Position numbers and translations under genes: made by a program. The notes under the pieces were generated by a model, which saw nothing but the letters and a program-made list of their open reading frames with translations, was not told where the DNA came from and ran no database searches. From positions 1-64,000 of the forward strand of contig JANXQO010000114.1 in the NCBI GenBank assembly GCA_025353485.1: DNA of 64,000 nt, in the 5' to 3' direction. This document shows positions 1 to 64,000 of this stretch, piece by piece; the stretch's first letter is position 1, and the number at the start of each line of letters is the position of its first letter. The stretch is from Chitinophagales bacterium. GTDB taxonomy: Bacteria > Bacteroidota > Bacteroidia > Chitinophagales > Chitinophagaceae.

Positions 1-846
1 CCCGATGATTATTTTTCACTTGTGTACTCATTAAATGTTCAGCAATACAAATTGAAAAATTATAATATTTTTCCCGGGCTTACAAATGGTAATTCAACCA
101 ATGTTAGTTTTAAAATAGCAATTGCCCGTAGTTCTGCCGGCCCTAATCCTATATTTCCAACCAGCGGTTCCAATTTTTCTTTAAGTGTACAATTAACGCC
201 TCCTTATTCATTGTTTAGAGATATTGCTTTATACAGCGATCCTACGCAAAAATATAAGTATGTCGAATTTCATAAAGAACGCTTTAATGCAGAGTGGTAT
301 GTGCCTATCGGCAAAGCCCGTGGAGAAGAAAAAAATAAACAGTTCATTTTAAAAGCTGCTGCTAAATTTGGTTTTGTTGGTCGCTACAATACTAAAATCG
401 AAACGTCTCCATTTGAGCGTTTCCAGTTAGGCGATGCAGGCCTTAGTAATAGCGTTGCTTTATTGGGCTATGATATTATTGCACACAGAGGATACCCTGT
501 GTATGATAATTCTGATCCGACAATTAATCCTGATAAAAGTACAGCCTCTCAATATTTCCCTATTTTTAATAAATACACACTCGAAATAAGATATCCGTTT
601 AGTACAAGCGCAAGCAGTACAATTTACGGTCTTGGATTTTTTGAAGCTGCAAATGGCTGGTATACATTCAAAGACTATAATCCATTCAAGCTTCGCCGTT
701 CAGTGGGTGTTGGTATGCGGTTCTTTTTACCAATGTTTGGTTTGTTAGGGTTTGATTATGGAATAGGATTGGATAGAATAAAAAATGGAGAGGCATTAAA
801 AAGCGCAGCAAAGTTCACGTTCATGCTTGGCCAGGAACCAGAGTAA
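1..846 (+). CDS. bamA: BamA/Omp85 outer membrane assembly factor, C-terminal part (5'-truncated by window edge)
   Basis: The frame is open from base 1, so this is the 3' end of a longer gene. The visible part is a 16-strand-type Omp85 barrel end: alternating aromatic strands, the SVGVGMRFFLPMFGLLGFDYG stretch typical of the last strands (here shown only in part of its length in the protein end), and a terminal strand ending FMLGQEPE, as in Bacteroidota BamA. BamA inserts beta-barrel proteins into the outer membrane. It is followed at 16 bases by two Skp-like periplasmic chaperones that carry its clients, the usual Bacteroidota order. The POTRA domains lie outside the window. Family call is secure; distinction from another Omp85 paralog rests on the neighbours. 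Confidence 0.88.
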   Translation, partial: PDDYFSLVYSLNVQQYKLKNYNIFPGLTNGNSTNVSFKIAIARSSAGPNPIFPTSGSNFSLSVQLTPPYSLFRDIALYSDPTQKYKYVEFHKERFNAEWYVPIGKARGEEKNKQFILKAAAKFGFVGRYNTKIETSPFERFQLGDAGLSNSVALLGYDIIAHRGYPVYDNSDPTINPDKSTASQYFPIFNKYTLEIRYPFSTSASSTIYGLGFFEAANGWYTFKDYNPFKLRRSVGVGMRFFLPMFGLLGFDYGIGLDRIKNGEALKSAAKFTFMLGQEPE

Positions 847-862
847 ATTATAAAACTGTATC

Positions 863-1375
863 ATGATAAAGAAATTTATTTTATCCGCTTTATTGGTAGC
901 AGCAATTTTTAACTGCAACGCTCAGCGATATGCTGTTATTGATTCAAAATACATTTTACAAAAATTGCCGGAATACAGATCGGCACAACAAAAGCTGGAT
1001 CAGTTCAGCGAACAATGGCAACAGGAAATTGATAAAAAATCTGCGGATCTTGATAAGATGTACAAAGATTTTGATGCCGAGCAGGTAATGCTTGGCGATG
1101 AATTAAAGAAAAAAAGAGAAGATGAATTATTTAATAAGGAAAAGGAATTAAAAGATCTTCAAAAAAAAAGATACGGGTATGAAGGTGATATTTTTAAAAA
1201 AAGACAGGAACTTATTAAACCAATTCAGGATAAGGTTTATAATGCTGTACAAAGATTAGCTGTTGCAAAATCTTATGATTTTATTCTTGATAAAAGTGAA
1301 GGGATTACCGTTATCTTTGCCGACCCAAAACTGGATAAGAGCGATGATGTGCTTAGAGAATTGGGTGTTAAATAA
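863..1375 (+). CDS. OmpH/Skp-family periplasmic chaperone (first copy)
   Basis: 170 residues with a signal peptide (hydrophobic residues 5-18, cleavage near NCNAQ) and then a long charged helical hairpin (about residues 45-125, rich in K, E, D and Q), the Skp 'tentacle' pattern. The C-terminal part SYDFILDKSEGITVIFADP is the conserved OmpH family core. Skp trimers hold unfolded outer membrane proteins in the periplasm for delivery to BamA, the gene directly upstream. The start ATG at 863 is the only one that gives the signal peptide. A second, diverged copy follows 71 bases downstream. Confidence 0.9.
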   Translation: MIKKFILSALLVAAIFNCNAQRYAVIDSKYILQKLPEYRSAQQKLDQFSEQWQQEIDKKSADLDKMYKDFDAEQVMLGDELKKKREDELFNKEKELKDLQKKRYGYEGDIFKKRQELIKPIQDKVYNAVQRLAVAKSYDFILDKSEGITVIFADPKLDKSDDVLRELGVK

Positions 1376-1446
1376 TTGCCAAACGGCATTCTTAATGCAG
1401 CTTAAACAAACATTTTAAACACTATAAATAAATAATAAAACTAAAA

Positions 1447-2004
1447 ATGAAAAAGTTTATTACACTTGGATTGATATCACTGGGAATCTTTGGAGTATCA
1501 AATACTTCCACAGCTCAGATTAAGATTGGATACATAAGCGCAGATGAAATTATTGTTTTAATGCCCGAAGCTGCAAAAGTAGATACTGCTTTAAATCAAT
1601 TCCAGCAATCTTTGTATCAAAATGCACAGGATAAGCAAAATACGTTTAATGAAGCAGTAGCAAAATTCTATAAAGATTCTGCCACTATGAATCCAAGTTT
1701 AAAAGAAGTAAAAAGAACTGAACTTCAAAAAACAGTACAGGAACTTAGTGGTGCTGAACAGGCCATTCAACAACAGTTTGAGCAGAAAAGACAGGAATTA
1801 TCTTTACCAATACAAAAGAAATTACAGGCCGCCATTCAGGAAGTTGCAAAAGAAAATGGTTATACCTATGTATTTCCTAAAGAAGCATTATTAGTTGCTC
1901 CACCCGGCGATGACCTTGCCCCTTTGGTTAAAAAGAAATTGGGCATAAAATCAAATGTAGTCCCAAAATCAAATACAGTCCCAAAACAAAATCCAACCAA
2001 ATAA
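1447..2004 (+). CDS. OmpH/Skp-family periplasmic chaperone (second copy)
   Basis: 185 residues: signal peptide (residues 1-23, ending NTSTAQ), then the OmpH pattern: KIGYISADEIIVLMPE near the N terminus, a Q/E/K-rich coiled-coil arm (about 50-125) and the closing core NGYTYVFPKEALLVAPPGDD. It is clearly a tandem paralog of the preceding gene. The tail has a short repeat NVVPKSNTVPKQN, probably disordered. Transcription of the bamA-skp-skp unit probably stops at the hairpin just downstream (2029-2057). Confidence 0.88.
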   Translation: MKKFITLGLISLGIFGVSNTSTAQIKIGYISADEIIVLMPEAAKVDTALNQFQQSLYQNAQDKQNTFNEAVAKFYKDSATMNPSLKEVKRTELQKTVQELSGAEQAIQQQFEQKRQELSLPIQKKLQAAIQEVAKENGYTYVFPKEALLVAPPGDDLAPLVKKKLGIKSNVVPKSNTVPKQNPTK

Positions 2005-2028
2005 AAAAATTACAATAAAAATAATAAG

Positions 2029-2057
2029 AGCTGTCCCTTTAATGGGATGGCTTTTTT
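2029..2057 (+). terminator. Rho-independent terminator after the second skp gene
   Basis: A 9-bp stem (2029-2037 paired with 2044-2052, two G-U wobbles) closes a 6-base loop and runs into six Ts (2052-2057). It lies 25 bases after the skp stop and covers the first in-frame ATG of the murI frame (2042), which argues that murI really starts at 2069. Confidence 0.8.
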
Positions 2058-2068
2058 ACTTTTGGAGT

Positions 2069-2893
2069 ATGACAGGTAAACCAATCGGTGTTTTTGATTC
2101 AGGCTATGGCGGCTTAACAATATTAAAAGAACTCGTAAGCAAATTACCACAATATGATTATTTGTATTTAGGTGATAATGCCCGTGCACCCTACGGAACC
2201 AGGAGTTTTTATGCAGTTTATCACTATACCCTGCAATGTGTAAAATGGTTTTTTAAACAGGGATGCCCATTGGTAATCCTCGCCTGCAATACAGCATCAG
2301 CAAAGGCTTTACGAACCATACAGCAAAATGATCTTCCTGCAATAGATCCGGAGAAAAGGGTGTTAGGCGTTATACGGCCAACAGCAGAAATTATCGGCAA
2401 CTATACCAAAACAAATATCATTGGCATACTGGGAACAAATGGAACTGTACAATCAGATTCTTATCCAATAGAAATTAAAAAATTTTTCCCCGGAGTAAAA
2501 GTTTTTCAACAGGCCTGCCCTCTATGGGTTCCTTTGGTGGAAAGTAATGAATATGATACTGAAGGTGCAGATTATTTTATAAAAAAAGATATTGATAATT
2601 TGATCAGCCAATCTAAAGATATTGATACTGTTTTGCTGGCATGTACTCATTATCCTCTCTTACTTAAAAAGATCCGGCACTTTGCTCCTGAAAGGATAAA
2701 TATCATTGCACAAGGAGAAATTATAGCTGAAAGTTTAAAAGATTACCTGATTCGCCATCCTGAAATAGAACAAAATTGTAGTAAAGGGGGAATGGTTGAT
2801 TTGTATACAACAGATTCAACAGAAGATTTTGACAGGCATAGTAGCGTGTTTTTTGGAAAAGGATTAAAATCTAAACATATAAACGTAGAATAG
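2069..2893 (+). CDS. murI: Glutamate racemase
   Basis: Converts L- to D-glutamate for peptidoglycan. From the ATG at 2069 the protein has 274 residues. It shows the family signatures: GVFDSGYGGL at 7-16 (catalytic-site Asp10/Ser11), LACNTASA with the first catalytic Cys73, and LLACTHYPLL with the second Cys192 and His194. The longer frame from 2042 would begin inside a terminator stem and add nine residues with no family match, so 2069 is chosen. It is the last gene in the conserved bamA-skp-skp-murI order but may be separately transcribed. Confidence 0.95.
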   Translation: MTGKPIGVFDSGYGGLTILKELVSKLPQYDYLYLGDNARAPYGTRSFYAVYHYTLQCVKWFFKQGCPLVILACNTASAKALRTIQQNDLPAIDPEKRVLGVIRPTAEIIGNYTKTNIIGILGTNGTVQSDSYPIEIKKFFPGVKVFQQACPLWVPLVESNEYDTEGADYFIKKDIDNLISQSKDIDTVLLACTHYPLLLKKIRHFAPERINIIAQGEIIAESLKDYLIRHPEIEQNCSKGGMVDLYTTDSTEDFDRHSSVFFGKGLKSKHINVE

Positions 2894-2939
2894 CAGTAAA
2901 TTTCTTCCATTTGCCTTCTCAAAATTTAAAATATATCCA

Positions 2940-2947
2940 TACCTTTG
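2940..2947 (+). promoter_or_regulatory. Candidate -7 box upstream of rpmH
   Basis: TACCTTTG matches the Bacteroidota -7 consensus TAnnTTTG, followed by C as in other promoters of this window. No TTTG lies at the expected 19-base distance upstream, so only the -7 half is supported. It would give an rpmH leader of about 75 bases, which contains a small hairpin (CAGGA/TCCTG near 2968-2983). Confidence 0.5.
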
Positions 2948-3027
2948 CCCCCCTTTCACAAACATCAGGAATGGTGTCCTGTTGCTGAAACAATAATTAT
3001 TAATTTGTAAAGGAAAAATTTAATACA

Positions 3028-3195
3028 ATGCCCGGAAAAAAAAGAACATACCAGCCACATAAGCGTCGTCGCAAAAGCGTGCATGGTTTTCGTAAACGCA
3101 TGGAAACTGCCAACGGACGTAAGGTTTTAGCAAGCAGAAGAAAGAAAGGAAGGCATAAGCTTTCTGTTTCTGACGAACATGTAGATAAAAAATAA
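3028..3195 (+). CDS. rpmH: Large ribosomal subunit protein bL34
   Basis: A 55-residue very basic protein: it begins [20 protein letters not shown], followed by [19 protein letters not shown] and a [10 protein letters not shown] tail, an essentially complete bL34 match. bL34 is a component of the 50S subunit. The usual neighbours rnpA and yidD follow. A strong terminator sits 30 bases after the stop codon, so most transcripts may end before rnpA. bL34 is usually shorter (about 44-52 residues); the extra residues are at the C terminus ([10 protein letters not shown]), common in Bacteroidota. Confidence 0.95.
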
Positions 3196-3224
3196 TTATT
3201 CTTAAAAAGAACTTATACATTTTT

Positions 3225-3253
3225 AGTCCTGCTTTTTTTGCAGGACTTTTTTT
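3225..3253 (+). terminator. Rho-independent terminator after rpmH
   Basis: Perfect 8-bp stem AGTCCTGC/GCAGGACT (3225-3232 and 3240-3247) with a 7-T loop, followed by seven Ts. It separates rpmH from rnpA, whose start lies only about 25 bases further on. Confidence 0.85.
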
Positions 3254-3277
3254 ATTAATGACGTTGTTTAAAATGGT

Positions 3278-3721
3278 TTGGCAGAATTAAAAGATATTTG
3301 TTTAAAAGAAATTATCATACAACAGCGGGCAACATTTAAAAAAGAAGAAAAGCTTAAAAGCCGTAAGCTTATTGAAGTATTATTTAAACAGGGAAGTTCA
3401 TTTTCAAATTTTCCATTAAGAGTATTATATTTTTTTTCAGAAGAAAATATTTCCTCTTTGCAAGCCGGTTTTGCTGTAAGCGGAAAGCATTTTAAAAAAG
3501 CAGTTGACAGAAACAGGATAAAAAGATTAATGAGAGAGGCTTACCGTATGCAAAAAAATAGTTTGACGGATAACCTGGTGGGAAATAAAAAATTTATGGC
3601 AGTGTTTTTCATTTATACAGCCAAAGAAATTCTCCTGTATAAAGATGTGAGTGAAAAAATGAAGGCTTGCTTACAAAGATTAAATAAAATTGTTGATGAA
3701 GCAATTGTTGCAAATACTTAG
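3278..3721 (+). CDS. rnpA: Ribonuclease P protein component
   Basis: Protein subunit of RNase P, which matures tRNA 5' ends. The conserved parts are present: [19 protein letters not shown], the substrate-strand segment [21 protein letters not shown] (motif [12 protein letters not shown]) and a C-terminal helix. The frame has no ATG before the conserved core and a stop at 3269, so the start must be a non-ATG codon; TTG at 3278 is the only standard alternative (ATT/ATC codons further in are possible). It overlaps yidD by 26 bases, the common rnpA-yidD coupling. Confidence 0.9.
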
Positions 3722-3926
3722 TTACCCATTTATTCTTTTAATAAAACTATACCAGTGGATAATTTCGCCCTGGCTTGGCCCTCAATGCAGGTTTACGCCT
3801 ACCTGCTCACACTACGGTATTGAAGCTTTTAAAAAATATGGTCCAATAAAAGGATTGTGGCTTACAGTAAAAAGAATTGCAAGATGCAATCCCTGGGGCG
3901 GACATGGACACGATCCTGTACCATAA
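3696..3926 (+). CDS. yidD: Membrane protein insertion efficiency factor YidD
   Basis: 76 residues from the ATG at 3696 (two in-frame TTGs just upstream are less likely). It has an amphipathic N-terminal helix, the family core [20 protein letters not shown] with conserved Pro/Cys residues, [11 protein letters not shown], and the end [14 protein letters not shown]. YidD assists YidC in inserting membrane proteins. It starts inside the 3' end of rnpA, so translation is probably coupled. Confidence 0.93.
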
Positions 3927-3930
3927 ACTC

Positions 3931-3956
3931 ATGTCTTTTAGTTAGACATTTTCTTC
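3931..3956 (+). terminator. Probable terminator after yidD
   Basis: A 6-bp stem ATGTCT/AGACAT (3931-3936, 3944-3949) with a 7-base loop starts four bases after the yidD stop and is followed by a T-rich tract (TTTTCTTCTCTC). The stem is short, so confidence is moderate. Confidence 0.5.
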
Positions 3957-3960
3957 TCTC

Positions 3961-4020
3961 TTGAACATTGATTATTGAATGTTGCGTGTTGAATATTTGT
4001 ACTTCAAAAAACACTCAATA
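3961..4020. repeat. Short-word degenerate repeat spacer (TTGAATGT-type)
   Basis: The spacer between yidD and the convergent hypothetical gene is made of variants of the word TTGAATGTT/TTGAATATT (for example TTATTGAATGTTGCGTGTTG at 3972-3991) with a partly complementary end (ACACTCAATAATAA). It resembles the ATATTCA array inside gldD (48819-48853) read on the other strand. No function is evident. Confidence 0.45.
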
Positions 4021-4022
4021 AT

Positions 4023-4045
4023 AAGTCCCTTTTAGGGATTTAGGG
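4023..4045. repeat. Palindromic element of the CCCTAAATCCC...GGGACTT family, overlapping a gene end
   Basis: On the minus strand the 23 bases read CCCTAAATCC followed by CTAAAAGGGACTT, the same pattern as the element between atpE and atpF (35932-35983) and related to that in nadB. The stem is TCCCT/AGGGA. It covers the stop codon (4032-4034) and last codons of the hypothetical gene on the minus strand, so the element supplies that protein's C terminus. Confidence 0.6.
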
Positions 4046-4550
4046 TTTTATTTTTTCTCCTGATAAAATACCATACCAATAAGATCAACGCAATTAAAGA
4101 TATCGCAGAGAACAGGATAACTTTATTAGAACGTCTTGGTGCATCATTTGTATTATCACCAAAAGAAGCTTTGCTATTACTGTTTGAAATTTCATGTTTT
4201 GTATAGAGAATCTTATTAGCTGCTGTGATGGTATCAACCGTTATTACATAATCAGGAGAATAATAATTACTGAAAGAAAGTGTGTCAGTAGAAATAGTTG
4301 ATTTTTTATTTACGCCCCAAAATATTGCATTTCTTGGCGCACCCCGGCCGCCGGGAATAATAAAGATACTGTCCCGGTTAAATACCGCTGCAGAATCTTC
4401 TTGTAATCTCCAGTAAAAAGTATAGTCACTTAATCTGGAAATATTTGTAAAGCTCACTTTATTTTGATCCATTGGACTATTACCCGGCGAATCTGCATTA
4501 GTTTTAAATAAATTTAAACATACGATAAGCAATAAAATTTTCTTTATCAT
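4032..4550 (-). CDS. Hypothetical protein with signal peptide and C-terminal membrane anchor
   Basis: Not recognised. From the ATG at 4550 (172 residues; seven extra N-terminal residues are possible) it has a signal peptide (MIKKILLLIVCLNLF), a beta-rich middle, and one C-terminal transmembrane segment (VILFSAISLIALILLVWYFI) followed by a basic tail RRKNKTLNP. This topology suggests an extracytoplasmic domain anchored in the inner membrane. The final codons lie in a repeat element, so the tail may have been remodelled. It stands alone between the yidD unit and the sod gene. Confidence 0.6.
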   Translation of the reverse strand: MIKKILLLIVCLNLFKTNADSPGNSPMDQNKVSFTNISRLSDYTFYWRLQEDSAAVFNRDSIFIIPGGRGAPRNAIFWGVNKKSTISTDTLSFSNYYSPDYVITVDTITAANKILYTKHEISNSNSKASFGDNTNDAPRRSNKVILFSAISLIALILLVWYFIRRKNKTLNP

Positions 4551-4591
4551 TTTGTAAAATTGTAAAATCAATTTATGTAAATCTTCTGTAA

Positions 4592-4626
4592 TAAAAAAAT
4601 CCGCAACAGTGTAATCTGTTGCGGAT
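4592..4626 (-). terminator. Rho-independent terminator of the superoxide dismutase gene
   Basis: Perfect 10-bp stem (4599-4608 with 4617-4626; ATCCGCAACA/TGTTGCGGAT) and an 8-base loop. Read on the minus strand it is followed by seven Ts. It lies 30 bases past the sod stop. Confidence 0.85.
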
Positions 4627-4655
4627 GAAGAATATTCGTAAGTTACTTTAGTGAT

Positions 4656-5255
4656 TTAGGATTTAAATCTCTCTGCCACTTTTTTCCAGTTAACCACGTT
4701 CCAAAAAGCTTTTAAATATTCAGGGCGGCGGTTTTGATACTTTAAATAATAAGCATGTTCCCAAACATCGCAACCTAATAATGGTGTGCATTTACATTCT
4801 GCAACATCCATTAATGGGTTATCCTGGTTTGGTGTAGAACATATTACCAGTTTACCATCCTGTGCGCCAAGCCAGGCCCATCCGCTACCGAAACGTGTAA
4901 TTCCGGCTGCATTAAATTTTTCTTTAAACTCATCAAATGATCCAAATGCTGCATTTATTGCATCAGCTAATTTACCTTCAGGATTGCCGCCTGCATTGGG
5001 TGCCATGCTCTCCCAAAAAAAACTATGATTCCAATGTCCGCCACCGTTATTTCTTACCGCGGGGCTTATGCTTCCTGCATGTTTAACTAATTCCTCAATG
5101 CTTTTATTTTCATTGTCAGTGCCGGAAATTGCTTTATTTAAATTATCAACATAAGCCTGGTGGTGCTTATCGTGATGGATAGTCATTGTTTCTTTATCAA
5201 TGTGTGGCTCTAATGCTTCGTAAGCATAGGGAAGAGCCGGTACTGTGAATGCCAT
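4656..5255 (-). CDS. Superoxide dismutase, Fe/Mn family
   Basis: 199 residues, the standard length for the family, with all four metal ligands: His27 (in [11 protein letters not shown]), His77 (in HWNHSFFW), Asp163 and His167 (in [19 protein letters not shown]). It dismutates superoxide to hydrogen peroxide and oxygen in the cytosol (no signal peptide). The metal cannot be assigned with certainty by eye; the GGGHWNHS context is seen in Mn- and cambialistic types. Monocistronic, with its own terminator and a -7 box upstream. Confidence 0.95.
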
Positions 5256-5292
5256 GATATTTATTTTTAAGTGTTATAAAAATGATTGACTA

Positions 5293-5300
5293 CAAATTTA
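5293..5300 (-). promoter_or_regulatory. Candidate -7 box of the sod gene
   Basis: On the minus strand this reads TAAATTTG (consensus TAnnTTTG), about 38 bases before the sod ATG. A TTTG lies upstream but only 14 bases away rather than 19, so the -33 part is uncertain. Confidence 0.45.
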
Positions 5301-5345
5301 CCTGTATAATATTACAAAAATCGTACAGCAAATAATATTTCCTTA

Positions 5346-5834
5346 TCACGAAAACTTTCTTCTTGCTTTAAAAAAACTTTGTATCAGCGCTGCGCAATCC
5401 TCTTTACAAATACCACTAATAATTTCTGTTTTGGGATGAAAAGGATTTCCCCCCTCTCCCAATGTAGAGTCCTGATAGCTATCGGGAGGGGTGAGGTATT
5501 TGCTGTAACCATTTTTTTCATCTGCTGCACCATAAACAATTTTGCTGATCTTACTCCAATACAAAGCACCTGCACACATAAGGCATGGCTCAATTGTAAC
5601 GTACAAAGTTGCGCCGGGTAAATATTTTGATCCTAAAAAATTATAGGCAGAAGTAAGTGCAATAATTTCTGCATGAGCAGTAGAGTCATTCAATCTTTCT
5701 ACCTGGTTATAAGCACGTGCAATAATTTTATCCTGCATAACAATAACAGCGCCTACAGGAACCTCGCCATCATCATAAGCTTTTTGAGCTTCTTTTAAAG
5801 CGTGTTGCATATAATATTCATCCGTTTGCGGCAT
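5346..5834 (-). CDS. tadA: tRNA-adenosine/nucleoside deaminase family protein (TadA-like) with an in-frame repeat insertion
   Basis: Cytidine-deaminase fold enzyme, probably making inosine-34 in tRNA; a guanine deaminase role cannot be excluded. From the ATG at 5834 (162 residues) it shows zinc ligand His54 with catalytic Glu56 (TAHAEIIAL) and Cys84/Cys87 (PCLMCAGAL), then GAADEKNGY. Residues about 115-129 (TPPDSYQDSTLGEGG) have no counterpart in the family and are encoded by a palindromic element; the family pattern resumes at PFHPKTEI. A longer frame to 5945 would overlap the divergent dehydrogenase gene and is rejected. Confidence 0.87.
   Translation of the reverse strand: MPQTDEYYMQHALKEAQKAYDDGEVPVGAVIVMQDKIIARAYNQVERLNDSTAHAEIIALTSAYNFLGSKYLPGATLYVTIEPCLMCAGALYWSKISKIVYGAADEKNGYSKYLTPPDSYQDSTLGEGGNPFHPKTEIISGICKEDCAALIQSFFKARRKFS
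5449..5497. repeat. Nested palindromic element inside tadA
   Basis: The outer part is CCCCCTCTCCC ... GGGAGGGGTGAGG, a pattern I know as a common Bacteroidota repeat. Its loop holds a second, 18-base near-perfect palindrome (5470-5487, TCCTGAT AGCT ATCGGGA). The reading frame is kept and adds about 15 residues to TadA. Confidence 0.7.
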
Positions 5835-5872
5835 TGTAGTTTTTATTACCTTGAGTAACAAATTTAACTGTA

Positions 5873-7249
5873 ATGAATGATTTAAATTCTTCTCTTGCAG
5901 CCCTAAAATTTTTTTATAACACTCATGCCACAAAGCCTTTTGCATTTCGCAAAAATCAATTGCAATTGCTAAAACAAACGCTGCTGAAATATGACAGCGA
6001 AATTGAGCAGGCTTTATTTTCTGATCTCAAAAAAAGCCGTGAGGAAACATATGCAACAGAAACGGGATTGGTATTGGCAGAGATTAATGTTACTTTAAAA
6101 AACTTACGGCAATGGATGGAGCCAAAATCCACAGGTACAAATCTTGTTAATCTTCCATCCACCAGTAAAATTTATCGTGATCCTTTGGGCATTGTACTTA
6201 TCATAGCTCCCTGGAATTATCCTGTACAGTTGTTATTGATCCCATTAGTTGGCGCCATTGCAGGAGGCAATTGTGTAGTGTTGAAACCTTCTGAATTTGC
6301 ACCGGCAACAGATAGAGTACTTCAGAAAATTATTACTGAAATATTTCCGCCTGAATTTGTTTTATATGTTCAGGGTGATGGCGCAGAAGTTGTTCCTGCT
6401 ATGATGAAAAATTTTAGGTTCGATCATGTGTTTTATACGGGTAGCATAGCGGTAGGAAAAATAATTTATCAAATGGCCGCAGAAAAATTAGTGCCGGTTA
6501 CGTTAGAACTTGGTGGTAAAAGCCCGGCGATTGTTCATGCTGATGCAGATATTACTGTTGCCGTAAAGCGAATTGCATTTGGTAAATTTCTTAACACAGG
6601 GCAAACATGTATAGCTCCTGACTATGTGCTGGTGCATATTGATGTGAAAGAAAAATTTATTGAGAAGCTGAAAGAAACCATCACAAAATTTTACAGCACA
6701 GATGCCTCATCAAATTATAATTACGGAAAGATCATAAATGAAAAAAGATTTGATGTACTGGTTCGATATCTTGATACTGCAAAGATTGTCACGGGAGGAG
6801 ATCATGACAAAGAAAAATTATTTATTTCGCCAACAGTGCTTGAAAATGTTTCTCTCGATTCACCATTAATGACGGAAGAAATTTTTGGCCCGCTGTTGCC
6901 GGTAATTAGTTTTAATACAATTGAAGAGGCAATGAACATTGTTCAGCGGAATGCGGGGCCATTGGCGTTTTACTTATTTACTACCAGCAAAAAAACAGAA
7001 GAAGAATGGATAGAAAAAATCCCGTTTGGAGGAGGATGTGTAAACAATGCTGACTGGCATTTCACCAACCATTACTTACCTTTTGGCGGTGTGGGTAATA
7101 GTGGTATGGGATCGTACCACGGCAAATATTCTTTCGACACTTTCACACGGCTAAAGCCTGTAATGAAAACTCCCAACTGGTTCGACCCTTCTATAAAGTA
7201 TCCGCCACTAAAAGGAAAGTTGAAATTATTTAAATGGATTATTAAATAA
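5873..7249 (+). CDS. Aldehyde dehydrogenase (class 3-like NAD(P)-dependent)
   Basis: Oxidises aldehydes to carboxylic acids. 458 residues, the length of the class 3/fatty aldehyde type, shorter than the 480-500 residue class 1/2 enzymes. Active-site features are in place: Asn115 (APWNYP), Glu212 in TLELGGKSPAIV, Cys246 in NTGQTCIAPDYVLV, and the late motif TEEIFGPLLPV. No signal peptide. The C-terminal end GKLKLFKWIIK is hydrophobic/basic and may touch the membrane, as in fatty aldehyde dehydrogenases. Divergent from tadA with a 38-base gap, so their promoters overlap. Confidence 0.92.
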   Translation: MNDLNSSLAALKFFYNTHATKPFAFRKNQLQLLKQTLLKYDSEIEQALFSDLKKSREETYATETGLVLAEINVTLKNLRQWMEPKSTGTNLVNLPSTSKIYRDPLGIVLIIAPWNYPVQLLLIPLVGAIAGGNCVVLKPSEFAPATDRVLQKIITEIFPPEFVLYVQGDGAEVVPAMMKNFRFDHVFYTGSIAVGKIIYQMAAEKLVPVTLELGGKSPAIVHADADITVAVKRIAFGKFLNTGQTCIAPDYVLVHIDVKEKFIEKLKETITKFYSTDASSNYNYGKIINEKRFDVLVRYLDTAKIVTGGDHDKEKLFISPTVLENVSLDSPLMTEEIFGPLLPVISFNTIEEAMNIVQRNAGPLAFYLFTTSKKTEEEWIEKIPFGGGCVNNADWHFTNHYLPFGGVGNSGMGSYHGKYSFDTFTRLKPVMKTPNWFDPSIKYPPLKGKLKLFKWIIK

Positions 7250-7372
7250 CTCCATGCTAGCATGGAGAAAATAATAATTAAAAATGGCTTCAGCCATGAT
7301 TAGCCTTGGCAGTAATGTTTAGGGCTAAAGCCCGTGAATAATTTTGAACTTTCCCTACGATAAATCGTAAGG
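7250..7372. repeat. Cluster of four short palindromes after the aldehyde dehydrogenase gene
   Basis: Directly after the stop codon come: an 18-base perfect palindrome CTCCATGCTAGCATGGAG (7250-7267), ATGGCTTCAGCCAT (7284-7297), GGGCTAAAGCCC (7322-7333) and CCTACGATAAATCGTAAGG (7354-7372). The first could act in termination but has no T-tract. Words such as GGGCTAAAGCCC are repeat sequences I recall from other Bacteroidota genomes. Confidence 0.7.
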
Positions 7373-7420
7373 TTAAAAAAATACGAGTGGTAACTTGAGT
7401 TTAGTAGATTTTTCATGTAT

Positions 7421-7735
7421 TTATTTCTTCAAACTCTTTACATAATCCATAGATTTTTTTGAAAGCTCCTTCCATTTTTTTGAATGATCATATGAAAGCT
7501 GCACCCAGCCTCCCATAGGCCTGTTGCCCATGGGGTCAAACAATTTTGCTCCTTTTAAACTCAGTGCATTTTTTAGTTCATCACCTTCCAGTTTAAAAAT
7601 TATATCATCTTTCCAAAACATTACACCTGCCTTTCCATTAGGCGCTTTGATGCAAAGAGCGCCAAACATTTTTCCTTCTTTTACATCATCAAGCTCACCT
7701 GCAATTTTATGAAATAAATCTTCTGATTTTGTCAT
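7421..7735 (-). CDS. TfoX N-terminal domain-like protein
   Basis: 104 residues matching the single-domain TfoX-N/COG3070 type: start EDLFHKIAGELDDVKEGKMFGALCI, then MFWKDDIIFKLEGDE and a C-terminal GWVQLSYDHSKKWKELSKKS. These short proteins lack the C-terminal half of the competence regulator TfoX and have no settled function. It is the last gene of the minus-strand run from 11660 and lies 11 bases after the sigma factor gene. Confidence 0.75.
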   Translation of the reverse strand: MTKSEDLFHKIAGELDDVKEGKMFGALCIKAPNGKAGVMFWKDDIIFKLEGDELKNALSLKGAKLFDPMGNRPMGGWVQLSYDHSKKWKELSKKSMDYVKSLKK

Positions 7736-7746
7736 GAGTTTTTACT

Positions 7747-9024
7747 TTAGTTAAGTAAGGCAAGAATTTTATTTTTCAGCATTTTTCTTTCGGTTTCCGA
7801 ATGCGTTAATTTAATTGCGGATTCAAAACAAATTTTTGCTTTTGCAATATTGTGTAAGCGTGAATAAATTTCTCCCAGCAAACTGTGATACAAATAATAC
7901 GATTCTAATTTCTTTTTGCCTTTAATAATCTCCAATTCCGTTAAAGCTTTTTCGGGTCCATGCACTTCCATAAACGCAACAATTTTATTTAATTCATTTA
8001 CCGGCGAATCAGAAATGTTACACAGCCATTCATAGTAATTCAAAATTCTTTCCCAGTTTGTTTCTTTAAAATTTTGTGCGCTGCAATGTTCATAAGCAAT
8101 GGCAGCCTGCAGATGATAGCTGCTTATTACATCACCAAATGCAGCTCTGCCCATATATTCATTTCCTTTTTCAATCATTCCGTCGTCCCATTTTTTACGA
8201 TCCTGCATTGGCAATAAAATAATTTCTCCATCAGCTGTTAAACGGCTATCACTTCTTGCTGAATGAAAATACATAAGCGCCATCAATGCATACACTTCCG
8301 GTAATTGGGTGTGTTTGTTTTGGGTAAGTAATTTACAAAGCATCATGGCTTCTTCCATAACATCTTTGCGAATTAATTCTTCTGAATTGGTTGAATTATA
8401 TCCTTCATTAAAAAGCAGGTAAATACTGTTAAGCACAGCATCAGTCCTGTTTTTTATTTGATCAATTGAAGGAATGAGCAGTTTTATTTTATGCTCACGA
8501 AAAAATTCTTTTGTTCTGTAAAGCCTTTTTGAAATAGTTTCTTCTGATGTGAGAAACGCTTTCGCAATTTCTATTGTGCTAAAGCCGCAAAGTGTTTTTA
8601 GAATAAGTGTTTCCTGATTCTCTTCAGAAATTTGAGGATGGCAGCAGGCAAACATCATCCGCAACAGATCATCTTTAATTAATTCTTCCTTCCATAAATT
8701 TTCCATTGCTGAGTTTACTGTGTATTCTGAAGTAAGAAGAATTTTTTCACTATCGCTAAAATCAAACTGAACTGAATGTTTGTTACGGCGGATAATATCA
8801 ATGGCTTTATTTTTTGCTACACGAAAAAGCCATGCCGAAGGATTATCAGGAATACCTTTAAATTTCCATACCTGCATGGCGTGCAGCAATGTATCCTGTA
8901 CTACGTCTTCTGCTGTTTGTAAATTTTCTGTTCCAAAAATTTTAGTTAATACAGCAACCATCTTTTTTGCTTCGTTGCGAAAAAGATGATCGGTAAGTTG
9001 CTTTACAGGTTCGGTGGAAGACAC
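7747..9024 (-). CDS. ECF42-type RNA polymerase sigma factor with TPR-like C-terminal extension
   Basis: 425 residues, about twice a normal ECF sigma factor. The N-terminal part has sigma region 2 (AEDVVQDTLLHAMQVWKFKG, PSAWLFRVAKNKAIDIIRR) and region 4 (LCGFSTIEIAKAFLTSEETIS). The remaining 230 residues are helical repeats (YALMALMYFHSARSDSR, YHSLLGEIYSRLHNIAKAK), the COG4941/ECF42 architecture. ECF42 factors are known to be encoded beside DGPF/YCII-domain proteins, and one sits two genes upstream here (9494-9835). No anti-sigma gene is adjacent; the extension is thought to control activity in this group. Confidence 0.9.
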   Translation of the reverse strand: MSSTEPVKQLTDHLFRNEAKKMVAVLTKIFGTENLQTAEDVVQDTLLHAMQVWKFKGIPDNPSAWLFRVAKNKAIDIIRRNKHSVQFDFSDSEKILLTSEYTVNSAMENLWKEELIKDDLLRMMFACCHPQISEENQETLILKTLCGFSTIEIAKAFLTSEETISKRLYRTKEFFREHKIKLLIPSIDQIKNRTDAVLNSIYLLFNEGYNSTNSEELIRKDVMEEAMMLCKLLTQNKHTQLPEVYALMALMYFHSARSDSRLTADGEIILLPMQDRKKWDDGMIEKGNEYMGRAAFGDVISSYHLQAAIAYEHCSAQNFKETNWERILNYYEWLCNISDSPVNELNKIVAFMEVHGPEKALTELEIIKGKKKLESYYLYHSLLGEIYSRLHNIAKAKICFESAIKLTHSETERKMLKNKILALLN

Positions 9025-9048
9025 GAATAATTTTTACTAATATAAAAA

Positions 9049-9468
9049 TTACCGCGCTTTTATCCGGTTATTTTTTGCATTATGTTCAAGTTCTGCAAAC
9101 CCCAAAGCTTCCATCTCCATCAACGGAGGAATATACATTCCAAATCTTCCGCGAAAACCTTTCTTTAATCCATACCAACCGCCAACAGGATTTTTTTCCG
9201 AACGTCCCCAGGCTTCAACCGTTCCTTCTTTTGCAGGCTTTTGTTCATCGGCACTGCCAAGCTCCATCCAGTCTGCATGCTTTTTCAACATTGCATGCAG
9301 GTCATCAATTGCACGCCACTGGTAATGCAATGTTGTGCTGCCCACTTTGCAAACAAGAATAGCAGGGGTAACACTTTCATCTTTATACATTATGTATTCT
9401 GATGAACCAGGGGGAGTTTTTAATTGCCACGGATCTTCTTTTGTGCCTTTGCCTTTTACTTTAGCCAT
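9049..9468 (-). CDS. Small conserved protein of unknown function
   Basis: 139 residues, no signal peptide or membrane segment. It starts MAKVKGKGTKEDPWQLKTPP, contains a W-rich middle (LHYQWRAIDDLHAML) and ends GLKKGFRGRFGMYIPPLMEM plus a basic tail. I do not recognise a characterised family, though similar proteins appear in Bacteroidota beside DGPF proteins as far as I recall. It lies between the DGPF gene and the ECF42 sigma gene with gaps of 24-25 bases, so it is probably co-transcribed with them. Confidence 0.6.
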   Translation of the reverse strand: MAKVKGKGTKEDPWQLKTPPGSSEYIMYKDESVTPAILVCKVGSTTLHYQWRAIDDLHAMLKKHADWMELGSADEQKPAKEGTVEAWGRSEKNPVGGWYGLKKGFRGRFGMYIPPLMEMEALGFAELEHNAKNNRIKAR

Positions 9469-9493
9469 AGAAAATTTTTATAAAAGTTAGTAA

Positions 9494-9835
9494 TTACATT
9501 TTTAATTCCTGTATTTCTCTTACTTCTACAATACCGCTTTCAAATTCAAGAAGTGGACAGCCTTTGGATATTTCTACTGCTTCATCCAAAGAACCTGCTT
9601 TGCAAATTAGATAACCACCAACCATTTCTTTGCCTTCCATAAAAGGCCCATCCGTTACCATTTTTTTATTACCGATAACCTGTTTCCCGGTTTTATTTAA
9701 AGGTTGTGCACCAACAAATTTTCCCTGTTTGCCAAGGTCGCCCATCCATTGCATCCAGCGCTGCATGTGGGCCTGCGATTCTTCAGGTGATAAAGGCATA
9801 TCGCCGCCTCTGAATAAAAATAAATACTCTTTCAT
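9494..9835 (-). CDS. YCII-related (DGPF-domain) protein
   Basis: 113 residues with a typical YCII/DGPF ferredoxin-like fold pattern: EYLFLFRGGDMPLSPEE at the start, TDGPFMEGKEMVGGYLICKA containing the DGPF signature, and the end GIVEVREIQEL. DGPF proteins are the hallmark partners of ECF42 sigma factors (encoded downstream here) and are presumed target genes. The enzymatic role, if any, is unknown. Confidence 0.88.
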   Translation of the reverse strand: MKEYLFLFRGGDMPLSPEESQAHMQRWMQWMGDLGKQGKFVGAQPLNKTGKQVIGNKKMVTDGPFMEGKEMVGGYLICKAGSLDEAVEISKGCPLLEFESGIVEVREIQELKM

Positions 9836-9862
9836 TTTTAAAGTTTTTAATTTTTTATTTAA

Positions 9863-10303
9863 TTAAGATTTTTTTTCAAGAATAGATTTTAAGAGAATAA
9901 GATCTTTTTTATTTGCACTTCTCATTGCAATTTTCATAAAGGGTGCAAAAATTTTTGAAAAACCAGAGGGCTTACCCATGTTTCTTAAAGTCATCCTGGT
10001 TGCATTATCATCTACTGTTTCCCATTGGTAAGTTGTCTCCATGGGGAATGGGCCTTGAGATGTACTCATCACTAATTTTTCTTGGGGAATAAATGTGGTT
10101 ATTTCATAAGTATATGATAATTCTCTGCCTAAAAATTTTGCCCTAAATGAAATTTTAGAACCAATGGTTAAAGGCTTCGGTGTTTTCCATTCCACCGATT
10201 TTATATTTTTATACCATTGCGGTGCATTATCAGGATCTGTAGCATATGCTGACACTTTATCTTTCGGAGAAGAAATAATGATATTTGTTGTAACGTCTAC
10301 CAT
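9863..10303 (-). CDS. SRPBCC-fold (polyketide cyclase/START-like) protein
   Basis: 146 residues with a START-like ligand-binding fold: N-terminal strand VDVTTNIIISSPKDKVSAYATDP, then NAPQWYKNIKSVEWK, strands GSKISFRAKFLGRELSYTYEI and a long C-terminal helix. No signal peptide. Ligand unknown. It lies 8 bases from the neighbouring SRPBCC gene, and the two are probably co-translated members of the same stress-type operon. Confidence 0.75.
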   Translation of the reverse strand: MVDVTTNIIISSPKDKVSAYATDPDNAPQWYKNIKSVEWKTPKPLTIGSKISFRAKFLGRELSYTYEITTFIPQEKLVMSTSQGPFPMETTYQWETVDDNATRMTLRNMGKPSGFSKIFAPFMKIAMRSANKKDLILLKSILEKKS

Positions 10304-10311
10304 TGCTATTT

Positions 10312-10746
10312 TTATTTTCTATAACCCTCACTTCCAAATGCTTCTCCATTGCCGGTTTGGCAATATTGACGGAGGCTTTCCATATATCTTCCCCAGCTAA
10401 AAGCACAGGACGCATAATAATCATTTGCTTCCTTCCATCCTGCCTGTTCAAACCGAACTCTTGTTTTTCCATCATTCTCATCAAGCTTAAAAGTGAAAGT
10501 AGTTCCTATCCAATCATCAGGTCCGCCAACACACTCCCATGAAATTGATTCATTCGGTTTCATATCTGTTACTTTCATATCTGCTCCTCCAAAATCACCA
10601 AAACGAAATTGTATTATACCATCAACTTTATCTTCGCCGGTTGTTTGGGTGGTCCACCAATTTGATAAACCATCAATTGTTGAAATGGCTTTGTAAACTT
10701 TTTCTTTAGGAGAATTTATGTGGAATAGATTTTTTATACTTGTCAT
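10312..10746 (-). CDS. SRPBCC family protein, AHSA1-like
   Basis: 144 residues. The pattern NLFHINSPKEKVYKAISTIDGLSNWWTTQT is the classic start of the AHSA1/SRPBCC group, followed by GIIQFRFGDFGG, ESISWECVGG and the C-terminal WGRYMESLRQYCQTGNGEAFG. Function unknown; such proteins bind hydrophobic ligands or partner proteins. It differs enough from the next gene that the pair is two subfamilies rather than a recent duplication. Confidence 0.82.
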   Translation of the reverse strand: MTSIKNLFHINSPKEKVYKAISTIDGLSNWWTTQTTGEDKVDGIIQFRFGDFGGADMKVTDMKPNESISWECVGGPDDWIGTTFTFKLDENDGKTRVRFEQAGWKEANDYYASCAFSWGRYMESLRQYCQTGNGEAFGSEGYRK

Positions 10747-10758
10747 TGCTTAAATGTT

Positions 10759-11244
10759 TTAATTGTAAGCCATTGCTTCTTTGGTTAAGTATTTTTTAAG
10801 AAAACCTAACTGCCCGATATCATAACTTTCATGCTGTGCTAAAAAAGCAATTGTGCCTCCCATTGTAAAATCGCCTATCGGACTTTTTAATGGAGAATCT
10901 GCAGAAAGATGTTCTTCATTTACCGCACCCAGGGCATCTTTTAAAAGGTGTGATGCTTTATTCCATTCCTCTTTTATTTCTGCAAGAGAAGGATATTTAT
11001 CAGCAGCATCATAAGGTTTAAAGTTTTCGAACTTGCCTGGGTATGGGTTGGTAACCGGTTTGCCTAAAAAGGAAAGTATATTATAGCGTGCCCACACGGT
11101 ATGTGTTGCAATCCAGAGAAAAGAATTGGAATGATCACTGATTCTTTCTTTTGATTGTTCTTCTCCTACACCTGCCAATGTATTATTGAACAGGCGTGTG
11201 TTTAGGTTAAAAATACTTTCTAAGTAACTAATTGATTTGTTCAT
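10759..11244 (-). CDS. DinB-family four-helix protein
   Basis: 161 residues of the DinB/YfiT-like metal-binding four-helix bundle: WIATHTVWARYNILSFLG (first His), then LAQHESYDIGQLGFLKKYL with a second His in the last helix. Members often act as thiol-dependent transferases or have unknown roles. Encoded between the VOC and SRPBCC genes at short gaps (29 and 12 bases), in the presumed ECF42-linked operon. Confidence 0.8.
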   Translation of the reverse strand: MNKSISYLESIFNLNTRLFNNTLAGVGEEQSKERISDHSNSFLWIATHTVWARYNILSFLGKPVTNPYPGKFENFKPYDAADKYPSLAEIKEEWNKASHLLKDALGAVNEEHLSADSPLKSPIGDFTMGGTIAFLAQHESYDIGQLGFLKKYLTKEAMAYN

Positions 11245-11273
11245 TGTTTAAAATTTTTAATAATGATGAATGA

Positions 11274-11660
11274 TTATTGTTGAGCGTGCAATCCCATTTT
11301 ATTTCCTTCGGTATCAGTAAAGAAAGCCATGAAACCGATCTCGGGAGTTATTTGCGTTTTAGGCATTAAAATTTTTCCGCCTGCTTTTTCAATGCGGTCA
11401 ATTACTGTTTTAATTTCAGGATTGGCATTAAGGTAAATCACACATCCATCCATAGAAGGTTTGTGCATATTGCTTTGTACAAGGGCACCGCTGGCTTTTC
11501 CATTTCCCATATCAGCCGGAAAGCCAGCCATTTTCATTCCCATCATTTCCTGCATGGGAGACATTTCCAGGGAGAATATTTCTTCATAAAATTTAGATGC
11601 CCTGTTGATATCAACTGCGGGAATCTCAAACCAGTTGAGTGAATTTGTGTTTTTGTCCAT
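11274..11660 (-). CDS. VOC-family (glyoxalase/dioxygenase superfamily) protein
   Basis: 128 residues: two beta-alpha-beta-beta-beta units, starting NWFEIPAVDINRASKFYEEI and ending IGFMAFFTDTEGNKMGLHAQQ, the pattern of the bacterial VOC/PhnB-like proteins. Substrate unknown. It is the first gene of the minus-strand run of eight, so the promoter should lie in 11661-11812, a 152-base AT-rich gap shared with the divergent glutathione peroxidase gene. Confidence 0.85.
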   Translation of the reverse strand: MDKNTNSLNWFEIPAVDINRASKFYEEIFSLEMSPMQEMMGMKMAGFPADMGNGKASGALVQSNMHKPSMDGCVIYLNANPEIKTVIDRIEKAGGKILMPKTQITPEIGFMAFFTDTEGNKMGLHAQQ

Positions 11661-11812
11661 GATTGAAAGTTTTAATAATAAAAAAATATTTGATACCTAT
11701 TGACGAATGAGATTTTAGGATTTGGACAAATACCGGGATTAATTTTTTATCTTTTTTCTTAGTATAAATTTCATTTTATCTTTTCCTCTTACTAATTTCT
11801 TATTTTTAAAAC

Positions 11813-12379
11813 ATGGGCATTTTAAAAAAGATCATTACTAAATTTTACGGCGCAAGAATGAAATTTTCAAAACACACACGTTTGGGAATTTCCATGTCAT
11901 CCAACAAACAAAAAATTAAAGCGCCTTTTTCATTTTATAGTTTAGAGGCAAAGGCAAACAAGGGTGAGATGATAGGTTTTGAAAAATTCAGGAATAAAAA
12001 AGTATTACTTGTTAACCTTGCAAGTAATTGTGGTTTTACTCCCCAATACGAAGAATTGGAAAAGTTACACAATCTTTATAAAGATACTATTACCGTTCTT
12101 GGATTTCCTTCTGATGATTTTGGCAGACAGGAGCCGGGAAGTGATGAGGAAATAGCTGAATTTTGCAAAGTGAATTTTGGCATAACCTTTCCATTATTTC
12201 ATAAATATCATGTAAAAGGGGTTGATAAGCAGCCCGTTTACCAATGGCTTTGTGATGCAGAAAAAAATGGCTGGAATAATGCAGACCCAACCTGGAATTT
12301 TTGCAAATATCTTGTTGATGAACAGGGTAATCTTGATAAAATATTTTCGTCTGCTGTATCTCCGATGGAAATTATTTAA
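11813..12379 (+). CDS. Glutathione peroxidase-family (probably thioredoxin-dependent) peroxidase
   Basis: Reduces peroxides. 188 residues with peroxidatic Cys73 in VNLASNCGFTPQYEELEKL, Gln106 in GFPSDDFGRQEPG, and Trp161/Asn162 in TWNFCKYLV. A further Cys118 (EFCKV) fits the resolving cysteine of the thioredoxin-using GPx type; that is inference. The N-terminal 35 residues are basic and not part of the domain; internal ATGs at residues 16 and 28 are alternative starts. No clear signal peptide. Confidence 0.9.
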   Translation: MGILKKIITKFYGARMKFSKHTRLGISMSSNKQKIKAPFSFYSLEAKANKGEMIGFEKFRNKKVLLVNLASNCGFTPQYEELEKLHNLYKDTITVLGFPSDDFGRQEPGSDEEIAEFCKVNFGITFPLFHKYHVKGVDKQPVYQWLCDAEKNGWNNADPTWNFCKYLVDEQGNLDKIFSSAVSPMEII

Positions 12380-12469
12380 GTTACAAAAAAATTGCTTTAT
12401 ACAGTTATCTTTTTAACCATCATATCCTGTTTTTTATTTCTAACTTTAGGGCACTAAACTTTGTCAGCT

Positions 12470-12922
12470 ATGTCACCATTTAATTTAACTAAACCGGTTG
12501 CTATCGGTTGCGATCATGCAGGGTTTGAATATAAAGAAGACATTATTTCTTTTTTAGAAGGGAAGGGATTGGAATATAAAGATTTTGGAACGTTTTCAAC
12601 CGATGCTGTTGACTATCCTGATTTTGCACATCCCGTGGCAAGGTCGGTTGAGAATAATGAAACTGCTTTTGGCATTTTGATTTGCGGAAGCGGAAATGGC
12701 GTAGCCATCACTGCCAATAAACATCAGCATGTAAGAGCAGCAATCTGCTGGGGTGAGGAGTTGGCGGAGCTTGCAAGAAAACATAATGATGCAAATATCA
12801 TTTGTATACCTTCCCGTTTTGTAAGAGAGGGTGATGTAGAAAAAATGATAGAAATATTTATACATACTGATTTTGAAGGTGGCCGCCATAATAGAAGAAA
12901 AGAAAAAATTGCCTGCGCTTAA
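12470..12922 (+). CDS. rpiB: Ribose 5-phosphate isomerase B
   Basis: Interconverts ribose 5-phosphate and ribulose 5-phosphate. 150 residues from the ATG at 12470 (a TTG nine bases earlier is possible but unnecessary). Motifs: IGCDHAGFEYKE at 12-23, catalytic Cys72 in ICGSGNGVAITANK, His105 in RKHNDANIICIPSR. A hairpin GCCTGC/GCAGGC spans the stop codon (12911-12933), and a weak ACAAT/ATTGT stem with T-tract follows near 12945-12966. Confidence 0.94.
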   Translation: MSPFNLTKPVAIGCDHAGFEYKEDIISFLEGKGLEYKDFGTFSTDAVDYPDFAHPVARSVENNETAFGILICGSGNGVAITANKHQHVRAAICWGEELAELARKHNDANIICIPSRFVREGDVEKMIEIFIHTDFEGGRHNRRKEKIACA

Positions 12923-13000
12923 ATTCAGCAGGCACCAGGTAATTGACAATGTGCAATTGTTTTTTACTACTCCATAAAATTATTTTTATTAATAAATACC

Positions 13001-14596
13001 ATGGGAAATAAAATTCGTGTATGGGTTTTGAAATTTAGCCTGCTTATTGCCTGGTTCTTATTGCCTGTTGGGGCATTTGCCCAAAATGATGCTGCACAAA
13101 AATATGCATCAGGTATTACGGCAAACGATCTAAAAAAATATCTAACTATTATTGCAGGCGCAGATATGGAAGGCCGTGAAACCGCAACACACGGCCAGCG
13201 CAAAGCTGCAGCTTACATAGAAAGTGAGTTTAAGGTATTGGGATTAAAACATCCTTCGGGAATAAACGGGTATCAACAATCATTTCCTTTATTTAAGGAT
13301 ACCTTATTATATTCTTCTTTACAAATTGGTAAAAATAAATATGTATATGGAACAGATTATACTGTAACTGCCGGTACGCCCTTAAATGTTGACATAAAAT
13401 CTACCCAGGTAATTTTTGTTGGTTATGGAATAGAAGATAAAAAATATAATGATTATGGGGACAAAGAGGTAAAGGGTAAGATTGTGATTTTCTTTTCAGG
13501 AGAACCTAAGATTAATGGTAAAAATCTCACATTTGGTATGGCACGCAGTGAGCAATGGAGCACAAATAAAAAAGCGATATTGGCTAAACAAAAAGGCGCT
13601 GTTGCAGCTATAGTAATTAATGCGTCAATGAATTTAATGTTGGGCACCACGCTTAAAAATTCAAGGAGAACAAGCATTTACTATCCCAGGCCCGTTACTG
13701 CAGAAACAGATAAAGTAACTTATGTAACAATTGTAAATCATGCAGCAATAAATATTTTTGGTGAGCAGTTGTATAATGAATTATTTAAAAAAGCAAAAGA
13801 TGGGGATCCCTTAAATACATCAGGCATGATAGTAAATTCGCAACTAACAATTGAATACAAAAAGAAAAAAAATCCATTCTCATCCACAAACGTTATTGGT
13901 TATATAGAAGGCAATGATAAAAAAGATGAATATGTTTTTTTAACCGGGCATTATGATCATCTTGGTAAAAGAGATAGTGTGATTTTTTATGGAGCAGATG
14001 ATGATGGCAGCGGAACAGTAAGCGTTATTGAAATGGCCCGGGCTTTTGCAAAGGCAAAAGCAGAAGGATACGGACCAGCCAGAACAGTTGTTTTTATGAC
14101 AGTGAGTGGCGAAGAAAAAGGTTTGTGGGGCTCTGAATATTATACTGATCATCCGTTATTTTCATTAGAAAGAACAACTGTTGATTTAAATACCGATATG
14201 GTTGGAAGAATTGACCCTGACAGAAAAATTGGCGACAGTACAAACTATGTATATATAGTTGGCGATGATAAAATAAGTTCTGATCTTAAACCCATCAGCA
14301 CTGATATAAATAAAAAATACATTAACCTGGAACTCGATTATAAATACAATGATCCAAACGATAAAGAACGCATTTATTACAGAAGCGATCATTACAACTT
14401 TGCCAGAAAAGGAGTGCCCATTATTTTTTATTATGATGGTATGCTGAGGCCGGATTATCACAAACCAACAGATACGGTTGATAAAATAAATTTTGACCTG
14501 ATGGAAAAAAGAGTAAGACTTATTTTTTTAACGGCATGGGATATGGCCAACAGGGATAATATGCTTAATAGAGATATGGCTTTGCCAATGCGGTAA
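13001..14596 (+). CDS. Secreted M28-family metallopeptidase with PA insert
   Basis: 531 residues with a signal peptide (residues 1-28, ending GAFAQ). Residues about 135-260 form a protease-associated (PA) domain. The di-zinc M28 site is complete: His317 (TGHYDHLG), Asp333 (GADDDGSG), catalytic Glu371 and ligand Glu372 (VSGEEKGLWGSEYY), Asp399 (LNTDMVGRID) and His464 (YRSDHYNFARKGVP). Likely an aminopeptidase acting in the periplasm or outside. No T9SS tail is visible. It stands alone with 78 bases upstream. Confidence 0.93.
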   Translation: MGNKIRVWVLKFSLLIAWFLLPVGAFAQNDAAQKYASGITANDLKKYLTIIAGADMEGRETATHGQRKAAAYIESEFKVLGLKHPSGINGYQQSFPLFKDTLLYSSLQIGKNKYVYGTDYTVTAGTPLNVDIKSTQVIFVGYGIEDKKYNDYGDKEVKGKIVIFFSGEPKINGKNLTFGMARSEQWSTNKKAILAKQKGAVAAIVINASMNLMLGTTLKNSRRTSIYYPRPVTAETDKVTYVTIVNHAAINIFGEQLYNELFKKAKDGDPLNTSGMIVNSQLTIEYKKKKNPFSSTNVIGYIEGNDKKDEYVFLTGHYDHLGKRDSVIFYGADDDGSGTVSVIEMARAFAKAKAEGYGPARTVVFMTVSGEEKGLWGSEYYTDHPLFSLERTTVDLNTDMVGRIDPDRKIGDSTNYVYIVGDDKISSDLKPISTDINKKYINLELDYKYNDPNDKERIYYRSDHYNFARKGVPIIFYYDGMLRPDYHKPTDTVDKINFDLMEKRVRLIFLTAWDMANRDNMLNRDMALPMR

Positions 14597-14706
14597 ATAT
14601 TGAAGGGCTTCTTAAAAAAAGGTTAATACCTTCTGTTATAGAGCATTTGCAATGCATTTGCTATTTTAATATGCGTTCATCTTAATCTAATTTAAACCAA
14701 TGGAAC

Positions 14707-14714
14707 TATTTTTG
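14707..14714 (+). promoter_or_regulatory. Candidate -7 box upstream of the caspase-like protein gene
   Basis: TATTTTTG fits TAnnTTTG and lies 20 bases before the ATG at 14735. The expected -33 TTTG is not present at the right distance, so this is a half-site match only. Confidence 0.35.
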
Positions 14715-14734
14715 TGTAGTATAGCAAAACAATT

Positions 14735-16939
14735 ATGAAAAACATTTTTTACTCTTTCATATTCGCTCTTCTTTTAACCCCGTTTTTTTCTTTTGCTTAT
14801 AATGATACAATTCCTTTAAGCAGGCGTGTATTTCATGATAAGATAATTACAGAACAAAATAGAGCTGACAGGATTGATGGCAAATTAGATGGATTTATTA
14901 AAATATCTACTGTAGATGAAATTAACCTGCAGGTAACAGATGCCTTGCTCAGAAAAATAAATAATCTAAAAACAGGTATAGAAAAAAACCCGGCATTACC
15001 TACCAATAATGATAAGATCCGGTATTTGCGTTTGGTGGAATCTCTTGTAAGAAATTTTAACAACAGTTGGAAATCACATAAACTTGCTCCCGCACTTGCA
15101 CCCGTGTTGGTAGATAATTTTTCTGCGATATTAAAAGCTACTATCAGGGGCGAAAGTATGGCTCCCTATATTAACCAGGTTCCTTACGAGGTTGGTGTTA
15201 TTAATTCAGAAATTTTTAAAGACAATATGGGTTACAAAGAAAGCCGGAAATATTTATTTTTAAAATATTGCCAGCTTCACCCTGATGAAATTTTATCACG
15301 CATTGGCCCCTACATAGATGAGTCTTTTGCTGATGAATTGGTGCTGGTAGCATACAATCGCAGCCCCAGTCAAATATATTCCTATGCTCAGGCTGCTAAT
15401 AGTTTGCAGGGTAAATTGATAAAAAGAAATGCAGATAACCGCATAAAAACAATTGTGCAGTTAAGTACCCGTAAGGATGCATTATTTTATTTCCCTTTTT
15501 TAGATGACCTGATAAGTGGAAAGCAAACCATAGAAAGTATTTCAAAATTTGTAGGTACTGATAGTACAAAATATGATAGTGTAGGATATTATAAATTATT
15601 AGTAAGAACGGAGATAGATTATTATAACAGGCTGCTTCATAAAGATACTCCTGTGGCAATGCTTGGTGTTAATGGATTAACAGATATGTTACAAAGAAGG
15701 GCTATACTACATTTTATTACACCTATTAATGATCTTCATGAGATAAACAATCCTGCCATTCGGTTTAAAGCGTTGGCGCCACTTGATGCGCAGGATCTGT
15801 ACTACATGATGGTATTAGGGGAAAATGAAATTTACACATCAAGCTATAAAAATGCTTTTGATTTTATGCTAAACAGGATGGGTACTAAACCGCATGGCGA
15901 TTCATTGCTTATGTCAGTAAATTTTGATCATTTTAAAAAATTTATAAAAATGGCTGCCGGTTATAATAAGCTGGATACGTTTTTACGAACAATGCCTGAT
16001 AATTCAGAAAAATTGATGAGAGCCTTTGTTACTAATTTGGAAAGTTCCTTATCATTAGAAGATGCTGTAGATGTTGCAGATTCCTATGGAAGCATAAGGA
16101 ATACTACACTGCTTAGATCAATGTTAAGATATGTTACAGATAATGAACAGCGGTGTGCCCAAAACGGTAATTCCCGCGGGCAAAAGATTTATAATCTTCT
16201 AAAAATGATCTTTCTTTCAGGCGATTCAACAAATCATATTGATCTCTCAAAAGAAATTGGCATTGCCCCTGTGTATACAGTGGATAATAATAAGCTGGCG
16301 GATGATGGGGGAAGAATTATTCAACAGGTATTTTTTTATGGTGATAAAGATGGCAAAGAATCTTATTCAAGTTTTATGAGTTCTTTTCCACCTGCTGAAT
16401 GGAAAATAACTTTAAAAAAAGATTGGGTAGAAATAAAATCTATCAAAGGAAAGTCTGTTTGGATCTATGCAAACCGTCCATTGGATAATGAAACTGAAAA
16501 AGACGCTGCTGCCCAAACAGCACTTATTGATTATCTTGATACAAGTAATTTAAGACCCACTATTGTTATTCATCGTGGGCATAGTTACCATCTTAAATAT
16601 ACCATTGGGCAAATGCCTGAGTCAGCAAAAATAATTATGCTCGGCTCTTGCGGAGGTTATAACAACTTAAAACAAATATTGGATTATGCTCCCGATGCAC
16701 ATATTATTTCAACAAAACAAATTGGTGCAAGGGATGTAAACAAGCCTATTATTGAAGCGATAAATAATACGTTACGTGCCGGTAAAAATATTGACTGGCG
16801 TGAGATGTGGAATAACCTTGAAGGTCTTTTTACAAAAGCAGGCAGAGATAAAAAAGATCTGTTTGATGATTATATTCCGCCACATAAAAACCTTGGCGCA
16901 TTATTTATTAAAGCTTATTCAAAAGCGGGAACACAGTAA
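14735..16939 (+). CDS. Secreted protein of unknown function with a possible clan CD (caspase-like) C-terminal domain
   Basis: 734 residues, signal peptide 1-21 (FFSFAYN). Residues 30-510 are mostly helical and unrecognised. From about 525 the order of elements looks like a caspase fold: strand QQVFFYGDKDG, strands to SVWIYANRP, helix EKDAAAQTALIDYLD, strand TIVIHRGHSYH with His613/His616, strand AKIIMLGSCGGYNN with Cys639. In clan CD peptidases the catalytic His follows a hydrophobic strand as HG and the Cys follows the next strand; both fit. This is inference from pattern only. The gene stands alone; paralogs of the helical part are not in the window. Confidence 0.55.
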   Translation: MKNIFYSFIFALLLTPFFSFAYNDTIPLSRRVFHDKIITEQNRADRIDGKLDGFIKISTVDEINLQVTDALLRKINNLKTGIEKNPALPTNNDKIRYLRLVESLVRNFNNSWKSHKLAPALAPVLVDNFSAILKATIRGESMAPYINQVPYEVGVINSEIFKDNMGYKESRKYLFLKYCQLHPDEILSRIGPYIDESFADELVLVAYNRSPSQIYSYAQAANSLQGKLIKRNADNRIKTIVQLSTRKDALFYFPFLDDLISGKQTIESISKFVGTDSTKYDSVGYYKLLVRTEIDYYNRLLHKDTPVAMLGVNGLTDMLQRRAILHFITPINDLHEINNPAIRFKALAPLDAQDLYYMMVLGENEIYTSSYKNAFDFMLNRMGTKPHGDSLLMSVNFDHFKKFIKMAAGYNKLDTFLRTMPDNSEKLMRAFVTNLESSLSLEDAVDVADSYGSIRNTTLLRSMLRYVTDNEQRCAQNGNSRGQKIYNLLKMIFLSGDSTNHIDLSKEIGIAPVYTVDNNKLADDGGRIIQQVFFYGDKDGKESYSSFMSSFPPAEWKITLKKDWVEIKSIKGKSVWIYANRPLDNETEKDAAAQTALIDYLDTSNLRPTIVIHRGHSYHLKYTIGQMPESAKIIMLGSCGGYNNLKQILDYAPDAHIISTKQIGARDVNKPIIEAINNTLRAGKNIDWREMWNNLEGLFTKAGRDKKDLFDDYIPPHKNLGALFIKAYSKAGTQ

Positions 16940-16943
16940 TATT

Positions 16944-17051
16944 GTGAAACGTAAAACGGGAGAGGTCAAAGGACAAGCATGAAAATTTCTCCCTTTTTAT
17001 TTTTCACATTTCACGTTTCACATTTCATGATTCTTTTCTTTCACGTTTCAC
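16944..17051. repeat. Inverted short-word spacer (GTGAAACGT / TTTCACGTTTCAC)
   Basis: GTGAAACGT at 16944-16952 is complemented by ACGTTTCAC at 17013-17021 and again at 17043-17051. Between them the word TTTCAC is repeated (TTTCACATTTCACGTTTCAC from about 17002). The array fills the gap before the ABC exporter and could fold into a long imperfect hairpin. Confidence 0.6.
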
Positions 17052-17053
17052 AC

Positions 17054-17061
17054 TAAATTTG
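17054..17061 (+). promoter_or_regulatory. Candidate -7 box before the ABC exporter gene
   Basis: TAAATTTG followed by C fits TAnnTTTG but ends only four bases before the ATG at 17066, which would make the transcript almost leaderless. It may be chance in AT-rich DNA. Confidence 0.3.
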
Positions 17062-17065
17062 CTGA

Positions 17066-18871
17066 ATGCCGGCAAAAAAATTTGGAAGAAAAATATTTGA
17101 TCTTACGCAGCTTAAAAAAGTATTTCGATTTGCGGCACCCTACAAAAAGAAATTATACGCTTCTATTTTTCTTTCTGTTGTATTAGCTGTAATATCTCCG
17201 CTGCGGCCATTTCTTATTCAATACACTGTAAATAATTTTATTAAAGACAAAGATACCTATTGGCTTATTCTTATAACCGTCATCCAGATAGGAATGCTTT
17301 TATTTGAAACAGGGCTGCGTTTTTATTTTACCTACATTACTGCATGGCTTGGGCAGTCGGTTATAAAAGATATGAGGGTTACTGTTTACAAAAAAGTGCT
17401 TGGCTTAAATCTTTCGCAGTTTGATAAAACACCTATCGGTACATTAACCACCAGAACAGTAAATGATGTTGAATCTATAAATGACATTTTTTCTGACGGA
17501 TTGATCCCGATCATTGCTGATATTCTTTCCATCATTTCTATTTTATGTTTTATGTTTTATGTGGATTGGCGGCTGGCGCTTATTAGCCTTGCTCCCTTCC
17601 CGGTATTAATAATTGCTACTTATTTTTTTAAAGAAACCGTAAACAAATCTTTTATTGCAGTACGTAATGCAGTAGCTAATCTTAATGCCTTTGTGCAGGA
17701 GCATATTACCGGTATGGCTGTGGTACAGGCTTTTGCAGTGGAAGATAAAGAGTTTGAAAAATTTAAAAAGATAAATAAAGAACATCGTAATGCCAACATC
17801 AGGGCTATTCTTGCTTATTCTGTTTTTTTTCCGGTAGTAGAAATTGTACTTGCATTTTCTACAGGGCTTTTAGTTTGGTGGGGTGCAAATAATTCTTTTA
17901 ATGCCGGTGTCATCATTTCATTTATTATGTACCTGAATTTATTGTTCAGGCCATTGCGGGTTATTGCTGATAAATTTAATGTGTTGCAAATGGGTATGGT
18001 GGCAAGTGAGCGTGTATTTAAAGTTTTAGAAAACGAAGATTTTATTCCCCTGTCCCCTGAACGGGAGAAGACAGGCCTCACTTCAGGGGATGGGGGCGAT
18101 ACTCCTTTAGCGGAAAGGGGCAAACTAAACGGCAATGTTGAATTTGAAAAAGTTTGGTTTGCTTACAATGATGAGCAATATGTTTTAAAAAATATTTCAT
18201 TTGCCATACAACCTGGTGAAACCCTTGCCATTGTTGGGCATACTGGCAGCGGTAAAACTTCTATCATCAGCCTGCTTAACCGGTTATATCATATTCAAAA
18301 AGGCAAAATAAAAATTGATGATGTAGATATTGATCAATACAACCTGGATTATCTGCGAAGCAATATTGCAGTTGTATTGCAGGATGTTTTTTTATTCAGC
18401 GGATCAATTTATGATAATGTGACGCTGAGAAATGAGAACATAAAAAAAGAAGAAGTGATAGAAGCTGCAAGACTTATCGGTGTACATAATTTTATTATGC
18501 AGTTGCCGGGTAATTATGATTATAATGTTATGGAAAGAGGTGCAACTTTATCACTTGGTCAGCGGCAGTTACTATCTTTTATAAGAGCGTTATTGTACAA
18601 CCCTTCCATTTTAATTCTTGATGAAGCCACTTCATCAATAGATACCGAAAGTGAAATATTAATTCAACACGCAATTGATAAACTGATTTACGGAAGAACA
18701 TCAATTGTTATTGCCCACCGTCTTTCTACCATAAGAAAAGCAAATAAGATTTTGGTTTTGGACAAAGGTGAGATAATGGAAATAGGAACACACAACGAGC
18801 TTTTAGCAAAGCAGGGATTTTATTACCAGCTTCATAAAATGCAATTTGAAAAGAAGGAGGAATTGGTATAA
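17066..18871 (+). CDS. ABC exporter, fused permease-ATPase (MsbA/multidrug type), with repeat-derived linker
   Basis: 601 residues: six-helix transmembrane domain (about 20-310) then an ATPase domain with Walker A GHTGSGKT (391-398), signature LSLGQ (495-499, variant of LSGGQ) and Walker B ILILDE (515-520), plus the H-loop IAHRLST. It forms a homo- or heterodimeric exporter in the inner membrane; the substrate is unknown (lipid or drug). The linker at residues about 328-354 (PLSPEREKTGLTSGDGGD...) is abnormally long and coded by a palindromic element. The glycosyltransferase gene follows 48 bases later. Confidence 0.92.
   Translation: MPAKKFGRKIFDLTQLKKVFRFAAPYKKKLYASIFLSVVLAVISPLRPFLIQYTVNNFIKDKDTYWLILITVIQIGMLLFETGLRFYFTYITAWLGQSVIKDMRVTVYKKVLGLNLSQFDKTPIGTLTTRTVNDVESINDIFSDGLIPIIADILSIISILCFMFYVDWRLALISLAPFPVLIIATYFFKETVNKSFIAVRNAVANLNAFVQEHITGMAVVQAFAVEDKEFEKFKKINKEHRNANIRAILAYSVFFPVVEIVLAFSTGLLVWWGANNSFNAGVIISFIMYLNLLFRPLRVIADKFNVLQMGMVASERVFKVLENEDFIPLSPEREKTGLTSGDGGDTPLAERGKLNGNVEFEKVWFAYNDEQYVLKNISFAIQPGETLAIVGHTGSGKTSIISLLNRLYHIQKGKIKIDDVDIDQYNLDYLRSNIAVVLQDVFLFSGSIYDNVTLRNENIKKEEVIEAARLIGVHNFIMQLPGNYDYNVMERGATLSLGQRQLLSFIRALLYNPSILILDEATSSIDTESEILIQHAIDKLIYGRTSIVIAHRLSTIRKANKILVLDKGEIMEIGTHNELLAKQGFYYQLHKMQFEKKEELV
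18049..18120. repeat. Palindromic element inside the ABC exporter gene
   Basis: TCCCCTGAA (18053-18061) pairs exactly with TTCAGGGGA (18082-18090); a shorter inner pairing CCTGTC (18049-18054)/GACAGG (18070-18075) overlaps it. GGGGGCGA and CTCCTTTAGCGGAAAGGGGC follow. The block keeps the frame and encodes about 25 residues between permease and ATPase domains. Confidence 0.68.
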
Positions 18872-18919
18872 TTGTAATTTAGACAGACGAAAAATACAGG
18901 AAAGAATTTTTACCCATAC

Positions 18920-19624
18920 ATGACGATCAGTATAATTATCCCAACTTACAATGAAGCAGATAATATTGGTAAACTTATCCGATACCTTATTGCCAACAGT
19001 AACAGTTCACTGGTTGATCTAATTGTTTCGGATGCAGGAAGCAGTGATAATACAATTGGAATAGCAAAACAAGCCGGAGCTAATGCACTGCTTTCTCCCG
19101 GCAAAGGCCGCTCTGCCCAAATGAATCATGGCGCCGCCATAGCTAAAGGTGATGTGCTTTATTTTATACATGCAGATTGTTTTCCTCCTGCAGATTTTAT
19201 TGCAAATATTCAGCAAGCCATAAAAGAAGGGTATAACATAGGCCGCTATCGTACAAAGTTTGATTCTCATAAAACAATTCTTAAAATCAATGCATGGTTT
19301 ACTTTTTTTGATCTTTTTATTTGCATGGGTGGCGATCAAACACTGTTTATTAAAAAATCATTGTTTCAACAATGCAAAGGTTTTAGAGAAGACATGAAGA
19401 TCATGGAAGAATTTGAGTTTTGTAAGAGGGCAAGAAAGTTGGGCAGGTACAAAATATTAAAAGGTAAAACTTTAATCTCCGCAAGGAAATATGATACCAA
19501 TAGCTGGCTGCATGTACAGTTAGCCAATTTCAAAATCGTTCGTAGGTATAAGAAAGGCGCTTCGCAACAGGAAATGTTAGATACATATACAAAAATGCTT
19601 AGCTATCGTGAAAATCCATTTTGA
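18920..19624 (+). CDS. Family 2 glycosyltransferase, TIGR04283-like
   Basis: 234 residues, GT-A fold: start ISIIIPTYNEADNIGKLI, nucleotide-binding DAGSSDNT, GKGRSAQMNHGA and metal-binding HAD within YFIHADCFPP, then MGGDQTLFIKK. This is the pattern of the TIGR04283 transferases linked to arsenosugar clusters, and a clear paralog lies in such a cluster at 26227-26922. Here it stands alone next to an ABC exporter, so its acceptor is unknown. No membrane anchor is evident. Confidence 0.85.
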   Translation: MTISIIIPTYNEADNIGKLIRYLIANSNSSLVDLIVSDAGSSDNTIGIAKQAGANALLSPGKGRSAQMNHGAAIAKGDVLYFIHADCFPPADFIANIQQAIKEGYNIGRYRTKFDSHKTILKINAWFTFFDLFICMGGDQTLFIKKSLFQQCKGFREDMKIMEEFEFCKRARKLGRYKILKGKTLISARKYDTNSWLHVQLANFKIVRRYKKGASQQEMLDTYTKMLSYRENPF

Positions 19625-19630
19625 AAACAA

Positions 19631-19784
19631 GTCCTTATAAATATTTATAAAGACAATATGTCGTAAGATTGCTTCTCCCACCAGGGCGGGAGAAGCAATA
19701 AGTAGGAGTTGTATGCCATACAATAAATAGAAAGCGGCGGAAATTTTACGATAAAGTTAAATGCAACGAAGTTTGAAATTTCGT
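19631..19784. repeat. Group of four palindromes between convergent genes
   Basis: Four hairpins follow one another: GTCCTTATAAATATTTATAA plus AGAC (19631-19654), GCTTCTCCC/GGGAGAAGC (19671-19679 with 19688-19696), TTGTATG/CATACAA (19709-19723) and ACGAAGTTT/AAATTTCGT (19766-19784). The second is preceded by CGTAAGATTGCTTC, a word shared with the hairpin at 37340-37350. None has a good T-tract, though they may end transcripts from both sides. Confidence 0.6.
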
Positions 19785-19801
19785 CGGGAAAATTGAATTT
19801 T

Positions 19802-21007
19802 TTATCTTGAAGCTAACCCAGTGGCGCCTACAGGTAAACCTGGTACGGTTTGCACACTGCTTAAACTGCCATTGTTAGCCACTTCATATACACCAATGCT
19901 ATGGCTGCCCGAATTAAGCACATACAAAAATTTTGAATTGTTACTTAAAGCGGCATCAATAGGGCCGTTCTCTGTAGTAGCTGATATAGGATTGAGTACG
20001 CTTATACTGCCCAATGAATTTACTTTGAATGTAGAAAGATTGTTACTGCCGGTATTGGTTGTGTAAGCATATTTGCCATTGTTGGTTAACACTACCCAGC
20101 ATGCTGCAGTTTGATTGGCTCCAACCGGGCCATCTACCAATGCAATAGTTCCGTTATCATTGATATGGTAAGATGAAAGGGCGCTTACGCCGGGGGCGCC
20201 ACCTGCTGCTTCAGAAACAAAAATGTTTCCATTATGCCCCACAGCAAAACCAAATGGTGTTGGATGGGCAGAAGTAAGCGAATGCATCATTGCCGGAATG
20301 CCCTGTGAATTGATGGTATAGGTTATAATTTTATTGGTGGCCTTTTCAGTTATAACTACTGCGTTTCCGTCTGCAACAAAAGACACTTGTGCGACACCGG
20401 CGCTTGCAGAACTCAAAGGCCTGATAGAATTAGCAATCGGATGAAGACTTCCATCGGCATGAAGCCTAAATCCGGAAATGTTGCCGCTTCCTCCTGAATT
20501 TAAAACATAAACAAGATCATTGTTCACGGTAACACTAACAGGTGTAGTGCCACCCGAAGAAACAGTTGATACCCATTGAAGCCCATTGCCTGAAACTTTG
20601 AATGAAGACACAGAGTTGCTTCCGGGATTCACGGCCAGCAGCAGATCATTATCATGATCGCCATCATTATGATCGCCATCACTGCGATGGCCATCACTAT
20701 TACCCGACAAAGCAATAGCTCCCTGATTTCCTAAGCCGGTGCCGGTGCCTGTACCGCCTGTGGGATATGCAGTTACATAGCTAAGTGTTCCTTCAGAGGT
20801 TCGGGAATAAACGAGCACTTTATTTCCTGCAGTTTGATTGCTTAATGTATAAACATATCCTGCGGTTCCTTTCTTGCTTTGAAGATTAATAGAAGAAGTT
20901 TTTAGTGCCGCCACTTCATCTTTTGCAGGATCCTGAATATTTTTTTCACAAGAAAAAAGGATTAATGCAACTGACGTTGCTGCCATAAAAGATTTGATTG
21001 ATTTCAT
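19802..21007 (-). CDS. Lactonase/YVTN-type beta-propeller lipoprotein
   Basis: 401 residues. The N terminus (VALILFSCEKNIQD) is a lipoprotein signal with the lipobox Cys near residue 20. The rest is a run of about 45-residue repeats (VNPGSNSVSSFKVSGNGLQW, TTNTGSNNLSTFKVN, VLNSGSHSIGVYEVANNGS), a seven-bladed propeller like the 6-phosphogluconolactonase/YVTN family. Enzymatic activity is not implied. A His/Asp/Gly-rich loop (about residues 105-120) is coded by a 15-base tandem repeat. It is a single-gene unit. Confidence 0.8.
   Translation of the reverse strand: MKSIKSFMAATSVALILFSCEKNIQDPAKDEVAALKTSSINLQSKKGTAGYVYTLSNQTAGNKVLVYSRTSEGTLSYVTAYPTGGTGTGTGLGNQGAIALSGNSDGHRSDGDHNDGDHDNDLLLAVNPGSNSVSSFKVSGNGLQWVSTVSSGGTTPVSVTVNNDLVYVLNSGGSGNISGFRLHADGSLHPIANSIRPLSSASAGVAQVSFVADGNAVVITEKATNKIITYTINSQGIPAMMHSLTSAHPTPFGFAVGHNGNIFVSEAAGGAPGVSALSSYHINDNGTIALVDGPVGANQTAACWVVLTNNGKYAYTTNTGSNNLSTFKVNSLGSISVLNPISATTENGPIDAALSNNSKFLYVLNSGSHSIGVYEVANNGSLSSVQTVPGLPVGATGLASR
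20654..20698. repeat. Three 15-base tandem repeats inside the beta-propeller gene
   Basis: ATGATCGCCATCATT (20654-20668), ATGATCGCCATCACT (20669-20683) and GCGATGGCCATCACT (20684-20698). The period is a multiple of three, so the frame is kept. It codes a DGDHND-type acidic/His loop on the minus strand that could bind metal. Confidence 0.75.
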
Positions 21008-21137
21008 AACTGTCGTTTTTATTTTGAATGAAAAAATATATTACGCTCTTTTTAAAATCGATTTTTATTAAGATGGGTTTCAGTTTATATATATAAGGTC
21101 CTTTTTCGAACAGAACATTACTATCCTAATCAGCAAA

Positions 21138-21191
21138 CTGCTGTTAGTTTTTAATGGAACTAACATTTAGTGGCGACTGCTCTAACAGCAG
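21138..21191. repeat. Inverted repeat in the gap before the beta-barrel gene end
   Basis: CTGCTGTTAG (21138-21147) pairs perfectly with CTAACAGCAG (21182-21191). A 34-base loop contains a competing GTTAG/CTAAC stem, so two structures are possible. There is no T-tract on the minus strand. Confidence 0.5.
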
Positions 21192-21202
21192 ACTGGTAGC
21201 GG

Positions 21203-22489
21203 TTAATGCATAGACCGTGTAATGGCTATCCTAAGGCCTGCACTCTTCACCGGCAGATGACCTATACCAATTCCTTTTAACGGCAGTTGTAAATAAGGTT
21301 CAAAGCGAATATGGATTTTATTTCCTAAGTCTTTCTCATAGCCCAATCCAAGGTCAATAGCAGCAGCAAAATATCGCCTGTCTTTTTTGTATGAAGTATT
21401 CACCTTTCCTTGAATTCCATTGAGCATAGTATAATACTGGTTATTTTCTTCGGTCATTATATATGAAGAAAAACCTGCTGTTGTAAAAAGACGATGGTTG
21501 TGTTTCATCAACAGATCATAGCGAAGATGAAGAGGTATTTCTAAAACCCTGCTGCTTCCATGAACTTCAATTAACTCAGTTCCGGCTGGCATGGTTGAAC
21601 GCATTTCATCTGTGCTAAAATATTTTCCGGGTGTCCAGTAAAATTTTTTTGCGAATAACAGTCCGGTTTCAAGTGATAGTGCAGTACTAAAGCGATAACC
21701 GGTAAGCACTCCTACATCAAATCCGGCTTTTTTAAATCCCTGATCCTTGACGGCGTTTATATCAACCCCTGATACCATTCCAAAATAAAATCCTTTTTTT
21801 GAAAATTTGGTTTTTATGTTTGCCCCGTCTTTATTTAATGGTAAGCCATCAAATTGTTTCACCCTGTTATATTGCTCAGGAGATAATTTAATCGTATTCA
21901 AAAAACTTTCTTTTTCAGAAAGAGGAATAAGGGAAACTTCATTTACCAAATCATTTTTTGTGATACTTGATTTTTCATCAGTATTATTCTCTGCAACAGC
22001 AAACGTTACGTTATTTGTCTGATCCGATTTTATTTTAGCCGATATGCCGGAATTGATAGCATCAGTATTTTTGGAGACAGTCTTTTTACCATCCGCTATT
22101 GAATGATTGGTAGCAATAGATTGATTCTTATTTTGAGATAAACTTTTTTCCTGAGTTGAACTTTCCGGTAAAATTTGGTTACCACCTTTCTTAGTAGTAA
22201 TTGAAGATGTGGGTGGTGCTGTATATTTCTCTGCATTTTGCAGGATTGGATTATTTTGCTTCTTACCATTATTTACAACCAAATATCCAAGTAATAAAAA
22301 ACTGAATAGCAACACTGCCGTATACTTTTTATGTTGCCATCCCTGCTTTTGCTTAGGTATATGCACGCCTGCAGACTTCTGCGAAATTTTTGTAGCAATA
22401 TCATCCCACTTATCCTCACCTTGCTTTAGCGGATAAGCTTCTGCTGCCCTTCGCAACAAGTCTTCCATATCGGGTTCTAAATCCTGCAT
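21203..22489 (-). CDS. Inner-membrane-spanning protein with C-terminal outer-membrane beta-barrel-like domain
   Basis: 428 residues. An N-terminal cytosolic part (MQDLEPDMEDLLRRAAEAYP...DKWDDIATKI) is followed by one transmembrane helix (about 53-71, VLLFSFLLLGYLVV), a long Ser/Thr/Lys/Asn-rich linker, and from residue about 225 an OMP_b-brl-like domain (GFYFGMVSGVDINAV, GFDVGVLTGYRFSTALSLETG, IHIRFEPYLQLPLKG). It overlaps the upstream ECF sigma gene by 13 bases, so translation is coupled. The arrangement suggests a regulator/sensor of that sigma factor reaching across the periplasm; this is inference. Confidence 0.7.
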   Translation of the reverse strand: MQDLEPDMEDLLRRAAEAYPLKQGEDKWDDIATKISQKSAGVHIPKQKQGWQHKKYTAVLLFSFLLLGYLVVNNGKKQNNPILQNAEKYTAPPTSSITTKKGGNQILPESSTQEKSLSQNKNQSIATNHSIADGKKTVSKNTDAINSGISAKIKSDQTNNVTFAVAENNTDEKSSITKNDLVNEVSLIPLSEKESFLNTIKLSPEQYNRVKQFDGLPLNKDGANIKTKFSKKGFYFGMVSGVDINAVKDQGFKKAGFDVGVLTGYRFSTALSLETGLLFAKKFYWTPGKYFSTDEMRSTMPAGTELIEVHGSSRVLEIPLHLRYDLLMKHNHRLFTTAGFSSYIMTEENNQYYTMLNGIQGKVNTSYKKDRRYFAAAIDLGLGYEKDLGNKIHIRFEPYLQLPLKGIGIGHLPVKSAGLRIAITRSMH

Positions 22490-23049
22490 AATTTTCCTTC
22501 CTCCATATTTTTAATTAGTTTTTGCACCAGGGCTTTTGCCCTGCTCAGGCTCGATCTTGATGTACTTATTGAAATGTTCATCATCTCAGCAATCTGACTG
22601 TGCGAATAACCATCAAGAACATATAAATTAAAAACAACGTGATAATTTGGCGGCAGCTCTTTTATCAGGCTGATGAGATCTTTGTATAAAATCAACTGGT
22701 CAGCATCATCATATTTATCTGTTATCTCCCATACATCTTCAGGTATTCCACCAATTTCAGGAAGCATATTGCTATGTCTCAGTTCATCAATGGAACAATT
22801 GATCATGATCCGTTTTAACCATCCCATCAGCAGTTTCTCAGTGTCATCTCCTTCACGCATTTTAAAATTATCAAAATGATTAAAAGCTTTCACAAATCCG
22901 TCCGTTACTATATCAATGGCTTTCTCATACCGGTATATGTATCTAAAAACCACCTTGCAGGCAAAGCCACGATAGCGGTCATAAAGCAGCCGTTGATATT
23001 TAGGCTCCTTATGTATGCACCCTTTAATAATGTGGTTTATATTTTCCAA
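22477..23049 (-). CDS. ECF-type RNA polymerase sigma factor
   Basis: 190 residues. Region 2: YRGFACKVVFRYIYRYEKAIDIVTDGFVKAF and LLMGWLKRIMINCSIDELRH; region 4: IKELPPNYHVVFNLYVLDGY SHSQIAEMMNIS followed by SRSSLSRAKALVQKL. It has no extra domains. The only partner is the membrane/beta-barrel gene overlapping its 3' end. The promoter should lie in 23050-23251, a 202-base gap that also holds the 3' end of the arsenosugar cluster; no convincing motif was seen there. Confidence 0.92.
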   Translation of the reverse strand: MENINHIIKGCIHKEPKYQRLLYDRYRGFACKVVFRYIYRYEKAIDIVTDGFVKAFNHFDNFKMREGDDTEKLLMGWLKRIMINCSIDELRHSNMLPEIGGIPEDVWEITDKYDDADQLILYKDLISLIKELPPNYHVVFNLYVLDGYSHSQIAEMMNISISTSRSSLSRAKALVQKLIKNMEEGKLCRI

Positions 23050-23251
23050 AGCCCTGCTTTATTTTTAAACTCATTTATGATAATATGTATCAATCGGGAC
23101 AACGCTTTATACCCCTGCAAACTTTGAAGCCTTTTATATAGATACGGATTAACCTTAAGAACGCTGCAACAAGTGTTAAAAAATTATAAGCTGTTAATTT
23201 AGCCAATTATAATAAGTGATACGTCAATATTTTAACTTGTTAGGATTACTT

Positions 23252-24070
23252 TTATCTTTTGGAAGAATGTTTTTTCCAGGGACGAATGGTAGTAAATGGC
23301 AATTTTAAAAGATTTCCAATGGTTAACTCTTTTTCATCAGCATAAGCCGGTACGCCTGTTACAATTTCATTTTGATGGATGTTTATTCTTACTGTTTTAT
23401 GTATCCTGTCCCAGAAAGAAAAAATGATGGAGTAATTGCTGTCTGTTTCTCTCTTTACAATTGAGTGATGAATGCCATGCATCCTTGGCGTTACAATTAA
23501 TTTATTTAAGAGTTTCTCAAAATGGAATGGAAGTTTGGTATTGCTGTGATGAAATTGAGTGGCTGCTTCAAAAATAATTTCATAAATAAGAACAAGTGTG
23601 ATTGGAGCTCCTGTTAATAACACTGCAGCGCCACGAAAGAATACGGAACCAATCATTTCACCAAAATGAAAACGGAATGCTGTTGTCAGATCCAGGTCAA
23701 GATCAGTATGATGTACCAAATGAAAACGCCATAGAAAAGGAAGTTTATGTAAAAGTATATGCCAGATATAATTGCTGTAATCAAGCAATAAAAAAACAAT
23801 GGCAGCTTTTAACCATACAGGTACATCCAATAAATAATTCAATCCTATATGCCAGCCCTGATTTTTTACTGCCAGCCAAACCATAGTGGGAATAAAAAGA
23901 ATACGTAGCAAAGCAAAAGCAGGAATAGATACAATGAAATTGATAAGTATTCTTTTCCATCTGCTCTGTACCAGTTTTCTTAATTGAAGTTTAGTTTCAA
24001 GAATAAATAGTACAACAAAAATTGTAATCAGTATAGGTGTCCCATAAATATCAAAAATAGATTTAATCAT
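23252..24070 (-). CDS. Fatty acid hydroxylase/sterol desaturase superfamily membrane protein
   Basis: 272 residues with four or five membrane helices and the His-box pattern of di-iron integral membrane oxygenases: HILLH (about 107), HLVHHTD (about 118-124), then RMHGIHHS near 198. It would hydroxylate or desaturate a lipid. It is the last gene on the minus strand after the arsenosugar genes; the gap to the previous gene is 104 bases, longer than others in the run, so co-transcription is plausible but not certain. A role in modifying an arsenic-containing lipid is only a hypothesis. Confidence 0.85.
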   Translation of the reverse strand: MIKSIFDIYGTPILITIFVVLFILETKLQLRKLVQSRWKRILINFIVSIPAFALLRILFIPTMVWLAVKNQGWHIGLNYLLDVPVWLKAAIVFLLLDYSNYIWHILLHKLPFLWRFHLVHHTDLDLDLTTAFRFHFGEMIGSVFFRGAAVLLTGAPITLVLIYEIIFEAATQFHHSNTKLPFHFEKLLNKLIVTPRMHGIHHSIVKRETDSNYSIIFSFWDRIHKTVRINIHQNEIVTGVPAYADEKELTIGNLLKLPFTTIRPWKKHSSKR

Positions 24071-24174
24071 TGTCTCTTAATTTTTCACCTTATCTGTTTT
24101 GTTGTTTCTGTAAATACATTTTGCCTTCACCAAAGATTAGGGTTGTGCTTAAGTTTTTATGCATGCCTTCATCT

Positions 24175-24777
24175 TTATTCATAGCTGTGTTTTCCTGCGC
24201 TCCATCCTCTTTTTGCCAGATAAGTTTTCCCTGAGGCAATGGCTTCTTTTTCCAGCGGTGTGCCCATAGAATCGTTCCATCGGTTGAGATAGCCAAACAA
24301 ACTGATAACGCCAAGAATTTCTACAATCTCACCTTCATCCCAGTGCTTACGAAGATTATCTGCAACTTCATCTGAAACAGCATTGGGAATGGCGCTGGCA
24401 GCAATAGCAAAGTCAAAGGCTGCTCTTTCAGCATCAGTAAATGAATGATGTTTTTTATATTCCCAAATGTTTTGCAGTTTATCCACTTCGCTTCCGTAAC
24501 GTTTTGCTGCACGTATAGTATGTGCCTGGCAATACCTGCAGCCTGCAGTATAGCTGGAGAGATAACCAATTAAACGTTTTAATGCACTGCTTACTCTGCC
24601 TTCGTTTTTCATCACAGCCATATTCAGATTTACAAATGCTTTTGCAATATGTGGCCGTCGCTGCATGGTGAGCACACTGTTGGGGCAAAAACCCAGTGTT
24701 TCGTTGAAAAATTTTACCAGTTCTTCCAGTTCAGTATTTCCAACGGTGGGTAAAGGTTTTACCAATGGGGTTTTCAT
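24175..24777 (-). CDS. Carboxymuconolactone decarboxylase/AhpD-like peroxidase-related protein
   Basis: 200 residues of the AhpD-like helical fold: SALKRLIGYLSSYTAGCRYC QAHTIRAAKRYG holds the CxxC redox motif, followed by a helix FTDAERAAFDFAIAAS and WDEGEIVEILGVISLFGYLNRW. Likely a thiol-disulfide peroxidase-type activity. This is a second CMD-family gene in the same strand run (the other at 31877-32212 is the one typical of arsenosugar clusters). It lies 24 bases after the flavoprotein gene. Confidence 0.85.
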   Translation of the reverse strand: MKTPLVKPLPTVGNTELEELVKFFNETLGFCPNSVLTMQRRPHIAKAFVNLNMAVMKNEGRVSSALKRLIGYLSSYTAGCRYCQAHTIRAAKRYGSEVDKLQNIWEYKKHHSFTDAERAAFDFAIAASAIPNAVSDEVADNLRKHWDEGEIVEILGVISLFGYLNRWNDSMGTPLEKEAIASGKTYLAKRGWSAGKHSYE

Positions 24778-24801
24778 AATTTTACTTTATTAGGTAAATG
24801 A

Positions 24802-25875
24802 TTAATCATCGTCTCTTAATTTTTTGCCTTCGCTTTTTTTAGTATGCCATGTCGCATCTTTATTAAGTCCAAGGTCATCCTGAATTTTTGGTGATGATCC
24901 TTTTGGCGCTTTGCCAACCATCATTTCAAAATAACGGACCCCATCCTGTACACTTGCCCAAATATGCTTTGGCGGTTGGTATCCATAAGCTCTGTATTTA
25001 TTTGGTTTTACTTTTCCTTTTTGTTGAACGAAGATTTTAAATTGATTTACCCATTCATTAAAAGCTTGCATAAATTCATTTTCCTCAATCACATCCTCTG
25101 CCTGGTTATCACTGTACTTTTTTCCTTTGCCGGAGGTAGCATGTGCCCATAAATTATCAGGCACCTCTATCCCTCCATAACGGCATTGCCAAACCAGCGG
25201 CGCATAAGCATCTCTTTCATGTTCGAAAGGTTCTTCTGGTGCGTTAAAATAATTTTTGTGTTGCAATATTTTAGGAACATTGTTCTCATCCATCTCATCG
25301 CCCCCTTCATCTCCATAGCAAAAGAAGGCTGCGGTTCTGCCTTCAAGGTGGTTAACACTCATTTCCTTCCATTGCTCTGTATGTTCCAGCGCCATTGCTT
25401 TTTCAGGATTTTTATGATCAATAGTTTTTTCATCAGGATTGCCACCATTCATACAAACCAATCTATCGAACATGAGCTTTAAATTGGAGCTACAGCTATA
25501 CCAATTTATCGGACCAATGATAGCCCATGCATCAGCCATATCTAATCTTGAATACAAATCTAAATTCCACATAAGGTCAGGTTCTTTGCTGCTGTTCTTT
25601 TCATAACAGTTACAGGGCCATACACATAATGCCATTGATGTGGATACACAGGCATTGCAGCTTTGTATATGTTCCCTTGCATATACATTTCCCAGATCTT
25701 CATAATCAATTTCCCAATTCTGCGGAAGCATTTCAGCCATCTTCAACATCAGCATTCTTGATTTGCTGTCAACACCGGGACAATTATATTGCCTTCTGTC
25801 AGAGCCGGAAATAATTAATATTCTAAAAGGTCTTTGAGATGGTGAAAGCTTTGCATTATCATCGTTTGGTTTCAT
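24802..25875 (-). CDS. Flavodoxin-like/NADPH-dependent FMN reductase family protein with a Cys-rich motif
   Basis: 357 residues. The N-terminal half has the flavodoxin-like start FRILIISGSDRRQYNCPG and the FMN-site segment DAWAIIGPINWYSCSSNLKLMFDR. Between them lies a cluster Cys73, Cys76, Cys84, Cys88, Cys90 (CNAC...CVWPCNC), which recalls iron-sulfur flavoproteins, although the spacing is not the standard one. The C-terminal 130 residues are charged and unrecognised. Probably a redox flavoprotein; electron donor and substrate are unknown. Gaps to both neighbours are 14 and 24 bases. Confidence 0.75.
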   Translation of the reverse strand: MKPNDDNAKLSPSQRPFRILIISGSDRRQYNCPGVDSKSRMLMLKMAEMLPQNWEIDYEDLGNVYAREHIQSCNACVSTSMALCVWPCNCYEKNSSKEPDLMWNLDLYSRLDMADAWAIIGPINWYSCSSNLKLMFDRLVCMNGGNPDEKTIDHKNPEKAMALEHTEQWKEMSVNHLEGRTAAFFCYGDEGGDEMDENNVPKILQHKNYFNAPEEPFEHERDAYAPLVWQCRYGGIEVPDNLWAHATSGKGKKYSDNQAEDVIEENEFMQAFNEWVNQFKIFVQQKGKVKPNKYRAYGYQPPKHIWASVQDGVRYFEMMVGKAPKGSSPKIQDDLGLNKDATWHTKKSEGKKLRDDD

Positions 25876-25889
25876 TATATATTATTATG

Positions 25890-26213
25890 TTATGCTTTAG
25901 TTTTTTTCTTTATCGTTTTTACAGATGAATAAATACCATACACAATCATCACTCCAATAAAAACATACACCCATACCGGGATATTTTTGCCTGCAATAAT
26001 TAGATACAAATAAGCTGAAATAAAACAAAAGCCTGTGAGCAATAAAGGCAGCACAAAAGATTTTTTATGCTTACTATTTTTGATAGTCCATCTAAGACAT
26101 AGAAAAAATAAAGGTATGGCACCAATATAAATGCCTCCGAATATGTAAGGATTTACATTGTATTTCCCCCCCAAACTTAAAAACCATTCTTTAAAAGTTT
26201 CCCACCATGCCAT
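25890..26213 (-). CDS. Small membrane protein in the arsenosugar gene run
   Basis: 107 residues with three predicted membrane helices (about 22-40, 52-72, 80-98) and a basic C-terminal tail KTIKKKTKA. Not recognised. The N-terminal segment WWETFKEWFLSLGGKYNVNPYIFG looks amphipathic. It sits 13 bases after the TIGR04283 glycosyltransferase and 14 before the flavoprotein, so it is almost certainly co-expressed with both. A transport or membrane-anchoring role for the pathway can only be guessed. Confidence 0.65.
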   Translation of the reverse strand: MAWWETFKEWFLSLGGKYNVNPYIFGGIYIGAIPLFFLCLRWTIKNSKHKKSFVLPLLLTGFCFISAYLYLIIAGKNIPVWVYVFIGVMIVYGIYSSVKTIKKKTKA

Positions 26214-26226
26214 AATTTATCTATTT

Positions 26227-26922
26227 CTAAAGTTTGTGTTTGCGAACAAGTTTTCTATGCAACTTCAATAAATGTTGCTGTGAGTAACCTAAATAATAAA
26301 GGAACCAGATACGAAAAAAGATTGCCTGCATTCTGTAAATACCGTTGTCTAAATATTTTTTTGCGGAAGTGGTTACAAAATCATTCATCACTATAAATTT
26401 TCCATACTTCTTTATCCTATGAATAATCTCCTGATCTTCCATCATCAAAAGACTTTCCTTAAAACCACCGCTTTTATTAAAAACATCTTTTGATACAAAT
26501 AAACTTTGGTCGCCAAAGCGAACGGCATTTACATCGAACCTTGTAAACCAGCTATTAACTTTTAAAAACCAATGAGAATAATCAAAACAAAGCCTGAAGC
26601 AACCGCTACTGAATCCTTTGTCTATTGCTTCCATAATGTAAGCAGTAAATTTTTTTGGTGGAATACTATCAGCATGAAGAAAGTATAGAATATCACCTCT
26701 AGCAATTGATGCGCCTTTATTCATTTGGGCAGCCCTTCCTTTTTTCTCACTTACTATTGTTATACCTTTAAAATTACAGGCAATTGAGACTGTTGCATCA
26801 GTACTTCCACCATCCACAATGATTATTTCTATTGGATACTGCCCATTGTCAGTATGAGTTTTACCAATTGTTTCAGCTATTTGTTCTTCTTCATTATAGG
26901 TTGGAATAATTATACTTATCAT
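26227..26922 (-). CDS. Arsenosugar biosynthesis glycosyltransferase, TIGR04283 family
   Basis: 231 residues, GT2/GT-A fold: MISIIIPTYNEEEQIAETIG, VDGGSTDAT, EKKGRAAQMNKGA, metal site YFLHADSIPP, and RFGDQSLFVSKDVF. It is paralogous to 18920-19624 but keeps the family pattern better. In arsenosugar clusters it is thought to transfer a sugar unit in building glycosylated dimethylarsinoyl-ribosides; that is family-level knowledge, not proven here. Its start overlaps the preceding gene by 29 bases. Confidence 0.88.
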   Translation of the reverse strand: MISIIIPTYNEEEQIAETIGKTHTDNGQYPIEIIIVDGGSTDATVSIACNFKGITIVSEKKGRAAQMNKGASIARGDILYFLHADSIPPKKFTAYIMEAIDKGFSSGCFRLCFDYSHWFLKVNSWFTRFDVNAVRFGDQSLFVSKDVFNKSGGFKESLLMMEDQEIIHRIKKYGKFIVMNDFVTTSAKKYLDNGIYRMQAIFFRIWFLYYLGYSQQHLLKLHRKLVRKHKL

Positions 26923-27283
26923 AGGCAGTTACTTTGTATGATACTAATTGCTTTAATTCTTCAAGTGATTTACATTGCTGAAATTCTGTTGCAGGTATTA
27001 TCTGTTTTATTTTGTCATCATCTTTTATATAAGCTGATGGAAAACCCGCAGAGCTAACCCGATATTTACTTATAAATTCATCTTTATGTAAAAAAACAAC
27101 TTGTAACGGTAGCGTTTTTATAAACTTTTTCCATTCCGTATTCATGTTGAAATTACCAAAGGTTAGAGCACAGAGCTGGCATTTATATGTAGATGGAGAA
27201 AGGATCTTGTGAGCAAAGTCTGATAGTGAATTAAATAATCCGCTTTCTGCATTATAAACAAATATCAATTGCCTTATACTCAT
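26894..27283 (-). CDS. Small conserved protein of arsenosugar clusters, unknown function
   Basis: 129 residues, no signal peptide. It starts RQLIFVYNAESGLFNSLSDF and contains TYKCQLCALTFGNFNM, a CxxC pair that is the most striking conserved segment, then LQVVFLHKDEFISKY. The start suggests a thioredoxin-like or Rossmann-like strand but I cannot place it in a family. It overlaps both neighbours (32 bases with the TIGR04282 gene, 29 with the TIGR04283 gene), so it is tightly coupled to two sugar-transfer genes. Confidence 0.65.
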   Translation of the reverse strand: MSIRQLIFVYNAESGLFNSLSDFAHKILSPSTYKCQLCALTFGNFNMNTEWKKFIKTLPLQVVFLHKDEFISKYRVSSAGFPSAYIKDDDKIKQIIPATEFQQCKSLEELKQLVSYKVTAYDKYNYSNL

Positions 27284-27878
27284 TGATTAATGCAAGTTTT
27301 GTTTTTACTAAATCTTTTTCATCATCTATATCTGACAGTTCCTGTAATAGATGATAAGCAAGATTTTTTTTGCTGCAATTATCCAAAGTTTGTTGCAACA
27401 CATTGGCTGTGCTCCAGGAAATATTTTGAAAAATTTCAGGATATAATTTCTTCATGCCTAACAAATAATAACCACCGTCTTTAGCAGGACCAATAACAAT
27501 ATCATGCTTTTTCAAAAATGAGAAGGCATCATTAATTATTGATGAAGTAAGTTCAAAACAATCCGTTCCTATAATAACCGCTTCTTCATATCCATTTTTA
27601 AAAGCATACTCAAAAGCATTTTGCATTCTTTCACCAAGATCATTGCCCATTTGAATTTGCTTGTTAAAAGTTTCATCACTCCAAATGTCCTGGGCTTCTA
27701 TATCATTTGAATAGAAAACAATTTTACCAGTATTTATATCTTTTGTTATTCCTTTGGTATGCAGCAAAAGTTCTTTATAAACATAAAAGGCAACATCCTT
27801 ACCAGCTGTTTCTGCAAGCCTTGTTTTTACTTCACCATGAATTAAGTTCTTTGCAAAAATTAAAACCACCTGTTTCAT
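27252..27878 (-). CDS. Arsenosugar biosynthesis glycosyltransferase, TIGR04282 family (DUF2064)
   Basis: 208 residues with a nucleotidyl/glycosyl transferase-like fold: KQVVLIFAKNLIHGEVKTRL, MGNDLGERMQNAFEYAF, VIIGTDCFELTSSIINDAF, IVIGPAKDGGYYLLGMKKL and SDIDDEKDL near the end. This is the DUF2064/TIGR04282 pattern that co-occurs with TIGR04283 proteins. It directly abuts the purine nucleoside phosphorylase gene (27878/27879), so the phosphorolysis step and sugar transfer are expressed together. Confidence 0.9.
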   Translation of the reverse strand: MKQVVLIFAKNLIHGEVKTRLAETAGKDVAFYVYKELLLHTKGITKDINTGKIVFYSNDIEAQDIWSDETFNKQIQMGNDLGERMQNAFEYAFKNGYEEAVIIGTDCFELTSSIINDAFSFLKKHDIVIGPAKDGGYYLLGMKKLYPEIFQNISWSTANVLQQTLDNCSKKNLAYHLLQELSDIDDEKDLVKTKLALINEYKAIDICL

Positions 27879-28688
27879 TTATAATGACTTTATTGTTTCA
27901 TAAAAAAGATTAGAAAGCTTTGTATCTGCTTTACCTGCCACTTCAATTATTTCATCAATATTTAAAGGATGCAAATTATTCGGATCACATTCATCAGTAA
28001 TTACAGAAATGGCAGCACAAGGTAGTTGCATGTGATTGGCAGCAATAACTTCAGGCACTGTTGACATGCCAATCATATCCGCTCCAATAATTTTCAGGTA
28101 ACGATATTCTGCTCTTGTTTCCAGGTTGGGACCATTCACGGCAGCATAAACACCTTTCTTTAATTTGATGTTTAATTTATTTGCTTTCTCAATTAATTTA
28201 TTTGAAAGGTCTTTGCTGTAAGGCTGGCTCATGTCCGGGAAGCGACTGCCCAATTCGTCTATATTTTTTCCTGTCAATGGATTTTCCAACTGCAGATTTA
28301 TATGGTCATCAATTAAAACCAAATCTCCTTTTTTGAAACTCAAATCAATTCCACCTGCAGCATTGGATAAGAAAAGTTTCTGTACTCCAAGTAATTTCAA
28401 CACTCTGACAGGAAAAACAATCTGTTGCATTGAATATCCTTCATAAGCATGAAAGCGGCCTTGCATTACAATCACTTTTTTATTTTCTATATCACCATAA
28501 ATAAGATTACCCTTATGAAATTCAACTGTTGATAAAGGGAAGCCCGGGATTTTAGCATAAGGCACAGTGTTGGTTACATTAATTAAATTTAAAAGTTCAT
28601 TAAGCCCCGTGCCCAGCACAACGCCAATTTCAGCATTTAAAAAACCATGTGATAATAAAAAATCTTTTGCTTTATTTAATTGCTCCAT
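27879..28688 (-). CDS. Purine-nucleoside phosphorylase (PNP-II/PunA type), arsenosugar cluster member
   Basis: 269 residues: VVLGTGLNELLNLI phosphate loop, QGRFHAYEGYSMQQIVFPVRV, SNAAGGIDLSFKKGDLVLIDDHINL, YAAVNGPNLETRAEYRYLK, MSTVPEVIAANHM and SVITDECDPNN. It cleaves purine nucleosides with phosphate. In this setting the likely substrate is the adenosyl-arsenical made by ArsS (5'-deoxy-5'-dimethylarsinoyl-adenosine), releasing adenine; that assignment follows from the cluster and is inference. Ordinary purine salvage is the alternative. Confidence 0.92.
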   Translation of the reverse strand: MEQLNKAKDFLLSHGFLNAEIGVVLGTGLNELLNLINVTNTVPYAKIPGFPLSTVEFHKGNLIYGDIENKKVIVMQGRFHAYEGYSMQQIVFPVRVLKLLGVQKLFLSNAAGGIDLSFKKGDLVLIDDHINLQLENPLTGKNIDELGSRFPDMSQPYSKDLSNKLIEKANKLNIKLKKGVYAAVNGPNLETRAEYRYLKIIGADMIGMSTVPEVIAANHMQLPCAAISVITDECDPNNLHPLNIDEIIEVAGKADTKLSNLFYETIKSL

Positions 28689-28697
28689 ACTTATAGC

Positions 28698-29672
28698 TTA
28701 ACAACATCCTCCGCCATCATAGAAAAAGGTACTTTCAGAAATGAAAATATCATTCGTGTTTAATGCCTTTAAATTGCCTGCTGTTTTATCGCAAACTGCT
28801 AAGGGTTGATTATGTAAAATCATATGTCCTTTTTCATCATCAAAAAAATCTTCCTGTCCATAATAAATAGCCGTTTTACCGGTAAACACACAAGGACCGT
28901 CAGCAGGCATAGGATCTTTAATAGCACATACTTCTACGCTTTCTATAAATATCAATTCATCGGTATCATAATTAACAGGATCTAAAATTCTATAAGGACG
29001 TTTTGCTCTTATTTCCACTGTTCCAAATCCAACATCAGTAATCAATTTGATGTATTCTTTTAATGGAACGGAACCGCTTAAACACAAAGCCCTGAGGCGT
29101 TCATCTTGTTTTAAATTTTCAGGCATTTCATCATCACAAACTGGATCTGATAATACCAATCTTCCACGGGGCTTCAGTACCCGGTACATTTCCTGTAATG
29201 CTTTTTTAAGATCCTCATGTTTAAATATATTGAATAAACAATTTTGTGCAGCTACATCAATACAGTTATTTTCAATTGGCAAATTCAAAGCATCACCTTT
29301 TACAAGCTTTATAAATTCATTACGAAACCATGGATTTTGTTTTTCTGCATCTACAAAATTTTCTTTACAAGCCTGCAGCATTTCGTCAACAACATCTACA
29401 CCTATAATGTTACCAATTTGCCGGCTGAAATAAGAAAATTGTAATAGCTCCATTCCACCACCAACCCCAACATACAATACCTTTGGATTATTTACTAAGT
29501 CTCTGGGGTTGACAGTGCTGCCACAACCATAATTCATTTCCAGCATTTTGTTTGGAATGCTTAATCCCGGTAATTGCCAAACAGGAGTGGTGGTACAACA
29601 CAAACCAACCTGCGGATTTTCTGCTGCTTCTTTATAAACGTTCTTTGTTGTATCTAAATAATCCTGTTGCAT
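28698..29672 (-). CDS. arsM: Arsenite S-adenosylmethionine methyltransferase, arsenosugar type
   Basis: 324 residues, class I SAM methyltransferase: VGVGGGMELLQFSY (68-81) is the SAM loop, and IGVDVVDEML, DVAAQNCLFNIF and RVLKPRGRLVLSDP follow. Conserved cysteines for arsenic are Cys25/Cys26 (GLCCTTTP) and Cys50 (NYGCGSTV), and the protein ends GGGCC. The arsenosugar-type ArsM methylates arsenite toward dimethylarsenite, the substrate used by ArsS. It sits nine bases from the PNP and PiT genes on either side. Confidence 0.93.
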   Translation of the reverse strand: MQQDYLDTTKNVYKEAAENPQVGLCCTTTPVWQLPGLSIPNKMLEMNYGCGSTVNPRDLVNNPKVLYVGVGGGMELLQFSYFSRQIGNIIGVDVVDEMLQACKENFVDAEKQNPWFRNEFIKLVKGDALNLPIENNCIDVAAQNCLFNIFKHEDLKKALQEMYRVLKPRGRLVLSDPVCDDEMPENLKQDERLRALCLSGSVPLKEYIKLITDVGFGTVEIRAKRPYRILDPVNYDTDELIFIESVEVCAIKDPMPADGPCVFTGKTAIYYGQEDFFDDEKGHMILHNQPLAVCDKTAGNLKALNTNDIFISESTFFYDGGGCC

Positions 29673-29680
29673 AATATTTT

Positions 29681-30799
29681 TTATCTAATGAATGAATGAA
29701 AAACAAAATAAAAAAGAGCGCTTAACATTGCTGCGATCGGCAATGTTAGTATCCACGATAAAACAATTTTTGAAATCTCTTTGTTGTTGGCAGTTTTATT
29801 TACTAAACCAATGCCATAAATACTTCCAACAGACACATGCGTAGTGGAAACAGGCAGTCCAAATTTTGAGGCGGCAATAACCAAAGCGCCTGTTATCAGG
29901 TTTGCAGTAAACCCTTGCCCATGATTGAATTTAGAAATTTTTTGACTCATAGTAGCGGCTACTTTTTTTGCATTGAAGAAGCCACCAACTGCCATTACTA
30001 TAGCAAGAATAGTTATGTAAACGGGTATGCCGAAAATATGTGTAATTAATAAAAGAGAAACTAGTTTAGGTGTATCGTTCAGCCCTCTTGCAAATGATAC
30101 GATGGCTGCACTAACATAATGTAAATTGTTTAACAAAGGTTGAAAATTAATGCCTAAAAACTTTCCCTGGTATTGCATTGCGCAATCTTCAGTGGAACCA
30201 ATCGTGGTTTGTAAAACAGGAAGCGCTGTAAATGAACTGGAAGTGTTAGCTATGGCAGCAACCGGTATCCATTTTTTACCGACGCAGACACAACTTTCTT
30301 CTGAAATGCCTGCTGCTTTTCTTGTTTTGTGAAACAACTGGTAAAATAAAGTACTTAATATAACTGCAGCGATCGGGCTTAATAAAAGAGGAAGAAAAAA
30401 TGTTTTTCCCAGCTTGTTAAAGTTTACTGCTGTGCCAACTGCCACAAGTCCGGTCCCAATTAATGCACCAACCAAGCCATGTGTTGTAGAAATAGGAAAA
30501 CCAAACCGTGTAGCTAATAAAACAGTAGTTCCTGCGGCCAGTGCAACGGCCAGAACAAAATCTGCAGATTGAATTATATTATCTGGCACCAATCCCTTTC
30601 CTGAAAAATTTTTGATGAGTGTTTCTGCAAAAAAATATGAACATATAGAACCGACAAAAGTGGCCACGGTAGCCAATATCAATGCGGTTTTATAATTTAA
30701 AGTACCGCTGCCCCACAGCGTTGCAACGCCTTTAAAATTATCGTTGGCTCCGTTGGAGTAGGTAAGAAGAAGAACAGCAATAAAAAGAAATACGACCAT
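29681..30799 (-). CDS. PiT-family inorganic phosphate transporter
   Basis: 372 residues from the ATG at 30799 (17 bases after arsS; a longer frame to 30871 overlaps arsS and is rejected). Both PiT signature repeats are present: SNGANDNFKGVATLWGSG near the N terminus and SFARGLNDTPKLVSLLL in the second half, with GFPISTTHGLVGAL and GLPVSTTHVSVGSI. About ten membrane helices. PiT carriers import phosphate and also arsenate; in this cluster it may feed arsenic, or supply phosphate to the phosphorylase. That link is inference. Confidence 0.92.
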   Translation of the reverse strand: MVVFLFIAVLLLTYSNGANDNFKGVATLWGSGTLNYKTALILATVATFVGSICSYFFAETLIKNFSGKGLVPDNIIQSADFVLAVALAAGTTVLLATRFGFPISTTHGLVGALIGTGLVAVGTAVNFNKLGKTFFLPLLLSPIAAVILSTLFYQLFHKTRKAAGISEESCVCVGKKWIPVAAIANTSSSFTALPVLQTTIGSTEDCAMQYQGKFLGINFQPLLNNLHYVSAAIVSFARGLNDTPKLVSLLLITHIFGIPVYITILAIVMAVGGFFNAKKVAATMSQKISKFNHGQGFTANLITGALVIAASKFGLPVSTTHVSVGSIYGIGLVNKTANNKEISKIVLSWILTLPIAAMLSALFYFVFHSFIR

Positions 30800-30816
30800 A
30801 ATAATATTTTTAATTT

Positions 30817-31866
30817 TTAAACTACTGCACCACCACAGCTTGAGCCAGCACCTGCTGTACAACCATAACAATGTTGCCCTACAATTATATTTCTGTTAAT
30901 AAGTGTTTCTGTATTGAATTGTGATATATGTTTTGAAGAACAATTTACTTTCAATTCCAGCATTTGGTTAAAATCGCAATCGTATAAATAGCCATCCCAT
31001 CCAATAGAAATTGTATTTCTACACATCACACTTGCGGCTGCAACAGGATTGTAGGCACTAACCAGTTTTTCCATATAGGTTTCATAATTACCACTTGTTA
31101 GCAAATAATCTAAAAACCTGCTGATGGGAAGATTTGTAATGGCAAATAAATTGTTGAACTCAATACCGTATCGCTGCATTAATACCTGCTTATATTCTTT
31201 TTCTAACGATTGTTGAGATGGTGGCAAAAATGCACCTGCAGGATTGTAAACCAAATTTAAAATCAAATCTGTTTCTTCTTTTCCATAACCAACTTCATTC
31301 AACATTTGCAAGGCTTTTATGCTGTCTTCAAACACCCCATCACCACGTTGCCGGTCTGTTCTGTCCTGCGTATAAAATGGAAGAGAAGAAATAACTTCGA
31401 TTTTATGTTGTTTATAGAACTGAGGAAGATCATAATATTTTTTATTTGCCAAAATGATGGTAAGATTGCAGCGAACCATTACATGCCTGTCAAGTTTTTT
31501 TATTTCTTCCACAAACCAGCGGAAGTATGGATTCATTTCAGGTGCACCGCCGGTAAGGTCAACTATTTTTAATTGTGGATTATTGCGCAAAACATCCACG
31601 CATTGCTGCATTGATTCTTTTGTCATTATTTCTATTCTGTCTGGTCCGGCATCTACATGGCAATGCCTGCACGTTTGATTGCACATCTTACCAATATTTA
31701 CCTGGAAAATATCTATGCCAACAGGCTTCAAAGGATACAAGCCAATCGTTTCCAGCTTTTGCTGAAAAGGGATAAGAGAAAATTCGCCGGATTTTCCATG
31801 CTTAAGAATTTCAATTTGTTCATGAGCATCGGCAAGAAAACTGTTTTGTGCTTTAAGTGATTTCAT
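30817..31866 (-). CDS. arsS: Arsenosugar biosynthesis radical SAM protein ArsS (Cys form)
   Basis: 349 residues. Radical SAM cluster motif Cys62-x3-Cys66-x2-Cys69 in GKMCNQTCRHCHVDAG, GGAPEMNP (SAM-binding), and a C-terminal auxiliary cysteine region CMC-like: CRNTISIGWDGYLYDCDFNQ and GQHCYGCTAGAGSSCGGAVV (Cys333, 336, 344). ArsS couples a 5'-deoxyadenosyl radical to dimethylarsenite to give a dimethylarsinoyl-adenosine. Some family members carry selenocysteine near the C terminus; here the frame reads through with cysteines and no in-frame TGA. Confidence 0.93.
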   Translation of the reverse strand: MKSLKAQNSFLADAHEQIEILKHGKSGEFSLIPFQQKLETIGLYPLKPVGIDIFQVNIGKMCNQTCRHCHVDAGPDRIEIMTKESMQQCVDVLRNNPQLKIVDLTGGAPEMNPYFRWFVEEIKKLDRHVMVRCNLTIILANKKYYDLPQFYKQHKIEVISSLPFYTQDRTDRQRGDGVFEDSIKALQMLNEVGYGKEETDLILNLVYNPAGAFLPPSQQSLEKEYKQVLMQRYGIEFNNLFAITNLPISRFLDYLLTSGNYETYMEKLVSAYNPVAAASVMCRNTISIGWDGYLYDCDFNQMLELKVNCSSKHISQFNTETLINRNIIVGQHCYGCTAGAGSSCGGAVV

Positions 31867-31876
31867 AGATTCTATT

Positions 31877-32212
31877 TTACATCGCTATCTCCTTTACCTT
31901 GTTCATCATCTGTACACCATGTACGAGGGAAGCACCGCCACGGATGGCACATGCAACATGCACCGCTTCCATCATCTGCGCTTCACTCCACCCTTTTTCA
32001 AAAGCATCACCGCTATATGCATCAATACAGTAAGGACACTGGACAGCATGGGCAACCGCTAAAGCAATCAATGATTTTTCTCTTGCAGTTAATTCACTGT
32101 CTTTAAAAACCTCGCCATAATAAGAAAAAAATTTATCACCCAGGTTTTTTTGAAAGTCTGCTACATTACCGAATTTTTTTAGATCTTCTGAATTGTAATA
32201 GTTGTTACTCAT
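31877..32212 (-). CDS. Arsenosugar biosynthesis-associated peroxidase-like protein (CMD family)
   Basis: 111 residues from the ATG at 32212 (a longer frame adds 14 residues that do not fit the family). AhpD-like: LTAREKSLIALAVAHAVQCP YCIDAYSGDAF contains the CPYC redox motif, then MMEAVHVACAIRGGASLVHG. This small carboxymuconolactone decarboxylase-type protein is a standard member of arsenosugar clusters. It is the first gene of the run down to 23252; ten bases separate it from arsS. Confidence 0.9.
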   Translation of the reverse strand: MSNNYYNSEDLKKFGNVADFQKNLGDKFFSYYGEVFKDSELTAREKSLIALAVAHAVQCPYCIDAYSGDAFEKGWSEAQMMEAVHVACAIRGGASLVHGVQMMNKVKEIAM

Positions 32213-32227
32213 ATAATAGGAATTTAA

Positions 32228-32254
32228 AAATAATGTGCCGCTTGTTAACGGCAC
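32228..32254 (-). terminator. Probable terminator between the sigma/anti-sigma unit and the arsenosugar run
   Basis: On the minus strand GTGCCG (32249-32254) pairs with CGGCAC (32235-32240) across an 8-base loop (TTAACAAG), followed by ATTATTTTTAAA. It suggests that the arsenosugar genes have their own promoter close to 32212-32290, although no clean TAnnTTTG was found there. Confidence 0.55.
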
Positions 32255-32287
32255 AATACTAAATTACATTTTAATTTTATCAGCCGC

Positions 32288-32932
32288 TTATTGCTTAATT
32301 ACAGCTATTGATTGTTGTTTTCCTTTTACACCTGTTAATTTTATCCAATAGCTACCTTTTGAAACATCACCAAAATCCAAAGTAAAATTACTTACGCCTT
32401 TTTTCGCGTTGTAATAATAATGCTTGACAACAATGCCACCTGAATTAATCAGGTTCATTTTGATATTCCCGTCATAAGGTGATGATAAAACCATACTGGT
32501 TTTTGATTTTATAAAAGTTGGGTATACAGATACTATTTCAAAATCTGTTTGCTTATTAGATACCCTGACTATTTTTGAATGAAAAAAATGTCCATCAATA
32601 TCTCCAGCATTTATGCGGTAATAAATCACCGGCGAATTTAAAGATACGCTGTCGATAAATTCAAATGGTTGCAGGCATCTAAGCCTGTCTGCAATAAAAC
32701 TATTAATTGTGGTGAATGTTAGGGCATCTGATGATTTCTGAATTTGAAAATTTGCATAAGAAATATAACATTCGGTTTTCCATTTCAACTTAGTAATATT
32801 ATTTAACGATCCGGCTTCAAATAAAGACAGGCTTACCGGATATCTTATGCTATCTGTCTGTGCCTGCCCGGAGTATACCAGGAAAAATAAAACAAAAAAT
32901 ACATATGCTTTTTTCATAGAAAAAATTTTCAT
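32288..32932 (-). CDS. Secreted protein with T9SS-type C-terminal domain
   Basis: 214 residues (or 209 from the second ATG at 32917). Signal peptide AYVFFVLFFLVYSGQAQ. A middle domain with fibronectin-like features (LSLFEAGSLNNITKLKWKTE, ANFQIQKSSDALTFTTI, INAGDIDGHFFHSKIVRV) leads into a C-terminal sorting-like domain (VYPTFIKSKTSMVLSS ... GSYWIKLTGVKGKQQSIAVIKQ). Likely exported by T9SS; short for the class. The start ATG at 32932 overlaps the anti-sigma stop (ATGA), so translation is probably coupled to it. Confidence 0.7.
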   Translation of the reverse strand: MKIFSMKKAYVFFVLFFLVYSGQAQTDSIRYPVSLSLFEAGSLNNITKLKWKTECYISYANFQIQKSSDALTFTTINSFIADRLRCLQPFEFIDSVSLNSPVIYYRINAGDIDGHFFHSKIVRVSNKQTDFEIVSVYPTFIKSKTSMVLSSPYDGNIKMNLINSGGIVVKHYYYNAKKGVSNFTLDFGDVSKGSYWIKLTGVKGKQQSIAVIKQ

Positions 32933-33180
32933 CTTAATTTTTCAAGAATCAATGCTTCAAGTTCATCTGTATCTTCTACTTCAGGTACAACACTAAATTT
33001 TTTTTGAAGTAGTTCATTAATTAACTGGCTCTGACTCATATAATTTCTACAGCCTGAACACATAGCAGTATGCATGTGCAATTGCATAGTTTTTAGAAAA
33101 CCTAAAGGAACATGTTCTTTCATTTCCATTAGCCGGGTTGCCTTTACGCAAGACAATATCATTGTATTCATTATACTCAT
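32929..33180 (-). CDS. Small zinc-binding anti-sigma factor-like protein
   Basis: 83 residues. The segment His37-x3-Cys41-x2-Cys44 (HTAMCSGCRNYMSQSQLI) together with Cys11 fits the zinc-binding anti-sigma (ZAS/zf-HC2) motif. No membrane helix, so it would be a soluble anti-sigma factor. It follows the ECF sigma gene (33716-34270) after one membrane protein gene and is very likely its regulator. Confidence 0.72.
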   Translation of the reverse strand: MSIMNTMILSCVKATRLMEMKEHVPLGFLKTMQLHMHTAMCSGCRNYMSQSQLINELLQKKFSVVPEVEDTDELEALILEKLR

Positions 33181-33189
33181 ACAAAATAT

Positions 33190-33651
33190 TTAAACATGTG
33201 CAGTATGAAAATTATTGTTAGAATTTACAATTGCATAAGCCGGAACTACTAATGCCACAACTATACCGAATACCAAATGACCCATAAGAGAACCAAGCAT
33301 CATCAACAGCATATTATCATTGCTCATTGGCATGGGCATAATCTTACCTAACACAAACAGCATTATCTGTGCAAACACAAATACCACAAATCCATACAAC
33401 AGACCTTTTATTAATTTACTATGAATGTGCACTTTTGGATTAAATAAATATACGTATAGTGCTGCGAAAATAATCCCTATCATAAAGTGCATTAAATAAC
33501 CAACCAGTACGGGCATTCCCATCATCCCAGCCAGCATTTCTGCGGGGTTCATTTTGGGCAAGCCCATTAATGGAGCCATTAAACCAACTACGGTCATCAC
33601 AACTGTGGCGAGCATTCCGGCAATAAATGTTTGTGCGATTTTACTTTTCAT
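33190..33651 (-). CDS. Four-helix membrane protein (DUF6789-like)
   Basis: 153 residues with four membrane helices, Met- and Gly-rich (LATVVMTVVGLMAPLMGLP, MLAGMMGMPVLVGYLMHF, VLGKIMPMPMSNDNMLLM). It resembles the DUF6789 family of small membrane proteins; function unknown. The high Met content could suit metal handling but proves nothing. It lies between the sigma factor and its presumed anti-sigma factor (gaps 64 and 9 bases), so it is probably part of the same response. Confidence 0.65.
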   Translation of the reverse strand: MKSKIAQTFIAGMLATVVMTVVGLMAPLMGLPKMNPAEMLAGMMGMPVLVGYLMHFMIGIIFAALYVYLFNPKVHIHSKLIKGLLYGFVVFVFAQIMLFVLGKIMPMPMSNDNMLLMMLGSLMGHLVFGIVVALVVPAYAIVNSNNNFHTAHV

Positions 33652-33715
33652 AATAAATAATTTTATTTTTTAAATAGTCGCACCTTTAGTTCATTCCTGA
33701 CAAAGCTTTTAAAAT

Positions 33716-34270
33716 TTATTCTTTAAACCACTTAACTTCCAGGCAATTTCTTAGCTGAAGTTTAGCCCTGTGAATGATCTGCCAGAAATTGGAAGTAGTT
33801 ATTTCCAATTGTGAGCAAATAATTTTACTGTCTGTTTCTTCCAGATATTTTAATTGAACTATAGAATACCATTTTTCAGGCAATGCCTTTAAACATTCTG
33901 ATAAAGTATTTGAAAATTCAGGATCATCTAATAATTCTTTTTCTTCACTCCAATTTTGCGGTGTGTATTCAGGCTTCCAATGATGATTGTCATCAAAGAA
34001 TTTTTCGATGATGTCCGAAGAAACTTCAGTGCCTGTTTTATATTTAGAGCGATAATAATCAGCAATCTTATTTTTCAATATGGAGAATAACCATGTCTTT
34101 ATATTGCTTTTATTTTGAAAATTGGTATAAGATTTTAAAGCTGAAAGAAATGTTTCCTGAACGAGATCTTCAGCAAGTTCCTTTTGATATACTTTAGAAA
34201 GAGTATAAGCATATAAATCTTTGGTATGAGTTTTTACCATTGAAATTATATCGTTTTGCACATCCATCAT
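33716..34270 (-). CDS. ECF-type RNA polymerase sigma factor
   Basis: 184 residues. Region 2 LAEDLVQETFLSALKSYTNF and IKTWLFSILKNKIADYYR; region 4 CLKALPEKWYSIVQLKYLEE plus CSQLEITTSNFWQIIHRAKLQLR. The insert between them (EKFFDDNHHWKPEYTPQNWS) is typical of one Bacteroidota subgroup. With the downstream zinc protein it makes a sigma/anti-sigma pair, likely for redox or metal stress given the ligands. Whether it controls the arsenosugar genes next door is an open question. Confidence 0.9.
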   Translation of the reverse strand: MMDVQNDIISMVKTHTKDLYAYTLSKVYQKELAEDLVQETFLSALKSYTNFQNKSNIKTWLFSILKNKIADYYRSKYKTGTEVSSDIIEKFFDDNHHWKPEYTPQNWSEEKELLDDPEFSNTLSECLKALPEKWYSIVQLKYLEETDSKIICSQLEITTSNFWQIIHRAKLQLRNCLEVKWFKE

Positions 34271-34384
34271 TAGTATATGATATAAGAATTACAAAGATCA
34301 TAACTTATTAGTGTATTAAGGGCTGATACTTATAAAATATCATCTTAGAAATTTTTCTAATTTTTAATTTCCCCTCTCCAACCT

Positions 34385-34392
34385 TATCTTTG
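34385..34392 (+). promoter_or_regulatory. Candidate -7 box of the atpB operon
   Basis: TATCTTTG followed by CG, a full TAnnTTTG match 19 bases before the atpB ATG. At the expected -33 position (34362-34365) the sequence is TTTT rather than TTTG. Confidence 0.55.
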
Positions 34393-34411
34393 CGCCAAAT
34401 TTAGGGATGGC

Positions 34412-35587
34412 ATGATGGCAAAGAGCATAAAATCTATATTGGTAGCCGTTTTCAGCGTGTTTTCTGTACTTTTTTTTAATCCAGCAGTAGCGCAGGAAAA
34501 TAAGGAAGCTCACGTGGCAAATGAGAAGACAGAAAAGAAGTCTTTTGATGCTAATGAAGTAATTTTTGGTCACGTTTTAGATGCCCACGAATTTCATTTT
34601 TTATCTTATAAAGGAAGCGACGGTCAGCAGCATCATGCAACCATTCCCCTACCCGTTATTTTATATTCTAAAGCAAAAGGGTTTGATGTTTTCATGTCAT
34701 CAAAATTTCATCATGGAGAAAAAAATTATAAAGGATATGATCTTTTAACCGATGAAGAAATTGCAGAACGCAAACTTGATCCTAAAAAATATACAGCCGG
34801 GCAAATTGTTGCAGTAAATAATGATGGCACAATTAATAATAGTGTAACAGTATATGATGTTTCTCTTACACGTAACGTTGTGCAAATGCTTTTAGTGCTT
34901 GCTTTGTTAGTTTGGGTTTTGTTGTATATGGCAAAAAAATACAGGAGTGGACAAGGAATAACAACAGCACCAAAAGGAGTACAAAATCTAATGGAGCCAA
35001 TTATCACTTTTATTCGTGACGAAGTTGCAGTGCCAAATCTTGGCCGCAAATACAAAAAGTATTTTCCGTATTTACTTACCGTTTTCTTTTTTATTTTGAT
35101 AAATAATCTTGTTGGATTAATCCCGGGATCAGCCAATGTTACAGGCAATATTGCATTTACTATGGTGCTCGCTGTTATCTCTTTTATAGTGATAATGTTT
35201 AGTACCAATAAGCATTATTGGGGGCATATTTTTAATCCGCCGGTACCAATGGGAGTAAAGCCGATTTTAGTTCTTGTGGAAACGCTGGGAGTACTCACAA
35301 AACCTTTCGCATTAATGATACGTCTTTTTGCAAATATGATCGCAGGGCATATCATTATCATCAGTTTAATTTCCTTAATATTTATTTTCGGTTCATTAAG
35401 CACAGCAATAGGATGGGGTTTTTCACCGCTGTCAGTTGCGTTTGTAATATTTATTTATTTTATTGAACTTTTAATCGCTTTTTTACAGGCATATATTTTT
35501 ACCATTCTTACAGCAGTATTTATTGGTCAGGCTTTTGAAGGTGGTCATGATGATGTAGATCATCACGAAGAAGCAGTTATTGTTTAG
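34412..35587 (+). CDS. atpB: ATP synthase F0 subunit a
   Basis: 391 residues, longer than the 270-residue enterobacterial form because of an N-terminal signal-like sequence (1-28, LFFNPAVAQ) and a 120-residue extracytoplasmic part, normal for Bacteroidota. The proton-channel helix TKPFALMIRLFANMIAGH contains the essential Arg304; other helices are LLVLALLVWVLLYMA, YLLTVFFFILINNLVG and FIYFIELLIAFLQAYIF. Subunit a forms the proton half-channels with subunit c. First gene of atpB-E-F-H; it may start at either of two adjacent ATGs. Confidence 0.95.
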   Translation: MMAKSIKSILVAVFSVFSVLFFNPAVAQENKEAHVANEKTEKKSFDANEVIFGHVLDAHEFHFLSYKGSDGQQHHATIPLPVILYSKAKGFDVFMSSKFHHGEKNYKGYDLLTDEEIAERKLDPKKYTAGQIVAVNNDGTINNSVTVYDVSLTRNVVQMLLVLALLVWVLLYMAKKYRSGQGITTAPKGVQNLMEPIITFIRDEVAVPNLGRKYKKYFPYLLTVFFFILINNLVGLIPGSANVTGNIAFTMVLAVISFIVIMFSTNKHYWGHIFNPPVPMGVKPILVLVETLGVLTKPFALMIRLFANMIAGHIIIISLISLIFIFGSLSTAIGWGFSPLSVAFVIFIYFIELLIAFLQAYIFTILTAVFIGQAFEGGHDDVDHHEEAVIV

Positions 35588-35600
35588 TTTTTATTTTTAA

Positions 35601-35867
<267 letters not shown>

Positions 35868-35870
35868 AGC

Positions 35871-36150
35871 TCTGAGCTTGTCGAAGAGTTACTGCACTCA
35901 AAGCACAGGGCGGAGAGTGTAGTATTTTTTACCCCTAAATCCCCGCCTGAACGATTAGTCGGGCAGGCTTAAAGGGACTTTGGAAAGTTCTTACAATTTG
36001 AGTGTGATATTTTGGTAGCCGGCATTTGTGCTGCTATTAAACATCGTTGTCCCAATAACTATCGGGACTCACTTGTACTTTTATAACATTATTCAACAAG
36101 TGGTTTAGAGTTCGTAAACTATTTAACTATTTAACTATTTAATCATTTAA
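35871..36150. repeat. Repeat-filled gap between atpE and atpF
   Basis: The gap contains, in order: TGAGCTTGTCGAAGAG (35873-35888), a word I know as a widespread repeat; a nested element at 35932-35983 (CCCCTAAATCCCC ... TAAAGGGACTTTGG with the imperfect palindrome 35945-35968 GCCTGAACGATT.. GTCGGGCAGGC in its loop); GTCCCAATA/TATCGGGAC (36049-36068, one mismatch), a relative of the palindromes in tadA and ispG; and four 8-base tandem units at 36119-36150. Confidence 0.75.
36119..36150 (+). repeat. Octamer tandem repeat directly upstream of atpF
   Basis: Three copies of CTATTTAA (36119-36142) plus TCATTTAA (36143-36150), ending two bases before the atpF ATG at 36153. It occupies the place of the ribosome-binding region. 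Copy-number change would alter spacing there. Confidence 0.8.
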
Positions 36151-36152
36151 AA

Positions 36153-36647
36153 ATGCAGTTACTCACTCCCGCTTTTGGTTTGATCATCTGGACACTTCTC
36201 GCTTTTCTTATTGTATTTTTTATTCTTAAAAAATATGCATGGAAGCCTATTCTTGATTCAATGAACAAGCGTGAAAAAGGAATAGCTGATTCTTTGGCAA
36301 CAGCAGAAAACATTAAGCTCGAAATGTCTCAAATGAAAAGTGAGAATGAGGCATTGCTTGTAAAAGCCCGTGAAGAAAGAGCGCAAATGCTTAAGGAAGC
36401 AAAAGAAACAAAAGATAAAATTATCAACGAGGCAAAAGAGCAGGCAAAAGCAGAAACAAATAAAATTATTGCAGATGCCCAATCGGTAATCAACCAGCAA
36501 AAAATGGCTGCCCTAACTGACCTTAAAAACCAGGTGGGAACGCTTGTTATAGAAGTAAGTGAAAAAATATTGCGCCGGGAATTAAACAACAGGCAGGAGC
36601 AGGAAAAATATATTAAGCAGCTTGCTGAAAACGTAAAACTTAATTAG
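36153..36647 (+). CDS. atpF: ATP synthase F0 subunit b
   Basis: 164 residues: one N-terminal membrane helix (FGLIIWTLLAFLIVFFIL) and then a long charged coiled coil (residues 40-150, for example KAREERAQMLKEAKETKDKI), the peripheral stalk. The RRELNNRQEQEKYIKQLAEN end contacts subunit delta. The ATG at 36153 immediately follows a tandem-repeat tract and no Shine-Dalgarno is visible. Confidence 0.96.
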   Translation: MQLLTPAFGLIIWTLLAFLIVFFILKKYAWKPILDSMNKREKGIADSLATAENIKLEMSQMKSENEALLVKAREERAQMLKEAKETKDKIINEAKEQAKAETNKIIADAQSVINQQKMAALTDLKNQVGTLVIEVSEKILRRELNNRQEQEKYIKQLAENVKLN

Positions 36648-36652
36648 AAAAT

Positions 36653-36712
36653 ATGCAGATATGCAAATGTGCAGATTCATCAGCACATCAGCATATTTGC
36701 ACATCAACACAT
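36653..36712. repeat. Short-word spacer between atpF and atpH
   Basis: The 60 bases are built of variants of ATGTGCAGAT and its reverse ATTTGCACATC: GATATGCAAATGTGCA (36658-36673) faces GCATATTTGCACATCA (36691-36706). A loose hairpin is possible. Similar words recur in Bacteroidota intergenic DNA as far as I recall. Confidence 0.55.
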
Positions 36713-36713
36713 T

Positions 36714-37277
36714 ATGACAAACCCACGTTTAGCCATACGATACGCAAAAAGTTTACTTGATCTGGCACAGGAAAAAGGCCTGTTAGAAGAAGTATTTACT
36801 GATATGAAATTGCTCAATAACATTTGTAAAACCAGTCGTGAGTTTGCCAATGTTCTTAAAAGCCCCATCATTAAAGAGGATAAAAAAAATAAGATAATTG
36901 AATCTGTTACAGAAGGGAGAATAAGCCTGTTAACTTCCTCATTTATAAAACTGCTTGGCAAAAAAGGAAGAGAGGCTAATCTTGCCGGGATCATATCCGC
37001 ATTTATACAACAATACAACGTGGCAAAGGGTATTCATAAAGTTAAGCTTACAACCGCTATGGAAGTAAGTGATGAAGTAAAGAACGATTTTATCAATAAG
37101 ATAAAAGCTTCTGAACATATAAAAAATATTGAATTAGAAACATCAGTTAATGAAAACCTTGTTGGTGGATTTGTTTTGGAGATGGAAGGAAAGTTAGCAG
37201 ATGCCAGCATCCGCAGAGATTTAATGGATGTACAAAAACAATTTATGAACAACGACTATATTCAAAAGCTCAGGTAA
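36714..37277 (+). CDS. atpH: ATP synthase F1 subunit delta
   Basis: 187 residues from the ATG at 36714; the longer frame from 36669 runs through a repeat spacer and adds residues with no family match. OSCP/delta pattern: NPRLAIRYAKSLLDLAQEKG, IKLLGKKGREANLAGIISAF, and the C-terminal LVGGFVLEMEGKLADASIRRDL. It links F1 to the peripheral stalk. In most relatives atpA comes next; here a convergent 3-kb gene intervenes. Confidence 0.94.
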   Translation: MTNPRLAIRYAKSLLDLAQEKGLLEEVFTDMKLLNNICKTSREFANVLKSPIIKEDKKNKIIESVTEGRISLLTSSFIKLLGKKGREANLAGIISAFIQQYNVAKGIHKVKLTTAMEVSDEVKNDFINKIKASEHIKNIELETSVNENLVGGFVLEMEGKLADASIRRDLMDVQKQFMNNDYIQKLR

Positions 37278-37310
37278 TTTTAATTTTCATCTTTGCGGGG
37301 GCAAAGCCCT

Positions 37311-37349
37311 AAGCAATCTTAATATCAGATGTACGATATAAGATTGCTT
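37311..37349. repeat. Strong hairpin between convergent atpH and T9SS-protein genes
   Basis: AAGCAATCTT (37311-37320) pairs perfectly with AAGATTGCTT (37340-37349), extended by AATATC/GATAT with one bulged base. It may stop transcription from both directions although no T-tract follows. It is followed by CACTTCGTTAGCAAATGACG; the combination GATTGCTTCACTTCGTT...GCAATGACG is a repeat widespread in bacteria. GGGGCAAAGCCC precedes it (near 37297). Confidence 0.7.
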
Positions 37350-37386
37350 CACTTCGTTAGCAAATGACGTTGGTTTCTTTAAAGCT

Positions 37387-40347
37387 TTACAGTTTAGAGA
37401 ATTTCTGCACTATCTTTTTATTATTATATACAATTGTAAATAAGTAAGTACCCGGTTTAAGATTCTGCATATTCCACTCACGGATATATTCACCCGTAGC
37501 AGAAATATCTTCCTCTTTTTTCCAGCATACCTGTCCGATACTGGTTGTTACCTGGTAATGAATTACAGCGTTGCCTGATAAAGTAAAAGCAATTTTCATA
37601 TTATCTTTTACAGGGTTTGGAAACAGTTTTAATCCTGTAATATTTTTATTGTCCGCACCTTTTTGTAAGTGTATCACGTTTGAATAACTAATATTGCCAA
37701 AAATATTTTTACCCTTTATACGGTAATAAATATCTGTGGAAGAGGGTTGATCCAAATAATTTGTATTTGTTTGAGAAACTCCTGCTTTAGTAAAATAAGT
37801 TCCATTACCAGAAGATTCAATTTCAAATGATGCACCGGAATTATTTGAATAGTCCCAGGATAATTCTGTAGTGGAAGTACTTTTCCATTTACCTCTTAAT
37901 AAAAAATTATTTATTGGGAGTACGATGGCTAATGATTGTGTCCAAAGGCCACGACCATGTGTTGCAGCAACAAGGGTTTGATCAGCAGAGCGGTATTTTA
38001 TCATATCAGTTCGTACAGACGGGAATCCCGGGCTGGCAGTCCAAATTGTAGAACCTCCATTAATCGCCGTTGTGCTCCACACACCAGTTTCAGTAGCTAT
38101 CCATGCTTTTGTATTTGAAGCAGGATCAAACACTGCCCATCGTACAGGCATATCGGGTAAGTTTCCATCAATACCTGTCCAGGTTGTTCCGCCATTGGTT
38201 GTTACCCAAATATTCATTACTCCATAATTAGAAAAACAAGCCATAAGATTATTATCATCAGAGCCTGCAGCGATACATGAAATGGTACTACTGGCAGGGA
38301 AAGAAGCACCCGTAATATCTGTTCCTGCAGAACCAGATGTGAAAGTATTGGCATTATCTATTTTAACTAATTTAGAAGAACCTGTACCAAGGTATATTCG
38401 ATTTGCCGTATAGGGAGAAACTGTTACAGCTCTTACAGTACCGGTTAAATTACTTACCGTAAGTATATTAGCACCACTGGGAAATCCATCTGTATCATAA
38501 TAATTGCCTGCTGCTGTTGTTTGTGCAGTTGACCACCGGAAAAATTCTCCGGCATCACTTCCGCAATATAAAATATTGGCTGTATTATCATAATCAGTTG
38601 GATTAATAAATGAACCAAAGTCAGTTCCGCTTGCAGAGGTTCCTTTAAAAAAATTTATCCCTGACCAGTTGTTACCACCATTGATACTTCTGCGATACCT
38701 GTTATTAACATAAGAAACAAATTGATAGGAAGATTCATTCTGATCAATATGAACAAATGCTCCATCACCACCCGTTACTTCAGTTGTAATATTTGAACCG
38801 GGTGCTGTAAATTGGTGGCATCCATTATCCTGTGCACCTGCTAAAAAATAATCGAACGAAGTGGGATGATAAGCACATGAATAAAACTGTTTAATATTTA
38901 ATCCTCTATTTCTATCCTGAAAAGTAACACCTGCATCAGGAGAATAAAATATTCCTCCATCTGACCCTACCAATACCTCATTATTTGCATACCATTTTAT
39001 TGTTTGAATATCCGCATGCACATATTGCCCGGTTGGCCCTGTTACCCAATCTGATATTTGGTTCCAGGTTGCTCCTCCATCAGTTGTTGCATAACAATTA
39101 AGACTGCCTACAATAACTTTATTTGCATCAGACGGATTCACATCTGCACCAAGACAATACCATGCCTGTCCGTTTGAAAAAGCCGTATTACCAGAATTGG
39201 GTGGAGATGTTAGTGTGGCTGCCCAGTTTGCACCGCCATTTGTTGATTTATAAATTGTGGGAACGAGAAAGCTTGAATTAGAAGGCACAGCATATAAAGT
39301 ATCACCTTTACAGGCGAGAATACAATTTTGATCTGCAGCGCTTGTAACAGGGAAAGATACTGCTGCTGAGTTCCAACTGCCAGAAGTTACTGTTGCTGGT
39401 GTAGCAGTATATCTGTAACCCGGAGTAGCCGAATTATAATAACCTGCACACACATGAAATGTTCCGGTTGAGCTTATAACAAAATCAGTTATTCTTGAAT
39501 CAATTCCGTTAGGCGAAATATTAATAAAAGATGTGCCGCCATTGGTTGATCTGAATAAACCGCTGGAACCACCACCTGTATTGCTTACAATAGAACCTAC
39601 ATATAAATTACCTGCTGCATCGCATAAAAGTTTTGATACATTAAAATAAGATGATGTGCTGGCAAGTAAGTTCCATGTAGCGCCATGATCTGTACTTTTC
39701 CAAACTCCCCCACCTCTTATGGCATCTGTATTAAAAGTTCTTTCACCCGTGCCAAAATACATTGTATTATTGTTAGCAGGATCCTGGCAAATACTTCCAA
39801 CTGCCATATTGGTGAAAAAATCATTTACAGGTATCCATGTTGCAGGAGATGTTTTAAAATTTGTGGTTTTCCATAATCCTCCACCAATGCCGCCGGCCCA
39901 TATCGTATTTCCGGTTGCATCAGAAAGGTCAACCCATATTGCTTTCATACGGCCGGATGCAACAGCTACACCACCATTTCTTTTGTTACCATTGCTAACT
40001 CCTACAACATCCCCGGTTGGGCCTCTTTCTACCCATGAAGAAGTTGTTATGCGGCTACGCATTGCAAGTTGTTTGCTTTGCTCAGCAGCTTTATAAGCAG
40101 CAAACAGTCTATCTTTTGGCACATAACCTAAAGCCGGATCTTTCGTTTTTTCAAACTCAAATTGTTGAGCGGCTGCAGCTTCATTATACATATCTTTTTC
40201 CTCTTCTTCATTTTCTACCCCGGTATGCCGGAAGGCTGCTTTTTTAGAAAAATTTGTATAATTATTTTTTACCGGAAAGAGTATAGTTATTGCAAGCAGA
40301 AAAAAACATATAATGTTTACTGTAAAAACTGGAGCGATTTTCTTCAT
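37387..40347 (-). CDS. Large secreted BNR/sortilin-like repeat protein with T9SS sorting domain
   Basis: 986 residues: signal peptide or anchor (residues 5-27), then a propeller-rich region with many Asp-box/BNR signatures (STDHGATWN, STNGGTSFI, TDGGATWNQI, SPDAGVTFQD, TTNGGTTWTGI), as in sortilin-like or xyloglucanase-like exoproteins. Residues about 810-900 form a fibronectin-like domain, and the end LKLFPNPVKDNMKIAFTLSG ... GTYLFTIVYNNKKIVQKFSKL is a T9SS type A domain, so it is exported to the surface or medium. Substrate unknown. It interrupts the ATP synthase locus on the opposite strand. Confidence 0.88.
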   Translation of the reverse strand: MKKIAPVFTVNIICFFLLAITILFPVKNNYTNFSKKAAFRHTGVENEEEEKDMYNEAAAAQQFEFEKTKDPALGYVPKDRLFAAYKAAEQSKQLAMRSRITTSSWVERGPTGDVVGVSNGNKRNGGVAVASGRMKAIWVDLSDATGNTIWAGGIGGGLWKTTNFKTSPATWIPVNDFFTNMAVGSICQDPANNNTMYFGTGERTFNTDAIRGGGVWKSTDHGATWNLLASTSSYFNVSKLLCDAAGNLYVGSIVSNTGGGSSGLFRSTNGGTSFINISPNGIDSRITDFVISSTGTFHVCAGYYNSATPGYRYTATPATVTSGSWNSAAVSFPVTSAADQNCILACKGDTLYAVPSNSSFLVPTIYKSTNGGANWAATLTSPPNSGNTAFSNGQAWYCLGADVNPSDANKVIVGSLNCYATTDGGATWNQISDWVTGPTGQYVHADIQTIKWYANNEVLVGSDGGIFYSPDAGVTFQDRNRGLNIKQFYSCAYHPTSFDYFLAGAQDNGCHQFTAPGSNITTEVTGGDGAFVHIDQNESSYQFVSYVNNRYRRSINGGNNWSGINFFKGTSASGTDFGSFINPTDYDNTANILYCGSDAGEFFRWSTAQTTAAGNYYDTDGFPSGANILTVSNLTGTVRAVTVSPYTANRIYLGTGSSKLVKIDNANTFTSGSAGTDITGASFPASSTISCIAAGSDDNNLMACFSNYGVMNIWVTTNGGTTWTGIDGNLPDMPVRWAVFDPASNTKAWIATETGVWSTTAINGGSTIWTASPGFPSVRTDMIKYRSADQTLVAATHGRGLWTQSLAIVLPINNFLLRGKWKSTSTTELSWDYSNNSGASFEIESSGNGTYFTKAGVSQTNTNYLDQPSSTDIYYRIKGKNIFGNISYSNVIHLQKGADNKNITGLKLFPNPVKDNMKIAFTLSGNAVIHYQVTTSIGQVCWKKEEDISATGEYIREWNMQNLKPGTYLFTIVYNNKKIVQKFSKL

Positions 40348-40464
40348 ACAGGTTTTTCATTAATACTACTCTTACGAATACTTTTTAATGATTTGGATTT
40401 TATTTTTCATATATAAAACGCATTATTTTTATTCTCATTGTGTTTAGGAAAGCGTTCCAATTTT

Positions 40465-40495
40465 TTTGCATTCCAACAGTCAACACTTACCTTTG
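40465..40495 (+). promoter_or_regulatory. Promoter of atpA (TTTG-N19-TAnnTTTG)
   Basis: TTTG at 40465-40468, exactly 19 bases, then TACCTTTG at 40488-40495: a complete match to the Bacteroidota primary sigma consensus. It is placed 25 bases before the atpA ATG (40520). It shows that atpA has its own promoter rather than reading from atpB. Confidence 0.8.
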
Positions 40496-40519
40496 CACCT
40501 CCAAATAAAATCTTTATAT

Positions 40520-42097
40520 ATGGTGGATATTAAACCTGATGAAATATCGGCGATTCTTCGTCAGCAACTAAGCAATTTTAATGTAGAAGCTAATCTTGAA
40601 GAAGTAGGTACAGTGCTTCAGGTTGGTGATGGTATTGCGAGAATATATGGATTAAATAATGTTAGTTCAGGTGAATTAGTAGAGTTTGAAAATGGTGTAA
40701 AAGCAATTGCATTAAATCTTGAAGAAGATAATGTTGGTGTGGTTTTGATGGGTGACCAGGGAGATGTAAAAGAAGGCGCTACTGTTCGCCGTACAGGAAA
40801 GATTGCCTCAATAAAAGTTGGAGATGGTTTGGCTGGTAGAGTTATAAATACGTTGGGAGAACCTATTGATGGTAAAGGACCAATAACAGGAGATCTTTAT
40901 GAGATGCCACTGGAGCGTAAAGCGCCGGGTGTAATTTTTCGTGAGCCTGTAAAAGAGCCATTACAAACAGGTATTAAAGCAATTGATGCGATGATACCTA
41001 TCGGCCGTGGACAAAGAGAATTAGTAATTGGTGACCGCCAAACAGGTAAGAGCGCAATTTGTGTTGATACAATTATTAATCAAAAAGAATTTTATAAAGC
41101 AGGCAAACCTGTTTATTGTATTTATGTTGCCATCGGGCAAAAGGCATCTACCATTGCACAGGTAATGAAAACACTTCAGGAAAATGATGCTATGGAATAC
41201 ACAACCATCGTTGCTGCATCTGCTTCTGACCCTGCACCACAGCAGTTCTATGCACCATTTGCCGGCGCTGCTATTGGCGAATTTTTTAGGGATACAGGAA
41301 GAGCTGCATTAATTATTTATGATGATCTTAGTAAGCAGGCTGTAGCATATCGTGAGGTGTCTCTTTTATTAAGAAGACCTCCGGGACGTGAAGCATACCC
41401 CGGTGATGTATTTTATTTGCACAGCCGTTTATTAGAAAGAGCAGCAAAAATCATTTCCAAAGATGAGATAGCCCAGAAGATGAATGACCTGCCGGAAAAT
41501 ATTAAACACCTGGTAAAAGGAGGAGGTTCATTAACCGCTTTACCAATCATTGAAACACAGGCTGGTGATGTATCTGCATATATTCCTACAAACGTAATTT
41601 CTATCACTGACGGACAAATATTTTTAGAAGGTAACCTGTTTAATGCAGGGATTCGTCCTGCCATTAACGTGGGTATTTCGGTTAGCCGTGTGGGTGGTAA
41701 TGCGCAGATAAAATCAATGAAAAAAGTTGCCGGTACATTAAAGCTTGACCAGGCTTTGTATCGTGAGCTTGAAGCGTTCTCTAAATTTGGTGGAGACCTT
41801 GATGCTGCAACAAAATCTGTATTGGATAAAGGTGGAAGAAACGTGGAGATATTAAAACAACCACAGTTTTCTCCTTATGCAGTAGAAAGGCAGGTTGCAA
41901 TAATTTATCTTGGAACAAATGGATTAATAAGTGATGTTGCTGTAAAAAATGTAAAGGCTTTTGAAGAGCATTTTTTAATGGAGATGGATAATAAATTGCC
42001 TAACGTTTTAGCAGAATTTAAAAAAGGAAATTTACCCGAAGACGGAATTAAAAAAATGGTGGAGTTGGCAAAAGAATTAATTCCTCAATACAAATAA
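40520..42097 (+). CDS. atpA: ATP synthase F1 subunit alpha
   Basis: 525 residues from the ATG at 40520; the frame opens at 40466 but that stretch is promoter. The non-catalytic nucleotide site P-loop GDRQTGKSA is at 171-179, followed by [35 protein letters not shown] and the arginine-finger region [11 protein letters not shown]. Subunit alpha forms the F1 hexamer with beta. A strong terminator follows 22 bases after the stop, and the gamma gene atpG that commonly comes next is absent from the window. Confidence 0.97.
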
Positions 42098-42119
42098 GGG
42101 TATTATTAATAGATATTTT

Positions 42120-42148
42120 AGGAGAGAAGAATTCTCTCCTTTTTTTTT
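42120..42148 (+). terminator. Rho-independent terminator after atpA
   Basis: A perfect 9-bp stem (42120-42128 with 42132-42140; AGGAGAGAA/TTCTCTCCT), 3-base loop and nine Ts. It closes the atpA unit, so atpA is monocistronic here. Confidence 0.9.
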
Positions 42149-42180
42149 AAATAATACTTTAGAGAATCATTCAGAAAATT

Positions 42181-42534
42181 ATGGCAAAAGATGAATTATC
42201 TGAGGAGTTTTTAGAAGGAATTAAAGAAGCTGAAAATATTCTTTTATTACTGCACTTCTATCCATACTCGTTCGAAGAAAAGGGTGCCTATTTTTTCAAA
42301 TATAAAAAAAGAGACACCATTGTAGAATTTTTTTTCGGACCATCCGATTGGGATGTGGAAATGATAATTTTTACAGTAAAAGGGAAATTTGCATTTAAAG
42401 ATTTATTGCAAATTCCTGCTATTGCAAAATGGGTACAGGATAATAGATATGCTCACCAAAATGGGAGAAATATAAAATATGAGATTCTATGGTTTATTGA
42501 GTTGCTGAAGTTTTCTTTGCCACTTATTGAATAA
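42181..42534 (+). CDS. Small acidic protein of unknown function
   Basis: 117 residues, no signal peptide or clear membrane helix. It starts MAKDELSEEFLEGIKEAENI and is rich in aromatic residues (FYPYSFEEKGAYFFKYKKRD, VEFFFGPSDWDVEMIIF). I recognise no family. It begins 33 bases after the atpA terminator and is convergent with rng. The coding signal is good (no internal stop, typical codon use). Confidence 0.55.
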   Translation: MAKDELSEEFLEGIKEAENILLLLHFYPYSFEEKGAYFFKYKKRDTIVEFFFGPSDWDVEMIIFTVKGKFAFKDLLQIPAIAKWVQDNRYAHQNGRNIKYEILWFIELLKFSLPLIE

Positions 42535-42548
42535 TTTATACTGAGAAC

Positions 42549-44096
42549 TCATAGTTTTATTTCCTCATCCGTCTTGTCATAAAAATGAAATTCAGTGAGA
42601 TGATAATTACTGTTTTGCTTTACACGGATTTTTTGTTTGTATTTCCAACTCCATTTCATCCGCTTGCTGGGGAAGCCTTTGGTAAGATATGCGAATAACA
42701 TTGGATGTACTTCTACTGTTAGTTCTTTGTGGTTTTGCATTAAGAGATAACTTAGATTTTTTTCTATCTCATCTTCTAAAATTAATGTAGAAGAAATTTT
42801 GCCCGTACCAGAGCAGCTTGGACATACTTCAGTTGTATTGATATTCATTTCAGGCTTCATCCTTTGCCTTGTGATCTGCATCAAACCAAATTTGCTGATA
42901 GGTAACACGGCATGTTTTGCACGGTCAGCCTTCATAAAAAATTCCATCCGCTCCAAAAGTTTTTTCTTGTTTTCCAGCAGCTTCATATCAATAAAATCAA
43001 CCACTATAATTCCACCGAGATCTCTCAGCCTTAATTGGCGTGCAATCTCTGCCGCCGCTTCCAGGTTGGTTTCCATGGCATTTTGTTCCTGGTTATTGCT
43101 TACACTTTTATACCCGCTGTTAACATCAATTACATGAAGGGCTTCAGTATGTTCAACAATTAAATAAGCGCCGCTGGGGAGGTTTATGGTTTTACCAAAA
43201 GATGCCTTTACCTGTTTTGTTATTCCGTAACTGTCAAAAATAGGAGCGCCATTATTGTGAAAAGAAAGTATTTCAGTTTTATCCGGGGCAATTCTTTGTA
43301 TATATGTTTTTGTATCATTATATATGTTTTTATCATTCACAACTATCTTATTAAAATCTTCACTTAAAAGGTCTCGCAGAATGCTGTTGGTTTTACCCTC
43401 CTCACTTAAAATTTTTGCGGGGGGAACAGCCCCTTTCAAATTCTTTTGAATAGTCTTCCATGTATTTATCAGCGTTAAAAGATCCTCATGCAGCTCTACG
43501 GTGTGTTTACCTTCTGCGGCTGTTCTTACAATTACACCAACATTTTTTGGCTTTATTGCTTCAATAATTTTATGCAGCCGTTTTCTTTCTTCTGATGAAT
43601 GAATTTTTCTTGAAACTGCAACTATATCATTAAAGGGAGTAAGTACAACAAATCTTCCGGGGAGAGATAACTCACAACTAAGGCGTGGACCTTTGGCTGC
43701 AATTGGTTCTTTTAATATCTGAACTAAAATATTGGGTTTGCCACTTAACACTTCAGCAATTTTTCCGGTCTTTACAATTTCTGGTTCCACTTCAAACTTA
43801 CCAAAATCAAAGCCATGCTCGGTTTTATCCTGCATAGCCATATGGGTAAATTTTAAAATAGAACGGACGTAAGGGCTTAGGTCAGTGTAATGAAGAAAGG
43901 CATCCTTTTCAAAACCTACATCAATAAACGCAGCATTTAAACCCGGGATGAGTTTTTTTACTTTACCCAGATAAAGGTCTCCAACGGCAAAGTTTGCATC
44001 AGCTTTTTCATTGTGCAGCTCAACCAGTCTTTTATCCTCTAACAGGGCAATTTCTACTGCCTGTGGGGCAGCATTTATAATTAATTCCTTGTTCAA
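42549..44096 (-). CDS. rng: Ribonuclease G/E family endoribonuclease
   Basis: 515 residues: N-terminal S1 RNA-binding domain (about 35-110, VGDLYLGKVKKLIPGLNAAF), the catalytic domain with VIDVNSGYKS and GGIIVVDFIDM (metal-binding Asp residues), and a zinc-link-type CPSCSGTGK (CxxC) near 420. No RNase E C-terminal scaffold, hence the RNase G length. It processes rRNA and mRNA in the cytosol. It lies at the end of a conserved order: HU, TPR protein, small basic protein, rng. Confidence 0.94.
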   Translation of the reverse strand: MNKELIINAAPQAVEIALLEDKRLVELHNEKADANFAVGDLYLGKVKKLIPGLNAAFIDVGFEKDAFLHYTDLSPYVRSILKFTHMAMQDKTEHGFDFGKFEVEPEIVKTGKIAEVLSGKPNILVQILKEPIAAKGPRLSCELSLPGRFVVLTPFNDIVAVSRKIHSSEERKRLHKIIEAIKPKNVGVIVRTAAEGKHTVELHEDLLTLINTWKTIQKNLKGAVPPAKILSEEGKTNSILRDLLSEDFNKIVVNDKNIYNDTKTYIQRIAPDKTEILSFHNNGAPIFDSYGITKQVKASFGKTINLPSGAYLIVEHTEALHVIDVNSGYKSVSNNQEQNAMETNLEAAAEIARQLRLRDLGGIIVVDFIDMKLLENKKKLLERMEFFMKADRAKHAVLPISKFGLMQITRQRMKPEMNINTTEVCPSCSGTGKISSTLILEDEIEKNLSYLLMQNHKELTVEVHPMLFAYLTKGFPSKRMKWSWKYKQKIRVKQNSNYHLTEFHFYDKTDEEIKL

Positions 44097-44183
44097 ATTT
44101 AAAATCTTTTAATCAAATGCCTTAACGCATGGAAGTAAACACGAACGTAGCCGAATGCCGGCGTAGGTAAGAAAAGAAACAAT

Positions 44184-44273
44184 TTATTTCTTTTTATGAC
44201 GATTTTTTCTTAAACGCTTTTTACGTTTATGGGTTGCAATTTTATGACGTTTTCTCTTTTTACCACAAGGCAT
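44184..44273 (-). CDS. 29-residue basic protein, AURKAIP1/COX24 (mS38)-like, probable ribosomal component
   Basis: Below the usual length cut-off. From the ATG at 44273 the peptide is MPCGKKRKRHKIATHKRKKR followed by LRKNRHKKK. This Lys/Arg/His-rich pattern is the AURKAIP1/COX24 C-terminal motif found as a stand-alone small protein across Bacteroidota, and related to mitochondrial small-subunit protein mS38. A ribosomal role is inferred from that relationship. It is 87 bases before rng and 68 after the TPR gene. Confidence 0.85.
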   Translation of the reverse strand: MPCGKKRKRHKIATHKRKKRLRKNRHKKK

Positions 44274-44341
44274 AATTCAATTTTTTAATAATTATTTTTA
44301 ATATTTTAAACTTCAATAAATAATTCTTTTCATAATCCTCT

Positions 44342-45193
44342 TTAGGGGCTGGGGTACAACGCTTTTATCCTAATATCCACTTCTTTGCTGTATGCAGGAT
44401 TATTTACAAGTTTCTTGCTGTATTCGTACCACTTAACTGCGTTTACTCTATCTCCTGTTTCTGCGTATACATCTGCCAACCATGATACTGCCTCTAAATT
44501 TTCCGGTTCGGCAGCTACTACTTTGTTTAAACGGGTAATAGCTTTATCATATTGTTTTGAAATAACCCCACCAATACCAAGGATCATTTGCGCCTTCATG
44601 TTGTTTGAATCCTTACCAACTACTTTTAGCAGTTCCTGAATTCCCTTCATTGTTTCAGCAGCATTACCACTCATGCCTTTTCCATACACATAACAACTGC
44701 CTAATCCAATTCTTAAATTGTCATTATTTGGATTTAATTGTATAGCTTTTTCAAAAAGAACTATCGCTGTTTCGGCTTCCCAGGCTTTTAAGAGGTCGTT
44801 TTCCTCATGTCGCATGCTATCCAAAATCAAACGGGCAGCAAAGGTGAGGCTTTTTTCCGAATTATCCAACTTAGAAGCTTCGCTAAGATAGTAGGCATAA
44901 GGCATAAAAGCTTTTACTGAATCTTTCCAAAAATTTGCTAAATGAATGTAATTATTGTGGGATTGTTGCTTTACATCACCTCTGGTAATACTGTTTTCTA
45001 AATTAGCTAAATATAAAAGCTGTGAAGTGGGAAGCGATTGTTTTGCTTTTTGGATAGAATCTGTAACATTGAAAGATGCAGAAGTATGTTCTGTATGAGG
45101 AAAATTGCTTTTTTGAGATTCTATACTTCCAAATAAAAAAAGGCTGAAGAATAAAACTATGCCTGCGGCAGATAAGATAATTTGTTGTTTCAC
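44342..45193 (-). CDS. TPR-repeat protein with N-terminal membrane anchor
   Basis: 283 residues: an N-terminal hydrophobic segment (IILSAAGIVLFFSLFLFG, uncleaved anchor or signal) then tetratricopeptide repeats from about 150 (LFEKAIQLNPNNDNLRIGLG, QLYDKAITRLNKVVAAEPEN, LADVYAETGDRVNAVKWYEY). Probably a periplasmic protein-interaction scaffold. It is the usual gene between HU and rng in this phylum, as far as I recall. Specific role unknown. Confidence 0.82.
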   Translation of the reverse strand: MKQQIILSAAGIVLFFSLFLFGSIESQKSNFPHTEHTSASFNVTDSIQKAKQSLPTSQLLYLANLENSITRGDVKQQSHNNYIHLANFWKDSVKAFMPYAYYLSEASKLDNSEKSLTFAARLILDSMRHEENDLLKAWEAETAIVLFEKAIQLNPNNDNLRIGLGSCYVYGKGMSGNAAETMKGIQELLKVVGKDSNNMKAQMILGIGGVISKQYDKAITRLNKVVAAEPENLEAVSWLADVYAETGDRVNAVKWYEYSKKLVNNPAYSKEVDIRIKALYPSP

Positions 45194-45226
45194 GAATTAA
45201 TTTAGGGGAGCAAAGGTAGCTACTCT

Positions 45227-45386
45227 TTTCACGCAGCCGCAAAGTTATTAAGGCGCAAACAAAATAATATATTTAGAATTTGCGAAGGCAATCATTAACC
45301 TAATGTTTTATTTGCTTACTGAATGATCTGGCTAAACGACGGGCAAGCTATCTTTGCGTCTTTGCCCCTTTGGTTCTTTGCGTGAA
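45227..45386. repeat. Inverted GCAAAGACGC-type spacer between TPR and HU genes
   Basis: The left arm TTTTCACGCAGCCGCAAAG (45227-45245) and AGGCGCAAAC face the right arm CTTTGCGTCTTTGCCCC plus CTTTGCGTGAAAAA (45352-45386). The words are variants of CACGCAAAGnCGC. A second copy lies at 56998-57076. The arms are about 100 bases apart, with AT-rich DNA between. Confidence 0.68.
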
Positions 45387-45389
45387 AAA

Positions 45390-45692
45390 TCACTCCTGCT
45401 CTTTTCTAAATTGATTTTTAACTTTTATGTCCTGAACAAATTCTTTGGCAGGCTTAAAGGCGGGTATATAATGCTCAGGGATATTTACGGCAACATTTTT
45501 TTTGATGTTTCTTCCTATTTTCGCTGCCCGTTTTTTTGTAATGAAACTCCCAAATCCACGGATGTAAATATTTTCTCCTTTGGCAAGAGATTCTTTTACC
45601 TCTTTAAACATAGTTTCAAGCGTAACTAAAACGTCAACTTTTGGAATGCCTGTTTTTTCTGAAATTTGATTGATAAGATCTGCTTTTCTCAT
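45390..45692 (-). CDS. HU/IHF-family DNA-binding protein
   Basis: 100 residues: MRKADLINQISEKTGIPKVD helical start, beta-arm region FGSFITKKRAAKIGRNIKKN, and PAFKPAKEFVQ near the end, all conserved HU features. It bends and compacts DNA. The arm tip motif GRNIKKNVAVNIPEH resembles GRNPxTG in a degenerate form, as in other Bacteroidota. It has its own -7 box and is divergent from mutY. Confidence 0.93.
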   Translation of the reverse strand: MRKADLINQISEKTGIPKVDVLVTLETMFKEVKESLAKGENIYIRGFGSFITKKRAAKIGRNIKKNVAVNIPEHYIPAFKPAKEFVQDIKVKNQFRKEQE

Positions 45693-45733
45693 TTTTAGAT
45701 GATTACTTTGAGTAATAAGAGCTTTGGATGTTA

Positions 45734-45741
45734 CAAATTTA
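45734..45741 (-). promoter_or_regulatory. Candidate -7 box of the HU gene
   Basis: On the minus strand TAAATTTG, about 41 bases before the HU ATG at 45692. No TTTG at the right -33 distance. Confidence 0.4.
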
Positions 45742-45808
45742 ATAATCTTATTTCATAATACTAACTCATTGAGAATTAATTTGATGGTTTTATAAAACAA
45801 AAGATTTA

Positions 45809-46858
45809 ATGATTGCAAAGAAATTTTTTACAAAAGAATTATTGAAATGGAATAAATACAGTAATAAACGGGTTATGCCATGGAAGTATGAGAAAGACCC
45901 TTATAAAATATGGATAAGCGAAATCATTTTACAACAAACCCGGGTAAGCCAGGGACTTGAATATTACAACAGGTTTATTAAAAGATTCCCTGGAGTAAAA
46001 AGTATTGCAATTGCGCCGGAATCGGAGGTTTTTAAAGTTTGGGAAGGGTTAGGTTATTATACCCGGTGTAAAAATATTATTGAAACTGCTAAATATATTT
46101 CAAAAGAGTTACATGAAAATTTTCCTGCGGTTTATGAGGATATCTTAAAGCTTAAAGGTATTGGAAGCTATACTGCATCTGCCATTGCCTCATTTGCCTA
46201 TAACCTGCCTTATGCTGTTTTAGATGGAAATGTTTTCAGGGTGTTGTCAAGATATTTTGGTACCATGATTCCAATAGATAATCTGCATGGGAAAAAGTTT
46301 TACAGCGAGATGGCATATGAATTACTAGATAAACAATTTCCGGGAATTTACAATCAATCCATTATGGATTTTGGTGCAACAATTTGTAAGCCTTTACCCC
46401 TATGTGAAGTATGCCCTCTTAAAAGCAGATGTATAGCCTTTTTTCAGGGCATACAATTACAATTGCCGGTAAAAGAAAAAGTAATTCTAAAAAGAAACAG
46501 GTGGTTATATTACCTGGTGGTTAAATACAGGAATAAATTTTATGTGAGAAAAAGAGAAGAAAAAGATATTTGGCAAAACCTTTATGAATTTATATTGATA
46601 GAAGCGCCAAAACCTTTTACCATTAAAATGTTACAGGCATCCGAAAAATTAAATTCAATATTTATGGCAAAGGAATTTAAAATTGAAAGTATATCGCAGG
46701 GTTACAAACAGCAACTTAGCCATCAAACTATAAACGGGCAATTTATTAACATCACTGTAAAATCCCCGTTAGGGTTAAATAGTTATCAATTAATATCAGC
46801 AGACAGGATAAAGCAACTTCCTTTCCCGAAATTTATCACAACCTATTTGAAAGATTAA
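45809..46858 (+). CDS. mutY: A/G-specific adenine glycosylase
   Basis: Removes adenine mispaired with 8-oxoguanine. 349 residues: catalytic Glu in WISEIILQQTRVSQGLEYY, helix-hairpin-helix LKGIGSYTASAIASFAYN with the Asp in VLDGNVFRVLSRYFG, and the iron-sulfur loop CKPLPLCEVCPLKSRC (Cx6Cx2Cx5C). A C-terminal NUDIX-like domain (about 230-345) reads the oxidised base. It is the first gene of the conserved mutY-ssb-gldE-gldD block. Confidence 0.95.
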   Translation: MIAKKFFTKELLKWNKYSNKRVMPWKYEKDPYKIWISEIILQQTRVSQGLEYYNRFIKRFPGVKSIAIAPESEVFKVWEGLGYYTRCKNIIETAKYISKELHENFPAVYEDILKLKGIGSYTASAIASFAYNLPYAVLDGNVFRVLSRYFGTMIPIDNLHGKKFYSEMAYELLDKQFPGIYNQSIMDFGATICKPLPLCEVCPLKSRCIAFFQGIQLQLPVKEKVILKRNRWLYYLVVKYRNKFYVRKREEKDIWQNLYEFILIEAPKPFTIKMLQASEKLNSIFMAKEFKIESISQGYKQQLSHQTINGQFINITVKSPLGLNSYQLISADRIKQLPFPKFITTYLKD

Positions 46859-46885
46859 AATGTATCTTTAAATTTGTTTGCTTCT

Positions 46886-46976
46886 AAGAGATAAAAGAGT
46901 AAAACAAAATAAAAAGAATGTCAGCATGTTTCTCTTTTTCTCCTTTACCTTTTTCTTCTCTTAGCAAAAAAAAATA
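46886..46976. repeat. Inverted AGAGAAAAAG-type spacer between mutY and ssb
   Basis: AAGAGATAAAAGAGTAAAAC near 46887 faces TTTCTCTTTTTCTCCTTTAC and CTTTTTCTTCTCTTA (46928-46965). The two arms are purine- and pyrimidine-rich mirrors of each other, the same layout as other short-word spacers of this window. Confidence 0.5.
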
Positions 46977-46980
46977 ATTT

Positions 46981-47412
46981 ATGAGAGGTGTAAATAGGGT
47001 TATGTTGATAGGAAATCTTGGTAAAGATCCTGACCTGCAATTTTTGGAGGGTAATATTGCAGTAGCAAAATTTTCATTGGCAACTACTGAAAGCTATAAA
47101 GACAAAAACGGTAAACTTATGTCTCAAACAGAATGGCATACTGTTGTGCTTTGGCGTGGGCTTGCAGAGCTTGCTCAAAAATATTTACACAAAGGAAGCC
47201 TTGTATATATTGAAGGAAGATTGAAAACCCGCAGTTGGGAAGATAAAGATCACAACAAAAAATTTGCAACAGAAGTTGTAGGAGATAATTTGATAATGTT
47301 AGATAAGCGTTCAGATGGGGCACATCCGGGAGGAGGAGATGTAGATGGTATGCATAGTACAGATACCGATATTCCTCCAATGGATGAAAGCTCAGAAAAA
47401 CTGCCTTTTTAA
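46981..47412 (+). CDS. ssb: Single-stranded DNA-binding protein
   Basis: 143 residues: OB-fold start MRGVNRVMLIGNLGKDPDLQ, the conserved TEWHTVVLWRGLAELAQKYL and KGSLVYIEGRLKTRSWEDKD, and an acidic tail ending DESSEKLPF (the PF tip that recruits repair proteins). It coats single-stranded DNA in replication and repair. It precedes gldE as in most gliding Bacteroidota. Confidence 0.96.
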   Translation: MRGVNRVMLIGNLGKDPDLQFLEGNIAVAKFSLATTESYKDKNGKLMSQTEWHTVVLWRGLAELAQKYLHKGSLVYIEGRLKTRSWEDKDHNKKFATEVVGDNLIMLDKRSDGAHPGGGDVDGMHSTDTDIPPMDESSEKLPF

Positions 47413-47464
47413 TAAAAACACCTAACACTCCCCGTGCTTAGTATCTTTAATTAAAATTATTGTT

Positions 47465-48805
47465 TTGGATTATTATTCGGCGATCACAAGTCTTAAATCT
47501 TTCTCACTTATTTATTTAGCAATAACACCTGCTGCAACAACCATTCTCATTTTTACAGCACTGATTCTTGTTTTCATTTCTTTTTTGGTAGCAGGTTCCG
47601 AAGTGGCTTTTTTCTCTCTTACATACAAGGATATTAATATGCTTAAAACAAAGCGTCGTCCTTCTTACCGCAGGATAGTTACTTTGCTTGAAACTCCAAA
47701 AACATTGCTGGCATCAATGCTTATAACTAATAGTTTTGTAAACATCGGCATCATTTTAATCTCTAATCTTTTAATGCAGAACTGGATTGATTCACTCCAA
47801 ATGCATTTTGTTATTGAATTTATTATTAAAGTAGTGGTGGTAACTTCTCTCCTCGTTTTGTTTTGCGAAGTATTACCAAAAGTTTGGGCAACACACCATA
47901 ACATTTGGTTTGCAGCATCTGCATCTCTTATCATTGAAATATTCAACAGTATTTTTTTTCGGGTGAGTTCACGGTTGGTGAGGCTTAGTGATAAAATTGA
48001 AAATAAATTTCACTCGGGTTTGTCCGGCATGGACAATACGCAATTGGATTATGCTATTGACCTGTTGCCTGATCACGAAGCAACAACCGAAGAAAAACAG
48101 ATATTAAAAGGCATCCGCAAATTTGGTAATACTACAGTTAAGCAAACCATGCGTACAAGGCTTGATGTTAGCGGAATTGATTATAATATTTCTATTAAAG
48201 ATGTTATTAGTGGTGTGGAAGAGATGCACTATTCAAGACTGCCGGTTTTTAAAAATAACCTGGATGAGATAGTTGGTATTTTGCATACAAAAGATCTTCT
48301 CCCTTTTTTAAATGAACAAACTGATTATGACTGGCATTCATTAATGCGACCGGTATTTTATGTACATGAACAAAAATTAATTGAAGATTTGCTGCAGGAA
48401 TTTAGAAATAAACGTATGCATTTTGCTGTGGTGGTAGATGAGTTTGGAGGAACATCAGGTATTGTAACATTGGAAGATATAATGGAAGAGATCATCGGCG
48501 ATATTCATGATGAATTTGATGATGAAATTAGTGGGAATAAAAAAATAGATGACTATACTTATATTTTTGAAGGTAAAACAATGATAAACGATGTATGCAA
48601 AGTATTGCATTTGCCCATTGAAACTTTTGATAAACTAAGAGGAGACAGTGATTCATTGGCGGGATTGGTACTGGAAATTGCCGGAGAATTTCCACAGGTT
48701 AATGAGGAAGTAACCTGTGATAATTTTACTTTTATTCCGCTGCAAATAAATAAGAACAGAATAGAAAAAGTAAAAGTGAATATTAAACCGGCGGGGAACA
48801 ACTGA
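47465..48805 (+). CDS. gldE: Gliding motility-associated protein GldE (CBS/CorC-HlyC type)
   Basis: 446 residues. The start is TTG at 47465; the first ATG is at residue 59, inside the conserved membrane domain. Layout: DUF21-like membrane part (helices about 18-42, 78-98, 108-135), two CBS domains (about 210-330, RTRLDVSGIDYNISIKDVIS, VPVF-like RLPVFKNNLDEIVGILHTKD, VVVDEFGGTSGIVTLEDI), and a C-terminal CorC/HlyC domain (360-440). GldE is linked to gliding and T9SS function with GldD. It overlaps gldD by one base (TGATG), so the two are translationally coupled. Confidence 0.93.
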   Translation: MDYYSAITSLKSFSLIYLAITPAATTILIFTALILVFISFLVAGSEVAFFSLTYKDINMLKTKRRPSYRRIVTLLETPKTLLASMLITNSFVNIGIILISNLLMQNWIDSLQMHFVIEFIIKVVVVTSLLVLFCEVLPKVWATHHNIWFAASASLIIEIFNSIFFRVSSRLVRLSDKIENKFHSGLSGMDNTQLDYAIDLLPDHEATTEEKQILKGIRKFGNTTVKQTMRTRLDVSGIDYNISIKDVISGVEEMHYSRLPVFKNNLDEIVGILHTKDLLPFLNEQTDYDWHSLMRPVFYVHEQKLIEDLLQEFRNKRMHFAVVVDEFGGTSGIVTLEDIMEEIIGDIHDEFDDEISGNKKIDDYTYIFEGKTMINDVCKVLHLPIETFDKLRGDSDSLAGLVLEIAGEFPQVNEEVTCDNFTFIPLQINKNRIEKVKVNIKPAGNN

Positions 48806-49467
48806 TGATAAAAAAAATATATTCAATATTCAATATTCAATATTCAATATTCATTGCTATAATATTTGCTGTTAGTTGCAACTCAACGTATACATCAAAA
48901 CCAAAAGGATATTTTAAGGTTGATCTTCCTGAGAGAAAATATGTAAAGTTTGAGAAAGAAGGATTTCCATATTCATTTGAATACCCTGCTTACGCAAACA
49001 TTGTTAAGGACAGTACCTATTTTGACAGCACACCTGATAATCCTTTTTGGGTGAATGTAGATTTCCCATCTTTTAATGGTAAAATATTTATCAGTTACAA
49101 AACCATAGGAGGCAACTCCGTTTATAAAATTAAAACTCCCACAGGTTATAAAGATTCGCTGGGGATAAACACATTTCAAAATTTGATAAACGATTCTTAT
49201 AAGCTTACTTTTAAAAATGATGTAAAGGCTTATTCAATCGAAGACAGTGTAATGCATACTCCTAATAGTATCACTGGTATTTTTTTTAGAGTTGGAGGAA
49301 GCGTGGCGACATCAAAACAATTTCTTCTTACAGATTCAGTTAAACATTTTTTACGCGGCGCATTATATTTTGATGCCACACCAAATGAAGATTCATTAGC
49401 TCCTGTAAATGCTTTTTTGCAGGAAGACCTAAGACATCTTATTAACACACTGAAATGGAAAAAATAA
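48805..49467 (+). CDS. gldD: Gliding motility lipoprotein GldD, with a 7-base repeat in its signal sequence
   Basis: 220 residues: signal MIKKIYSIFNIQYSIFIAII then FAVSCNSTY with the lipobox Cys25, followed by the GldD core KPKGYFKVDLPERKYVKFEK, GFPYSFEYPAYA, GTIGGNSV-like YKTIGGNSVYKIK, GGSVATSKQFLLTDS and HFLRGALYFDATPNEDSLAP. GldD is an essential lipoprotein for gliding and T9SS. The signal-peptide codons are made of five ATATTCA units (48819-48853); gain or loss of one unit breaks the frame. Confidence 0.92.
   Translation: MIKKIYSIFNIQYSIFIAIIFAVSCNSTYTSKPKGYFKVDLPERKYVKFEKEGFPYSFEYPAYANIVKDSTYFDSTPDNPFWVNVDFPSFNGKIFISYKTIGGNSVYKIKTPTGYKDSLGINTFQNLINDSYKLTFKNDVKAYSIEDSVMHTPNSITGIFFRVGGSVATSKQFLLTDSVKHFLRGALYFDATPNEDSLAPVNAFLQEDLRHLINTLKWKK
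48819..48853 (+). repeat. Five perfect ATATTCA repeats inside the gldD signal-peptide codons
   Basis: Units run 48819-48825, 48826-48832, 48833-48839, 48840-48846 and 48847-48853. A run of eight As (48810-48817) lies just upstream, also in the coding region. The unit length of 7 is not a multiple of three. Confidence 0.95.
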
Positions 49468-49938
49468 TTATTTTTTAATTCTCTTCTCTCTTATCGGGGC
49501 TCTTGAAAACATTTCTAAATTAATTCTCCTTTTATTGCCTTTGGGAATTATTGAATCACTTTTATTTTCGTCAATAGTTTTTGCCAGTAACACGTCCATT
49601 AAATTCACTTTTTCAATCACAGGATCTTTGGGTTTTTCTGTAGCAGCCAGCTCCGGAACCACTTCGTTATATCGTGTACCTTCTTTCACTTTTGCTTTAA
49701 CAATTTTCTTTTCTTTCTTTTCTTTTTTAAATTCATTTTTTGTGTTTACTGTCAGCATTTCTTCTTTGCCTGTTGTAATTATTTCTTTTTTCTTTTCAGA
49801 AATAGTTGCTTCACTGGTTTGTACATCATCAGTGTAATTAACAAGCTTACCCTGTTTTTTTGCATTGATGTAATCTGCAATGCCAAATACTGAAGCACAA
49901 ATTATCAGTGCCACAGCAGTGTAAATGATCCGTTTCAT
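49468..49938 (-). CDS. Hypothetical Lys/Glu-rich protein with N-terminal membrane anchor
   Basis: 156 residues: a signal anchor (residues 4-22, IIYTAVALIICASVFGIADYI) and a very charged remainder (KKEKKEKKIVKAKVKEGT), no recognisable domain. Probably extracytoplasmic and disordered. Its stop codon abuts the gldD stop on the other strand (49467/49468); an AT-palindrome AAAAAATAATTATTTTTT spans the join. It follows a DUF2306 gene by 12 bases and is likely co-transcribed with it. Confidence 0.6.
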   Translation of the reverse strand: MKRIIYTAVALIICASVFGIADYINAKKQGKLVNYTDDVQTSEATISEKKKEIITTGKEEMLTVNTKNEFKKEKKEKKIVKAKVKEGTRYNEVVPELAATEKPKDPVIEKVNLMDVLLAKTIDENKSDSIIPKGNKRRINLEMFSRAPIREKRIKK

Positions 49939-49950
49939 GATTGATTGTTT

Positions 49951-50625
49951 TTATGTTAAAAATGTTTTTAAATACACCCTGCTTTTTCTGAATATCAAAA
50001 ACTCGGCAACCAGCATATTCCCCAAAACGCTTATCCACAGCGATATTTCGTAGTTATGCAAAAGATCCATACCAAAATAATACAGAAGAATATAATACAC
50101 CCGGAATGTAACAGCCGTCATCGCCATGCTGTAACTTCTTATCATCCATATTTTATGCGCCAGTACATTTTTTTTAAGAATAGCTGTAAAGCCCTGCATG
50201 GTTGTGTAAAACCAGTATACAGCCATAAACATAAAAAGTGTGCGCTCCCAATAAGAACCTTTCGCAAAAAAACTCATGTACAATCCTGTTGGTGCACCTA
50301 ACAACAAAACGACCATCACATAAATTCTGCCGCTCCAGATATGAACCTTTTTTCTCTTTTTGATGAGGGAAGATGAGAATTGTATTAATGCCGTGGAGAT
50401 ACAAACCATCCCTGCAAAAATGTGTATGTAAAAACTATACTTATAAATTGACCGGGCAAATAAAATGGCTCTCTCCTGAATAAAAGAAAACTCCTGGCTG
50501 AATGAAAAATAAGGTATTGTATTTTTTATAAGAAGAAGACTGAAGAAAGTTACCGGTATCCAAAACAAAGCCGCTATAAAATATCTTACAGCATGTTGCA
50601 GTGTTAGTTGGCGGCTGTTGATCAT
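49951..50625 (-). CDS. DUF2306 membrane protein (first copy)
   Basis: 224 residues, seven or so membrane helices. The family pattern is visible: YKYSFYIHIFAGMVCISTAL, KKVHIWSGRIYVMVVLLLGA, GLYMSFFAKGS, LAHKIWMIRSYSMAMTAVTF. Four conserved His (in IHIF, VHIWSGR, AHKIWM) could bind haem, as suggested for related proteins; that is inference. A second family member with the same layout is at 57919-58572. Confidence 0.8.
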   Translation of the reverse strand: MINSRQLTLQHAVRYFIAALFWIPVTFFSLLLIKNTIPYFSFSQEFSFIQERAILFARSIYKYSFYIHIFAGMVCISTALIQFSSSLIKKRKKVHIWSGRIYVMVVLLLGAPTGLYMSFFAKGSYWERTLFMFMAVYWFYTTMQGFTAILKKNVLAHKIWMIRSYSMAMTAVTFRVYYILLYYFGMDLLHNYEISLWISVLGNMLVAEFLIFRKSRVYLKTFLT

Positions 50626-50741
50626 ACAACTGATTTGCTGTATGACTCAGGCGTTACAAGTATTGCATAATTACGCAGCGTTATAAAATTGTTAAAGCAA
50701 AAAACCCTGATAAGATTTGTTTGTTTAGTAAATTTGCGGCC

Positions 50742-51329
50742 ATGATAGCCATTGATAATGTTCTTATCAGCAACCAGGTGGTAGAAGAACAATTTGTTTG
50801 TGATCTTAATAAGTGTAAAGGCGGCTGCTGTGTAGATGGAGATGCCGGAGCACCGCTTGAAAATAAAGAGCTTAAAGACCTTAATGAAGTGTACGATGCA
50901 GTGCTGCCCTATCTTTCAGAGGAATCAAAAAGACAATTAGAACGGCAGGGTAAATATGTTTATGATAAAGAATTTGGCTGGGTAACACCAACAATAAATT
51001 CAAGTATTTGTGTGTATGGTATTACTGATGAAAGAGGGATTGTAAAATGTGGTATAGAACAGGCGTATAACGATGGAAAGACAACATGGAAAAAACCCAT
51101 AAGCTGCCATCTCTATCCTATACGAACAAAAAAAAGCCACAATGGCAAAACTGAATATGTAAATTATGAACCAAGAGAAGAGCTTTGCAAAGCAGGCTGC
51201 TCACTCGGTAAAAAATTAAAAGTTCCTGTTTATATTTTTTTAAAAGACTCTCTCATAAGAAAATTTGGAGAAGAATTTTATGAGGCATTGTGTGCAACTG
51301 CGGAGCATCAAAAGCTTTCTGCTGTATAA
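50742..51329 (+). CDS. DUF3109 family protein, cysteine-rich
   Basis: 195 residues from the ATG at 50742 (a frame from 50721 adds seven residues). The conserved Cys motif DLNKCKGGCCVDGDAGAPL is near the N terminus; further cysteines are in ISCHLYPIR and CKAGCSLGKK. This is the DUF3109/YkgJ-like pattern, probably an iron-sulfur or zinc site; function unknown. A TAAATTTG box (50729-50736) lies just upstream. The beta-lactamase gene starts five bases after the stop. Confidence 0.85.
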   Translation: MIAIDNVLISNQVVEEQFVCDLNKCKGGCCVDGDAGAPLENKELKDLNEVYDAVLPYLSEESKRQLERQGKYVYDKEFGWVTPTINSSICVYGITDERGIVKCGIEQAYNDGKTTWKKPISCHLYPIRTKKSHNGKTEYVNYEPREELCKAGCSLGKKLKVPVYIFLKDSLIRKFGEEFYEALCATAEHQKLSAV

Positions 51330-51334
51330 AATTT

Positions 51335-52150
51335 ATGAAGAAAAATTTGCGATCAATTATTTCCATCTCAACTATCATTGTAATCTTTAGCTCCTGTTCG
51401 GTTAATCAGGCTAAGATTGACAATAGCCTTAAAAAATACTTTGATTCAGCAAAAGCAGATGGCTGTTTTTCTATGGTAAATAATCAAACCGGGGCAGTTA
51501 CAGTTTATAATATGAAGCTGGATACACAACGGTTTTTACCTGCATCCACTTTTAAGATCGTTAACTCATTGATCGGGCTTGAAACAGGAAGAATTACTGA
51601 TGAAAAAATGATGATTAAATGGGATGGAATAAAAAGATGGAATGAGAACTGGAATAAAGATCTTACAATGGAAGAAGCTTTTAAAGTATCAGCAGTAAAT
51701 TATTACCAGGAAGTTGCAAGAAGAATTGGAAGAGATACAATGAAGCACTGGGTTGACACTTTGCATTATGGCAACATGAACATCAGCGGAGCTATTGATT
51801 CATTTTGGTTAAATAACACTTTAAAAATATCTCCTGATGAACAACTGGGTCTTGTTAAAAAATTATATTTTGATAAGTTGCCATTTCAAAAACGTACGCA
51901 GCAAATAGTACGTGATGTAATGCTGCAGGAAAACAATACGCAATATAAACTTAGTTATAAAACAGGTTGGGGATTTGATGAACAGGATGCAATCGGCTGG
52001 ATCGTAGGCTGGATAGAAGAAAACAGGCACGTTTATTTTTTTGTAACACTTGTAAAAAGCCCTGATAAAAATATTGACATGATCTCCGTGCGGATGAAGA
52101 TCTTAAAAAGCATCTTAACCCAATATGGATTTTTTAAAGGAGAAATGTAA
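51335..52150 (+). CDS. Class D (OXA-type) beta-lactamase, lipoprotein
   Basis: 271 residues from the ATG at 51335; the frame from 51290 overlaps the DUF3109 gene. N-terminal lipoprotein-like signal (ISTIIVIFSSC, Cys21). All class D motifs are in place: Ser71-T-F-Lys74 in PASTFKIVNSL, Ser119-A-Val121, Tyr145-G-Asn147, Trp158, and Lys209-T-Gly211 in SYKTGWG. The Lys is expected to be carboxylated. It would hydrolyse penicillins or related beta-lactams, perhaps other substrates. No transposon or integron signs nearby, so it looks intrinsic. The next lipoprotein gene starts 6 bases later. Confidence 0.92.
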   Translation: MKKNLRSIISISTIIVIFSSCSVNQAKIDNSLKKYFDSAKADGCFSMVNNQTGAVTVYNMKLDTQRFLPASTFKIVNSLIGLETGRITDEKMMIKWDGIKRWNENWNKDLTMEEAFKVSAVNYYQEVARRIGRDTMKHWVDTLHYGNMNISGAIDSFWLNNTLKISPDEQLGLVKKLYFDKLPFQKRTQQIVRDVMLQENNTQYKLSYKTGWGFDEQDAIGWIVGWIEENRHVYFFVTLVKSPDKNIDMISVRMKILKSILTQYGFFKGEM

Positions 52151-52156
52151 TTATGT

Positions 52157-52816
52157 ATGAAATATTTTCTATTAGTTTTTCTTTTGTGTTTTATTTATTC
52201 CTGTCAACAAAAGCAAACAAAATCACTGGAGAATCAAAAGGATTCTACTACCCATGTGCCAATAACAACTACCACTGATGAATATTTAATTACCGATACA
52301 TCCTTCGGTAAAATAAATAAAGCCACAAGGTATAATGATCTTGAAAAAATGTTTGGCAAAAATAACATACAGGATACCATTAATTATGGTGCAGAAGGCA
52401 TGGATAGTTTTATTGTAACAAAAATCTTTTCAAACACTCCAAACGAAATTGTAGTTACCTGGCAATTGGATAAATTTCATAACGCAATTGCTGCAGTAGA
52501 TTGCTTTCAGCAGAATAGTCCGTATCATACAACCGATAGTTTAAAGACCGGCAGTACGCTGGAAAAGCTGGTACAGGTTAATGGTAAAAAAATTAATTTT
52601 TATGGAACCGGTTGGGATTATGGCGGGTTGATAACATCATATAACAATGGCAAATTTAAAAAATCAAATATCTTTTTTTCACTTAACTCAACTCCTGATG
52701 CAAGCTCAAAAGTTATGGGAGATAAGGAACTAAATACTGATATGCCAATGGTAAAAGAAAATCTGAAAAAATTATTTATTAGTAAGATTTCACTCTCACT
52801 CCATAATGAAAAGTAG
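52157..52816 (+). CDS. Hypothetical lipoprotein next to the beta-lactamase
   Basis: 219 residues: signal FLLVFLLCFIYSCQQKQ with a lipobox Cys, then a domain with VTKIFSNTPNEIVVTWQLDK, VNGKKINFYGTGWDYGGLIT and SSKVMGDKELNTDMP. The middle resembles no family I can name. It starts 6 bases after the beta-lactamase stop, so the two are likely one operon; a role in envelope stress or in binding the same ligand can only be guessed. Confidence 0.62.
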   Translation: MKYFLLVFLLCFIYSCQQKQTKSLENQKDSTTHVPITTTTDEYLITDTSFGKINKATRYNDLEKMFGKNNIQDTINYGAEGMDSFIVTKIFSNTPNEIVVTWQLDKFHNAIAAVDCFQQNSPYHTTDSLKTGSTLEKLVQVNGKKINFYGTGWDYGGLITSYNNGKFKKSNIFFSLNSTPDASSKVMGDKELNTDMPMVKENLKKLFISKISLSLHNEK

Positions 52817-52901
52817 TGTTAAACCTTTACTATTGCCTTTATTGGTTTATTTTTTGCCTGACTGCATTGTTTAATTTGCATTTAAAATCGCAAGGTATCA
52901 T

Positions 52902-52916
52902 ACGACTTTAAGTCGT
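52902..52916. repeat. Palindrome ACGACTT-T-AAGTCGT before the BatB-BatC gene
   Basis: A 7-bp perfect stem with a one-base centre, followed by CTGTCCCC. It lies in the 122-base gap between the lipoprotein and BatB-BatC genes. The word TACGACTTTAAGTCGTCT is a member of the repeat type seen at 7354-7372. Confidence 0.6.
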
Positions 52917-52938
52917 CTGTCCCCTAATACTAAATTAT

Positions 52939-54576
52939 ATGTTTCGTTTTCAATACATAGAATTTTTATTTACACTTGCAGCCATTCCTTTTATGGCGCT
53001 CTTTTATTTTTTGTTGATCAGGTGGAAAAAGAAAGCAATGAAAAAAATTGGTGACCCCCCATTGGTAAAACAATTGATACAGGGTTTTTCTTCCAATCTT
53101 TTTGCAGTAAAATTTGTTTTGGTCTTACTTGGATTTTCATTGTGTGCTTTTGCCGTGGCAGATCTTGTAAAGCCTGAGGGTACTCAAAAAATAAATCGTA
53201 AGGGAATTGATGTAATGATTGCATTAGATGTTAGCAAAAGCATGCTGGCACAGGATATTAAGCCCAACCGTTTGGAACGGGCAAAGCAACTGATAAGTAA
53301 AATAATTGATAAACTATCTGATGATAAAGTGGGAATTGTTGTATTTGCAGGAAGAGCATATTTGCAAATGCCTTTAACCACAGATCATTCCGCCGCAAAA
53401 ATGTATTTATCTTCTGCCTCTACTGATAATGTTCCAACGCAGGGTACAGTTATTAGCCAGGCGCTTAAAATGAGTTATGCAGCATTTAATACAAAAGAAA
53501 AAAAATATCGTGCAATAATTTTAATAAGTGACGGAGAAGATCATGATGAGGATGCCATTAAAGTAACAAAACAACTGGCTGATGAAGGAGTAATGGTAAA
53601 CACTGTTGGCATTGGTTCAGCACAGGGCGCACCCATTATGGATAATGAGACGAATGAATATAAAAAAGATGAGAATGGCAATACAGTGATCACCAAATTA
53701 AATGAAGAAGAATTAAAAACTATTGCACAAAATGGTAATGGCCTGTATCAATTATTTTCCAGTTCGGATGAAGTAGCTGATAATCTTCATAAAAAATTAA
53801 TGACCATTGGGCAAACAACACTTACCGGTTCTTCATTCGGGGTGTATAAAAATTACTTTTGGTTTTTTTTGCTTGCCGCTTTTATTATTTTATTAATAGA
53901 AAATTTTCTTCCGGAAAGAATAAAAATGGATAGACTTAAAAAAGGATTACCTCTGATTTTTTTACTGCTTGTTACAAATATTTCTTTTTCTCAAAGCATT
54001 CAAAAAGAAATTATAAAAGGAAATGATGCCTACAAAAAGAAGCAATATAACGAAGCCGCCGGCGCTTATCAAAAGGCATTGAAAAAATCTCCTGATGCTA
54101 CTGCTTATTATAATTTAGGCAACGCATTGTACAAAACTGATAAGCTGGATGATGCATTAAAGTCGTATGACAATACAGTGCAAAACTCAAAATCATATTC
54201 CCTTAAAGAGAATGCATATTATAATGGAGGTGTAGTATTGCAAAAGCAAAATAAATTACCTGAATGTATTAAAGCTTACAAAAATGCACTGAAGATTGAT
54301 CCGAATGATGAAGAGGCAAGGCAGAATTTGGAAAGGGCAATGCAACAATTAAAGCAACAACAAAAACAGGATCAGAAAGATAAAAAACAAAATAAGAAAG
54401 ATCAGCAAAAGCAGGATCAACAAAAAAAGAATGAACCCAAACCACAGCCATCCAAAATTTCAAAACAGGATGCCGAAGAAAAATTAAAATCGTTATTGGA
54501 ACATGAAAAAGACCTGCAGGATAAATTGCATAAAGTAAAAACCAATTCAACAGATAAGCCTAAAAAAGACTGGTGA
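52939..54576 (+). CDS. Fusion of a BatB-type VWA protein and a BatC-type TPR protein
   Basis: 545 residues. The first part is BatB-like: two N-terminal membrane helices (about 9-27, 57-75), a VWA domain with MIDAS Asp97-x-Ser99-x-Ser101 (ALDVSKSM), LISDGEDHDE, and a third helix (306-322). From Met330 a second signal-like sequence (GLPLIFLLLVTNISFSQS) introduces three TPR units (354-462: YKKKQYNEAAGAYQKALKKS, YNLGNALYKTDKLDDALKSY) and a Gln/Lys-rich tail. Bat proteins are tied to aerotolerance in Bacteroides. BatA, BatD and BatE are not in the window. Confidence 0.87.
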   Translation: MFRFQYIEFLFTLAAIPFMALFYFLLIRWKKKAMKKIGDPPLVKQLIQGFSSNLFAVKFVLVLLGFSLCAFAVADLVKPEGTQKINRKGIDVMIALDVSKSMLAQDIKPNRLERAKQLISKIIDKLSDDKVGIVVFAGRAYLQMPLTTDHSAAKMYLSSASTDNVPTQGTVISQALKMSYAAFNTKEKKYRAIILISDGEDHDEDAIKVTKQLADEGVMVNTVGIGSAQGAPIMDNETNEYKKDENGNTVITKLNEEELKTIAQNGNGLYQLFSSSDEVADNLHKKLMTIGQTTLTGSSFGVYKNYFWFFLLAAFIILLIENFLPERIKMDRLKKGLPLIFLLLVTNISFSQSIQKEIIKGNDAYKKKQYNEAAGAYQKALKKSPDATAYYNLGNALYKTDKLDDALKSYDNTVQNSKSYSLKENAYYNGGVVLQKQNKLPECIKAYKNALKIDPNDEEARQNLERAMQQLKQQQKQDQKDKKQNKKDQQKQDQQKKNEPKPQPSKISKQDAEEKLKSLLEHEKDLQDKLHKVKTNSTDKPKKDW

Positions 54577-54586
54577 TCTTCTTAAT

Positions 54587-54616
54587 AAAAAAAGCCCGGA
54601 CAACAATGCCCGGACT
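54587..54616 (-). terminator. Terminator of the glycine-zipper gene
   Basis: On the minus strand AGTCCGGGC (54608-54616) pairs with GTCCGGGCT (54593-54601) with two G-U wobbles, 6-base loop, then seven Ts. On the plus strand the same stem would have two A-C mismatches, so it serves the minus-strand gene. Confidence 0.75.
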
Positions 54617-54632
54617 TTAATTTTATATTGGA

Positions 54633-54893
54633 TTATTTTTTTAATCTTCCTGCTTCTTTATCCTTATGCCTTCCTATTATATAACCGGTTCCTGCTCCAA
54701 TAACACCACCAATAACCGCATGTTTAGCACGGTGATTTTTGCTTATTATAGCACCCGTACCGGCACCTGCCACGCCACCGATAACAGCGCCTTTTTTCCT
54801 GCTGCTCGTTTTATGGGTTTGAGCTTCGGTTAAACTAATGCTAAACGCAAACAGTAGGATTATCATTGATAACACACGAATGATCTTTTTCAT
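54633..54893 (-). CDS. Small glycine-zipper outer-membrane/periplasmic protein
   Basis: 86 residues: signal peptide (VLSMIILLFAFSISLTEAQ) and two glycine-zipper repeats, KKGAVIGGVAGAGTGAIISK and HAVIGGVIGAGTGYIIGR, of the YMGG/Rick_17kDa-like type. Such proteins insert in or lie near membranes; often stress-linked. Single gene with its own terminator. Confidence 0.8.
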   Translation of the reverse strand: MKKIIRVLSMIILLFAFSISLTEAQTHKTSSRKKGAVIGGVAGAGTGAIISKNHRAKHAVIGGVIGAGTGYIIGRHKDKEAGRLKK

Positions 54894-54979
54894 AAATTAT
54901 AGTTTTTTATAAGAAATATTTTAATACACTCTTGCCTGTTCCAAAATCAGGCCATGTATTACCTTCCTTTCATTAATCG

Positions 54980-54987
54980 TATTTTTG
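54980..54987 (+). promoter_or_regulatory. Candidate -7 box of ispG
   Basis: TATTTTTG followed by C, full TAnnTTTG match, 24 bases before the ATG at 55012. No TTTG at the -33 position (TATT there), so it is a half-site match. Confidence 0.5.
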
Positions 54988-55011
54988 CAGATAAAATTTT
55001 TAAATTATAAA

Positions 55012-56985
55012 ATGCAGTTATACGCTGAATCATTAACAGAATATAAACGCCTGGCTACACTTGAGGTAAAGATTGGTGACCTGCTATTGGGGAATTTTAA
55101 TCCCATACGTATTCAAACAATGACAACCACTGATACAATGGATACTATTGCTACAGTTGAGCAAAGTATAAGATGCATTGAAGCCGGTTCAGAACTGATC
55201 CGCATTACCGCTCCGTCAAAAAATGAAGCAGAAAATCTTCTTAATATAAAAAATGAATTGAGAAGAAGAGGTTACACAACTCCGTTGGTTGCCGATATTC
55301 ATTTTACTCCCAATGCGGCAGAAATTGCAGCACGAATTGTTGAAAAAGTTCGTATTAATCCCGGCAATTATGTAGATAAAAAAAAATTTGAATTACTGGA
55401 ATATTCTAACGATGAATATGTAGAAGAGATTGAAAGAATAAGAACCCGGTTTACACCACTAATAAAAATTTGTAAAGAGTATGGTACTGCCATGCGTATC
55501 GGTACTAACCATGGATCGTTAAGCGATAGAATAATGAGCCGTTATGGTGATACGCCAATAGGAATGGTGGAAAGCGCAATGGAATTTTTACGCATTGCAG
55601 AGAGTGAAAATTATTACAATATTGTTCTTAGCATGAAGAGCAGCAACCCACAGGTAATGGTGCAGGCTTACAGGCTGCTGATACAAAACATGTATGCAGA
55701 ACTTGGACATTGCTATCCGTTACATCTTGGTGTAACCGAAGCCGGAGACGGTGAAGATGGAAGAATAAAATCTGCAATTGGTATCGGGACTTTATTGGAA
55801 GATGGAATAGGTGACACCATAAGAGTTTCATTAACTGAAGACCCGGAATTTGAAATTCCTGTTTGCAGAAATATTGTACAGAGATACCCTGAAACCGCTT
55901 CTGGCAAAGCGATACAGAAGATCACTGAAATTAAGTCATTACCCTATAATCCTTTTGAATATCAACGTAAAAAAACTTTTGAAGTAAATAATATTGGAGC
56001 AAAACATGTTCCTGTTGTAATTGCTGATCTTCATAAAATAAAAAAAATTACTTCGCAAGATATGGAAGCGATCGGTTATTCATATGATGTTGTTACTGAT
56101 AAATGGAATATCAGTGATATGGCAGCAGATTATTTATTTACGGCTGATCAGCTAATTGATTTTGCATTACCGGGAACATTAAAAGTTATCTGTTATTATA
56201 ATGCATGGATTGCTTCTGAGGATAAAGAAAAGTATTTCCCTATTTTTGATCTAAAGGAATTTGCCACATCTTCTTACAAACATCCAAAAATGAATTTCGT
56301 AATATTAGATTGTTCTGACAATAATGATTTTGAAGAATTAAATGAATTCATGCAAGTCCCGATGCATCGGGAGTTAGAGGGGGCCATTGTTCTATGTTTA
56401 AGTTCAACCAACAAAAATGCAGTGCAGAGTATCAGGAGAATGTTTATTGAATTAATAGAAAGAGAAATTAAAAATCCGGTAATAATAATTACAGATTGTA
56501 GCCGGGAAGAAATGGATGAAAATCTTATTCATTACGCAATTGAAACAGGGGCATTATTGCTTGATGGTTTTGGCGATGGTATTTGTTTAGGACATCGTTT
56601 TGCAGAAAAGAAAGTTTACACAGATAATAAATTACTTAACTCAATTGCCTTCGGAATTTTACAGGCAACCCGAACAAGAATTTCAAAAACAGAATACATC
56701 AGTTGCCCCAGTTGCGGCAGAACATTATTCGATCTGCAGGAAACCACTGCAAGGATACGGGCTGTTACCAATCATCTAAAAGGAGTAAAAATAGCCATCA
56801 TGGGATGCATTGTAAACGGGCCGGGAGAAATGGCTGATGCTGATTTTGGATATGTTGGCAGTGGCCCCGGTAAAGTAACATTATACAAAGGAAAAGAAGT
56901 TGTAAAAAGAGCCGTTTCAGAAGACATAGCAGTATCTGAGCTTATCAATCTTATAAAAGAAAGCGATGCATGGGTTGAGCAATAA
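55012..56985 (+). CDS. ispG: 4-hydroxy-3-methylbut-2-enyl-diphosphate synthase, long form
   Basis: MEP-pathway iron-sulfur enzyme. 657 residues from the ATG at 55012, nearly twice the E. coli protein; the extra central domain (about 280-530) is normal in Bacteroidota and plants. The TIM-barrel part contains TMTTTDTMDT and the cluster ligands are Cys565, Cys568 (SCPSCGRTL) and Cys599 (GCIVNGPGE). At residues 449-454 the sequence VPMHRE is coded by a perfect 16-base palindrome, in a loop of the extra domain. Confidence 0.95.
   Translation: MQLYAESLTEYKRLATLEVKIGDLLLGNFNPIRIQTMTTTDTMDTIATVEQSIRCIEAGSELIRITAPSKNEAENLLNIKNELRRRGYTTPLVADIHFTPNAAEIAARIVEKVRINPGNYVDKKKFELLEYSNDEYVEEIERIRTRFTPLIKICKEYGTAMRIGTNHGSLSDRIMSRYGDTPIGMVESAMEFLRIAESENYYNIVLSMKSSNPQVMVQAYRLLIQNMYAELGHCYPLHLGVTEAGDGEDGRIKSAIGIGTLLEDGIGDTIRVSLTEDPEFEIPVCRNIVQRYPETASGKAIQKITEIKSLPYNPFEYQRKKTFEVNNIGAKHVPVVIADLHKIKKITSQDMEAIGYSYDVVTDKWNISDMAADYLFTADQLIDFALPGTLKVICYYNAWIASEDKEKYFPIFDLKEFATSSYKHPKMNFVILDCSDNNDFEELNEFMQVPMHRELEGAIVLCLSSTNKNAVQSIRRMFIELIEREIKNPVIIITDCSREEMDENLIHYAIETGALLLDGFGDGICLGHRFAEKKVYTDNKLLNSIAFGILQATRTRISKTEYISCPSCGRTLFDLQETTARIRAVTNHLKGVKIAIMGCIVNGPGEMADADFGYVGSGPGKVTLYKGKEVVKRAVSEDIAVSELINLIKESDAWVEQ
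56357..56372. repeat. 16-base perfect palindrome inside ispG
   Basis: TCCCGATGCATCGGGA, in frame, followed by GTTAGAGGGGG. It shares the TCCCGAT...ATCGGGA arms with the palindromes in tadA (5470-5487) and the atpE-atpF gap (36049-36068). Confidence 0.8.
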
Positions 56986-56997
56986 CTTAATTAAAAA

Positions 56998-57076
56998 TTT
57001 CACGCAAAGAGGCTAAGAAGCAAAGTCGCAAAGAAAACTTTTCCGCCTTAATATCTTTTGCGTCTTTGCCTGAAAT
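56998..57076. repeat. Second GCAAAGACGC-type inverted spacer, after ispG
   Basis: TTTCACGCAAAGAGGCTAAG and CAAAGTCGCAAAG (56998-57033) face CTTTTGCGTCTTTGCCTGAAA (from 57055). It is the same family as 45227-45386 but shorter, with a loop of about 20 bases, and could fold as a strong imperfect hairpin acting as an ispG terminator. Confidence 0.68.
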
Positions 57077-57142
57077 TTATTTTTTGTTTGATTTCAAATT
57101 TCAATTACTTATTTTTATTTCATCTCCTTTACCAAATTAATT

Positions 57143-57922
57143 ATGATGAAATATATTTTTGCACTTTTACTGTTGGCATTTTTTTCCTGTAAAACAAAAA
57201 ATGCTGAAACAACTTTAACTACATCTGCTGATTCAGTTGCCAATCAAAAACTATTTATCCCCTCTTATGCTGTTACTAATTTTCAAGGAACTTATGCCGG
57301 CAGTTTTGACCAGGGATTTATAACTATTGTTCTCAATTACATCAATGGAAAAAATGTTAGCGGATACAATTTGCACAAGGGTGTAAGGCGTAGTATTAAC
57401 GGCAACTTATTACAGGATGCTAATGGCTTTAAATTCAGTTTAAAAGAGCCGGGTGATAATCCTTTCGACGGAACTTTTACATTTACAATTGACACTTCAA
57501 AATTTGCAGTAACCGGTGTATGGATTCCTTTTGATTCAACAAAAACAAAATCAAAAACATTAATGCTGCTAAAGCAACCTAAAAAAAGTGCAGATAATTT
57601 TGAAGACCAGTTGGGCACTTGGGTGCCTGCCACCGGTACATATAGTACTGATACAACTTTAGATTTTTCACCCGAAGGTATTTGTGAGTATAAATTTTAT
57701 GCAACTCCCGGCGATTCTACATCGCAGGCTACTTCGGTAAAAGGGAATTATATTTTAATTAAAGACACTATTCTTATAGAATGGCAAAAAAATTCATTTA
57801 CCCCGGCACAAAAAATGAAGCTGGTAAAGCATACTGTAAAAAAGAAATCAGAGGGAAATAGTTATGATGAACAGCAACTCTCCGGCAATGGATGGAAGTT
57901 TGCAAAATTTGAGGGAGATTGA
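57143..57922 (+). CDS. Hypothetical lipoprotein
   Basis: 259 residues with a lipoprotein signal (FALLLLAFFSCKTKN). The rest is beta-rich: FQGTYAGSFDQGFITIVLNY, GFKFSLKEPGDNPFDGTFTF and LDFSPEGICEYKFYATPGD, lipocalin-like in feel but no family recognised. It overlaps the DUF2306 gene by four bases (TTGA), so it is probably translated with it. It may start at either of two adjacent ATGs. Confidence 0.65.
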   Translation: MMKYIFALLLLAFFSCKTKNAETTLTTSADSVANQKLFIPSYAVTNFQGTYAGSFDQGFITIVLNYINGKNVSGYNLHKGVRRSINGNLLQDANGFKFSLKEPGDNPFDGTFTFTIDTSKFAVTGVWIPFDSTKTKSKTLMLLKQPKKSADNFEDQLGTWVPATGTYSTDTTLDFSPEGICEYKFYATPGDSTSQATSVKGNYILIKDTILIEWQKNSFTPAQKMKLVKHTVKKKSEGNSYDEQQLSGNGWKFAKFEGD

Positions 57923-58572
57923 GAAAATCATTCACATACGGGTCACAGGTATTATTAGTTATTGCACTCGCCTTTTTTTCTTACCTGATGCTGCGGCTAT
58001 CATTGCCTTACACAGCTATGCGCAATGATGTTGATTTTTTGCAGACCAAACAAAATGTATATCACATTGATTATTGGAGGCGGAGTTTTTATGTTCATGT
58101 TTTTACAAGCATTTTTGTTTTAATCGCAGGCTTAACACAGTTCAATGCTTATTTACAGAAGAAACAAAAAAGAGTTCACCACTTTATGGGATACCTCTAT
58201 GTTTTACTCGTGGTATTCATAACAGGTCCTGCAGCTTTTATGATGGGATGGCATGCGAATGGTGGCTTACCTGCAAGAACAAGTTTTACTTTTCTTGCTT
58301 TTTTATGGGTAGTGTTTACAATATTCGCCTGGTGGTACGCAACAAAAAAAAGATTTCTACAACACCGGGCTTTTATGATACGCAGTTATGCTCTTACACT
58401 TTCCGCCATCACATTAAGGATATACACTTTTGCATTTGCATTGCTTAATGTGCATGCGCACCCGGTTGAAATTTATATAACTACAGCATGGCTTAGCTGG
58501 GTACCCAATTTAATTATTGCAGAGATGATAATAAATTATACAAGGAAGAAAGCGATTAAAAATTTACTGTAA
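57919..58572 (+). CDS. DUF2306 membrane protein (second copy)
   Basis: 217 residues with about six membrane helices: FYVHVFTSIFVLIAGLTQF, KRVHHFMGYLYVLLVVFITG, FLQHRAFMIRSYALTLSAIT, mirroring 49951-50625. The start is TTG at 57919, inside the stop of the preceding lipoprotein gene; the first ATG would drop the first helix. Its 3' end overlaps the convergent lipoprotein gene by nine bases. Confidence 0.78.
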   Translation: MRKSFTYGSQVLLVIALAFFSYLMLRLSLPYTAMRNDVDFLQTKQNVYHIDYWRRSFYVHVFTSIFVLIAGLTQFNAYLQKKQKRVHHFMGYLYVLLVVFITGPAAFMMGWHANGGLPARTSFTFLAFLWVVFTIFAWWYATKKRFLQHRAFMIRSYALTLSAITLRIYTFAFALLNVHAHPVEIYITTAWLSWVPNLIIAEMIINYTRKKAIKNLL

Positions 58573-59748
58573 CATAGCAAGTTGGTCCTTGTTTGCCTTC
58601 TCAAATTTTCCTTTTGCATTAATGTGATAATAAGATGTAGTAAGCAATTCGCTTTTGGTTACCTTATTATTTTCGTATCCATCTTTTGCAGGGTCTTTCT
58701 CATAAATATTTTTAAATTCTTTTACTTCCATGGTTAAATTTTCTTTCACAAAAAGGTTTTTAAAATTATCAGTAAAAGCTTTTTGTCCGCCAACCTGCAT
58801 TTTGTCAATTATTTTTCCCTGAGGCGAATAGGTAACCATATAAAAATATACAGGTGAATAACCTCTGCCATCTATCAGCCACATGTTTTTACCCGCATAT
58901 AATAAAGCAGTATAAATTGGGCCTTCTTTTATCTTACCAACATAAAAATATTCGTTCTCCACTTCTCTTGAAAATTTCCCATTCCGCATTTCAGGTACAA
59001 ACTTTTCATAATCATAAGCAATTGCATTTTCATAATTCTGCTGGTAAATCCAAACTGTATTTATCGTAAGCGGAAGAGAGAGTTCCTTAAATTCATCTTT
59101 ATAACTATCCCACGCAAGTTTTTCAGGATCTTTATTGCCACTCATTGCTGTTTGATAAACATTTTTAAAATGCCAGTCATTATTAAACCGTAACGAATCA
59201 AAAGCTTTTTCATGTAAATAATCAGCAGGTTTTGAACACCCTGTTTGCAACGCCACTTCCATAAGATGTACTGCCATAGAATCATACATCTTTGTATAAC
59301 CATCAGTACAAAGCGGGCTGTTAGGCATTGAAGCGTAAATAACAGATTTTTTATACAGCACATTAGCAAGCGGGGAATAATCCATTTGTTCTGCTATCTG
59401 TAAAGCTTTTAAAGCTTCTTCATAATTTTTATTATCTGCCAGTGCAGCGCCTAATTCAAAATAAGTTTTTTCTGAAGGGCTGATAAAAAGCGATGCCTTA
59501 AATGCATCAATACTTTGAGCAACTTGTTTTTTGTTTTTATAAAGATCAATGGCTTCTAAAAATTTCTTCTTTGCTGCTGACTGCGAGGCATTATTTACTG
59601 ATGTGATCGCTGCTTTAATTGAATCAGTATTGTATAAAGTATTTTCATTTAAATGTGTTGTAACTGTAACTACCGTATTTGTTGGTTTATCATTATTATT
59701 ACACGCAAAAAAAGTAAGTGTAACAAAAAGTATAACTGTATATTTCAT
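58564..59748 (-). CDS. TPR-containing lipoprotein of unknown function
   Basis: 394 residues: lipoprotein signal VILFVTLTFFACNNN (Cys16), a short TPR-like region (about 60-125: YKNKKQVAQSIDAFKASLFI, YFELGAALADNKNYEEALKA), and a C-terminal part with GYSPVYFYMVTYSPQGKII that I cannot place. Outer or inner membrane lipoprotein, single gene. Its last nine bases overlap the convergent DUF2306 gene, leaving no room for a terminator between them. Confidence 0.7.
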   Translation of the reverse strand: MKYTVILFVTLTFFACNNNDKPTNTVVTVTTHLNENTLYNTDSIKAAITSVNNASQSAAKKKFLEAIDLYKNKKQVAQSIDAFKASLFISPSEKTYFELGAALADNKNYEEALKALQIAEQMDYSPLANVLYKKSVIYASMPNSPLCTDGYTKMYDSMAVHLMEVALQTGCSKPADYLHEKAFDSLRFNNDWHFKNVYQTAMSGNKDPEKLAWDSYKDEFKELSLPLTINTVWIYQQNYENAIAYDYEKFVPEMRNGKFSREVENEYFYVGKIKEGPIYTALLYAGKNMWLIDGRGYSPVYFYMVTYSPQGKIIDKMQVGGQKAFTDNFKNLFVKENLTMEVKEFKNIYEKDPAKDGYENNKVTKSELLTTSYYHINAKGKFEKANKDQLAMLQ

Positions 59749-59825
59749 AAAATAATTTGTGATATGAAAGTAAACTGTTTTTATTTCAGTTCAAATGGAT
59801 AAGCTAATTTAATTTTGTTATAATT

Positions 59826-61532
59826 ATGAAGACAGATTTTTTAGTCATCGGATCGGGAATAGCCGGATTAACCTATGCTTTAAAGGTTGCACAGGATTGC
59901 CCCGACAAAACTATTATCATACTTACAAAAGCACAAAGTGATGAGACCAATACCAAGTATGCCCAGGGCGGCGTGGCAGGTGTAATGGATATGGATAATG
60001 ATAGTTTTGAAAAACATATTGAAGACACTTTAATTGCAGGCGATGGTTTGTGTAACCCGAAAATTGTGGAGATTGTAGTAACAGAAGGTGTAGAAAGAAT
60101 ACGGGAAATTATTGAATGGGGAGCTAAGTTTGATAAGGATAATGAAGGTGAGTACACACTTGGTAAAGAAGGTGGCCACAGCGAATCAAGAATACTGCAT
60201 CATAAAGATGTTACAGGCAGGGAGATGGAACGAACCTTACTTGCTGCCATTAAAAACAAACCTAATATCAATCTTATTACGCATTGTTTTGTAGTTGATA
60301 TAATTACCCAGCATCATCTTGGTTTTTTAGTAACCAAGGCCACGCCGGATATTGCATGCTATGGAGTGTATGTAATAAATATGCAAACAAATAAGATAGA
60401 AAAAATCATTTCCAAAATAACATTGCTTGCAGCCGGTGGCAACGGGCAGGCATACCGTACCACAACAAACCCTGCCATTGCAACAGGAGATGGAGTGGCA
60501 ATGATATACCGTGCAAAAGGGCGGATTGAAAATATGGAATTCATCCAGTTTCATCCAACGGCTTTGTATGAGCCGGGCATAGCAGGCCAGGCCTTTTTAA
60601 TTACGGAAGCGGTTAGGGGAGATGGCGCAATTCTTCGCAATAACAAAGGAGAAGCATTTATGGAAAGATATGATGCAAGAAAAGATCTTGCACCAAGAGA
60701 TATTGTTGCACGGGCAATAGATAATGAAATGAAAGTTACGGGAACCGAACATGTGTTTCTTGATTGCCGCCACATGGATATGGAAAAATTTGTTCATCAC
60801 TTTCCTAACATTTATGAAAAGTGTAAATCCCTCGGTATTGATGTTGCCAAACAAATGATACCTGTTGCGCCGGCAGCGCATTACAGTTGTGGCGGAATAA
60901 AAACAGATGAGTGGGGACGATCATCTATCAATAATTTATATGCGTGCGGAGAGTGTGCCAGCACAGGCTTACATGGCGCAAACAGGTTAGCAAGTAATTC
61001 ATTATTGGAGGCAATGGTTTTTGCTCACAGGTGTTATTTGGATTCCACAGCCCCCTCTAAATCTCCCCCAATAGGGGAGACTTTTCAACCGCACAAAAGC
61101 TCAACTTTTAATCAGGATAATTCTTCTGGCAATGAAGGAGGAGCTTTGAGTGATGGCAAAGCCCCGAATGTTCGGGATTTGGAAACCGCAATTCCTGATT
61201 GGAATACATCCGGAACAACTGCCCCAAAAGAAATGATCCTGATAACCCAAAGCTTAAAAGAATTGCAATTGCTGATGAGTGATTATGTAGGTATAGTAAG
61301 AACAAATGTTCGTTTGGCAAGAGCAATGAAGCGGTTGGATCTTTTGCATGAAGAGACTGAAGCATTGTACCAGGCCACTGAAATTTCTCTGCAACTTTGC
61401 GAAGTAAGAAATTTAATTACTGTTGGATACCTAATTACAAAAGGAGCACAACTTCGTCATGAAAGCCGTGGTCTGCATTTCAATACTGATTATCCTTATA
61501 AAAGTGATTTGTTGCAGAATATTGTGTTGTAA
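59826..61532 (+). CDS. nadB: L-aspartate oxidase with a repeat-derived insertion
   Basis: FAD enzyme oxidising aspartate to iminoaspartate for NAD. 568 residues, about 40 longer than usual. FAD loop VIGSGIAGLTYA (7-18), TKYAQGGVAGV, active-site HHKDVTGREMERTL, QFHPTALY, VAPAAHYSCGGI and LYACGECASTGLHGANRLAS. Residues 408-455 (from TAPSKSPPIGETFQP to VRDLET) are an insert coded by palindromic DNA between NSLLEAMVFAHRCYLD and IPDWN, a surface loop. Partner genes nadA and nadC are not in the window. Confidence 0.94.
   Translation: MKTDFLVIGSGIAGLTYALKVAQDCPDKTIIILTKAQSDETNTKYAQGGVAGVMDMDNDSFEKHIEDTLIAGDGLCNPKIVEIVVTEGVERIREIIEWGAKFDKDNEGEYTLGKEGGHSESRILHHKDVTGREMERTLLAAIKNKPNINLITHCFVVDIITQHHLGFLVTKATPDIACYGVYVINMQTNKIEKIISKITLLAAGGNGQAYRTTTNPAIATGDGVAMIYRAKGRIENMEFIQFHPTALYEPGIAGQAFLITEAVRGDGAILRNNKGEAFMERYDARKDLAPRDIVARAIDNEMKVTGTEHVFLDCRHMDMEKFVHHFPNIYEKCKSLGIDVAKQMIPVAPAAHYSCGGIKTDEWGRSSINNLYACGECASTGLHGANRLASNSLLEAMVFAHRCYLDSTAPSKSPPIGETFQPHKSSTFNQDNSSGNEGGALSDGKAPNVRDLETAIPDWNTSGTTAPKEMILITQSLKELQLLMSDYVGIVRTNVRLARAMKRLDLLHEETEALYQATEISLQLCEVRNLITVGYLITKGAQLRHESRGLHFNTDYPYKSDLLQNIVL
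61051..61177. repeat. Palindromic elements inside nadB
   Basis: First element CCCCCTCTAAATCTCCCCCA and its partner GGGGAGACTTTT (61051-61085; stem TCTCCCC/GGGGAGA at 61062-61080). Then CCCGAATGTTCGGG (61163-61176), a relative of the TCCCGA-type palindromes. The DNA between is likely repeat-derived as well. All is read through in frame. Confidence 0.7.
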
Positions 61533-61574
61533 TGCTTCTATTATGTATCTTTTTTTCAATCTTATCTTTGATAA

Positions 61575-62456
61575 ATGTATTACCTGGTTTACGGCCTGCT
61601 TTGGTTAGTTTCTCTTTTGCCTTTTCGTATTCTATATATTTTAAGCGATGCATTGTACGGATTAATTTATTATGTGATCAGCTACAGAAAAAAAGTAGTG
61701 ATGAGCAATTTACAAATTGCCTTTTCTGAAAAAACTGAAAAAGAAAGAATACAAATTGCAAAGAAGTTTTATCATAACCTGGTAGATAACTTCATTGAAT
61801 CAATTAAATTAATTACGATAACTGATAAAGCATTTTCTAAGAGATGTTTTGCAGATGTAACCGAATTAAATAAAATATCGGCAACGGGTAAAAATATCCA
61901 ATTGCATTGCGGGCACCAGTTTAACTGGGAGTATGCCAACAAAATATATTCTCAAAAACTTACTGGCCGTTTTGTTTTAGTTTATATGCCTGTTGGCAAT
62001 AAAATAGTAAACAGGTTATTTTTTAATATCCGTCAAAAAGATGGAACCGCTTTGGTAAATGCCGCAAACTACAGCAAAGAAATGCTTGGAGTTTATAAAC
62101 AAACCTACGTTTTAGGATTAGTTGCAGACCAAAATCCTGCAATGCCGGGCAGCTCTTTCTGGCTCAACTTTTTTTCCAGGCCAACTCCCTTTTTATATAC
62201 CTCTGAAAAGAATGCTGTAAGAAATAATAATGCCGTTGCTTTTGTAAGTTTTAATAAGATAAAACGCGGCTATTATAAATGCGAAACTGTTATCGTAACT
62301 GAAAATGCCGCAGAAACTAAAACGGGTGAGCTCACAAAAAAATACAGGGATTTTTTGCAACAAAAAATAACAGAACAGCCGGATAATTATTTATGGAGTC
62401 ATCGCCGCTGGAAGAATGAATACAAAACTGAGTATCAAAAGCGATGGATAGATTAA
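61575..62456 (+). CDS. LpxL/HtrB-family lysophospholipid or lipid A acyltransferase
   Basis: 293 residues: an N-terminal membrane helix (YYLVYGLLWLVSLLPFRILY), RKKVVMSNLQIAFSEKTEKER, and the acyltransferase pattern LHCGHQFNWEYA (HxxxxE site), then VLGLVADQNPAMPGSSFWLNF and WSHRRWKNEYK. Bacteroidota use such enzymes for secondary acylation of lipid A or related lipids. It starts 42 bases after nadB and overlaps the convergent MBL-fold gene by four bases. Confidence 0.88.
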   Translation: MYYLVYGLLWLVSLLPFRILYILSDALYGLIYYVISYRKKVVMSNLQIAFSEKTEKERIQIAKKFYHNLVDNFIESIKLITITDKAFSKRCFADVTELNKISATGKNIQLHCGHQFNWEYANKIYSQKLTGRFVLVYMPVGNKIVNRLFFNIRQKDGTALVNAANYSKEMLGVYKQTYVLGLVADQNPAMPGSSFWLNFFSRPTPFLYTSEKNAVRNNNAVAFVSFNKIKRGYYKCETVIVTENAAETKTGELTKKYRDFLQQKITEQPDNYLWSHRRWKNEYKTEYQKRWID

Positions 62457-63856
62457 TTTAACACACTGGCATCTTTTTCAATTTCAATATTTTTCTCTTC
62501 CTTAATTTTATTAAAGCCGCCAATAACATTACGAAGATTATGATACCCATGCCGCTTTAATAGCGACGATGCTATCACACTCCTGTAACCGCCGGCGCAA
62601 TGAACATATAAGTTTTGTTCATCATCAAAATTAGCGATCTGTACAACATCCGTCATTTCAGAGAGCGGTAAATTAATTGCATTTTTTATATGCCCTTCAC
62701 CAAATTCAGTTTCTCTTCTTACATCCACTACTGTAAGTTTAGGGTCATGTTTAATATCCATTGCAAGCTCATGGGGTTCCACTTCAATTATCAGGTCAAT
62801 TTTTTCCCCCGCATTTTTCCATGCTTCAAAGCCGCCTTGTAAATACCCTTCCATTTTATCAAAGCCAACACGTGCAAGGCGTATAATTGTTTCTTCTTCC
62901 ATTCCTTTATCTGTAACTAATATTATTCTTTGCTCAAAAGAAAGTAAGGTCCCTGCCCATTCTGCAAACCTGCCCTCAAGTCCTATAAATATAGATCCTG
63001 GCACAAACCCTTGTGTGAATACAGATTCTTTCCTGGTATCTAATACCATAACTTCTTCATCTATTTTCTTTTTAAATTCATCAATGGTTAATGCAGAAAG
63101 CCCTTTGGTTTTTACTTCAGCAAGACTATCATAACCTTCTTTATTAATTTTTGCATTGATGGCAAAATAAACAGGTGCAGCATTTAAACCGGTTGTAACA
63201 GCTTTAATAAATTCTTCTCTTGATTGTTGTTGCAGCGCATAATTATTTTTCTTCTGTTCGCCAATGGTGGTGAAAATATCTGTGCCTAAATTTTTACCAC
63301 AACTGCTGCCGGCTCCATGTGCCGGATAAACAATTATGTCATCCTGTAAAGGCAATATTTTATTTTTAATTGTATCATACATTATTGATGCTAATTCTTC
63401 TGTGGTCATATCACCACTGCTTAGGTCTGGTCTTCCCACATCACCAACAAACAAAGTATCTCCTGTAAAAATGCAATGCGGTTGTTGCTTTTCATCTTTT
63501 AATAAATAACAAGTAGATTCTATTGTATGCCCCGGTGTGTGGATAGCCTGTATACTTATATCTCCTAGGGAAAAAATTTCCCCATCTTTTGCTACATGAA
63601 CGGGAAAATTGGTTTCGGTTTCAGGGCCATAAACAATTGTTGCCCCGGTTTGTTTAGCCAAATCAAGATGTCCGCTAACAAAGTCTGCATGAAAATGTGT
63701 TTCAAAAATATATTTTATTACAGCATTTTTTTCTTTGGCTAACTGGATGTAGGCATCAATATCTCTTAACGGATCAATAACGGCGGCTATGCCATTGCTT
63801 TCAATAAAATAGGCAGCCTCGCTCAGGCATCCTGTATAAATTTGCTTTACGTACAT
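62453..63856 (-). CDS. MBL-fold hydrolase with two rhodanese domains (persulfide dioxygenase-like)
   Basis: 467 residues. The metallo-beta-lactamase part has THFHADFVSGHLDLA (His54, His56, Asp58), AIHTPGHTIEST, VFTGDTLFVGDVGRPDL and YPAHGAGSSCG, the ETHE1/persulfide dioxygenase-like variant. Two rhodanese domains follow (about 255-355, 365-460); only the second has the active Cys420 (VHCAGGYRS), the first having lost it. It likely handles sulfane sulfur or glutathione persulfide. Cytosolic, single gene. Confidence 0.9.
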   Translation of the reverse strand: MYVKQIYTGCLSEAAYFIESNGIAAVIDPLRDIDAYIQLAKEKNAVIKYIFETHFHADFVSGHLDLAKQTGATIVYGPETETNFPVHVAKDGEIFSLGDISIQAIHTPGHTIESTCYLLKDEKQQPHCIFTGDTLFVGDVGRPDLSSGDMTTEELASIMYDTIKNKILPLQDDIIVYPAHGAGSSCGKNLGTDIFTTIGEQKKNNYALQQQSREEFIKAVTTGLNAAPVYFAINAKINKEGYDSLAEVKTKGLSALTIDEFKKKIDEEVMVLDTRKESVFTQGFVPGSIFIGLEGRFAEWAGTLLSFEQRIILVTDKGMEEETIIRLARVGFDKMEGYLQGGFEAWKNAGEKIDLIIEVEPHELAMDIKHDPKLTVVDVRRETEFGEGHIKNAINLPLSEMTDVVQIANFDDEQNLYVHCAGGYRSVIASSLLKRHGYHNLRNVIGGFNKIKEEKNIEIEKDASVLN

Positions 63857-63884
63857 ATAAAAAATATTACAGCAAAGATAGTAT

Positions 63885-63918
63885 AATAAAAAAACGGATG
63901 CAGCTTTGGCACCCGTTT
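63885..63918 (-). terminator. Terminator of the gene entering from the right edge
   Basis: On the minus strand AAACGGGTGC (63909-63918) pairs with GCATCCGTTT (63892-63901) with one G-U wobble, 7-base loop and then seven Ts. It lies 20 bases past the stop codon of the partial frame at 63939. Confidence 0.85.
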
Positions 63919-63938
63919 AACCTTTTAAAAGATAAAGT

Positions 63939-64000
63939 TTAACCAACCAGTTTGCTCACAAATTCGTCAATGGCTTTAATCCGTTGCTTATTAATTGTAT
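63939..64000 (-). CDS. C-terminal fragment of an unidentified protein (cut by window edge)
   Basis: Only the last 19 residues are visible, ending NKQRIKAIDEFVSKLVG and a TAA. The following terminator supports a real gene end. The fragment is too short to name. Confidence 0.45.
   Translation of the reverse strand, partial: TINKQRIKAIDEFVSKLVG

Follow-up and report, generated by a model that had tools for sequence, protein, structure and literature searches.

Gene content and boundaries of the cluster

The window considered here is a stretch of 64,000 nucleotides of contig JANXQO010000114.1, from a Chitinophagales bacterium (Chitinophagaceae; assembly GCA_025353485.1). Positions 23252 to 32212 are occupied by genes that all lie on the minus strand (Table 1). 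Their positions and order are as given in a preliminary description of this DNA, as are the spacings it reported: gaps of 13 bases (26214-26226), 14 bases (25876-25889), 24 bases (24778-24801), and 104 bases (24071-24174). All the genes it named are present, but it omitted one open reading frame of 129 amino acids (ORF129), situated between the genes encoding TIGR04282 and TIGR04283.

Table 1. Genes at the locus, from the high-numbered end of the cluster to the low-numbered end
Gene	Position	Strand	Product	Evidence
TIGR04169	31877..32254	-	arsenosugar-associated CMD/AhpD-like protein	174.8 bits, cut-off 120; likely ATG 32212
ArsS	30817..31866	-	radical SAM enzyme	TIGR04167 454.3 bits, cut-off 300
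PiT	29681..30871	-	PiT-family phosphate (arsenate) transporter	PF01384 224 bits, cut-off 33.7; first ATG ~30799
ArsM	28698..29672	-	arsenosugar-type arsenite methyltransferase	NF038099 559.9 bits, cut-off 400
PNP	27879..28688	-	purine nucleoside phosphorylase	NF006054 340.7 bits, cut-off 218
TIGR04282	27252..27878	-	CofC/DUF2064-like nucleotidyltransferase-type protein	210 bits, cut-off 134
ORF129	26894..27283	-	129-aa CxxC protein	no family; overlaps both neighbours, TIGR04282 and TIGR04283
TIGR04283	26227..26922	-	GT2 glycosyltransferase	226.4 bits, cut-off 182
TM107	25890..26213	-	107-aa membrane protein	in 1/298 order genomes
FLAV	24802..25875	-	Cys-rich flavoprotein, 357 aa	PF03358 30.9 bits, cut-off 24
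CMD200	24175..24777	-	second CMD protein	PF02627 35.8 bits, cut-off 23
FAH	23252..24070	-	membrane di-iron fatty acid hydroxylase superfamily	PF04116 86.2 bits, cut-off 31

The claim that the locus contains a recognised arsenosugar set is borne out. ArsS, ArsM, TIGR04282, TIGR04283, and TIGR04169 exceed their curated cut-offs within one locus, PNP does so as well, and PiT exceeds its Pfam cut-off, so that every member of the canonical arsenosugar cluster (ArsM, ArsS, PNP, TIGR04282, TIGR04283, TIGR04169) is found here above cut-off. ArsS is the only match to TIGR04167 in the genome, and the TIGR04169 gene adjoins ArsS in most of the loci mapped, using profiles built from clusters made in this analysis. 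Unlike the canonical cluster, the one in the window also has FAH, FLAV, ORF129, CMD200, and the membrane protein TM107.

A terminator-like hairpin (32255-32234, minus strand) lies ahead of the probable start codon (ATG) with which the first gene begins, and the two remaining minus-strand terminator-like sites between 22900 and 34500 are intragenic; the evidence is weak, given 8 such sites against 7.8 in shuffled sequences. A search of Rfam over positions 22000-36000 gave zero families. The Bacteroidota promoter pattern matches 4 times against 3.3 expected, with none of the matches inside the cluster, and sigma-70-like sites (34, against 49.4 in shuffles) are fewer than chance would provide. 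Since promoter matches are near or below expectation, no promoter is claimed, though FAH, set apart from CMD200 by the widest of the gaps given above, could have its own.

Proteins outside the canonical set

The His boxes of FAH (H104/H108, H117/H120/H121, H198/H201/H202) are invariant in 16 of 16 sequences; the motif of the superfamily is HX3H, HX2HH, HX2HH. Membership in the superfamily indicates the chemistry, di-iron oxidation of membrane-embedded substrates, but not the substrate. The sole NCBIfam match of FAH is to OlsE (NF052566), likewise a PF04116 membrane di-iron hydroxylase, which acts on the head group of ornithine lipids (PMC3972451). The resemblance is distant, however: FAH scores only 48.9 of the 475 bits required, and all 16 FAHs match the OlsE model weakly. 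A sequence search against solved structures at E up to 0.01 gave no match. In a tree of FAHs, those linked to ArsS in four phyla fall into one clade in 33 of 34 cases, with one outlier, and Bacteroidota PF04116 proteins that score somewhat better against OlsE (77-86 bits, though well short of 475) make up a separate sister group.

FLAV was found at 44 loci in a search of genome contigs, and seven of its cysteines (C32, C73, C76, C84, C88, C90, C141) are invariant in 37 sequences. Its structural model (pLDDT 79) is flavodoxin-like, with Z of about 15 to FMN reductases, and on this basis the protein has an ArsH/azoreductase-type fold. The flavodoxin-like FMN reductase fold is shared with ArsH (2q62: Z 15.0, rmsd 3.5, 186 aligned), but ArsH structures tie with other FMN reductases, and FLAV has 357 amino acids and the seven invariant cysteines. 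An ArsH model (the curated one is TIGR02690) was matched neither by the FLAV of the window (NCBIfam, E up to 0.001) nor by the 37 members (E up to 1), in a library that might lack it. Searching solved structures by sequence at E up to 0.1 gave no match for FLAV.

Is FLAV a fixed part of arsenosugar metabolism? ArsS is present in 30 of 43 genomes with FLAV and undetected in 13, many of them incomplete; the search covered 43 of the 44 loci (L073 shares a genome with L054), and the FLAV test sets many phyla against one order. Among 30 acidobacterial ArsS loci, FLAV appears in only two, including L047, itself found through FLAV. The 16 FLAV loci lacking ArsS that were inspected by eye have no common neighbour except a disulfide oxidoreductase in some, and FLAV is therefore rejected as an obligate arsenosugar component.

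ORF129 has no credible match in Pfam (best E 0.048 across 16 members) and only chance-level matches by sequence to solved structures. C35 and C38 are invariant in an alignment of 16 members. In its model (pLDDT 71, with stretch 14-33 under 50), thioredoxins are the top but weak structural matches, the best with Z 7.5, rmsd 2.6, and 91 residues aligned. Within one set of 39 loci, ORF129 occurs in 10 of the 24 that have FAH versus 0 of the 15 that do not; it is present without FAH in L039 and L070.

The other two proteins are local accessories. TM107, confined to a single genome of the 298 from the order, is rejected as a general partner of ArsS; outside it there are strong matches in L032-L035 and L072/L135 and weaker ones in L075 and L118. 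CMD200, which scores 70.1 bits against TIGR01926 (peroxidase-related), under the cut-off of 81.8, is found in 36 of the 298 genomes. Its distance from ArsS is 20 kb or less only in its own genome and in G224 (about 13 kb there), and so it fails as a general partner as well. In L034, CMD200 likewise stands between FLAV and FAH, a diverged copy is present in L033, and L048, L057, L102, and L108 have split, weaker matches.

Linkage of the hydroxylase to ArsS and TIGR04283

The proposal that the cluster extends past the standard set is supported. When the four extra genes were checked for co-occurrence with arsS in other genomes, FAH and FLAV were found to recur with ArsS in several phyla, FAH beside TIGR04283, but TM107 and CMD200 did not prove to be general partners. 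Within Chitinophagales itself, FAH is beside ArsS in 2 of 107 genomes with ArsS, as counted from coordinates at E up to 1e-40, which more distant FAHs would escape. ArsS neighbourhoods were taken from 20 of the 107 genomes: 12 from the same family (all besides the genome of the window) and 8 others, G224 having been picked for its CMD200 hit. No FAH is near ArsS in 19 of the 20 loci, FLAV is in none of them, and TIGR04283 is near ArsS without FAH in 9. Since TIGR04283 is often near ArsS without FAH, and FAH is rare there, FAH is not needed for arsenosugars.

In an acidobacterial order, 15 of 30 ArsS loci have FAH no more than 10 kb from ArsS, against 0.23 expected from the density of PF04116. 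The sample was built around G313, a genome to which FLAV had led, and the FAH count excludes matches below 150 bits (L062, L136). In all 15 loci, TIGR04283 is 15-181 nt from FAH. The TIGR04283 gene is cut by the contig end in L122 and broken in L124. Counted by genome, the co-occurrence of FAH and ArsS (21/2/6/71) gives p = 3e-14, and without the two genomes first found via FLAV (19/2/6/71), p = 4e-13; the Fisher and binomial tests used here ignore phylogeny. FAH is absent from 6 of the 27 acidobacterial genomes with ArsS. Stand-alone copies of FAH belong to genomes with ArsS in 7 of 8 cases, the exception being G384; those of G363 and G418 each have one internal stop.

The loci found through FLAV can be divided in the same manner. 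ArsS is present in 18 of them, and in 13 of these FAH is no more than 10 kb away from it; among the other 26, FAH is near FLAV in 3, all three being cut or interrupted arsenosugar clusters. In L032, L033, L035, L037, and L038, the matches to FLAV and FAH share 5 bases. ArsS, TIGR04283, FLAV, and FAH are found together in three cultured species, Niastella populi, Flavisolibacter nicotianae, and Parapedobacter indicus.

Perhaps the extra genes have no functional connection with the genes next to them, and were brought together by chance or retained from one inherited arrangement. The failure of TM107 and CMD200 to recur generally with ArsS would fit this explanation, as would the scarcity of FAH near ArsS in its own order and the partial clustering by descent of FAH labels on a tree of ArsS. 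That tree, made quickly, without bootstrap, and with three long branches, nonetheless requires several changes in FAH linkage, at least 8 as computed, a figure that may be too high because some rows scored as lacking FAH are cut contigs (e.g., L113). Two rows were set by hand to FAH-near: L130, where the genome's FAH is on a different contig (L045), and L135, where FAH is about 16 kb off on the same contig (L072). Together with linkage in four phyla and the excess over 0.23 expected loci, these changes already contradict the explanation as applied to FAH and FLAV; for TM107 and CMD200 it survives. As an account of the whole it is very improbable.

A second possibility accepts that FAH serves the arsenosugar pathway but has it hydroxylate ordinary membrane lipids, as OlsE does, shielding the membrane while arsenicals are methylated. 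OlsE is, after all, the only curated relative of FAH, if a faint one throughout, and hydroxylated ornithine lipids reportedly increase stress tolerance. A general stress enzyme, however, need not lie so close to TIGR04283 as FAH does in every one of the 15 acidobacterial loci, and the Bacteroidota proteins with somewhat better OlsE scores belong to the sister group rather than to the FAH clade. We regard this possibility as rather unlikely.

A possible route to arsenolipids

What has been observed is the identity of the genes, their recurrent linkage, a single clade of FAHs, and conserved active-site residues; an arsenosugar pathway extended by a recurrent lipid-type hydroxylase has good support. 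The likeliest product of such a pathway, we infer, is an arsenolipid. Arsenate would be taken up via PiT, and dimethylarsenic made by ArsM; ArsS then adds a 5'-deoxyadenosyl group, its established role (PMC12159101). All enzymatic steps after ArsS we infer. PNP would remove adenine, giving 5-dimethylarsinoyl-ribose-1-phosphate, the CofC-like TIGR04282 protein would activate this compound, and TIGR04283 would pass the arsenoribose on to an acceptor. TIGR04283 is paired with a lipid-type hydroxylase that is an integral-membrane protein, which hints at a lipid as the acceptor, perhaps the head group of phosphatidylglycerol, in which case an arsenosugar phospholipid would result. FAH might hydroxylate the arsenolipid or prepare its lipid acceptor, while FLAV and ORF129 (thioredoxin-like by model) may maintain the proper redox state of the arsenical or of cluster thiols.

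That FAH works with TIGR04283, helped by FLAV and ORF129, and that the acceptor of TIGR04283 is a lipid, we consider an even bet. The fuller proposal is more tentative: TIGR04283 and the FAH clade, partnered in redox roles by FLAV and ORF129, might constitute a conserved arsenolipid-making branch in heterotrophic Bacteroidota, Acidobacteriota, Verrucomicrobiota, and Myxococcota, in which arsenoribose is put on a membrane lipid and hydroxylated by FAH. FAH could instead act directly on the water-soluble arsenosugar or its aglycone, in which case the product would be a polar arsenical of unknown kind and not a lipid. The superfamily does include head-group hydroxylases, and the lipid acceptor of TIGR04283 is itself conjectural, but members of the superfamily are integral-membrane enzymes with hydrophobic substrates, and this alternative seems improbable.

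If TIGR04283 does use a lipid acceptor, the expected products are of the class of arsenosugar phospholipids known from cyanobacteria and algae. A cyanobacterium reportedly makes arsenolipids. The literature found on known arsenosugar phospholipids covers phototrophs, animals, and lake samples. Among the matches listed in searches mostly outside subscription journals, no paper linked a fatty acid hydroxylase to arsenosugar genes; nor, in the literature searched, did any combine arsenosugar, hydroxylase, and radical SAM, or give genes for the conversion of arsenosugar to arsenolipid. Arsenosugar genes accompanied by a recurrent lipid-type hydroxylase and redox proteins in unrelated bacteria make it plausible that arsenic is built into lipids there, and if the proposal is true, the products would be a class of hydroxylated arsenolipids, none of which appears in the literature searched. 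A hydroxylase clade that tracks an arsenosugar glycosyltransferase across phyla provides a definite set of candidate genes, along with organisms other than phototrophs that can be cultured for tests, and the seven-Cys flavoprotein and the CxxC protein, each from a conserved but uncharacterised family, become tied to organoarsenic metabolism. The arsenolipid literature found concerns mainly algae, one cyanobacterium, and the food chain.

Gene content of the window cluster

Twelve genes lie on the minus strand of the window, from 32254 to 23252. Those for TIGR04169, ArsS, ArsM, TIGR04282, TIGR04283 and PNP, the standard arsenosugar set, pass curated cut-offs, and a PiT transporter gene accompanies them. 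The preliminary description gave the gene set, its minus-strand layout and its intergenic gaps correctly; it did not include ORF129, which belongs to an unannotated conserved CxxC family. The closest named relatives of FLAV, FAH and ArsS come from Ferruginibacter and other Chitinophagaceae, so the organism probably belongs to this family. A hairpin possibly marks the upstream edge of the cluster, although such sites are no more frequent than chance. The genes upstream of the cluster, possible regulators of it, are found upstream also in two loci from other genomes (L033 and L035). The second TIGR04283 protein scores 215 bits (cut-off 182) and is ~40% identical to the first.

Features of the window discussed in the text
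Feature	Coordinates	Strand	Description
Upstream genes	32929-34270		ECF sigma factor, DUF6789 protein, anti-sigma-like protein
Hairpin	32255-32234		resembles a terminator
ORF129	26894-27283	-	129 aa; overlaps both TIGR04282 and TIGR04283 genes
TM107	25890-26213	-	membrane protein, 107 aa; downstream of standard set
FLAV	24802-25875	-	Cys-rich flavoprotein, PF03358, 357 aa; downstream of standard set
CMD200	24175-24777	-	CMD protein, 200 aa; downstream of standard set
FAH	23252-24070	-	fatty acid hydroxylase, PF04116; downstream of standard set
Second TIGR04283	18920-19624	+	glycosyltransferase; ~11 kb from ArsS, opposite strand

Association of the extra genes with ArsS

Do the extra genes co-occur with arsS, as the proposal of an extended cluster would have it? 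FAH and FLAV do so in other taxa; within the window's own order, the extension is rare, because the four genes downstream of the standard set seldom adjoin ArsS. Among 298 genomes of that order, 107 with ArsS, FLAV (E <= 1e-20) and TM107 (E <= 1e-4) were found only in the window's own genome. CMD200 and FAH (E <= 1e-40) each occur in 36; apart from the own genome, CMD200 comes within 20 kb of ArsS in G224 alone, and FAH adjoins ArsS in G195 alone. We regard TM107 and CMD200 as minor parts of the cluster.

A search of one genome per species (genome_contigs, 84,980 species) gave 44 FLAV loci, 18 with ArsS within the fetched stretch. ArsS is present somewhere in the genome of 30 of 43 FLAV carriers; the own-order sample, less the window's genome, has it in 106 of 297 (Fisher p = 4e-5, ignoring kinship and comparing groups that differ in composition). 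FAH lies within 10 kb of ArsS in 13 of the 18 loci, but near FLAV in only 3 of the 26 without ArsS, many of which are short contigs (p = 7e-5). In each of the three the arsenosugar cluster is broken or interrupted: L034 begins within PNP, L045 begins within FLAV (the remainder of its cluster being on L130, a different contig from that genome), and L072 shares a contig with the ArsS of L135. In this last case the cluster is otherwise similar, with ~9 kb of other genes separating TM107 from an incomplete FLAV. The matches to FLAV and FAH share 5 bases in five loci (L032, L033, L035, L037 and L038), so the two genes may be translationally coupled. Ten FLAV loci (L033, L044, L046, L054, L057-L059 and L071-L073) also carry a pyridine nucleotide-disulfide oxidoreductase (cluster c9), judged by eye to be of the mercuric-reductase type.

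An independent test was seeded with ArsS in 100 genomes of the acidobacterial order of L047. ArsS occurs in 27 and FAH in 23 (both 21, FAH only 2, ArsS only 6, neither 71; p = 3e-14, or 4e-13 leaving out two genomes first found through FLAV). In G391, one of the two FAH-only genomes, FAH adjoins TIGR04282 and ORF129 where the contig is cut (L138). FAH lies within 10 kb of ArsS in 15 of 30 ArsS loci (29 fetched plus L047), as against 0.23 FAH-type genes expected by chance in 30 stretches, given 72 PF04116 genes in 31 genomes. In all 15, a TIGR04283 gene is 15-181 nt from FAH (broken off by the contig end in L122, disrupted in L124); it occurs in 2 of the 15 FAH-less loci, L101 (~8 kb from ArsS) and L113 (where the contig ends). 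Among 27 FAH-clade matches of >=48% identity, 15 are near ArsS, 4 more adjoin TIGR04282, TIGR04283, ORF129, FLAV or ArsM, and the remaining 8 are stand-alone copies, all but one from genomes with ArsS. When the 29 fetched loci are taken with ten derived from FLAV or FAH, ORF129 is found in 10 of 24 loci with FAH versus 0 of 15 without; in Bacteroidota, it occurs without FAH in L039 and L070. FAH and FLAV, with ORF129, make up an extension that recurs with the arsenosugar cluster and goes beyond chance neighbourhood.

Eight of the 15 FAH-less loci in this set of 39, all eight acidobacterial ArsS loci, carry another kind of glycosyltransferase (cluster 11, GT4-like by eye; e.g., L098 12589-13704), perhaps an alternative branch where FAH is absent. 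A cluster c8 protein, which we take to be DUF547-like, is near ArsS or PNP in 13 arsenosugar-gene loci (L034, L035, L079, L081-L089 and L092); none was found in window 17001-37000.

Trees of FAH and ArsS

In a midpoint-rooted tree of 68 FAH proteins, 33 of the 34 arsenosugar-linked FAHs, from Bacteroidota, Acidobacteriota, Verrucomicrobiota and Myxococcota, belong to a single starred group of 44 (100/99); the exception, L129, is a long-branched outlier. The rest of the group, 11 proteins, comprises two with an arsenosugar context (L072 and L147), seven stand-alone acidobacterial copies from genomes with ArsS, a stand-alone copy from G384 and one from the window's own order (L149). Other PF04116 paralogues are outside, including Bacteroidota proteins at 77-86 bits with OlsE, also under its cut-off. 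A quick ArsS tree (77 rows) separates Bacteroidota from Acidobacteriota, each having members with FAH nearby and members without. Its starred branches can be explained only with 8 or more changes of FAH linkage, although cut contigs may have raised this number. That the pairing was kept through repeated gains or losses argues for a functional link. FAH very probably belongs to the arsenosugar pathway.

A possible lipid product and the enzymes

According to PMC12159101, ArsS adenosylates the methylated arsenical. From what is known of the families, PNP phosphorolysis would follow, then activation by the CofC-like TIGR04282 protein and transfer by TIGR04283. The new evidence is that TIGR04283 pairs with a membrane hydroxylase, from which we infer that the acceptor may be a lipid and that FAH would tailor the resulting arsenolipid. 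Such a product class is plausible, because arsenosugar phospholipids are known from an alga and lake biota (PMC7345539) and, according to a title in a reference list, arsenolipids from a cyanobacterium. The lipid could also be an isoprenoid, since the pathway proposed for one algal arsenolipid (PMC10456119) ends with phytol transfer. Arsenolipid synthesis by the extended cluster is a good hypothesis, and we put the chance that the arsenical product is lipid-linked at about even.

The His residues of the HX3H, HX2HH and HX2HH boxes are all conserved in 16 of 16 FAH sequences. The only curated relative, OlsE, is matched far under its cut-off. Since OlsE acts on ornithine lipid by hydroxylating its head group (PMC3972451), both head group and acyl chain are possible targets of FAH. 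FLAV has seven invariant Cys, five within C-x2-C-x7-C-x3-C-x-C. Its model (pLDDT 79) resembles FMN reductases, with ArsH among the best matches (2q62: Z 15.0, rmsd 3.5, 186 aligned); ArsH ties with other members of the fold, so the model suggests a possible redox role on arsenicals. The CxxC of ORF129 is invariant, and its model, of modest quality and poor at the CxxC flank, is most like thioredoxins (best Z 7.5, rmsd 2.6, 91 aligned).
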